Of a stretch of 31,304 nt of DNA, positions 1 to 31,304 are shown piece after piece. The position numbers and the translations under genes were made by a program. This stretch comes from a virus: positions 1 through 31,304 of the IMG/VR virus record IMGVR_UViG_3300010151_000082. One strand, written 5' to 3'. Numbering within the stretch: the stretch's first letter is position 1; every line of letters begins with the position of its first letter. Below the pieces are notes generated by a model. The model saw only the letters and a list, made by a program, of their open reading frames with translations. It ran no database searches and had not been told where the DNA came from.

Positions 1-1620
1 AAGCTCCACCGATGCCAGACGACCAGCCATACCCTAGCTCTCACCGTGGCCCACGAGGAGGATGCTACTCGGGAACTCTTCCACATTGGCAAGACGGTGG
101 TAGAGCACATGACGACCCCCCACTTGTGGCCAGGCCTGAAGGGCAAGCCCAAGTCCAACCGCATCGAATGGACAAACGGCTCGCGAGCCATCTGCGGCAC
201 CCAGGGTGGTAGCGCTGACTCCTTCCGCGGGTGGACTCCGACCTTCTTGCACATCTCGGAGCTCCCCTCGTGGGAGACCCGTCGAAGCCAGACCAGTGCG
301 GCAGACGTGGCGCAAGCGCTGCTCAATTCTGTGCCTGATACAGCAGGCACTGAGATCTACATAGAGAGCACTGCAAAGGGAGCTCATGGCCTGTTTTTCC
401 AGATGTGGAACCGAGCCATGTCGGATGTGCCTGGCAACCTGTACGTGCCCATGTTTTTTGCCTGGACGAACAACGACATCTACGACCGGCCCAGTGGGGA
501 TGCAGCCATCCGCCTGTCCGAGCGGAGGCAGCACGAGAACCTGATTGACTGCTTCAAGGCCGAGGACTGGGGTGGCTTCCACGCAGCAGCAAACGAGCTC
601 GGGTACTCGGACATTCAACGTGAGCGTGCGGCAAAGTATGGCCTACGTCCCAGCCAGATACGGTATTGGCAGGAGACCCTGGTCAACAAGTGCAATCACG
701 ACCAAGACCGCTTCGACGAAGAGTGGCCCGTCTCCCCTGGACTAGCCTTTGTCTCCTCCGGCCGCTCAGTGTTCGCTTTATCCCTCCTAAGCAAGCTGAG
801 TGACAAGGTGTCTGAGCCTCCTCGTCGGGGCACCCTCCATCGTGATGGGGCCAGCAAGGTCCGCATCCGAGATGACGGGGGAGGCTGGGCATTCTGGAAG
901 TCGCCTATTCCGGGGCACCAGTACCTCGTGACAGCCGATGCAGCTGGGGGTGGGCACCGCAAGGAGGACGACTTCTCCTGCATCCAGGTGTTCGACCGGG
1001 CCGAAAGCGAACAGGTGGCTGAATTTTATGCGAAGGTCTTCCCCGACACTCTCGCCACCCAGATTGCAATGGCATGCGAACTCTACGGCTACCAGGCCTG
1101 CGTCTGCGCCCCGGAGTGCAACGGTCCAGGCATGCTCGTCATTGCCAGCCTGGCTCAGAACTATCCAGAGGTCCAGGTGTGGCGCCGGTTCAGCGAGGCC
1201 GGCAAGGTCATCACCAGCAACCAGCGCGGACCCACCCGCACACTGGGGTACTGCACCACTGAGCGCACCCGCCCCTACATGTTTGGGCTTCTCGAGTCCG
1301 CTATCCGCAACAACAAGGTCGTCATCCACAGTGCTCGCCTGGTCGGTGAACTCCGCACCCTCATAAGGGCTAAGGGGTCTGGCCGTATCGAGGCTGCTGT
1401 CGGGTGTCACGATGATGCCTCCGTGGCTCTCGCTATCGCGCTCGATGTTCATGCACAGCAGGCCGAGCAGGGCTATCAGGTACGTGAAGAGCCCAAGAAG
1501 GATGGTCGGAGCCGGCGAGTCCTAGAGGAGATGGGTATTTTCCCTTGCTTCCAGGGCAATACTGACCCAGAGCTAGAGGCCGACCATGACGAGGGGGGCG
1601 AGGAAGCGGTATGGTACTAG
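1..1620 (+). CDS. terL: Terminase large subunit, 5' end outside window
   Basis: This is the packaging motor ATPase and headful/cos nuclease that pumps DNA into the procapsid through the portal. The frame is open from base 1, so the first ATG-like codon (GTG at 46) is internal and the N-terminus with Walker A lies upstream of the window. What is visible: LTVAHEEDATRELF, typical of the strand after Walker A; a Walker B-like FLHISELPSWE with the catalytic Glu; a coupling-type motif IESTAKGAHGLF; then an RNase H-like nuclease domain with TADAAGGG and a following DD, the PECNGPG motif, and a C-terminal CHDDASVALAIA that supplies the last metal-binding acidic residues. It overlaps the next gene by 10 nt. 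No small terminase subunit is in the window. Family assignment is strong; packaging type cannot be read from this. Confidence 0.95.
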   Translation, partial: KLHRCQTTSHTLALTVAHEEDATRELFHIGKTVVEHMTTPHLWPGLKGKPKSNRIEWTNGSRAICGTQGGSADSFRGWTPTFLHISELPSWETRRSQTSAADVAQALLNSVPDTAGTEIYIESTAKGAHGLFFQMWNRAMSDVPGNLYVPMFFAWTNNDIYDRPSGDAAIRLSERRQHENLIDCFKAEDWGGFHAAANELGYSDIQRERAAKYGLRPSQIRYWQETLVNKCNHDQDRFDEEWPVSPGLAFVSSGRSVFALSLLSKLSDKVSEPPRRGTLHRDGASKVRIRDDGGGWAFWKSPIPGHQYLVTADAAGGGHRKEDDFSCIQVFDRAESEQVAEFYAKVFPDTLATQIAMACELYGYQACVCAPECNGPGMLVIASLAQNYPEVQVWRRFSEAGKVITSNQRGPTRTLGYCTTERTRPYMFGLLESAIRNNKVVIHSARLVGELRTLIRAKGSGRIEAAVGCHDDASVALAIALDVHAQQAEQGYQVREEPKKDGRSRRVLEEMGIFPCFQGNTDPELEADHDEGGEEAVWY

Positions 1621-1976
1621 AGGTGTTCATTGCAAGTGTAGCCGCATCATTTATCGGACTGCTTTGGTTTATCGATTCCACGATTAAGAGGCTCGTCGTG
1701 CCCCTACTGCGCCAACCTGTCACGCCTGGATGGGTGCTACCTCGCTCTGGCGATACCGCTGAGGGGCCCCTCGGAGAGCAACATCGTGTTGACATTCCCG
1801 TGGATGTCACTCAAATGTTACAGTCAGTTCCTGTGCCTGCGGGCGAGCGCGAAGAGGACTATCGGGAGTGGCTATGGGAGCAGGCTGCCCTCCGGGTGCA
1901 GTACCCAGACGGTCACCCCCGGCAGGACTCGGACTATGAAGCAATCGAGCAGCGGGTGCTGGAGATGGAGCTCTAA
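1611..1976 (+). CDS. Small protein with one N-terminal membrane segment
   Basis: I do not recognise this 121-residue protein. Residues 2-22 form a strongly hydrophobic stretch (VLEVFIASVAASFIGLLWF) followed by basic residues, as in a single N-terminal membrane anchor. The remainder is hydrophilic and ends in an acidic helix-prone segment. It starts at ATG 1611 behind GAGGAAG and overlaps the terminase stop by 10 nt; its TAA shares one base with the portal ATG. Position between terminase and portal suggests a morphogenesis role, but a membrane segment there is unusual for a head gene. An anchored accessory protein of packaging, or a small lysis or ejection protein, are alternatives. Reality of the gene is well supported by its tight coupling; its function is not. 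Confidence 0.75.
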   Translation: MVLEVFIASVAASFIGLLWFIDSTIKRLVVPLLRQPVTPGWVLPRSGDTAEGPLGEQHRVDIPVDVTQMLQSVPVPAGEREEDYREWLWEQAALRVQYPDGHPRQDSDYEAIEQRVLEMEL

Positions 1977-4006
1977 TGCAGGTAGGCCAGCCGATGAAGC
2001 GGGACAAGAAGATGACCAAGGTCGTCTATGACCGCTACCAGTCCGCACGTAACCGCAAGAGCGAGCTCCACGACGACTGGTACACCCAGCATGCCTTCTA
2101 TGACGGGCGGCAGTACGTGCGCTACAGGGGTGGCAAGCCCAGCAAGCGCAAGGCACCCACCTACAGGGTCAGGCTGACGAAGAACCTCATCCGTCCCATC
2201 GTGGACACGGCGGTGGCCAAGCTGAACCAACAGAAACCCGGCTGGATGGTGCGCCCAACAGGCCCCGAAGAGGACCGCATCCACAAGGCGCGAGCAGCGG
2301 AGAGGCTCCTCGAGTTCCTCTACCGCAAGCTGCGCCTTCGTAACATCACGCAGGGCACCCTCTTCTGGGCCGCCGTCACAGGCACCGGCTTCGCCCATGT
2401 GAATTGGGACAAGAGCAAGACTTTGACCAAGGGTAAGGTGACTGGGGCCCCCCTCGTGAAGGTGGTCACCCCATTCGATGTCTACCCCGACCCAGCTGCC
2501 ACAAGCATGGATGACGCCCGGTGGTGCATCGTAAAGCACTCGCTGTCTGCGGCAGACATGGAAGCAAACTGGAAGGGCAGCATCACGCGCATCCAGGCAG
2601 CTGCTGAGTCTGCCAATGAGGACGCATGGTTCGATGCCGACATCAAGGGCTACATCTCTGGCGGGACAGTCAGCGAGGGAGAGGAGACCTACGAGGTCCT
2701 CGAGTATGAGGAGGCCCCCTGCGCCGAGTACCCCAAGGGCAGGAAAATCTACCAATGCGGGCTCATCACCCTGGCCAGCGGCGAGCTGCCCAACGGGCGC
2801 TACAGTCTGCATATGGTGCGGGTCGGCGTGGCGGGAGGTCGGTTCTGGGGCTTGGGTATCGTGCGGGATGTCATGGATGCCCAGCGCGAGTACAATCGGA
2901 CGTTCTCTCACATCATTGAGCTGAGGAACCTCGCGGTCAACCCTCCTTGGATAGCCCCAAACGGCTCACTGAAGACAGGCCGGGTGAGTAACCGCCCCGA
3001 CAGCATCAACTTCTACAACCAGAACTACAACAAGCCCGAGAGGCTCCCACCCGTCCCCATTCCATCGGGCCTGTATGAGCTGGCACAATCCCTTCGCCAG
3101 TCCATCGCGGACATCTCCGGGGTGCATGACGTGTCGCAGGGGAGGCAGCCCTCTGGGGTAGTGTCTGGTCGGGCTATGGGCATCCTGTCGGACCAGGACG
3201 CGACCAAGCTGGGTCCTGCCGTGTCTCAACTGGAGCTCTGGATCGAGAGCCTCGGTCAGTGCATCCTCGAGATGTGCCAGGAGCACCTCGACCCGGATGT
3301 CACCCTCTCAATTGTCGGGGAGGCGCGGTCTGCTGAGGTCACCAAGTTCCACCGTGGCATGCTGGACTCAGAGCTGGATGTGGAGGTCCAGCCAGGGTCT
3401 ATGCTCCCGAAATCGTTGAGCTTTGAACGCGAAATGGCTCAGAGAGAATTCCAGATCGGGGCGCTAGGCCCACCCGATGACCCGCAGACCCTCATCAAAT
3501 ACCGTAAGGCCTTGGGGCTTGGCCTCGGCGACCATAACGCGGATGAGGAGGTCGGACGTTTGTATGCCCGCCGAGAGAACGTGCTTCTCGAGGACGAGGA
3601 TGAGGCCAACCGGGAGAAGGTGCGGGTGTCGTGGCTCGACCAGCATATCGTGCATATCGATGAGCACTTGCGGGCATGTCGGGACCCAGCATTCTCCGGG
3701 CTCGACCCCGAGGTGCAGATGGCTCATGAGCAGCACATCGCAGAGCACTACCGACAGCTCCACATGCAGGCCCAGGGCTTGCCCACATACGTTGCGGCGT
3801 GGGGTGAGGACCCGTCAGCGCAGCAGCAGCCAGAGCAGCCCCAGCAGCCACCCATGCCAGAGGCAATGCCCCCTGAGCAGCCCATGCCAGAAGATGCAAT
3901 GGGGGGTGGGCTCGTGGGTGGTGGCACGCCGGAAATGAACGAAGCCCTCGTGGAAGGGGGCCCAGGTGTCAGTCCATACGGAGAGGAGATGAGTGCATAT
4001 GGATGA
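1976..4006 (+). CDS. Portal protein, P22-like
   Basis: This is the dodecameric portal that sits at one capsid vertex, docks the terminase and anchors the tail. At 676 residues it is in the size range of P22-type podovirus portals rather than the shorter HK97 type. The N-terminus reads KVVYDRYQSARNRKSELHDD, then LTKNLIRPIVDTAVAKL, the usual portal wing/stem start. A segment FWGLGIVRDVMDAQREYNRT is typical of the conserved clip/stem region. The last 70 residues are a Q/P/M-rich low-complexity tail, as in several podovirus portals. Start ATG 1976 overlaps the previous stop by one base; an in-frame ATG at 1994 behind AGGTAGG is an alternative. It sits in the canonical order terminase-portal-scaffold-capsid. 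Confidence 0.9.
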   Translation: MQVGQPMKRDKKMTKVVYDRYQSARNRKSELHDDWYTQHAFYDGRQYVRYRGGKPSKRKAPTYRVRLTKNLIRPIVDTAVAKLNQQKPGWMVRPTGPEEDRIHKARAAERLLEFLYRKLRLRNITQGTLFWAAVTGTGFAHVNWDKSKTLTKGKVTGAPLVKVVTPFDVYPDPAATSMDDARWCIVKHSLSAADMEANWKGSITRIQAAAESANEDAWFDADIKGYISGGTVSEGEETYEVLEYEEAPCAEYPKGRKIYQCGLITLASGELPNGRYSLHMVRVGVAGGRFWGLGIVRDVMDAQREYNRTFSHIIELRNLAVNPPWIAPNGSLKTGRVSNRPDSINFYNQNYNKPERLPPVPIPSGLYELAQSLRQSIADISGVHDVSQGRQPSGVVSGRAMGILSDQDATKLGPAVSQLELWIESLGQCILEMCQEHLDPDVTLSIVGEARSAEVTKFHRGMLDSELDVEVQPGSMLPKSLSFEREMAQREFQIGALGPPDDPQTLIKYRKALGLGLGDHNADEEVGRLYARRENVLLEDEDEANREKVRVSWLDQHIVHIDEHLRACRDPAFSGLDPEVQMAHEQHIAEHYRQLHMQAQGLPTYVAAWGEDPSAQQQPEQPQQPPMPEAMPPEQPMPEDAMGGGLVGGGTPEMNEALVEGGPGVSPYGEEMSAYG

Positions 4007-4757
4007 TGAGACAACAGTAGAGGACTCCGGGGAAGATCTATTCGACTTGCCTGCTGAGTTTACGAGTGAGGCGGCTCCTGAGCCTGCCCCTGAGCCAACC
4101 CCTGCTCCCGTGGCAGCACCCCCGGCAGAGGCACCCCCAGAGGTGGACTGGAAGGGGCGCTACGAGGAATACCAGCAGAAGGTGAAGCCCCAGCTGGATG
4201 AGTACGGGCAATTCAACAACTGGTGGAACAGCGGTGGCTCCAGCGAGTGGGACAACTACCAGCAATGGAAGACAGCCCAGCAGACGGAGGCTGAGCAGGC
4301 CCAGCAGGTAGATGCGGACGACTGGTTTGCCCGCCTAGAGGCCCAGGAGCAGCGCTACCAAGACCTGGCCCAACGGCTAGAGCAGTATGAGGGCAAGGGG
4401 CAGGACCCGGTCATCGAGAAGCTCAAGCTTCAGCACACGCAGAACGAGCTGAAGAAAAGCCTGGACCGGGCGCTTACAGGGAGGCCTGACATCCCCCAGA
4501 ATGACGTGCTCAAGACCTTCATTGAGGCGAATGGGGCGCTGTCTATCGAACAATGTGCAGCCTTCTACACGAGGGCACCGGCACCAGCCCCTCCAGCAGA
4601 GGCTGCACCCAAGACACAGACACTGCCGCCGATTAGCGGAGGGGCTACCCCAGCAGGGACCCCGCCTAAGCCGAGTGGTGGCGACGAATTTAAGTACTCG
4701 GGGACCCTGGATGACTTCGATCGCATCTGGGACTTTGAGTCGCAACGGTTTCAATAA
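3999..4757 (+). CDS. Scaffolding-like protein
   Basis: This is probably the internal scaffold that directs capsid assembly and is removed before or during packaging. The protein has about 252 residues. An acidic Pro/Ala/Glu-rich N-terminal third (repeats of PEPAPEPTPAP) is followed by a Gln/Glu-rich predicted coiled coil (about residues 95-145), a short linker and a C-terminal tail with TLDDFDRIWDFES. This composition and the position directly between portal and major capsid protein are typical of scaffolds, which show little sequence conservation. The ATG at 3999 is preferred because AGGAG (3984-3988) lies 10 nt before it; GTG at 3993 is only 4 nt away from that site. It overlaps the portal end. 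No protease domain or Ser-His motif is visible. Confidence 0.8.
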   Translation: MDDETTVEDSGEDLFDLPAEFTSEAAPEPAPEPTPAPVAAPPAEAPPEVDWKGRYEEYQQKVKPQLDEYGQFNNWWNSGGSSEWDNYQQWKTAQQTEAEQAQQVDADDWFARLEAQEQRYQDLAQRLEQYEGKGQDPVIEKLKLQHTQNELKKSLDRALTGRPDIPQNDVLKTFIEANGALSIEQCAAFYTRAPAPAPPAEAAPKTQTLPPISGGATPAGTPPKPSGGDEFKYSGTLDDFDRIWDFESQRFQ

Positions 4758-4777
4758 TTTTCTAAGGAGTTTCCAAG

Positions 4778-6100
4778 GTGGCAATTGACGATACCGCAGT
4801 AGACCTCACTAATTTCGATGAGGCTCTTAAAATCCGCTATGCCAAGGCAATTACACAGTATATTGAACGTACTGTGGCCCTCTACGGCATGCTTGAAAAG
4901 AAAAAGCAGGGATGGACGGGCAAGCACTTCCTTATCCCCGTCAACATCCGCACCCCCAACACGGTCGGAGCACGAGCCCACTCGGGTAACCTGCCTGCCG
5001 GTGGCGCTGACGTGTACGTCGACGCGAAAATCGTGGCGAAATACAACTACTGCAAGGTCAAGGCCTACAACACGGCTGAGGCTCACAGTAGTGGCAAGGC
5101 GGGTGCTTGGGCTACGGTCCGCAAGCAAGTCTTGAAGAACGCTGCGGCTGACCTCCGGGACTCGCTGAACCGGCAGCTCAACTGGGGCTCTGCGGGCATC
5201 CTCTGTGAGGCTAACTCGACGGGCTTGACCGTGACCATCAAGACCTACGGGGACTCGGTTGACACCACCGAAGGACCGGTTCCTGACACGACCAAGCTGC
5301 TCAGGGTGGGCATGCGGGTTGCGTGGGGTCGGGCCAACAATACTTCTGCAACCGACTTTTTCGCCGCGCCGACACCGGCTGCTGCTGGCTATGGGTACGT
5401 TAACTCCATCACCTCCAAGACGGTCTTCGTTCTCGTGAAAACGTCTGGTGATGACCCGGTCGCTGGCGAAATCTTCGTCATGGGTGAGGGCACGGGAGCT
5501 GATGACTACTCCTACGGGCACGAGCTTACGGGCATTGCCGAAATGATTGACGACTCGGGTACGTTCGAGAACATCGACAGCTCTGCCTACCCCGAGTGGA
5601 AGAGCCAGATGTTCGCCAACCCTGACGGGGCGGGCACCGAGCGGGAGCTGCAAGAGGACGACATCACCCAGCTGCTCGACACGATTAGCACCGAGTCCAC
5701 GGGCTCTGCCTCTGACCTCCTTCTTTTCGGCCACCACAGCACTCGACGTGCCTATGCCAACAGCCTGAAGAGCCGGAATGCCGAGCGCTTCAAGCCCACC
5801 AAGGTCAAGGGTGGTTACTCCCGCGAGTACCTCACCTTCCACTACGACGGCAGTGACGTGCCCCTGGTGGACGACAAGATGGCAAAGCACCGCACCCTCT
5901 TCGCCATGAGCAAGGCGCACACCTCCATCTATGAGGTCAAGCCCTTCTCCTGGGACTCCTCCTCGGGGGGCACCTGGAAGTGGGATGGTTCGCAGGATGC
6001 TGTGGTTGCATTCGGAAAAATCTACTGTGACCTGGGCACGGACAACCGAGCCGCCATGGGCGCAATCGAAGACATCGCTGTGACGGGGATTACCAAATGA
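4778..6100 (+). CDS. Major capsid protein
   Basis: This 440-residue protein occupies the major capsid slot straight after portal and scaffold. Its N-terminal helix (FDEALKIRYAKAITQYIERT) and the following glycine-rich segment (ARAHSGNLPAGGADVYVDAK) resemble the N-arm and E-loop region of HK97-fold capsid proteins in podovirus-like phages. The C-terminal half (LLLFGHHSTRRAYANSLKSR, then a P-domain-like beta region) is compatible with that fold. The start is GTG 4778, set by AAGGAG at 4764-4769 with 8 nt spacing. That is the clearest ribosome site of the head operon, which fits the high output needed for a major virion protein. It overlaps the next gene by ATGA. The HK97 fold is an inference from context and pattern. 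Confidence 0.87.
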   Translation: MAIDDTAVDLTNFDEALKIRYAKAITQYIERTVALYGMLEKKKQGWTGKHFLIPVNIRTPNTVGARAHSGNLPAGGADVYVDAKIVAKYNYCKVKAYNTAEAHSSGKAGAWATVRKQVLKNAAADLRDSLNRQLNWGSAGILCEANSTGLTVTIKTYGDSVDTTEGPVPDTTKLLRVGMRVAWGRANNTSATDFFAAPTPAAAGYGYVNSITSKTVFVLVKTSGDDPVAGEIFVMGEGTGADDYSYGHELTGIAEMIDDSGTFENIDSSAYPEWKSQMFANPDGAGTERELQEDDITQLLDTISTESTGSASDLLLFGHHSTRRAYANSLKSRNAERFKPTKVKGGYSREYLTFHYDGSDVPLVDDKMAKHRTLFAMSKAHTSIYEVKPFSWDSSSGGTWKWDGSQDAVVAFGKIYCDLGTDNRAAMGAIEDIAVTGITK

Positions 6101-6960
6101 GCTTGACAAATAAACAACGCAAGGCCCTTGAGGGTCTGGGAGGTCTGGCGTCAGGTCAGGTCTTCCTCGTGGGCGACACATCGAAGTCGTGGTACAGCCA
6201 GCTCGTGCAGGAGCTCCCGGCTGGGATGGTTCGTCCGAGCCTGGCCCAAGCCGTGGCTGCTGCTCGGGATGGCGGTGGCGATGTCATCGTGGTCCTGCCT
6301 GGAGAGCATACGCCTTCTGCGGCGGTGGCTGTAACCAAGCAAGTCCGCATCACCGGGCTGCCTGGGTACAAGAAAAGCACCCTGGTAATGGGTCCCACCA
6401 CTGCATCTGCCAACGTGTTCACCGTGACCGGAGAGGGTGTCACCATCGAGGGGCTGACCATCGCGTCGGATGCCAGCAACAATACGGGCAGCGGCATTAA
6501 CGCGGCGGCTAGTGATGTGACGGTTCGCGACTGTGCCTTTGTGGAGGGGGACAACGACTCCAACCATGGGGTAAAGGTTGCCGCTTCCGCAGAGAACGTG
6601 AGCATCCTCGACTGCTCCTTCAGCGGGCTTCAGACTGCTGTGGAGTTCAGCAACCCGCAGACGAACCTGCGTATCCAGGGGTGTGTTTTCGGGCAAAGCA
6701 CAAACGACAAGAACCTGATTGATGCCGTGGCAGCGGCAACTACTGGGCTCTTGGTCAAGGACTGCGTCTTCTTCGCGGCTACAACCAAAAACCTGGGTGT
6801 AGACACCGGCACCGCCACAGGGGGTCTCGTGTGTGACTGCTACTTTGCCGCAGAGTCCTGGACTGCGGCATCGCCAGGCTTCATTGGCGACGTGGACAGC
6901 GCGCTGGAACTCTGCGGCAACTACACCCGGGCGGGACTCGCGACAGGCTACCCTGCGTGA
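6097..6960 (+). CDS. Right-handed beta-helix protein after the capsid gene
   Basis: A 287-residue protein whose middle reads as regular short beta rungs with repeated V.DC.F-type turns (VTVRDCAFVEG, VSILDCSFSG, LRIQGCVFG, LLVKDCVFFA, LVCDCYFAA), the pattern of parallel beta-helix/pectate-lyase-like proteins. An opening like PSLAQAVAAARDGGGDVIVV resembles the N-terminal cap of such folds. No catalytic pectate lyase residues can be assigned with confidence. It is coupled to the capsid gene by ATGA and lies before the neck genes, so it is more likely a head decoration or head fibre than a tailspike. A second beta-helix gene lies at 9917-10642. Fold call is good, function inferred. Confidence 0.75.
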   Translation: MSLTNKQRKALEGLGGLASGQVFLVGDTSKSWYSQLVQELPAGMVRPSLAQAVAAARDGGGDVIVVLPGEHTPSAAVAVTKQVRITGLPGYKKSTLVMGPTTASANVFTVTGEGVTIEGLTIASDASNNTGSGINAAASDVTVRDCAFVEGDNDSNHGVKVAASAENVSILDCSFSGLQTAVEFSNPQTNLRIQGCVFGQSTNDKNLIDAVAAATTGLLVKDCVFFAATTKNLGVDTGTATGGLVCDCYFAAESWTAASPGFIGDVDSALELCGNYTRAGLATGYPA

Positions 6961-7469
6961 TAACGCCCAACCAGTACGAGCGAGCTCAGGCACTGCAACC
7001 CAGCGCGTACTGGACTCGATATGTCCATCAAGGCTACCCACCAGCTGCCCAATCAAAGGTGGTTGTCGCCTGGGACCCCGTTGGGGGCTGTTGGGTGCTG
7101 GCCTATGACACTGTCGAGACGATGCCTAACGGAGCGCACGGTCTCACGACTGCGCGATTCCTGAAGACGTTTTACTGTTGGCGGGGGATGGGCTCCATCC
7201 CCTTGCCACCAGGCCCACTCATGGTTCAGTGGCTCCGAGAGCATGACTGCTTCGCTGAGTCCTACGTCGGTGAGTGGAGCGACAAGTTCTTTGCTAGGGT
7301 CGACCGGGCCAGGGCAGAGGAGGATGAGAAGAAGTGGCAGGAGGAGGAGTATCGCCTCAAGCAGCTCTACCACCGCCATAAGGACGAGATACAGGGCAAG
7401 TTTGGGTATGTGCCCAAAGAGGGTCCTGCCGGTGAGCGCAAATTCTTCTACGAGGGGTGCCTCGGATGA
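6957..7469 (+). CDS. Hypothetical head-neck region protein
   Basis: Not recognised. The 170-residue product begins at GTG 6957, which overlaps the upstream TGA in GTGA and so depends on coupled translation. The first half contains aromatic-rich beta-like segments (VVVAWDPVGGCWVLAYDT) and the second half is a highly charged predicted helix (RARAEEDEKKWQEEEYRLKQ) that probably forms a coiled coil. Its place between the beta-helix gene and the adaptor gene suggests a structural or chaperone role in head completion. The N-terminal part has a look of small host-range or replication-accessory proteins that describe a substrate as given by a percentage or concentration, but nothing firm can be said. 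Confidence 0.7.
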   Translation: MITPNQYERAQALQPSAYWTRYVHQGYPPAAQSKVVVAWDPVGGCWVLAYDTVETMPNGAHGLTTARFLKTFYCWRGMGSIPLPPGPLMVQWLREHDCFAESYVGEWSDKFFARVDRARAEEDEKKWQEEEYRLKQLYHRHKDEIQGKFGYVPKEGPAGERKFFYEGCLG

Positions 7470-8149
7470 CGAGAGACGAGCTGATCACACTGGCGAAGTT
7501 CTGGCTGGATGAGAGGGGAAACTTCTACTCGACGGCTCAGCTGAATACGGCAGCCAACTTTGCGAACCGCATGGTGTACCGGGCGGTGGCCAACCAATCT
7601 CCGTCGCACTTCGCTCAGATAAGCACCTTCTCCTATCCTGCCGACACGGAGAAGGTGGATCTCTCTGGCGGCTCCTACCTAAACGAGCGACCGTACCGCA
7701 TGCTGGCAGTGCAACAGCTGCCCAGCGGGTCGACGGTCTCAGCAACCAACCGACCTCAGACCATCGAGTACATCTCCCCGAACACTAATCATGCGGATGA
7801 CATCGCCACCGAGGACCCGAACGTGTGGCAGTCGGCTGGGCTGTATTGGACGATGGACACGGATGTAGACCTCTACCTCCTCCCCATGCCCGCCTCAGCA
7901 ATCGACCTGCGGGTACGATGGATCGGCCACCTAGCCAACCTGGCAGCGGGGAGCACATCCCTCCTGGGGGGTAAGGCCACTGAGTTCCATGACCTGGTGG
8001 CGGCAGTGATGACGAAGACCCTCCAGCAGAAGGAGCGCAACTCAGACCAGGGAGTGACAGAGCTGTTGGTCTGGATTGGCAGCCAGGTCGAAATGGCTGA
8101 GGCTAGCCGAGAGGTTGCCCCCCGCGTCATCTTCGAGAGCCCCTACTAG
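7466..8149 (+). CDS. Head-tail adaptor (SU10 adaptor-like) protein
   Basis: This 227-residue protein probably forms the ring under the portal that connects head and tail. The helical N-terminus TRDELITLAKFWLDERGNFY followed by NTAANFANRMVYRAVA is typical of the phage adaptor family found in SU10 and related short-tailed phages. The middle is beta-rich (RMLAVQQLP, DVDLYLLPMP, DLRVRWIGHL) and the C-terminus returns to helix (HDLVAAVMTKTLQQKERN). ATG 7466 is preferred to GTG 7457: it overlaps the preceding stop as ATGA and has GAGGGG about 9 nt upstream. It sits between the head module and the nozzle gene, where adaptors normally are. Confidence 0.75.
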   Translation: MTRDELITLAKFWLDERGNFYSTAQLNTAANFANRMVYRAVANQSPSHFAQISTFSYPADTEKVDLSGGSYLNERPYRMLAVQQLPSGSTVSATNRPQTIEYISPNTNHADDIATEDPNVWQSAGLYWTMDTDVDLYLLPMPASAIDLRVRWIGHLANLAAGSTSLLGGKATEFHDLVAAVMTKTLQQKERNSDQGVTELLVWIGSQVEMAEASREVAPRVIFESPY

Positions 8150-9930
8150 TGGGCATCCAGGCGCGAGGTCAGTGGCTAGGTCTCGAGTACCGCAGCTCGC
8201 TCCAGACCCCGATGCATGACGAGATTGCCATCAACATGGACTACTCCAGGGGGACCAAAGCGGCCAGGCCAGGCATCAAGACCTACAGCTCATACGATGC
8301 GCTCATCTTTGGGGCTCAAATCGCAGTGGTGGAGGACTCGAGCGGCTATCCCTACGTCCTCCGGGTGGGCAACTATCTCACGACCAATGCAATCTCAGCA
8401 TCCGTGTACAGCTATCACGACGGTAGCGTGATAACCCCGCTGATTTCCCTCCCCGCCTGCCCTCCAGACCCCGAGTTCCGCTGCACCCTGCTGCGAGGCA
8501 ACTTCGATGGAGCTCCGGTGGTGTTCGTGTATACCAATCACGCCACCTACTACTTCAACCCATCGGCCTCCCTGTCCACGATCACAAAGCTCGTCCCCGC
8601 AACCCATGCCATCAAGCTCAAGAGCATAAACGCCAGGTACTGGATGAACAGCCCCATTGGTAAGGCCGCAGCGTGGCAGCGTGGGCGCTACTGGTCATGT
8701 GGATGGGAGACCCCGCAGACCATCACGCTCGACGGTGAGATGCCAGCCAACCAGGAGGACATCCCCAAGGAGTGGATGATTGCCGGGAACACGCAGTTCG
8801 TCCTGCCAGCCGGCGCCTATGCGTACTCAGATGGTAACGACGCTGCCGGTATCTGGGCCCCGAGCGTTGGCCTCATAGACTCCCAGGCTAAGATAGTCGC
8901 CCCGTATGCCTTCCGCGAAGCGCTGTACTTCTTCACGACCCGAGGCATCTGGTCTGTGTACGGTGACTTCGACACCGACAACCTGCAAGCCGTCGAGTCG
9001 GTGAGCAGTGTCGCCTGCGCCGCACCGCACGCTATCGTGGATGACGGGCGCGGCTTCTATTTCCTGTCGCAGGACGGGGTGTGGGTCTACGATGGCGAGA
9101 CCATGGTGCAGAAAATCTCTAAGCCCATCGACTGGCTGTTCACCGGTATCGGTCCCCACTGCAAAATCCCCGAGCCCGCAAAGACGCTCTGCGCTACCCT
9201 GGGCTACCCCTGGCGCATCGACGCATCGAAGCTGCACCTGGCCAGTGCCGTGCACGTAGCCAAGAAGAACCAGATCTGGTTTGCCGTCCCCGTCGAGGGC
9301 AACTCCAACGGCAACACGGTGTGTCTTGTGTGGGACGTCGCCCAAACTGCATGGTCTCTCCATTGCCGGCGCGACATGGGCGAGTACTTCAGCGGCGCAA
9401 TTGAGTACAAGGGGGAGGTGCTGCTCTCCCGAGACGGGTATCACGCCAAGGTGGGGGCTACCTACGATGACAGCGGAGCTGGCATCCCGGTTGTTTGCTG
9501 CACCACCAAGTTGCCAGGCCAGCTCAACCAGCAGCGGCTCCTCCCCCGGAAAGTGCGCCTGCGGATGATGGCACATGGGAAGAAGCCGGCAACCAACCCA
9601 CCGCAGTATTTCCTCGAGGCCGAGGACGCTACGTGGGACCATGAGGTCAACGGCTCTACCAACACAGACCGAGCGCTGAGTTCAGGCGACATCTACACGA
9701 CCCCTGACTGGCGGGAGGAGAACACGAGCTACCTCGGGACGAACTTTCGGCTCGACGGTGGCACGCTAGGGACGAGCGATTGGTTTACCAGCCGCATTGA
9801 CCCGTCCAGCTGTAGGGGTCGTTGGTTCCGGTTGGGCTGGGTGGATGACGCTAACACCGAGGACAGAGCACCCGTCATTGAGGTGGAGTCCTTCGACCTG
9901 GAGGTGGCCAGCACCAGTGGACCGGGCTAA
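8149..9930 (+). CDS. Tail nozzle / virion stabilisation protein, beta-propeller-like
   Basis: This 593-residue, beta-rich protein resembles P22 gp10-type stabilisation and T7 gp12-type nozzle proteins, which close the portal-adaptor channel. Signs are the RGTKAARPGIKTY opening, repeated aromatic-glycine blades (FREALYFFTTRGIWSVYGDF, GRGFYFLSQDGVWVYDG, KKNQIWFAVPVEG, LVWDVAQTAWSLH), and a C-terminal beta domain. Such nozzle proteins often open with a loose description of the substrate surface they cover, and the recurring W/Y-G turns fit propeller blades. GTG 8149 overlaps the preceding TAG by one base. The order adaptor then nozzle is conserved in podoviruses. Blade number cannot be decided by eye. 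Confidence 0.75.
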   Translation: MGIQARGQWLGLEYRSSLQTPMHDEIAINMDYSRGTKAARPGIKTYSSYDALIFGAQIAVVEDSSGYPYVLRVGNYLTTNAISASVYSYHDGSVITPLISLPACPPDPEFRCTLLRGNFDGAPVVFVYTNHATYYFNPSASLSTITKLVPATHAIKLKSINARYWMNSPIGKAAAWQRGRYWSCGWETPQTITLDGEMPANQEDIPKEWMIAGNTQFVLPAGAYAYSDGNDAAGIWAPSVGLIDSQAKIVAPYAFREALYFFTTRGIWSVYGDFDTDNLQAVESVSSVACAAPHAIVDDGRGFYFLSQDGVWVYDGETMVQKISKPIDWLFTGIGPHCKIPEPAKTLCATLGYPWRIDASKLHLASAVHVAKKNQIWFAVPVEGNSNGNTVCLVWDVAQTAWSLHCRRDMGEYFSGAIEYKGEVLLSRDGYHAKVGATYDDSGAGIPVVCCTTKLPGQLNQQRLLPRKVRLRMMAHGKKPATNPPQYFLEAEDATWDHEVNGSTNTDRALSSGDIYTTPDWREENTSYLGTNFRLDGGTLGTSDWFTSRIDPSSCRGRWFRLGWVDDANTEDRAPVIEVESFDLEVASTSGPG

Positions 9931-10642
9931 CCCAAGAATGATCGCCGGCTCCATGCCGCCCAGAGGGGGTGGTACGCTGCGCGGAAGCCGCCTGAACGGG
10001 CTCAGCCTCATCGAGCTGACTAGACGGGCTCTGAAGCCCCTCTCCGTGACCCAGGGTGTGCCCCTTACCTCTGCCATTGCCCTACTCGGGGACACGGGCG
10101 GGGTCATCATGTTGCAGCCGGGGGAGACCTGGGACATCTACGAGGCAATGACATTGACAGGCAACGACATTACGCTCATAGCCCACGGGGTGACCTTCAG
10201 AGCCGGTCCCGAGCTCGCAGCCCGCGCGATGGTTGTCCAGGGCGACCGCTTCCGGCTTCATGGCGGGGTGTTCGAGGCTGCTTCTACCGGCAACGCGGCC
10301 CTTCGACTCGAGGGGGATGATGCCATCATCGCGGGCACCCGGTTCTCGAATGTGGCGCAAGCCATTGCCGTGGCGGGTGGCAACAGGACGCAGATTCTAG
10401 ACTGCCAGGTGGGCACCGTCACCGACTCCACCTCAGCGATTGACCTCAGCGGGACCGCCACCGACTGTCTGGTTCGCGGGTGTGTCATCCAGGGACGAAC
10501 CCCAACCTGGGGTATTGACGCTGGCAGTGGTATTACGGTGAGTGCCTTTGTGGGCAACGTGAGCCAGGGTTTGCGGTATCATACGAGCGCCGGGCAGAAC
10601 AACGTGGCAGCCGGGAATACGGGGACCGTCAGTGCGATATAG
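9917..10642 (+). CDS. Right-handed beta-helix protein, fibre or spike candidate
   Basis: A 241-residue protein with parallel beta-helix rungs (FRLHGGVFEA, AIIAGTRFSN, TQILDCQVG, CLVRGCVIQG) and an N-terminal cap-like segment LQPGETWDIYEAMTLT. The C-terminal VSAFVGNVSQGLRY followed by AAGNTGTVSA is a frequent last coil of phage beta-helix fibres. No enzymatic residues are evident. The start is uncertain: GTG 9917 lies 10 nt after GGAGGTG (9900-9906) and overlaps the nozzle gene by 14 nt, whereas ATG 9938 lacks a clear ribosome site, so GTG 9917 is chosen. It may be a small tailspike, an appendage on the nozzle, or a relative of the beta-helix protein at 6097-6960. Confidence 0.72.
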   Translation: MDRANPRMIAGSMPPRGGGTLRGSRLNGLSLIELTRRALKPLSVTQGVPLTSAIALLGDTGGVIMLQPGETWDIYEAMTLTGNDITLIAHGVTFRAGPELAARAMVVQGDRFRLHGGVFEAASTGNAALRLEGDDAIIAGTRFSNVAQAIAVAGGNRTQILDCQVGTVTDSTSAIDLSGTATDCLVRGCVIQGRTPTWGIDAGSGITVSAFVGNVSQGLRYHTSAGQNNVAAGNTGTVSAI

Positions 10643-10650
10643 GAGCAAGC

Positions 10651-11109
10651 GTGGGTTACAGTAGAGTCACGACATGGTCAGCTGGAGAGTCGCTTACGGC
10701 GGCTGATCTGAATGCGGAGTTCAACGCGGTTTCCGCATACTCCATCCCGAAGGCCGACCTGGCCCAGAAGTCCATCCCCATTACGATTCCCGTGTTCTTT
10801 GGGCCTCAGTTCAACGGGGCAACCAAGACGGTGAAGACGAAGCTGAAGCATGCGATCGGGCCCCTCCGGGTCACCCTCCACGCGGGCGCTATCAGCGGTA
10901 ACCTGGACCTGTCCATCCAGGGCTCTGTGAGCGGAGAACTCATCAGCGGGACAACCTTGCGGGTATCGAGCACGGCGGTGGGGCACACCGACTCCTTCAC
11001 TACGGCTAACGTGGATGCGGGAGAGGACCTGACCTTCACTCTGGTAAAGGACAGCGGCAACGTGAGTGAGGTTTACATTTGCCTAACGGCTAAGACGGAG
11101 TTGATCTGA
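10651..11109 (+). CDS. Small fibre-like beta protein
   Basis: A 152-residue protein. The N-terminus contains TWSAGESLTAADLNAEFNAV, the short pattern (W.aGe.Lta.dLNa.f) that opens many phage tail-fibre and baseplate-proximal proteins. The remainder is alternating beta strands (PLRVTLHAG, NLDLSIQGSVSG, TTLRVSSTAV, LTFTLVKDSG), compatible with a beta-sandwich. Start GTG 10651 follows AGGAG (10641-10645). The stop shares a base with the next ATG. Likely a virion appendage protein that attaches to the nozzle region; receptor binding is possible but not shown by the sequence. Confidence 0.7.
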   Translation: MGYSRVTTWSAGESLTAADLNAEFNAVSAYSIPKADLAQKSIPITIPVFFGPQFNGATKTVKTKLKHAIGPLRVTLHAGAISGNLDLSIQGSVSGELISGTTLRVSSTAVGHTDSFTTANVDAGEDLTFTLVKDSGNVSEVYICLTAKTELI

Positions 11110-11510
11110 TGCTAGGGGATTTACTGGGTGGCTTGCTTAGCATAGCGGGAACCTTTGTCGGTGGGCCTATTGGCGGCATGGCTGGGGGGCTTTTAGGCAG
11201 CACAATCGGGGGGAGTGTAGACGCCTCGCAAGCCTCCGACCAGGCGGATAAGGCAGCAATGGACAGGGCTGCCGAGATAGAGGCCGCGAAGAAAGACAAG
11301 TCACCCTACCTCAACATGAACGCGGGACCCTGGTCAACCGGAGCTCAAGCCGTGGGCTCTGCCACCAACCCCTTTACGCAAGCCAGCGAGTTTTGGGGCG
11401 AAGGCCAGGGTGGGCGGCAGCCCTTCCGGTTTGCCGACCGACCGCCCCTGATGATGACGCAGCAGGAGGCCCAGCAGCAGGCAGCCAAGAAGATGATGGG
11501 GTATAGCTGA
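11109..11510 (+). CDS. Small glycine-rich virion protein candidate
   Basis: A 133-residue protein starting with an amphipathic to hydrophobic glycine-rich stretch (LLGGLLSIAGTFVGGPIGGM and onward to about residue 40), a profile common in phage DNA-ejection proteins and small membrane-active virion proteins. The rest is hydrophilic and Gln/Ala-rich, ending in QQQAAKKMMGYS. That tail resembles the end of the next protein (LHAARKMMGT), which suggests a shared targeting or processing motif. The gene overlaps both neighbours by one base. Function as an ejection or internal virion protein is inferred from composition and from its place just before the large internal proteins. Confidence 0.68.
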   Translation: MLGDLLGGLLSIAGTFVGGPIGGMAGGLLGSTIGGSVDASQASDQADKAAMDRAAEIEAAKKDKSPYLNMNAGPWSTGAQAVGSATNPFTQASEFWGEGQGGRQPFRFADRPPLMMTQQEAQQQAAKKMMGYS

Positions 11511-11986
11511 TGCCGAAGTTTAGTGAGGCGGGGAAAGCTATGGGTGGTGAGGGGGGCAAGCCGACGCCAGATGGTGCGTGGTCTGCCATCTCAGGAATGC
11601 TGGGTGGGAAGAAGAAGAAGACCGGGGGCATGTCAGAGCTGCTGGGCACTATCGGCGCGACCGTCGGAGGCGACAGGGACATGCGAGCCCGCTACCGTGC
11701 AGAGCACCGACCGACCGGTGTTATTGGGGACATGCTAGGCCGCCTTGGAAAGAAACTCGGGTGGGAGCTTCCCGATAGACCCTCCTACGATGACTGGTTA
11801 GCTAGCCAGTACAAGACAACATCCTCCCCCTACTCGCAGACCCCAAGCTCGCATGGAACCCCTCTTCCCGGCACACCCCAATACAAGGCATCGTCGCCGG
11901 TTGATGTCCTGCCAACAAAGAAGCCTGATGAGGCTGAGCGTCGACTGGCGCAGCTTCACGCAGCTCGAAAAATGATGGGAACCTAA
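11510..11986 (+). CDS. Small basic virion protein candidate
   Basis: Not recognised as a family. The 158-residue product is rich in Gly, Lys, Ser and Pro, with a basic block GGKKKKTGG, a helix-prone middle (SELLGTIGATVGG, GVIGDMLGRLGKKLGW) and a Ser/Thr/Pro-rich stretch before the C-terminus ERRLAQLHAARKMMGT. The last residues match a motif found in neighbouring proteins (AAKKMMG upstream, LHAARAM downstream). The ATG at 11510 overlaps the previous stop by one base. A role as an ejection or internal head protein is likely from context only. Confidence 0.65.
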   Translation: MPKFSEAGKAMGGEGGKPTPDGAWSAISGMLGGKKKKTGGMSELLGTIGATVGGDRDMRARYRAEHRPTGVIGDMLGRLGKKLGWELPDRPSYDDWLASQYKTTSSPYSQTPSSHGTPLPGTPQYKASSPVDVLPTKKPDEAERRLAQLHAARKMMGT

Positions 11987-11990
11987 ACAC

Positions 11991-13622
11991 ATGGCCTACC
12001 TACCCGGCAAAGACAAGCGCACGATCACCGGGCCTCCAAGCCCCAAGATGCCAACAGGGTCTCCTCCAGTCCCAACTGGGCAGGTACCGAAGCCACAGCC
12101 CGCAGCCTCTCCCGCAGCCAAACCGCCAAGGGTGACAGCAACCCCTGGCTATAAGGCCCCCACTCCAAAGGCATCTGCTGCCCCTGCATCTGGCGGCATG
12201 CTGGGCCCCACGGGGGGAGGTGGACCCGTTCCTCGAGCAGGCCAAATAGCTGCGGCTCGAGGGATGATTGGTGAGGATGCTAAGTATGGCGGGGCGGGTA
12301 AGCCGGGGGTGGGGCGAGACGTTGGTACGCCACAGCCACAGCCACAGCCCACGGGGACGCTTGGCCAGCGCGGGGTGGTGCCTGGTCAACCTACCCTACA
12401 TGATAGTCCGAACGTTGGGCCCTTTACCAAGCGGCAGACCGCTGAGGAGATTAAGGCAGGACAAGTGGCTGCTCAAGACCTTCACGCAGCTCGCGCCATG
12501 GCCTCGTGGCGGGCAAAGGTCAAGGCGGATGAGGAATTCGCTGCCGGGGAGGCGGCTGCCCAAGCGGGCGCCCGCGCTGTTGCTGCTGAAAAACTGAAGG
12601 CTGGCTGGAAGAAGGCTGAGGACGAGGAGTTGGCAGGACTCGAGGGGGAGACCGGGACCATGGAGCCCACTCCGGGTCGAGACCCTGCCTTCGATGAGGC
12701 CCTCGGTGATAAAGACCGGGAGTACAACGTCTGGGAGGCTAATGCCATGAAGCTCCTGGCTGAGGAGGAGGGCATTCCGCCTGAAATCCTAGAGGAGATG
12801 ATTAGCGCCCAGCAGCACGAGCTCGAGGCCAAGGGCCAGATGGAGAAAGCAGCGCACCTCGCCATGCTAAACCAGATGGGCATGGGCCAGACCGGCGGCG
12901 TGGGGTACGGGCTCGGGAACATCGAGGCTGCAACCAACATTGGGCAGGCCAAGATTGCAACCAACATTTGGTATGACAACCAGCTGAAAATCCAAGAGCA
13001 GAGGATGCACAAGCTGGACCTCATGATGGATCAGGCCAAGGCTGACAACAACGTCGAGGCGCAGAAAGAGCTCCTCGCGATGAAGATTGCGGCAGAGAAG
13101 GAGAATGACCTGCTGAACCTTGGCTTCAACGCTGTTGACCAGATTTACAGCTGGGTCACCGATGGAGGCTGGACTGATGAGCAGGCCGAGGCTTACCTTA
13201 CCGAGTTGTCCAAGCTGTCCAAGGAGGGCGATGTGGAGGGTGTGCTGGCGCTGCTGGCCGAAGTGACCGGAAAAGGAGCGGACTTTGGTAGTGGGGGTGA
13301 GGAAGGTGAGGTGGAGGCGGGCAGCGGGGTCGTGACCAAGTGGCCAACTATAAGGATTAGGGTAGACGACCCCGCTCTGCCGTACGATAAGCAGGTCGTG
13401 GAGCAGAAAGTATACCCGCCGGGAGGGCACCCTAGCTATTCTGATGAGAAGAAGAAAAAGATGTACGCGAATGCAGGCAATACAGATTGGACCAACCAGC
13501 CTCCTGACTGGCCAGGACCAAGCGATGGCACCAAGCGAGAGTGGTCTGAACTAACGTATGACGAGAAGTATAAAGAGTGGGCTGCCTTTGCAGGCGAACC
13601 AGTCGTGGCGCCCTACGATTAA
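11991..13622 (+). CDS. Internal virion protein candidate, Pro-rich then coiled coil
   Basis: A 543-residue protein in three parts: a Pro/Ala/Gly-rich disordered N-terminal third (to about residue 145), an Ala/Glu/Lys-rich helical middle likely to be coiled coil (about 145-400, with AAEKLKAGWKKAEDEELAGL and HKLDLMMDQAKADN), and a less regular C-terminus. Two copies of a short motif occur near the start of these parts (IAAARGMIG and LHAARAMAS), related to the C-termini of the two preceding genes. It precedes two further long low-complexity proteins, the usual arrangement of podovirus ejection proteins. A +1 frame downstream of codon CCC 13611 would replace the last three residues with a 28-residue tail; see the separate entry at 13558-13701. 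Confidence 0.7.
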   Translation: MAYLPGKDKRTITGPPSPKMPTGSPPVPTGQVPKPQPAASPAAKPPRVTATPGYKAPTPKASAAPASGGMLGPTGGGGPVPRAGQIAAARGMIGEDAKYGGAGKPGVGRDVGTPQPQPQPTGTLGQRGVVPGQPTLHDSPNVGPFTKRQTAEEIKAGQVAAQDLHAARAMASWRAKVKADEEFAAGEAAAQAGARAVAAEKLKAGWKKAEDEELAGLEGETGTMEPTPGRDPAFDEALGDKDREYNVWEANAMKLLAEEEGIPPEILEEMISAQQHELEAKGQMEKAAHLAMLNQMGMGQTGGVGYGLGNIEAATNIGQAKIATNIWYDNQLKIQEQRMHKLDLMMDQAKADNNVEAQKELLAMKIAAEKENDLLNLGFNAVDQIYSWVTDGGWTDEQAEAYLTELSKLSKEGDVEGVLALLAEVTGKGADFGSGGEEGEVEAGSGVVTKWPTIRIRVDDPALPYDKQVVEQKVYPPGGHPSYSDEKKKKMYANAGNTDWTNQPPDWPGPSDGTKREWSELTYDEKYKEWAAFAGEPVVAPYD

Positions 13623-13701
13623 TACGTTCCTTGAGAGCATCAAGGGGAAGGGCACCAGGAGACCACCACACTCGGATGAGCGCATCCCGCCGGAAGACTA
13701 A
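13558..13701 (+). other. Overlapping +1 frame: small ORF or frameshift tail
   Basis: This is a 47-codon ORF in the +1 frame, starting at ATG 13558 inside the end of the 543-residue gene and ending at TAA 13699-13701, directly before the ribosome site GGAAGAG of the next gene. It fills most of an 88-nt gap that would otherwise be unusual in this gapless operon. No ribosome site precedes ATG 13558. Alternatively ribosomes reading the upstream gene could slip at CCC TAC (13611-13616), moving Pro-tRNA from CCC to CCT, and add a 28-residue tail beginning TINTFLESIKGKG and ending IPPED. A base-call error would look the same. Which of these holds is undecided. Confidence 0.35.
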
Positions 13702-13710
13702 GGAAGAGCA

Positions 13711-15486
13711 ATGCCTATAAACATACAACCTCCGCACGCAATGATGCAGGCATCTCGGCTGAAGCAGGCGCGCGAAGAGAGCGACCGGCAGCGTGACCAT
13801 GAGAAGTCGATGTCTTGGACACAGTTTGGCCAAGGTGTGCTCCGGGACGTTGGCCAGGGTCTGATTGGGCTAGGCGGTGAGTATGTCAGCGGGCAGATGC
13901 CGTGGAAGGTGGAGTCTCGGGACCGGACCAAGCGAGACAGCGCTATCAACGCTTCTCAAGCTTTGGCCGATGATGCAAAGAAAAGGTATTTCGACTTGAG
14001 GGAGCTGGGCATTGACAAGGATCACCCTGATGCGGTCGCACTCCAACAGGTCTGGGTGAACAACACTACCCACGCTATCGCACTGAGGAGGCAGACGGCG
14101 GGAACGCCGGCACCAACCCCATTGGCAGCCCCGTTAGCGCCCCCACAGAGCTCGCCAAGGCCGCAGCCTGTTGCCCCGTCGCCTCCTCCAAGGCCGCAGC
14201 CTGCCCCACAAAGCCAGTCGCCTGGTTTTGATGCAGACAGCACGCCGACTCTTACCAGCATGCCAACGCCCCTTCCGATAGCGCCACCGAAATCCCCACC
14301 CGTAATTAAGGCGACTGGTGAGCAGTTGCCCCCGCTACGAATGACTCCCCAGGCTGAAAGGCTGAAGTCGCTAGGCCTGCCCCCAGCATCCCAGGCGCCA
14401 CCTCCTCCCGCCCCCAAAGCTGCGCCAGCCCCAACCCCTCTCGCCAGAGCGGCCAAGGTGGAGCAGAGAAGACAAGCCCCGGCCAAGGCCCCAAGTAGAC
14501 TGGAGACCATGTGGCAAGTGGGGGCGAAGAGGGCTAAAGCTGCCAAAGCAGAGCAGCGGCGCAAGGAACTCAACAAGGCCAGGCTGGATGCGCGTGAGAA
14601 GGTTCAATTAGCAAAGGGTCGTGGGGGTCGAATCAAGGGGGAGATTAGACCAGAGGCCTACGTCACGGGAATGGACGACAAGGGCAACCTTATTGTCGAG
14701 GGTCCATCCATCACACTCAGAAAGGCCACAGGGGGCGGTGGCCCCACTAAGCGCAAGGTTAGCAAGATCAAGCTGAGTTCCGCTCTAGGTAAAGAGGTTC
14801 AGGACAACCTTACACTTGCGGTGGTTAGTGCTGGTGGTGATGCCGACAACGCTATCGGGCAGGTTCAAGATATCCAACAAAAAAGGCAGAGAGGCGAGGA
14901 GCTCACTCCACTCGAAAAGAGAATAGCCAAAAATACCGACCCAGTCCTTGCTGCTGCTCAGGCCGCAGCTGCTGGTGGCGGCACCTTTGAGGGGATTCGC
15001 AAGGAGCGTGTCACAACAAAGCAGGCTCATGCTGTAGTCTCAGCAGCCTTGAAGGAGGGTGGGATAACCGCCCGGCAGGCTGAGAACTTGCAGACAAGAC
15101 TCGATGCCGAGCGCAACGAGAAGGCTAAGGACAGGGAGGCTCGACTGATTGTAGCCACCGTCAAAGCGTTGATAGAGGGGGAGGGCAAGAGGGCCGGAAC
15201 CATCACTGAGACCATCAAGGACTCAACGCTCGGTAAACAGAAGACAACTACAACCAGGAAGCAAGCAAAGGGCAAGACGCAGCTCCACAAGATGGTGTCC
15301 GCAGCAAAGAGCGCAGCCGGAGCCCTGACGCCCAAGACGATGAAACCGAACCTCGCTTACACCAAGTGGAAGAAGATGGTGGATGACATCAAAAGGAAGC
15401 AGAAGAAGGACCCAGCAAATACAAAGATAAAGAAAGCGCTCGCGGCAGCTCTGGCGCAGAAGCCCCCGAAGACAATCCCGGAGTAA
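13711..15486 (+). CDS. Internal virion protein candidate, Pro-rich and basic
   Basis: A 591-residue protein. The N-terminal 125 residues are helical with a glycine-rich segment (FGQGVLRDVGQGLIGLGG). Residues about 128-240 are a Pro/Ala/Gln/Ser low-complexity linker with a repeated RPQP element (SSPRPQPVAPSPPPRPQPAP). The rest is highly basic and helix-prone with many Lys/Ala/Glu. Such a profile fits an ejected virion protein that contacts DNA or forms part of a periplasmic channel, and the gene lies directly before the giant protein. ATG 13711 is supported by GGAAGAG at 13702-13708. No lysozyme or transglycosylase motif is visible. Confidence 0.68.
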   Translation: MPINIQPPHAMMQASRLKQAREESDRQRDHEKSMSWTQFGQGVLRDVGQGLIGLGGEYVSGQMPWKVESRDRTKRDSAINASQALADDAKKRYFDLRELGIDKDHPDAVALQQVWVNNTTHAIALRRQTAGTPAPTPLAAPLAPPQSSPRPQPVAPSPPPRPQPAPQSQSPGFDADSTPTLTSMPTPLPIAPPKSPPVIKATGEQLPPLRMTPQAERLKSLGLPPASQAPPPPAPKAAPAPTPLARAAKVEQRRQAPAKAPSRLETMWQVGAKRAKAAKAEQRRKELNKARLDAREKVQLAKGRGGRIKGEIRPEAYVTGMDDKGNLIVEGPSITLRKATGGGGPTKRKVSKIKLSSALGKEVQDNLTLAVVSAGGDADNAIGQVQDIQQKRQRGEELTPLEKRIAKNTDPVLAAAQAAAAGGGTFEGIRKERVTTKQAHAVVSAALKEGGITARQAENLQTRLDAERNEKAKDREARLIVATVKALIEGEGKRAGTITETIKDSTLGKQKTTTTRKQAKGKTQLHKMVSAAKSAAGALTPKTMKPNLAYTKWKKMVDDIKRKQKKDPANTKIKKALAAALAQKPPKTIPE

Positions 15487-15492
15487 CACCCC

Positions 15493-18400
15493 GTGCCTCC
15501 CGATCCAAACGACATAGACGACATCATCAATCGTCTTGCTGCTGGTGAGAAACTGTTTGATGGTAAGCCTAAGCCGGCCAAGCCAGACGACATAGACGAC
15601 ATCATCAATCGTCTTGCTGCTGGTGAGAAACTGTTTGATGGTAAGCCTAAGTCCACACTCGCACAGCCCCCTACACCTAAGTCCACACTCGCACAGCCCC
15701 CTACACCCAAGCCCAAGAGGGTCTTGCGGACCAGGTCGCGCCATCACGTGCCACCCCGGCTGGACGCGCAGAAACTGTCGAAGCAGGAGGTCCACCCGGC
15801 CTTTGCATCCTTTGGTACCCCCGTCATCCAAGGAGGACCAGGTGGCGTTCCCCCGCTCCACCAGGTAGCCCTTAAGGAGGGCAGGGCATACATTGACCCC
15901 AAAGACGGGAAGCTGAAGTACAAGGCCCCCCGTAACCTCCAAGAGGCGAAGAAGGGGGGGCTCATAACCCAGCGCTTCTCGGACATTAAGCCGTGGTATA
16001 CAGGCGGAACTGACCCAATAGAAGGCGCTACTGACGTTGTCGACCTGCCAAGGTCCATCGGCAAACGCCCATCAAGCAAAGGTAAGGAGCCCTTTGCATA
16101 TATCCCTTGGGTGGGGATGTATGAGAAAGAGGGGGACCCCGAGACCTTTGTTGGTCAAGTGGTGAGCATCGACACAAAGCACGGCACGGTGAGGGTTAGG
16201 GTGCCCGACCAGCCGCTAAACCCTGACGACCCACTCGAGCTATGGCACCCTGGCCACAAGCGCAAGAGCGAGTATGACCGGGTGTACTGGGATGCCGTTC
16301 GGCAAGCCATTATTGAGAACAACAAGCGGCTCAAGTCGGTGCGACCTGGAATGCGGCCTATGAACATGGCCGAGTACAAGAGCAAGCTAAAGCCCTCGCT
16401 CGGTGAGCAGGTTGCCATGGCACCGGGCGGCTTGGCATTGGGCGCAGTTCAGGCAGTCATGCCCAGAGAGATGGTGGAGTCAATCCCAGCACCATGGCAG
16501 CCAGACCCCTATAGGACCGGCGCGAGTGGGCGGGTGTATGACATAGTCCGCACGGTAAGCGAAACGCCGAGGGAAGTGGTGGAGGCGATACCTGGAGCCG
16601 CAAAGGCGGTCGCCAAGAAGGCTGTGGACATCGCGAAAGGGCTCCCCAGCGCGATAGAGGACATGGGGAAGGCCGGCTTTGGAAGCGGAAGGGTGACAGA
16701 CCCAGGAGAGTGGTTACCTGGGCTGATTTGGTCGGCAGGTAAAGAGGCATACGAGGCGCAGAAGAGCTTGAAGCCAGCGGTTCTTGGCCACGACGAAGGC
16801 CCCCAAAAACGGCACCCTTCGCGAGATGCGATACCACAAGAGCAGCGCATTATAGAGGGAGAACGCAACCCGCTGTGGGACCGGCGGTGGGAATTCGCGC
16901 CAAGAGACCCAGGCAAGGCCTTTGGCTCCGCGTGGGGCGAGGTGAAGGCGCTTACTCAGGCCCCCTTGCACATCTTCCTTGCAGCATCAGATCCCAAACC
17001 CACAAAAGACAAAGTGCAGGCCTTTGGCGATATCCTTGAGCATGTCTTCCTGGGCTCTGCTGACACACTGGCTCACGTAATCGCGCACGGTCCTGGCGAG
17101 AAGCTCCAAGAGCAGCCCATCATGACCATGGCTGAGCTCGCGCTATTCCCGCAGATGCTGTCGGGGTTCTCGAGGATGGCAGCAGCTCGATACCACAAGA
17201 AGCTGGTGAAGGCGGGGGCACTCGCAACTGACACTGTCTATGACGCTGCACGTAAGTTCCTGCCGAAAGCCGAAGAGGCAGAGCTGATGGAGCTGGTGCT
17301 GAAGCGGGGCGAGGCTGTGCCAGTGACAGCTGCTGTTGAGCAGGCGAAGAGGGTCAAGGCGCGGGTTGGAGACACGGCGGCTAAGCTCGCTGAAGAGCAG
17401 AAAGCACTAGGGCTTGAGCTACCCAAGCTAAAGCAGAAGATGCTCGAGTCAGAATCGGGCATTGCCGAGAAGCTGCTAGACCCCACAGACATCGCTGCGC
17501 TCAAGCAAGCGAAGGCAGTGGAAGCCAGGGCGGCTGGCAAAACAGATCCCACAGTCGGGTCCCCGCCTGGAACGGGGCGCTTTTTGCGCGAATGGTCTGA
17601 GTGGCTGGAGCCACAGGTGCCCCCGGCCAAGCTGCGCCAGCAAGCGCTCGAGTGGGTTGCGGCACAACCCACAGCGAACACCGTCAATAAGCTGGAGAAC
17701 TACCTAGCAGCAGCTCGGAACAAAATGCTGAAACTCCCCAAGGAGGCCTGGGAGTCCTTTCAGGAGCTGGCTATTGCGAGGGCTAAGGGGATGGCAACCA
17801 GGCACAACGTTATGGCCCCAGCCAGGGCAGAGCGTCTCGCCAAGAAAACAATGTACGATGTGGGCCGAGGCCCGACCGGCGCACCCGTTGACCATGCGGC
17901 CAAAGCGGCAAGGCTTAGCCAGCTGAAAGAGGCGCGGGCGACAGTTACCGCTGAGATGAAAGCCATCAGCAAGGGGGAGAAGCGGGCAGCCCCCGGTGCG
18001 ATGGATGAGGCCATACGTGAACTGGAGTCCATGGCAGGCAGCGTGGACACTGCGACCTGGCAGCAGCACATGGGCATCTTCAAGAAGGCGGTGGGAAACC
18101 AGAAGGTTCTGCGTGAGCAGTTCAAGCGGGCAACAAAGAAGGTGGAGGAGCTGGATGGGCTCATAGAGAAGATGAAGGGGGCGCGGGTAACGAAGACGAG
18201 AGAGGTGCTTCGCACCTTCGACACCGCAGGGCGGTTGCTCCCCGACTATAAGGGTTTGGTCGCTCGCCGCGATGCCTGGCGCAAGACAGCCAGCGCTCTC
18301 GAGAAGGTCGCGCTATGGGGCGACCCGGTCCTGGCCCCATTCGGAGCCCTTGGGGTAGCTCGAGACATCTTCCTCAAAAGGGTAGGGACCAGCGACAAGG

Positions 18401-21303
18401 GCTTGCTTGCATTGTGGGCTCTCCGCAACCGCAACAAGACAGCAGCCCAGAGGGAGTGGATTGAGGCCAACCGTATCAAAGAAGCCGAAATCAGCGACTG
18501 GCTCTTTGACGTAACAGACCGTTATAAGAAAATCCCGAAGGAGCACCGGGTCACCGTCCTCGAGGGGCTCGAAATGCAGAGCGTCACGGGGGACCTTGTC
18601 CTCAAGGACTACATCAGCCGCGACCTAAGCAAGCCTGCGGGCCAGCGCTTCTCGCTCCTCGAGGGGAAGCCCGAGTTTCCCAACAGGCTCAGGCGGTGGG
18701 TTGAGGTCAATAACGAGCACGACGTCCTCATTGATGTTGCTATGAAGCTGACAGAGGATGCCAAGGGTGCAACCCTCGCCCCAATGGGCCCCAAGGGAGC
18801 GAAGAGTTACAAGGGGTTGCAGGATGTCTATTCGCCCGCAACGTTCAAGCCTGGTGACCTGTCGGCTGCGCAGCTGAGGCGCATGGTAGACAAGATCGGA
18901 AAAGAGGATGCAGCCATAGCGCTCGAGCGTGGGGCTGGGGGTGCCCTACCTCACACAGCGGTCACTGGTGGTCGCCTCTGGCGGGCCATACAGGAACTCG
19001 CCACCGAGAAGGGCACAGTGCGGCGCGCAATGGATGAGCTCAAGAAGGGAACAGAGCCATCCAAGCACGCATCCACTCGCCCGTACCAGGTTGGCGGCGA
19101 GAGCACGATCACCAAGGGGATGAAGGACGTGCCGTTCCACGAGCAGGTCGAAAAGTACGGTCGCTCTTCCGAACTCCATGATGCCGTGTACCTGGGGCTG
19201 TTCGGGGCGTATAGGGACGTTAGAACCGCCAAGATGTGGGAGCGGCTCGTAAAAGAGAACAAGGTGGCGAGCGCTGTTGAGGTATCAGCCCCCGTTGACG
19301 CCCCCCGCATGGGCTGGGTCAGGATGAAGAACTCACGCACAGGCGATGCCAAATCACCCAGGTACGGACATGGGGTGCCAGACGAGTTTTGGGTCCACCC
19401 TGATGTGGCAGCAGACATTGCTGGCCAGGCACACCTCATGGCAAAGCTGATGTCGCCCACGGTGCTGGGGTTCATGCGCCGACTCGTCCAGAAATGGAAG
19501 GTGGTCAAGACGGCAGGCAACCCGGCCAGCCATGTCACCAATATGGTGGGTAACATGCTGGTCTTGGCCCCGATGGCGGGCCTGTCGCCGTTTAACCCGG
19601 CTAATCTCGCGTACTACCAGGAGGCTGCAAGGCAGATGCTCCTGGGTAACAAGTCGAAGTTCTGGCGGGAGTTCGTCAAAGACGGGGGGCTCGGGCCCGG
19701 TGGCGAGGGAGCGCTTCGCAGGAGTGACACCATCCGCCTCTCAAACCAGGGCTATGCAGCGCACATGGATGGGGCTGTCACCCGGGCTCTGCGGGTCGCT
19801 AAGGGCAACCCAGCCACAGCGGGTGCGGAGATGATATGGGAGACCCTCAAGTACGCATACGACAGCATAGACACCATGAAGTCCCCGGTGAAGGCCTTCA
19901 AGGAGGGGCGGGCGCTCAAGCCAGAGTTTCGGCTTAGAGACGTGGAGTACGGCAAGAAGATGGGGGAACTCCTCACAAAGGGCACCAGGCCGCTTGCTGA
20001 CGCAGCTCAAGCCGCCTACGCAGCGGGGGACACCTTCTGGCGTTTCGCTTCATACCTGAAGGACGCACACCCCGAACTCGCCGGCAAACTCGGGAAGCTC
20101 GAGCGAACCATTACAAGACGAGCCAAGATGAGCGGGGTCGAGGCAGCCCAGAAGGCTCGTGACGCATTCGCGGCTTATGAGAAGCTGTCTGGTTTTGTGA
20201 GGGCAAACTCCATATCGCTTATCGGTGTGCCCTTCCTGAGCTTTACAGCCGCGATGGTTCCAGAGTTCATCAAGTGGCTGAAGACGAATCCAGCAAAGGC
20301 GCTCATCTGGCAGGAAATCCACGAGCGCGTCACCGACATGCACCGGCTAGCTATGGGTGTGCCAGATGTCGCGGTTGATGGAGCGCAGCTCCTGCTGGGG
20401 GGCTACGATGAGTCCACGATGTCGGCTATGGGAGACATTTTCGGGGGTCAGTACCGAGATGAACGCGGAGCCATGACGTTCATCGACACCGGCAAGTACC
20501 ACCCCTTCAGCGCCGTGTTGCCCCGTAAGGAGGAGGCGAGCGGAGAAACGTTCTTAGGCGCGATGGGTAACGTGGGGAAGAGGCTTTTTCTGAGTGGGAG
20601 CCCTAACCTGGTCTCCTACGAGGCGGAAGTCCATGGTTACAGCCCACACTACAGCAGGCAATTGTATGACAGGGATGAGAGCCCCGAGAGCAAGCGGGAG
20701 ATCAAGTCTGGGGTCCACGCAAGAACATGGGGCCCAAGCGTCACGTTTGGCCTGGCAAAAGCGCTAGGCGTCCCACAGCATCTTCTGGGGTATGGTGACC
20801 AGAGGGTGGCCTTGGCGCAGGCAGGGCTACCGAGGCTTGGGCAAAGGGATGCAGAAGATGTTTCTCTCGCCCGCTTGGCGGCGTATGGTGGAGTCCGAAG
20901 GAAGACCGTGTCCGGTGGCTTGCAGGGGGCAGAAACGCTCCAGAAGATGGTGAATAGAATGGAGTCGCTAGAGAACAGGATATCAAAGAAGGTCAAGCTG
21001 TTCGTAGAGAGAAGGAGCCCCAGCCTGGCAACCAGGCAACACCTTGCTCGCGAACTCAACCACATCTATGGCCTGCTGGTGAAGCAGGTTGATGACCTGG
21101 CAAAAGCCCGCAACGCATTCATGTATCGAGAGATTGAGAAGGGGGAGGCAGAGGCAGCCATCGGAAGCAGCGTGCTTCCAACAAGGTCGGACATGATAAG
21201 TGATATCCTAGACAACGCAGAACAACGGCGAGCAGCGTATCGCAGTGGCCGGCAAGAGCGGCTCGAAGAAGACATCAGGAAACGTAAGGAGACAATACAG
21301 TGA
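15493..21303 (+). CDS. Giant internal virion / ejection protein, 1936 residues
   Basis: The largest gene of the window. Podoviruses usually carry one very long ejection protein at this place, and this is the best candidate. The start is GTG 15493, 9 nt after GGAG. The N-terminus carries two tandem duplications (separate entries). Around residues 600-920 it is Lys/Glu/Ala-rich and probably coiled coil. Around residues 1340-1380 (GNPASHVTNMVGNMLVLAPM) and 1560-1600 (SISLIGVPFLSFTAAMVPEF) are hydrophobic segments that could insert in a membrane. The NPASHVTN region resembles a conserved part of large polyvalent phage proteins. I see no clear SLT, lysozyme, protease, ADP-ribosyltransferase or RNA polymerase motif. 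It may include anti-restriction functions, but the sequence does not show it. Confidence 0.75.
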   Translation: MPPDPNDIDDIINRLAAGEKLFDGKPKPAKPDDIDDIINRLAAGEKLFDGKPKSTLAQPPTPKSTLAQPPTPKPKRVLRTRSRHHVPPRLDAQKLSKQEVHPAFASFGTPVIQGGPGGVPPLHQVALKEGRAYIDPKDGKLKYKAPRNLQEAKKGGLITQRFSDIKPWYTGGTDPIEGATDVVDLPRSIGKRPSSKGKEPFAYIPWVGMYEKEGDPETFVGQVVSIDTKHGTVRVRVPDQPLNPDDPLELWHPGHKRKSEYDRVYWDAVRQAIIENNKRLKSVRPGMRPMNMAEYKSKLKPSLGEQVAMAPGGLALGAVQAVMPREMVESIPAPWQPDPYRTGASGRVYDIVRTVSETPREVVEAIPGAAKAVAKKAVDIAKGLPSAIEDMGKAGFGSGRVTDPGEWLPGLIWSAGKEAYEAQKSLKPAVLGHDEGPQKRHPSRDAIPQEQRIIEGERNPLWDRRWEFAPRDPGKAFGSAWGEVKALTQAPLHIFLAASDPKPTKDKVQAFGDILEHVFLGSADTLAHVIAHGPGEKLQEQPIMTMAELALFPQMLSGFSRMAAARYHKKLVKAGALATDTVYDAARKFLPKAEEAELMELVLKRGEAVPVTAAVEQAKRVKARVGDTAAKLAEEQKALGLELPKLKQKMLESESGIAEKLLDPTDIAALKQAKAVEARAAGKTDPTVGSPPGTGRFLREWSEWLEPQVPPAKLRQQALEWVAAQPTANTVNKLENYLAAARNKMLKLPKEAWESFQELAIARAKGMATRHNVMAPARAERLAKKTMYDVGRGPTGAPVDHAAKAARLSQLKEARATVTAEMKAISKGEKRAAPGAMDEAIRELESMAGSVDTATWQQHMGIFKKAVGNQKVLREQFKRATKKVEELDGLIEKMKGARVTKTREVLRTFDTAGRLLPDYKGLVARRDAWRKTASALEKVALWGDPVLAPFGALGVARDIFLKRVGTSDKGLLALWALRNRNKTAAQREWIEANRIKEAEISDWLFDVTDRYKKIPKEHRVTVLEGLEMQSVTGDLVLKDYISRDLSKPAGQRFSLLEGKPEFPNRLRRWVEVNNEHDVLIDVAMKLTEDAKGATLAPMGPKGAKSYKGLQDVYSPATFKPGDLSAAQLRRMVDKIGKEDAAIALERGAGGALPHTAVTGGRLWRAIQELATEKGTVRRAMDELKKGTEPSKHASTRPYQVGGESTITKGMKDVPFHEQVEKYGRSSELHDAVYLGLFGAYRDVRTAKMWERLVKENKVASAVEVSAPVDAPRMGWVRMKNSRTGDAKSPRYGHGVPDEFWVHPDVAADIAGQAHLMAKLMSPTVLGFMRRLVQKWKVVKTAGNPASHVTNMVGNMLVLAPMAGLSPFNPANLAYYQEAARQMLLGNKSKFWREFVKDGGLGPGGEGALRRSDTIRLSNQGYAAHMDGAVTRALRVAKGNPATAGAEMIWETLKYAYDSIDTMKSPVKAFKEGRALKPEFRLRDVEYGKKMGELLTKGTRPLADAAQAAYAAGDTFWRFASYLKDAHPELAGKLGKLERTITRRAKMSGVEAAQKARDAFAAYEKLSGFVRANSISLIGVPFLSFTAAMVPEFIKWLKTNPAKALIWQEIHERVTDMHRLAMGVPDVAVDGAQLLLGGYDESTMSAMGDIFGGQYRDERGAMTFIDTGKYHPFSAVLPRKEEASGETFLGAMGNVGKRLFLSGSPNLVSYEAEVHGYSPHYSRQLYDRDESPESKREIKSGVHARTWGPSVTFGLAKALGVPQHLLGYGDQRVALAQAGLPRLGQRDAEDVSLARLAAYGGVRRKTVSGGLQGAETLQKMVNRMESLENRISKKVKLFVERRSPSLATRQHLARELNHIYGLLVKQVDDLAKARNAFMYREIEKGEAEAAIGSSVLPTRSDMISDILDNAEQRRAAYRSGRQERLEEDIRKRKETIQ
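15511..15651 (+). repeat. Tandem duplication, 78-nt unit, two copies
   Basis: The 63 bases at 15511-15573 recur exactly at 15589-15651, giving a period of 78 nt (26 codons) and so keeping the reading frame. The repeated peptide contains DIDDIINRLAAGEKLFDGKP, a helix-forming element near the N-terminus of the giant protein, separated by a short PAKP-type linker. Exact identity at DNA level, including third positions, points to a recent duplication. Confidence 0.95.
15652..15711 (+). repeat. Tandem duplication, 30-nt unit, two copies
   Basis: Two adjacent 30-nt copies (15652-15681 and 15682-15711) encode STLAQPPTPK twice. They differ by one synonymous change in a proline codon (CCT against CCC). 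The pair follows directly after the 78-nt duplication, so the N-terminus of the giant protein is a hot spot for in-frame expansion. Confidence 0.95.
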
Positions 21304-21722
21304 GCCGAGACTACAGCCCTAAGGCTGAATACAATTTCACCGTCACAGCGACGAAGAAGTTCGTCCTCTACCGGCGTCGGTATGACTACATCCAGGTCGC
21401 GATGATTTTCACGGACGGCACGCAGGCTAATGGGTGCAAGGTGGAACTCGAGTACGAGGATGAGGATGGTGACCTCGTCGTGGTCGATGGCAGCCCCTTT
21501 TTTGCGGATGGCGGCTCCACTTCAAGCGCTGGTAAGGGCACGCAGTTCTACAACTTGCAGGCGAAAATGCCGCGCCTGCGGGTGAAATACACCATTGGGA
21601 CTGACGGGACATCTTGCCTGGTCAAGGTGCGGACCTACACCCTGGGCGAGGCCGACTCCATTCGACCTGGCGCGTACCAGAGCCTCACCGATACTGCCGG
21701 TGACCTGATGTTGGAGCCCTAA
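21300..21722 (+). CDS. Small beta-rich tail-region protein
   Basis: A 140-residue protein of alternating beta strands (YNFTVTATKKFVLYRRR, IQVAMIFTDG, CKVELEYEDEDGDLVVVDGS, LRVKYTIGTDG, LVKVRTYTLG) with no obvious helix or signal. Start GTG 21300 overlaps the giant gene's TGA (GTGA) and has AAGGAG at about 21284-21289. It is placed between the giant protein and a fibre-like gene, so an adaptor or short appendage of the tail is the likely role. I recognise no family. Confidence 0.68.
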   Translation: MSRDYSPKAEYNFTVTATKKFVLYRRRYDYIQVAMIFTDGTQANGCKVELEYEDEDGDLVVVDGSPFFADGGSTSSAGKGTQFYNLQAKMPRLRVKYTIGTDGTSCLVKVRTYTLGEADSIRPGAYQSLTDTAGDLMLEP

Positions 21723-21723
21723 T

Positions 21724-22647
21724 ATGACAACGACTTACGGAACAATGGCCGGCGGTGTAACTGTCAAGACCCTGAAGGCGCTCAAGAAGCTGAGCCTGGT
21801 TGGTGGCAAGGTCGTGTGCGATGCCGAGCTCGACATGAACACGAATCAAATCAGCGATGTGGGCAATATCGACGGGGTGGATGTTTCTGGTTTGGGTGGG
21901 GGCCTCGCCACGCTTGCTGACTGGTCTTCACGACCCAGCGGAGTGCGCCTTCTCCCGTCGCCTGCTGATAACACCGCGACATCATACGCCTTTGCAGCAG
22001 GGGGCCTGACGGTCAAGGCCAACGGGCTCGACACATACGGGGGCGGAGATTACTTCTGCAACCCTCTGGGGTTCGCTGTTTCGGCTAGCGACTATGGTGC
22101 CGTCGATTTTAGTATCGACCTCGACACGTTCTCGGGGCAGGACAACCTTACCAGCGGTAAGATCTGGCACGTGTTTTTATGCCTGGTGCTCGGTGATACA
22201 GACAAGAAGGGCACGTGGTGCGGGCTCAGGCTGTTCTTTCAGGAGGGCGCGGCCACAGAAGTCCAGCTTAGGAAGTGCTTTAAGCCCACCGCTGGAACGG
22301 CTCACACGGCGTCAAACTCTGTTGACCTGGGCGCCGACTTCACGGGCGATCGAGCGGCTATCAGACTACAAATAAAGTGGGACTCAGCGCAGGGCTTCAA
22401 GGCCTATTACGACAACGCAGCCACGGCCGGTGCGCTCACAGCAGAAGGCACCGAGGTGGGCTCTGGCTCTGTTGCGACGGGCTTCGTTCAGCCGACTATC
22501 TCATCATCCACCGCAGGGAGCATCGACTCCTACCGCGCACCCATCGGAGCCACAATCATGTGCGCCATTGGTCAGTCACAGGACAGGGACGCCGCCGACG
22601 CCTCTGTCTGCCGAATCACGGCCCTCAACATCCACTCAGCCTCATGA
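21724..22647 (+). CDS. Tail fibre-like protein, possible lectin-like C-terminal domain
   Basis: A 307-residue protein. Residues about 30-58 (KVVCDAELDMNTNQISDVGN) match the short pattern LDMN.N.I..V.. that is common in the stalks of phage fibres. After about residue 65 a beta-rich region with KGTWCGLRLFFQEG and RAAIRLQIKWDSAQGF followed by KAYYDN recalls a concanavalin A-like jelly roll, which often binds glycans. Together these suggest a receptor-binding fibre or a fibre tip. No enzymatic site is evident. ATG 21724 follows the upstream TAA by one base. The stop overlaps the next ATG (ATGA). Confidence 0.68.
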   Translation: MTTTYGTMAGGVTVKTLKALKKLSLVGGKVVCDAELDMNTNQISDVGNIDGVDVSGLGGGLATLADWSSRPSGVRLLPSPADNTATSYAFAAGGLTVKANGLDTYGGGDYFCNPLGFAVSASDYGAVDFSIDLDTFSGQDNLTSGKIWHVFLCLVLGDTDKKGTWCGLRLFFQEGAATEVQLRKCFKPTAGTAHTASNSVDLGADFTGDRAAIRLQIKWDSAQGFKAYYDNAATAGALTAEGTEVGSGSVATGFVQPTISSSTAGSIDSYRAPIGATIMCAIGQSQDRDAADASVCRITALNIHSAS

Positions 22648-22982
22648 GCGCACTATCAACAGGACCGACAGATCTGGAGACACTCGCCCGCCACGTTGCC
22701 CAACTAGCATCGATGCAGGCGCGGTCAGCCGCATCAATAACAGCAGTTCCGGCAGGGGCAGGGCGTGACGCGCTGGAGGCAGAAGGGTCTGCAATCGACG
22801 CGCAGCTTACTCAAGCAACAAAGCAGCTCAAGCTAGCCGAAGCCTATGCCTACTACCGGGCCAAGGGGAAGTGGGCTGGAGCTCCGCACCCCACCACCAC
22901 AGCGGAGAAGGCGGCCCTTCGAAAGGCCAACAACAGCCCCATCGGGCCAGCTCAGGCAGCATCACTCGCAATGGGCGACTAG
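22644..22982 (+). CDS. Small helical protein, unknown
   Basis: A 112-residue protein starting at ATG 22644 in an ATGA overlap with the fibre-like gene. It is Ala/Gln/Leu-rich and mostly helical (LETLARHVAQLASMQARSAA, then DAQLTQATKQLKLAEAYAYY), ending in a flexible KANNSPIGP segment. The place after a fibre gene would suit a small chaperone or a structural coiled coil. No family recognised. A longer upstream frame exists but lies inside the fibre gene and is rejected. Confidence 0.6.
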   Translation: MSALSTGPTDLETLARHVAQLASMQARSAASITAVPAGAGRDALEAEGSAIDAQLTQATKQLKLAEAYAYYRAKGKWAGAPHPTTTAEKAALRKANNSPIGPAQAASLAMGD

Positions 22983-23026
22983 CCTATTTTCTTGCCCCGG
23001 TACACGTTGGCAGTGACACTGCTCCC

Positions 23027-23323
23027 ATGAACGAACTCAGGCAATTCATGTCGTGGCTTGACTCGAGGTACGAAGGGCTCTGGCAGAGCCTCCAGCGAGT
23101 GCGGGCCGAAACCACACCACAATCAGACAAGCGGGAGAAACACGAGGAACAGCTCGCACAGCTACAGCGTTGTTCCAAGATGGTATCCGCCCTCATTGCG
23201 TATGCGGTCCACGGAGAGCACCCGCATACGACACCGGAGCCTTGGCGGGCTACCGTGGAAAGGGTGACCACCCTGTCACCTTACGCAGCCCTCTTGGAGA
23301 TGGAGCTGGAGCTGGGGTTATGA
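23027..23323 (+). CDS. Small helical protein, unknown
   Basis: A 98-residue protein, predicted helical with charged heptad-like stretches (MSWLDSRYEGLWQSLQRVRA, KREKHEEQLAQLQRCSKMVS). ATG 23027 is the only plausible start after the upstream stop, yet it has no clear ribosome site, and a 44-nt gap precedes it. The stop overlaps the endolysin ATG. Being coupled to the lysis genes it may be a lysis accessory protein, but no membrane segment or signal is present. Function unknown. Confidence 0.6.
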   Translation: MNELRQFMSWLDSRYEGLWQSLQRVRAETTPQSDKREKHEEQLAQLQRCSKMVSALIAYAVHGEHPHTTPEPWRATVERVTTLSPYAALLEMELELGL

Positions 23324-24318
23324 GCATGTACTCCGCACGAGACATCGGCATGTGGGTGTGGCAGCTGAAGAAGTGCGGCAAGAACCCAGCCCTCCTGCTC
23401 CAGTCTCTCGGCGTGCGACGGGTGTACCTCAAGGTCTCCGATGGCACAAAGTCATTCAAGCAAAACACCGGCCTGGCGGGCAAGGACTTCGTAGAGCGAT
23501 GCTCTCTTGCGGGCATCGAGGTCTGGGCCTGGGCATACAACTACGATAAGAGCATACAGAGGCAGGCAGAGGTGCTCCTGCGGGAGGCCAAGTCCATCAA
23601 TGCGGACGGCATCATCCTGAACACTGAGCGGGCCTTTGTGGACGGGGATGAGTGGGACGAGACAGCGCTTGACGGCCTGCTCGATGCTGCGGTCTCCACC
23701 CAACGACATGTAGGTCTGAGCTCCTACCGTCAGCCCCAGTTCTTCCCGGATTTCCCCTGGCACGTGCTCTCGCGGTATCCCTCAGTTTTCGCCATGCCGC
23801 AGGTCTATTTCCTCAAGCAGGCAGAGACGAGCGCGAAGCGGGTGGCCAAGTCCATCAAGGCCTGGTCTGCGATCGGCAACCCGGTCATCGCCACCCTGGG
23901 AGCCTGGGAGCCCAAAAACACTCCCGTGGGGATCCAGGCTGGGGCAGACACGGTTCATATGCTGGCTGAGAAGGGGCTCTGCATGCCGAGCTTCGACCTC
24001 TGGTCTCTCATGTGGTTGTACAAAGCCCCGAAGCTGGCTAAAGCGGTGGCTGCAATCTCGCGAGAGGCCAAGTGCTTTAAGCCCCCGAAGAAGCTGGCGG
24101 TTCACCCGCTGGACGACCCTTGGTTCCAGAAGGCTGCTCTGCTACGATTGAAGGCGTATTATGGACCTCTTGGCAGAGGCTGGACCCCCAAGGCCAGAGC
24201 TGCCCTCAAAGAGTTCCAGCGAGACAGCAACCATTACAAGGCCAAGGTCGATGGGATATGGGGGCCTAAGACAAGGCGAGCAGTGCGGAAGGCACTAAAA
24301 GAGCAGGGCATCGCATGA
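23320..24318 (+). CDS. Endolysin: glycosidase-like barrel plus peptidoglycan-binding domain
   Basis: A 332-residue enzyme, most likely the phage endolysin. The N-terminal 250 residues look like a TIM barrel of the glycosyl-hydrolase type, with strands VRRVYLKVSDG, IEVWAWAYNYD and DGIILNTERAF (Glu103 at the end of a strand is a catalytic candidate), FAMPQVYFL and NPVIATLGAW. The C-terminal 60 residues form a peptidoglycan-binding (PG_binding_1-like) repeat: TPKARAALKEFQRDSN followed by KVDGIWGPKTRRAVRKAL. No signal peptide or anchor is visible, so export would depend on a holin. ATG 23320 overlaps the previous stop (ATGA), preceded by a purine-rich GGAG. Barrel family and catalytic residues are inferred. 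Confidence 0.8.
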   Translation: MSMYSARDIGMWVWQLKKCGKNPALLLQSLGVRRVYLKVSDGTKSFKQNTGLAGKDFVERCSLAGIEVWAWAYNYDKSIQRQAEVLLREAKSINADGIILNTERAFVDGDEWDETALDGLLDAAVSTQRHVGLSSYRQPQFFPDFPWHVLSRYPSVFAMPQVYFLKQAETSAKRVAKSIKAWSAIGNPVIATLGAWEPKNTPVGIQAGADTVHMLAEKGLCMPSFDLWSLMWLYKAPKLAKAVAAISREAKCFKPPKKLAVHPLDDPWFQKAALLRLKAYYGPLGRGWTPKARAALKEFQRDSNHYKAKVDGIWGPKTRRAVRKALKEQGIA

Positions 24319-24524
24319 GCACGGACTTAATGAGCCTCCTCAGTAACTTTGGCAGCACAGGGGTCCTCGCCTACTTCGCGTGGGCTCTGCTTCAGGAACT
24401 CAAAGCATTCCGCGTGGACCTGGCCAACATCTCAACGACGCACCGAGATGAGGTCGTCGCAATCACTGAAAGCCACCGGGAGGAGGTATCCAACTTGCTG
24501 GACCGCTTCCTCAAGAAGGACTGA
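24315..24524 (+). CDS. Holin-like or i-spanin-like one-TM protein
   Basis: A 69-residue protein with a single hydrophobic segment near residues 11-27 (FGSTGVLAYFAWALLQEL) followed by a charged helix likely to be coiled coil (RDEVVAITESHREEVSNLLD). This matches small UviB/BhlA-type holins in size and plan. The same plan, an N-terminal anchor and a periplasmic coiled coil, also fits an i-spanin, and a lipoprotein follows immediately. It is coupled to the endolysin by ATGA. Membership of the lysis cassette is well supported; the choice between holin and i-spanin is open. Confidence 0.72.
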   Translation: MSTDLMSLLSNFGSTGVLAYFAWALLQELKAFRVDLANISTTHRDEVVAITESHREEVSNLLDRFLKKD

Positions 24525-24526
24525 AC

Positions 24527-24766
24527 ATGAAACGTATTCTGCTGTGCGCGCTCGCGAGTTGCTTCATTATTGGGTGTGCTACTGCGAACTGGCCCAAGGG
24601 TCTCTGTGAGGTCAACGCAGACCAGGAGCCCAAGTGGAAGTGCAAGTGTACGGAGTTGGTCTTTGAGGTTACGCGCAAGCCTGGTCGTACAGATATACTG
24701 ACACGTTGTGACGGCACAAAACTCCCCTTCTCCGTAAGCACCGACAAGGTGGAAATCGAGGACTGA
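24527..24766 (+). CDS. Small lipoprotein, o-spanin candidate
   Basis: A 79-residue protein with a classic lipoprotein signal: MKR, a hydrophobic core, and the lipobox IIGC with the lipidated Cys at residue 17. The mature part has four more cysteines (C27, C39, C41 and C61 region) and no membrane segment, so it should sit at the outer membrane. Position directly after the endolysin and one-TM protein, two bases past the previous stop, fits an outer-membrane spanin that helps disrupt the outer membrane. Presence of a spanin-type lipoprotein argues for a Gram-negative host. Cysteine richness is unusual for a short o-spanin, so another lysis-linked lipoprotein is possible. Confidence 0.75.
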   Translation: MKRILLCALASCFIIGCATANWPKGLCEVNADQEPKWKCKCTELVFEVTRKPGRTDILTRCDGTKLPFSVSTDKVEIED

Positions 24767-24767
24767 C

Positions 24768-25007
24768 ATGGACTTTGAGCACCTTGAGATCAGCTTGAGC
24801 TCGTACATTAAAAGCGCGCTCGAGGAGCTGATTAGTCCAGACCTCATCGAGGAGGTCATCAGCTCTGTCGTGGGGATGGCAGCGCTCTATCACGCATACA
24901 TGTCGGGCGATGACCTGGATGTGGATGTGGAGGCAGGCACGGTTATCTTCCGAGGTGACCTGACGGATGACCAGCCGCCGAGCGGAGGCCCCAGCGGGGA
25001 GGATTAG
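24768..25007 (+). CDS. Small acidic protein, unknown
   Basis: A 79-residue, strongly acidic protein. The first half is helical (SSYIKSALEELISPDLIEEV, then ISSVVGMAALYHAYM) and the second half is a flexible acidic tail (DDLDVDVEAGTVIF, then DDQPPSGGPSGED). ATG 24768 follows the lipoprotein stop by one base. It closes the long plus-strand operon before the convergent minus-strand genes. It could be an antagonist or adaptor protein; no family recognised. Confidence 0.62.
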   Translation: MDFEHLEISLSSYIKSALEELISPDLIEEVISSVVGMAALYHAYMSGDDLDVDVEAGTVIFRGDLTDDQPPSGGPSGED

Positions 25008-25064
25008 TCCTAATCACCCGCCAGGTCGCCTGCATTGTACAGATTCAGCGCTCCTCCGATAGCG

Positions 25065-25259
25065 CTACCTGCCGAGCCGGGGGGCGAGGGGGGCCTCCAG
25101 GCGAGGCGACAGACGTATATCTAGTACCTCAACTTTGCCGAAGGCCTCCGTGACGGCAGTCATTACAGGGTGTTGCAATATCTCGCGGTACACGTTTCGT
25201 ACTGGGGGCTCATGGTATCCTGCGGCTCGGAGTCTCCGAGCAGCCTCATCATAGTCCAA
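25065..25259 (-). CDS. Small minus-strand protein, unknown
   Basis: A 64-residue product read on the minus strand from TTG 25259. AAGGA lies about 9 nt before the start. The TTG overlaps the end of the neighbouring minus gene (stop at 25249-25251), so the two are coupled. The sequence begins with a helical DYDEAARRLRAAGYHEPPV and continues with PVMTAVTEAFGKVEVLDIRL, with a basic proline-rich end. It looks like a genuine small gene because its overlap and ribosome site match phage style. No family recognised; it may be a partner of the Myb-like protein. Confidence 0.55.
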   Translation of the reverse strand: MDYDEAARRLRAAGYHEPPVRNVYREILQHPVMTAVTEAFGKVEVLDIRLSPRLEAPLAPRLGR

Positions 25260-25527
25260 TCCGCTTGTTCCTTTTCCTCAGCGTACGGTCCAAAAGCACT
25301 TGGAGCAAATGGAAGACCCACCCGACCCGCGCCACCTTGATGCGCTGAGCTCGAGAGCGACAGCCCCCTGGTGAGCGGTCGAACTGCTCAGCCACGGCTC
25401 GCCATCCCGCCGCGTTGATGGTGCGGCCCTTCCGCATCGACCGGCTCTTCCAGGCGTGCATCACCGCAACCCTCAGCCCCTTGTCATCCCCTGGTGTCCA
25501 ACGTCTCCGGGTCGTCTCACTTTCCAA
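25249..25527 (-). CDS. Myb/SANT-like small DNA-binding protein
   Basis: The 92-residue product contains RRRWTPGDDKGLRVAVMHAW, then GWRAVAEQFDRSPGGCRSRA and QRI. The spacing of W...DD..L, W..VA..F.RS and CR.R matches the Myb/SANT tri-helical pattern, which binds DNA. Start TTG 25527 is chosen because a perfect AGGAGGG (plus coordinates 25534-25540) sits 6 nt before it; ATG 25557 has no ribosome site. It is coupled to the 64-residue gene downstream and opposes all flanking genes, so it may be expressed separately and act as a regulator at the border between lysis and recombination modules. Domain call is by pattern, moderately sure. Confidence 0.65.
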   Translation of the reverse strand: MESETTRRRWTPGDDKGLRVAVMHAWKSRSMRKGRTINAAGWRAVAEQFDRSPGGCRSRAQRIKVARVGWVFHLLQVLLDRTLRKRNKRIGL

Positions 25528-25533
25528 TTGGGT

Positions 25534-25540
25534 CCCTCCT
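25534..25540 (-). promoter_or_regulatory. Ribosome binding site deciding the TTG start
   Basis: On the minus strand these bases read AGGAGGG, a near-ideal Shine-Dalgarno element, 6 nt before TTG 25527. The upstream ATG at 25557 lacks any such element, so the Myb-like gene most likely starts at TTG. Confidence 0.75.
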
Positions 25541-25653
25541 GTGGTTTGTAAGTCCATGAAAGTAGCAGGCTATGGTTTTTTTGTCCGAGAGAAACTTGAC
25601 CTGGCTCTTTGTGGGGGCGACAAAGGATGTTCACGCTCGGGGGAGGTGGTGAT

Positions 25654-26250
25654 TTGAGGCTCAGGTTTCGCTGTCCGCGATGTGGCAATGTCACTCAAGA
25701 GCGGCATCCTGCGTCCAGTTGGATCACCTGTCTGCCCTGCCGTGAGCAGACCATGACAGAGAAGGAGGATTATATGTATTACGCCGGGATAGACCTCGGC
25801 AACGACGGTGCTATCGTCGTGCTCAAGGGGGACCGTGACCAGCCTGCCACCTGGTATACCTGGGAGTCGGCCACTTTTGGGGCGAACGGTAGCCACGAGC
25901 CCTACGAGGAGGCGATTCGATCGTTCCATGCGGATTTCCAGGGGGTTGAACTCCGCATTGCCATCGAGAAGCCACTCAAGATGCGCTCACACCTGGCCAC
26001 TGCGGCCTTGTGGTGGGCCTACGGGTACGCTGCGTGCTTGCTGAAGGAGGAGTCATGGGTCGGGGTTTACCCCCGGACCTGGCAGTCGGCCATGATGGGG
26101 GACCTGGCTGGCAAGAGTAAGGACAAGAGCTATGAGGCGTCGGGGTTCTTCGTTGACCCCTTCGACGGGCTAGCTGACGCCCACAACATCGCAAAATACG
26201 GGAGGATGCACATCACATGGGAGAACGTCTCTTCACCCACAGCTCAATAG
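25654..26250 (+). CDS. RuvC-like resolvase with N-terminal zinc ribbon
   Basis: The frame gives a 198-residue protein if translation begins at TTG 25654, which has GGAGGT (25642-25647) 6 nt before it. Residues 7-29 hold a zinc ribbon, CPRCG and CLPC (CX2C-X15-CX2C). From MYYAGIDLGNDG onwards a RuvC/RNase H-fold nuclease follows, with Asp in GIDLGN, Glu in IAIEKP and Asp in GLADAHNIA as likely metal ligands. Phage RuvC-like enzymes resolve branched DNA in recombination and before packaging. A second start, ATG 25774 with AAGGAGG before it, would give a ribbon-free 158-residue form. It heads the recombination operon and overlaps the next gene by 34 nt. Confidence 0.75.
   Translation: MRLRFRCPRCGNVTQERHPASSWITCLPCREQTMTEKEDYMYYAGIDLGNDGAIVVLKGDRDQPATWYTWESATFGANGSHEPYEEAIRSFHADFQGVELRIAIEKPLKMRSHLATAALWWAYGYAACLLKEESWVGVYPRTWQSAMMGDLAGKSKDKSYEASGFFVDPFDGLADAHNIAKYGRMHITWENVSSPTAQ
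25762..25768 (+). promoter_or_regulatory. Strong internal ribosome binding site in the RuvC-like gene
   Basis: AAGGAGG lies 5 nt before ATG 25774, the first codon of the RuvC-fold part. It is stronger than the site before TTG 25654. Either the nuclease is made alone and the zinc ribbon is a relic or a separate upstream peptide fused in frame, or both a long and a short form are made. Confidence 0.7.
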
Positions 26251-27083
26251 CACTGTTTCAGCGGTGCCCACGCCAGTATCACTATCGATACCGGGAAGAA
26301 ATCATCAAGCCCTGGGCCACGCCTGGAGCGCGGGGGTTTGGCTCTGTCATCCACGACTGTCTGGAGCTCTGCCTGGGGGGGAAGCCCTACGAGCAGGTAC
26401 AGGCGCACATCGTGGAGAACGGAGGAAGGCCAGACCAGTGGTTGCAGCAGCTCGCCATGATGGACAGCTACTACTACCACCATCCACTGGAGCACGAGCC
26501 CTGGGAGGTAGTCAGCCTCGAGGACGTGTTTCACATCGAGGAGAACGGCTATAAGCACGCCGGCAAGGTCGACGGTCTCGTCCGCATGAAGGACACGGGA
26601 CAGCTCTACCTCCTCGAGCACAAGACGGCAGGCAAGGTCAGCCAGACCTACAAAGAGCGCATCTGGCACGACCAGCAAATCCACCGTTACGCCAGGTGGT
26701 ACGGGAAGGCCAAGGGGATCCAGATTGAGGGAGTCGTCTACAACGTCCTCATCAAAATCGCCCGAAGGAGGCGCGTCAAGCGAAACGAGGAGGATGAGGC
26801 CTACCTCGCCAGGCTAATCGCGGACTACCGGGAGCTACAGCCATTCCTCCGCATCAACATCCCGGTTCACGGTGACACCATGAAGGCCACCGAAGAGCAC
26901 GATGCCATGATTCTCGAGATGATGGCTAAGTGCGAGGAGAAGGATGTCTGGCCCAAAGCGACGGGGCAGTGTGAGGCCTTCCATAGGCCTTGCGACTACC
27001 TCAAACTGTGCATCGAGCACGACAGTCCCTACGTGAGAGAAGCAATCTATGAACACAAAGAACCACACTCGGAGCTGAAATAA
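26217..27083 (+). CDS. PD-(D/E)XK nuclease, Cas4/RecB-like with Fe-S cysteines
   Basis: A 288-residue nuclease. It opens with HSSIALFQRCPRQYHYRYRE, the usual start of Cas4/AddB-type enzymes, followed by GSVIH (His46), GKVDG (Asp119), and LLEHKTA (Glu134, Lys136), the PD-(D/E)XK core, and Q153...Y158. Four cysteines, C17, C252, C259 and C265, match the iron-sulphur cluster layout of Cas4-like nucleases. Such enzymes resect DNA ends for recombination; in phages they stand next to Sak4-type recombinases, as here. ATG 26217 lies inside the end of the RuvC-like gene (34 nt overlap) behind GGGAGG. No CRISPR array is present in the window, so a recombination role is the better reading. Confidence 0.82.
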   Translation: MGERLFTHSSIALFQRCPRQYHYRYREEIIKPWATPGARGFGSVIHDCLELCLGGKPYEQVQAHIVENGGRPDQWLQQLAMMDSYYYHHPLEHEPWEVVSLEDVFHIEENGYKHAGKVDGLVRMKDTGQLYLLEHKTAGKVSQTYKERIWHDQQIHRYARWYGKAKGIQIEGVVYNVLIKIARRRRVKRNEEDEAYLARLIADYRELQPFLRINIPVHGDTMKATEEHDAMILEMMAKCEEKDVWPKATGQCEAFHRPCDYLKLCIEHDSPYVREAIYEHKEPHSELK

Positions 27084-27800
27084 ATGACCATTGCCATACC
27101 GAAACACAAGACCCCGGTTCAGGCGGATATCACCAAGACGATGGTGCTGATCTACGGACCCCCAAAGGTCGGTAAGAGCACCTTCGCGGCCTCGGCCAAG
27201 CGACCCCTCTTCATCCCCACAGAGCCGGGACTCAACCACCTCAACGTCTTCAAAATCACCGAGAAGACCCACATCGAGACCTACCAGGAGCTGCACCAGG
27301 CCTATGTCGCCCTCCATAAGGCGAAGCAGGCCGGCACCCTCAACTTCGCCCCTATCGTCATCGATACCGTTGGCAGGATGGTCGACCTCTGCGAGGAGGA
27401 GGCCAAGCGCAAGACCGGCGCGGAGAACCTCGGGGATGTCCCCCATGGTGGAGGCTGGGCTGTGAGGAACACCCTCATCAAGGACCTCCTCTTCCGGTTT
27501 AGTGGCCTCGGACAAGGCCTCATGCTGCTGTGCCACAGCAAGCTCCTGGAGGAGGACACGCCCCGAGGCAAGCGCATCTCCCATGTTCCTGCCCTATCTG
27601 GCTCTGTAGCCCTCGCGGTCATGGGCCATGTGGACGTGGTCGGATTCGCCTACCCAGATGCGGACGGCAACCCCAAACTCTACACCAAACCCCACAAGTC
27701 CTATCAGGCGGGTGACCGAACCGGCCGACTCCCTGATGCCATGGACCTCGATTACGAAGCCTTCAAGAAGGCCTATGAGACAGGAGCGAAGACCAAATGA
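27084..27800 (+). CDS. Sak4-like RecA-fold ATPase
   Basis: A 238-residue ATPase with Walker A GPPKVGKST (residues 25-33) and a Walker B-type FAPIVIDTV ending in Asp94. The order and spacing, with a further LMLLCHSKL strand (sensor-like position), fits the Sak4 family of phage single-strand annealing or recombination ATPases, a minimal RecA fold. It starts at ATG 27084 immediately after the preceding stop, and its own stop overlaps the SSB gene's ATG. Neighbours (end-resecting nuclease, ssDNA-binding protein) are what Sak4 normally keeps company with, so it probably pairs homologous strands during phage replication. Confidence 0.82.
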   Translation: MTIAIPKHKTPVQADITKTMVLIYGPPKVGKSTFAASAKRPLFIPTEPGLNHLNVFKITEKTHIETYQELHQAYVALHKAKQAGTLNFAPIVIDTVGRMVDLCEEEAKRKTGAENLGDVPHGGGWAVRNTLIKDLLFRFSGLGQGLMLLCHSKLLEEDTPRGKRISHVPALSGSVALAVMGHVDVVGFAYPDADGNPKLYTKPHKSYQAGDRTGRLPDAMDLDYEAFKKAYETGAKTK

Positions 27801-28303
27801 CTGACGACTTTTTCGGCAAGACACCACCCGCTGCATTCGGCAATGACGGCAGCAACGACTGGCTCAGGGACCTCTGGTCTCAAACTGAAGCCGCTGAGCA
27901 GAAGCCAAGGCGTGAGAAAATCCCCGCAGGGGAGTACATCGCGGTGGTCGAAGGGCTCAAGCTCGAGGCCACAAAACAGGGCAAACCCAAGTTCACTTTC
28001 ACCCTGAAAATCGTGGACGGGGTCCTCAGTGGCCGGCTCCTCTGGAAAAGTTGTGTGCCGTCGAGTCCAGCCGCTATGGCATACTTTAAAGCTGATGTGG
28101 CAATGTGCGGCGCGAATGTCTCAGACGGGTATGACCTGGAGTCCATTAACGACTCCATCACCGGGCAGAGGCTCGCCATCTCAGTCAACTACCGCATCCG
28201 AAGCTGGGAAGGAAAGAGCTACGAAAACCAGAACATCTACTTCAACAAGTCGCTCAGCAGGGACCCCAGCGCGCCCGTCGATGACTTTGACGTGCCCTTC
28301 TAA
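27797..28303 (+). CDS. ssDNA-binding protein, DUF669-like
   Basis: A 168-residue protein in the position of the phage single-strand binding protein, coupled to the Sak4-like gene (ATGA). The middle has beta-strand segments of an OB-fold kind (GEYIAVVEGLKLEA, KFTFTLKIVDG, GQRLAISVNYRIRSW), and YFNKSL near the end. The C-terminus is an acidic tip, PVDDFDVPF, with a terminal Pro-Phe as in bacterial SSB, where this tip recruits partner proteins. It resembles the DUF669 family, often the SSB partner of Sak4-type recombinases. Family match by pattern only. Confidence 0.75.
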   Translation: MTDDFFGKTPPAAFGNDGSNDWLRDLWSQTEAAEQKPRREKIPAGEYIAVVEGLKLEATKQGKPKFTFTLKIVDGVLSGRLLWKSCVPSSPAAMAYFKADVAMCGANVSDGYDLESINDSITGQRLAISVNYRIRSWEGKSYENQNIYFNKSLSRDPSAPVDDFDVPF

Positions 28304-28340
28304 GAAAGACGGAGTCTACTCACGGACCTCCCGAGGGCGT

Positions 28341-28481
28341 GTGCGAACCTGGCTGATTACAGGGACAATAGCCATTCACCTGCAAAAAGCCCGCGCATAC
28401 ACCCTCGAGGAGGTCATCTCCTGGGGAGGAACATGGAAACTTTTGAGCGAGCAGCCGACCGAGAGTGGGAGGCCAAGCTGA
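28341..28481 (+). CDS. Possible 46-residue ORF, low confidence
   Basis: The gap between the SSB gene and the Nmad1-like gene (28304-28432) is open in the frame starting at GTG 28341, with a purine-rich GAGGG shortly before it. The predicted peptide starts VRTWLITGTIAIHLQKARAY and overlaps the next gene by 49 nt. Its codon pattern is not clearly different from a chance reading and no family is evident. It is included because it is the only ORF that spans this gap. Confidence 0.25.
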   Translation: MRTWLITGTIAIHLQKARAYTLEEVISWGGTWKLLSEQPTESGRPS

Positions 28482-28729
28482 GCCAGTTCATGCAGGGTAT
28501 CCACCAGATGCTGGTCAGCAAGCGACAGGCCTATGGGGCCTCAATCGACCGACCCGTGGGCATTTTCCTACAGGCCTCCAGCGATGAAATCGGACTACGA
28601 GCTCGTATCGATGACAAGCTCAGCCGTATCGCCCGAGGCGACGGAACAGGTGACGAGGATGCCATTGATGACCTCATTGGCTACCTCATCATGCTCCAAA
28701 TCAAGCGGGGCGCAGAGGGGGCGAAATGA
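28433..28729 (+). CDS. Nmad1/DUF1599-like small protein
   Basis: A 98-residue protein with SKRQAYGASIDRPVGIFL, then RARIDDKLSRIARG and DAIDDLIGYLIML. The order of a YG element, an R..DKL.R motif and a D..DLIGYL helix is that of the nucleotide-modification-associated domain 1 (DUF1599) family, which occurs in phages near nucleotide-modifying enzymes. ATG 28433 has GGGGAGGA directly upstream. Its stop overlaps the ATG of the PAPS-reductase-like gene as ATGA, so the two are translated together. Biochemical role of the family is not settled. Confidence 0.65.
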   Translation: METFERAADREWEAKLSQFMQGIHQMLVSKRQAYGASIDRPVGIFLQASSDEIGLRARIDDKLSRIARGDGTGDEDAIDDLIGYLIMLQIKRGAEGAK

Positions 28730-29556
28730 ATCTTTGTTCGTTTGGAGCTGGGGTGCAGTCGTCTGCAATTGCTCTATTAGCTTACAATAAAGACCCAAGA
28801 TTGCTTGAGGTTACAGGCGGTGTTCTTCCAGATCGCTACCTGTTCGCTGACACCGGGGACGAGCCGCCAGAAGTGTACAAACAGCTCGAACTGTTCGAGT
28901 CGATGGTGCCAATAGAGCGAGTTTATCGCTTTGAAGACCGGCGCACGTTGGCTGACCAGCTTTGCGGCAGGCTGGAAAGCTGCAAGCAGACCAGCGTGAC
29001 CTGGATTCCTGGGTTTGTAGAGACGGGTGGTAGGTCTGGCCCCATCCAGCGGCGATGCACTCACACTATGAAGGTGGAGGCTTTGGATCGGGCCTCCAGG
29101 CGAATTGCTGAGGTGCCGAGAGGATGCAAAACCGTTGTGGTTCGTACGTGGCTAGGCATCTCGCTTGACGAAATCAGCCGATGCAAGACATCTCGCGAGC
29201 CCTGGCGGAAGTTCTTCTACCCATTGATTGAGATGGGCTGGAGGCGCGGGCAGTGCATTCGCTACCTGGAAGATCATGGCTTCTCCACCGTGAGGTCGGC
29301 GTGCGTTTATTGCCCGTTCCGCAGCAATCGAGAATGGGAGCGGATGCGAACAGAGGAGCCACACAACTTCGCGGCGGCGACCGCATTCGAGCAGCGGCTA
29401 CACAAAGCGTACGATGCGCTTGAAGAACCAGCCTTGCGATCAAAACCTTACCTCCATCGCACCAGAGACCCAATCGACCAGGTGGACTTTACTGGCGGTC
29501 AGATCGAGATGTGGTCAGCCATGGAGCAAGAATGCGCGGGTGTGTGCGGGGTATGA
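28726..29556 (+). CDS. PAPS reductase-like / adenine nucleotide alpha-hydrolase protein
   Basis: A 276-residue protein with a PP-loop-like start, CSFGAGVQSSAIALL, a FADTGDEPPEVY segment, RRCTHTMK (Cys111), WLGISLDEISR, a basic YPLIEMGWRRGQC segment and SACVYCPFRSNREW (Cys193 and Cys196). This set is typical of phage PAPS-reductase-family proteins, which activate a substrate with ATP and often act in thiolation or nucleotide modification. The first 75 bases are more AT-rich than their surroundings. It is coupled to the Nmad1-like gene before it and to the unknown gene after it. Sulphur assimilation is unlikely since no partner enzymes are present; DNA or tRNA modification is the better inference. 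Confidence 0.78.
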   Translation: MNLCSFGAGVQSSAIALLAYNKDPRLLEVTGGVLPDRYLFADTGDEPPEVYKQLELFESMVPIERVYRFEDRRTLADQLCGRLESCKQTSVTWIPGFVETGGRSGPIQRRCTHTMKVEALDRASRRIAEVPRGCKTVVVRTWLGISLDEISRCKTSREPWRKFFYPLIEMGWRRGQCIRYLEDHGFSTVRSACVYCPFRSNREWERMRTEEPHNFAAATAFEQRLHKAYDALEEPALRSKPYLHRTRDPIDQVDFTGGQIEMWSAMEQECAGVCGV

Positions 29557-29819
29557 GGCAACGAGGGGAGCAGTTCATCGCAGAACTCACAGCCCTCTGC
29601 GACAAGCACGGGATTTACCCCGTAGCCGCAACCGGATTCCTCCCGCTCCACCAGTGTTACATGGCGACAGAGGATGCGGCGGAAGACTGCCACCTACTCA
29701 GGATGCAGCTCTCGGATGCCAACCTCTGCCCACCGAGCTCCAAAGCGGAGCAGTTGTACCAGGAGGGCAAGCTCACCGATGAGCAGCTCGCTTCGTTACA
29801 CACTGCTACTGAGGAGTGA
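29553..29819 (+). CDS. Small protein of the recombination operon, unknown
   Basis: An 88-residue protein starting at ATG 29553, overlapping the previous stop as ATGA. It is helical at the beginning (EQFIAELTALCDKHGIYPVA) and end (KAEQLYQEGKLTDEQLASLH). The ELTALCDKHGI opening recurs in many small phage proteins of unknown role. It overlaps the start of the next gene by 41 nt. No function can be given. Confidence 0.65.
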   Translation: MRQRGEQFIAELTALCDKHGIYPVAATGFLPLHQCYMATEDAAEDCHLLRMQLSDANLCPPSSKAEQLYQEGKLTDEQLASLHTATEE

Positions 29820-30135
29820 CTATGAGCTGAGAGGATGGAGCACCTGGAGGGCAATCCACAAACCAAGCGGGCGGATATTCGTCCACCGCCACCGTGGGTC
29901 CTCCTACTCCACCCCAGCCATTGCGATTGCTGCACTACAGGATGCGGAGGCTGTCCTGGACGAGTACCTTATCGTCCTGCATCAGCTCATACAGACGGAT
30001 ATCGGGGTTGATCCCTCCTCGAGAAAGCCGGTCTGCGTCACACCAAACGAGTACCGCATTGGGCCCCTAATCCAGCGAATGGGGGAACCCTGGACCCCCG
30101 AGGAGTATGAGACCGATGATGACATTCCTTTCTAA
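29779..30135 (+). CDS. Small protein with an SSB-type C-terminal tip (DDDIPF)
   Basis: A 118-residue protein if ATG 29779 is the start, 11 nt after AGGAGGG (29761-29767). A nearer ATG at 29822 behind GAGGAG runs into a stop after two codons and is in another frame. Internal sequence (TWRAIHKPSGRIFVHRHRGS, AIAALQDAEAVLDEYLIVLH) shows no OB-fold that I recognise. The C-terminus, EEYETDDDIPF, ends in the same six residues as E. coli SSB, the tip that binds partner proteins such as Exo I, RecO and PriA. The gene lies in the recombination operon, which has its own SSB. It could be an SSB relative, or a protein that uses the tip to reach host SSB-binding enzymes. Confidence 0.68.
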   Translation: MSSSLRYTLLLRSDYELRGWSTWRAIHKPSGRIFVHRHRGSSYSTPAIAIAALQDAEAVLDEYLIVLHQLIQTDIGVDPSSRKPVCVTPNEYRIGPLIQRMGEPWTPEEYETDDDIPF

Positions 30136-30218
30136 GCCCTCATGGGCTGTGGAGCCCTTGAGCACACCGCAGCTACCTGCCATAAAGTCAGAGGGTTAGT
30201 CCTGTTTGAAAAAGAGGG

Positions 30219-30248
30219 TTGACGAGAATGGTTGACCTCGCGTATGGT
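30219..30248 (+). promoter_or_regulatory. Sigma70-like promoter candidate
   Basis: TTGACG (30219-30224, 5 of 6 to the -35 consensus) and TATGGT (30243-30248, 4 of 6 to the -10 consensus) are separated by 18 nt. A second TTGACC at 30232-30237 forms a GGTTGAC direct repeat with the first, 13 nt apart, which could be an operator. The pair points toward the genes at 30438 and beyond. Confidence 0.5.
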
Positions 30249-30253
30249 CATGA

Positions 30254-30287
30254 TTCTTCTTTTTCTTTTAGAATTTCTTTTTCTTCT
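30254..30287 (+). repeat. Pyrimidine tract with 11-nt direct repeat
   Basis: Two pyrimidine-only runs, 30254-30269 and 30274-30287, are split by AGAA. TTCTTTTTCTT occurs at 30257-30267 and again at 30275-30285, 18 nt apart. In a GC-rich genome this strand-asymmetric, easily melted block stands out and could be an unwinding element, a protein-binding site or a transcript leader. Confidence 0.75.
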
Positions 30288-30304
30288 AAATTAGCGGGAT
30301 GTCT

Positions 30305-30320
30305 CTTAAGTTAACTTAAG
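30305..30320. repeat. Perfect 16-bp palindrome, operator or origin candidate
   Basis: CTTAAGTTAACTTAAG is a perfect palindrome, with no loop, so it is more like a dimeric protein site than a terminator. The half-site TTAAG recurs nearby at about 30322-30326, 30335-30339 and 30363-30367, and GTTAAC recurs at 30367-30372. Confidence 0.85.
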
Positions 30321-30340
30321 GTTAAGTAGGCCTATTAAGT

Positions 30341-30356
30341 CTACTAGGCCTAGTAG
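30341..30356. repeat. Second perfect 16-bp palindrome
   Basis: CTACTAGGCCTAGTAG is a perfect palindrome 20 nt after the end of the first. Its core TAGGCCTA also occurs alone at 30327-30334, 15 bases earlier. Two different palindromes, each with satellite half-sites, suggest two dimeric regulators or an origin-binding array. Confidence 0.85.
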
Positions 30357-30437
30357 GGCTGGTTAAGTTAACAGGAAGTGGCGCGCTTTACATCAGGGGA
30401 GCTCGCAGGGTAGCCTGGCAAGCAAGGGGGATTACAC

Positions 30438-30644
30438 ATGCACCGGATGACAAGAAATCATAGCCTGACCATCACGCCTGTTCAGGATGACCTCTGGGGC
30501 GTCACACTAGACTTCCTCGAGGAGGGGGTCAGAGTCAGGGCGGTAGGGGCGACACCGCAGACAGCCATTGATGTCGTGTGGATGGCAGCCGAGCAAGTAG
30601 GCTCAGAGAGGCCTGTGTTGGAGCTGGTCCGGGGGGAGGGGTAA
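30438..30644 (+). CDS. Small protein, possibly HicB-like fold
   Basis: A 68-residue protein at the head of the next transcript, with a clear ribosome site AAGGGGG 7 nt before ATG 30438. It has two or three beta strands (SLTITPVQDDLWGVTLDFLE, VRVRAVGATP) followed by a helix (QTAIDVVWMAAEQV), the arrangement of small HicB-like or dsRBD-like proteins. The family is not certain. As the first gene after the palindrome region, it may be an early regulator, although no DNA-binding motif is evident. Confidence 0.62.
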   Translation: MHRMTRNHSLTITPVQDDLWGVTLDFLEEGVRVRAVGATPQTAIDVVWMAAEQVGSERPVLELVRGEG

Positions 30645-30646
30645 TT

Positions 30647-30952
30647 TTGAAGGGGGGTGAAAATTTATTAGAGAAACAGATTCGCGTGCGCGCCCACAAC
30701 GTACCCGCCCTTGCGCGAGCGATATACACTCCAGGCGAGCTCGAGCCGGATGCCCCCCATGCCCCCCTAAACGCTGCACTGGTCTGGTGTCTGTCCGACC
30801 GGACGGGCATGTATGACCCACTGATTGACAGCTGCAATCCAAGGCCTATTGCCCTGCGCCCTGCGCCACAAGATAAGGGGGGTCATATAGGGCCAGAGTG
30901 GAGCGCAGTCCCCCGAACCACCACTAAGCTCCCTACCTCGAAACCCCGATAG
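30647..30952 (+). CDS. Hypothetical protein, start uncertain
   Basis: A 101-residue reading frame starting at TTG 30647, 6 nt after a purine-rich GGGGGGAGGGG block, with a 2-nt gap after the previous stop. It contains VRAHNVPALARAIYTPGELE and a WCLSDRTGMYDPLIDSC segment, then a Pro-rich basic tail ending in TSKPR. No ATG start is available in the frame and codon use is mixed, so reality is moderate. No family recognised. GTG 30685 is an alternative start. Confidence 0.45.
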   Translation: MKGGENLLEKQIRVRAHNVPALARAIYTPGELEPDAPHAPLNAALVWCLSDRTGMYDPLIDSCNPRPIALRPAPQDKGGHIGPEWSAVPRTTTKLPTSKPR

Positions 30953-31043
30953 GCCGCGCGCTTTGAACCTGCTCCGTTTGGTTTGTGGATCCGTGTTACC
31001 GTTATGGGGCCGCTACCTATCCAGTGACCGGAGGCCCGAATAC

Positions 31044-31304
31044 ATGGCAGACAAAGCCGAACGTAAAGCCCACCGATTCCGGCTCTGGTTATCCACGGAA
31101 GACAAGGCATTCCTTGATGCCATTGGCAAAGTACAAGCCATTACTACAGGTGCCCTGATATCCGACTTCATCGCTATCAGCCTCCGTGCCATCCGAACCG
31201 GCAGAGACCCATATACAGGCGAACCTATCCTGTGGAGGGTTCCCGACCGTCTCCTGCCCCCGTCCATCAAATCAGTGCTTGAACAGATGGAAGCTGGCGA
31301 ACAC
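31044..31304 (+). CDS. Ribbon-helix-helix-like protein, 3' end outside window
   Basis: An open frame of 87 codons runs from ATG 31044 to the end of the window without a stop, so the C-terminus is missing. GGAGG (31030-31034) lies 9 nt upstream. The start, a basic strand (KAHRFRLWLSTEDKAFLDAI) followed by two helices (LISDFIAISLRAIR), resembles ribbon-helix-helix DNA-binding proteins, which are common phage repressors. A 91-nt gap upstream (30953-31043) contains no gene; I found no strong promoter in it. Two minus-strand frames over this stretch are shadows. The regulatory call is tentative. Confidence 0.6.
   Translation, partial: MADKAERKAHRFRLWLSTEDKAFLDAIGKVQAITTGALISDFIAISLRAIRTGRDPYTGEPILWRVPDRLLPPSIKSVLEQMEAGEH

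Follow-up and report, generated by a model that had tools for sequence, protein, structure and literature searches.

The window considered here is the whole of a virus record of 31,304 bases, in which no end repeats were detected. Its forward strand carries an operon in which genes for a Holliday-junction-resolvase-like protein, an exonuclease, a Sak4-like annealing protein and an SSB of the DUF669 type are followed by four further genes (Table 1). The last of these, with the DUF669 SSB gene lying four genes upstream, encodes a small protein that ends in the hexapeptide DDDIPF and is referred to below as the tip protein. Gene junctions downstream of the resolvase mostly overlap or adjoin (the 88-aa gene, for example, starts across the stop of its predecessor in an ATGA), except that 129 nt separate the DUF669 gene from the next one at 28433. 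Directly after the tip gene there is an intergenic stretch of 302 nt with palindromes. Its part from 30304 to 30372 contains the perfect palindrome CTACTAGGCCTAGTAG, repeated copies of TAGGCCTA and TTAAGTTAAC, and T/C-rich repeats, and is a possible operator, origin or terminator region. As a separate observation, the PAPS-reductase-like gene has a codon usage score of about 0 bits per codon, against 0.2-0.45 elsewhere in the window, which suggests that it was acquired recently.

Table 1. Operon genes and elements of the tipped gene, in window positions
Feature	Position	Strand	Evidence
Holliday-junction-resolvase-like protein; N-terminal start uncertain	25609..26250	+	phrog_1770 E=3.8e-5
PD-(D/E)XK (Cas4/RecB-like) exonuclease	26217..27083	+	PF12705 E=4.2e-13; phrog_1218 E=7.9e-24
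Sak4-like ssDNA annealing protein (AAA_24), pI 9.2	27084..27800	+	phrog_124 E=4.5e-41; PF13479 E=1.9e-29
DUF669-type SSB ending in DDFDVPF, the operon's own SSB	27797..28303	+	PF05037 E=4.6e-10; phrog_378 E=9.2e-9
98-aa phrog_1485 protein	28433..28729	+	phrog_1485 E=2.3e-9
PAPS-reductase-like protein	28726..29556	+	phrog_424 E=3.1e-37
88-aa protein without family match	29553..29819	+	Pfam, PHROGs and NCBIfam searches
AGGAGG, probable ribosome-binding site, 12 nt 5' of the ATG	29761..29766	+	read from sequence; inference
Tipped ORFan, 118 aa	29779..30135	+	ORF, translation, coding score, charge, homologue search
Codons for DDDIPF*, the hexapeptide that also closes E. coli SSB	30115..30135	+	pattern match

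The tipped gene and its product

The reading frame of the tip gene opens with an ATG at 29779, closes with a TAA at 30133-30135 and overlaps the preceding gene by 41 nt; its full translation is MSSSLRYTLLLRSDYELRGWSTWRAIHKPSGRIFVHRHRGSSYSTPAIAIAALQDAEAVLDEYLIVLHQLIQTDIGVDPSSRKPVCVTPNEYRIGPLIQRMGEPWTPEEYETDDDIPF, and the protein ends in PWTPEEYETDDDIPF. The first-pass annotation had given this gene the same coordinates, length and tip, and had noted that the operon already encodes a DUF669-like SSB ending in DDFDVPF; all of this is correct, with both PF05037 and phrog_378 agreeing on the latter. An alternative start at 29674, which would yield 153 aa, was rejected, as it overlaps the gene at 29553-29819, adds Arg/Ser-rich sequence and lies far from the AGGAGG. 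Codon usage supports the ORF as a gene, scoring 0.17 bits per codon over its whole length and 0.22 without the overlap region. In this it resembles the window's genes and differs from the non-gene frames (mean -0.19, sd 0.19 bits per codon, n=92), a set in which several of the top-scoring frames overlap probable genes missing from the gene list. The product divides by charge into a roughly neutral to basic part (residues 1-75, pI 8.2) and an acidic tail (residues 76-118) that terminates in EEYETDDDIPF.

Such an ending is rarely produced by accident. A degenerate DNA pattern for DDDIPF followed by a stop has a single match in the window, and none of 100 dinucleotide-shuffled versions contains it. 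From the amino acid frequencies of the window, the probability of DDDIPF at a given C-terminus is 1.4e-8, so that 4e-7 occurrences are expected over 31 genes. When the tip is relaxed to [DE][DE]x[ILVM]PF the expectation over the same genes rises to 1.6e-4. None of 32,880 random internal ORF positions matched a relaxed tip rule. Only two proteins in the window are tipped, the ORFan and the DUF669 protein, and chance is still less likely because one short operon holds them both.

Searches for relatives of the tip protein returned none in Pfam (to E=10), PHROGs or NCBIfam, none in phages or plasmids by tblastn, and none in viral or genome contigs by peptide patterns, in a set of collections some of which lack the window's own record. 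A DNA pattern search with W..[DE][DE]...[DE][DE][DE]xPF* likewise gave no match. The best hit of a PDB sequence search was a LIM-domain protein at E=0.04, accompanied by weak pseudopilin matches, and these were judged to be chance. A likeness by eye to the product of the next gene (30438-30644), in the order of its strands and helix (b-b-b-alpha), did not hold up, in that the two proteins could not be aligned. Single-sequence AlphaFold2 modeling proposed strands followed by one long helix, at a confidence too low to rely on (pLDDT 42.6 for the full protein and 48.7 for residues 1-78).

Comparison with known SSBs by hhalign confines the similarity to the end of the protein. Against 12 bacterial-type SSBs (PF00436 / phrog_44) residues 96-118 alone align, against small tipped phage SSBs (phrog_18154 / phrog_7364) residues 107-118 alone, and against DUF669 (PF05037 / phrog_378) the last 7 residues alone. 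The OB-fold domain of bacterial-type SSBs found no match in the tip protein in Pfam to E=10 or in PHROGs, the DUF669 domain none in Pfam or PHROGs, and the core of about 60 aa of phrog_18154 / phrog_7364 was not found by hhalign or in PHROGs. With bacterial-type SSBs it does share an acidic C-terminus closing in Pro-Phe, EEYETDDDIPF. By every sequence test applied, the tip protein does not appear to be an SSB, yet it plausibly employs an SSB tail.

The DDDIPF end on other viral proteins

The first-pass annotation had taken the tip as a singular case, a view that a scan of viral contigs does not sustain, since DDDIPF also ends many phage proteins that are not SSBs or have no assignment. The scan found at least 120 loci (numbered with the prefix L) with at least 112 distinct ORFs of at least 60 aa, where chance matches of the order of ten would be expected in a collection assumed to hold 4e10 bases. 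Known SSB types make up at least about 62 of the 112 distinct ORFs listed, a tally that derives from family counts and cluster assignment and not from per-protein curation; they comprise PF00436, phrog_18154/7364, phrog_743, DUF669-like, phrog_9002, gp2.5-like and other proteins. Clear non-SSB enzymes account for at least nine of the 112 among the matches listed, namely SF2 helicases (phrog_16) of uncultured phages (L040, L063, L068, L076, L115 and L119), a T7-gp4-like primase/helicase fragment (L108), an Erf annealase (L122) and a polymerase processivity factor (L075). The listed ORFs that carry neither an SSB nor an enzyme assignment may include cryptic SSBs.

Small tipped proteins recur in the neighborhood of recombination genes. 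Ten orphans were inspected, and six of them lie beside genes for RecE/ExoVIII-type exonucleases, Sak, Sak4 or Erf: RecE-like exonuclease and Sak-like genes precede the tipped gene in L007 and L078, a Sak4-like gene does so in L051 and L096 and an Erf gene in L073, and in L047 the tipped gene comes first, ahead of an exonuclease VIII-like gene. A seventh (L110) comes after a primase gene, while L065, L100 and L121 showed no link to recombination genes, the profile scan for L100 covering its upstream neighbor alone. Two further loci resemble the window in holding two tipped proteins each, with a phrog_2402 protein (DDDIPF) adjacent to a phrog_21866 primase (MNDDIPF) at L014:3788-6162 and L035:966-3340.

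Within families the tip comes and goes. The phrog_1811 proteins of pelagiphages and cyanophages, 73-75 aa in length, end in DDDIPF in L009, L028, L036, L074 and L125, the last being Pelagibacter phage HTVC033P, whereas those of cyanophages S-TIM4, ACG-2014d and 9515-10a and of Pelagibacter phage HTVC109P do not. Among phrog_16 helicases, the tipped L115 has six relatives in isolate phages that likewise lack it. Gain or loss of the tip inside these two families fits a portable tag, and the untipped relatives imply that the tip need not be essential. The tip protein of the window combines an SSB-type tip, the absence of an SSB domain by sequence profiles and a position among DNA-metabolism genes. 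A limited search of the open-access literature turned up no account that treats phage proteins with an SSB tip, other than SSBs themselves, as a class. On bacterial SSBs, DDDIPF occurs across many phyla. A host close to E. coli was considered on the strength of the tip and discarded, because a tip this widespread, on the proteins of unrelated viruses as well as on bacterial SSBs, is no indication of E. coli or its relatives.

A docking role and its alternatives

The tails of SSBs serve as a hub that recruits a large set of bacterial repair and replication enzymes. The SSB tip on the tip protein is probably a docking tag. By analogy with known systems, and with our confidence about evenly balanced, we read its bearer as an accessory recombination or replication protein of a Sak4-type operon, on which EEYETDDDIPF would serve as a docking peptide of the SSB type that can be transferred between proteins. 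Its final Pro-Phe would enter the hydrophobic, basic-rimmed pocket that normally takes an SSB tail, and docking would tether the N-terminal domain to the partner bearing that pocket. Most likely this partner comes from the phage's own ssDNA-processing machinery, as Sak4 or a replication protein with affinity for the DUF669 tail as well, from the host's SSB-interacting enzymes, or from both. What is established is the gene with its exact C-terminal tip, its place in the operon, SSB homology detected nowhere but at the tip, and the recurrence of the tip on unrelated phage DNA-metabolism proteins; we infer the binding of a partner, the identity of that partner and the role of the N-terminal domain.

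Several known systems bear on this reading. With the bacterial SSB C-terminus (MDFDDDIPF) the tip protein shares the last six residues, preceding acidic residues and exact C-terminal placement (PMC5872125), whereas it has neither a detectable SSB OB fold nor the low-complexity linker typical of SSBs. Phage HK620, like the window, encodes Sak4 together with a tipped SSB in one operon, and its Sak4 needs the terminal hexapeptide of that SSB (NDYPPF) both to bind SSB-coated ssDNA and for annealing to be stimulated (PMC5928155). There, however, the tipped protein is the SSB itself, a place held in the window by the DUF669 protein, with the ORFan as a second tipped protein. The T7 helicase gp4, a phage replication protein that is not an SSB, attaches by its acidic C-terminal tails to basic patches on a partner in the replisome, the polymerase, and tail loss lowers processivity (PMC12593628). 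Gp4 is, however, a large enzyme whose tail is not DDDIPF, while the tip protein is a 118-aa ORFan without a helicase domain. The phrog_1811 proteins and orphans L007, L047, L051, L073, L078 and L096 resemble the tip protein in being small, DDDIPF-ended and without a recognized SSB domain, and the orphans also share the recombination neighborhood. Nevertheless, they show no sequence similarity to it, and each belongs to a different family.

The initial interpretation, in which the tip would recruit or sequester host SSB-binding proteins such as RecO, PriA, Exo I or RecQ, is partly supported: the tip is C-terminal and non-random, as exact placement in a recombination operon had been taken to indicate and as the expected numbers bear out, it sits beside a separate tipped SSB, and no OB fold is evident from the protein sequence, in agreement with the sequence profiles and with SSB alignments restricted to the tip. 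As to the partner, the phage's own basic Sak4 would be at least as likely as a host SSB-binding enzyme, because the HK620 Sak4 depends on the last six residues of its SSB.

The main rival, which we consider doubtful but serious, is that the tip protein is a cryptic second SSB, with the usual tip on a divergent OB-like or other ssDNA-binding domain. Recognized SSB types are, after all, the majority of the listed DDDIPF-ended ORFs, and the small tipped proteins of L007, L051, L073, L078 and L096 adjoin Sak4, Erf or RecE-type genes, a placement that counts for this rival because a phage SSB gene is expected there. The weakly modeled b-b-b-alpha order is, moreover, common to the first part of the OB fold. 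Against it, one tipped SSB, the DUF669 protein, is already encoded in the operon beside Sak4, three SSB-type profiles align with the protein at the tip alone, and the Gly/Gln/Pro-rich linker of most SSBs is missing; there is also no Pfam match at E=10 and no PHROG match, although these single-sequence profile tests are insensitive.

We consider it improbable that the tip protein is instead a decoy that floods the SSB-binding pockets of host enzymes (Exo I, RecQ, RecJ, RecO, PriA) and so inhibits those that would attack phage recombination intermediates. Peptides and compounds that fill SSB-tip pockets do block such enzymes, but lone SSB-tail peptides bind weakly and must compete with abundant host SSB. 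Partners of E. coli SSB bind this very peptide (PMC5872125), yet no phage inhibitor of such design was found in the literature searched. Because DDDIPF also sits on working phage enzymes, including helicases, a clamp and an annealase, recruitment is favored over sequestration as its usual use. Least probable of all, and very unlikely given the expected numbers and the position in a recombination operon, is that an ORFan of unrelated role ends in DDDIPF by accident; a small share is left to this because the tip was selected after the fact, the ORFan stands alone without evidence of conservation, and some tipped ORFs of the scan are tiny (23-26 aa; L066, L080) and may themselves be chance or truncated.

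If the docking reading is extended, the SSB tip may serve phages as a portable tag for recruitment. Lineages would have added it repeatedly, to small accessory proteins as well as to helicases, primases, clamps and annealases, and several phage proteins would draw on one set of pockets, with the tip protein as a dedicated adaptor beside a tipped SSB. We advance this extension tentatively, as a possibility. The most interesting outcome of the analysis is the wider pattern itself, in which SSB tips end phage proteins that are not SSBs. Should phages indeed place SSB tails on unrelated proteins, the tip would become a searchable marker for uncharacterized phage DNA-metabolism proteins, and phages would be plugging their own enzymes into a shared docking site or displacing host enzymes from it. 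A tag of six residues makes the docking idea directly testable.

Relatives of the phage

Relatives were also sought through the capsid, terminase, DUF669, PAPS-like and Sak4 proteins, and none of those found spans the tip gene. They are two near-identical fragments, L124 and L002, and a more distant contig, L003, with a 52%-identical capsid. The fragments match window positions 1-3149 and 411-11198, respectively, at 99.5-99.9% identity, and the phage evidently recurs, since they come from two other metagenome samples. Upstream (5') of the terminase, GroES/Cpn10-like proteins (PF00166) are encoded at L124:600-932 (-) and L003:1646-1921 (-), and the co-chaperonin gene is thus conserved in this phage group, in both the near-identical and the 52%-identical relative.
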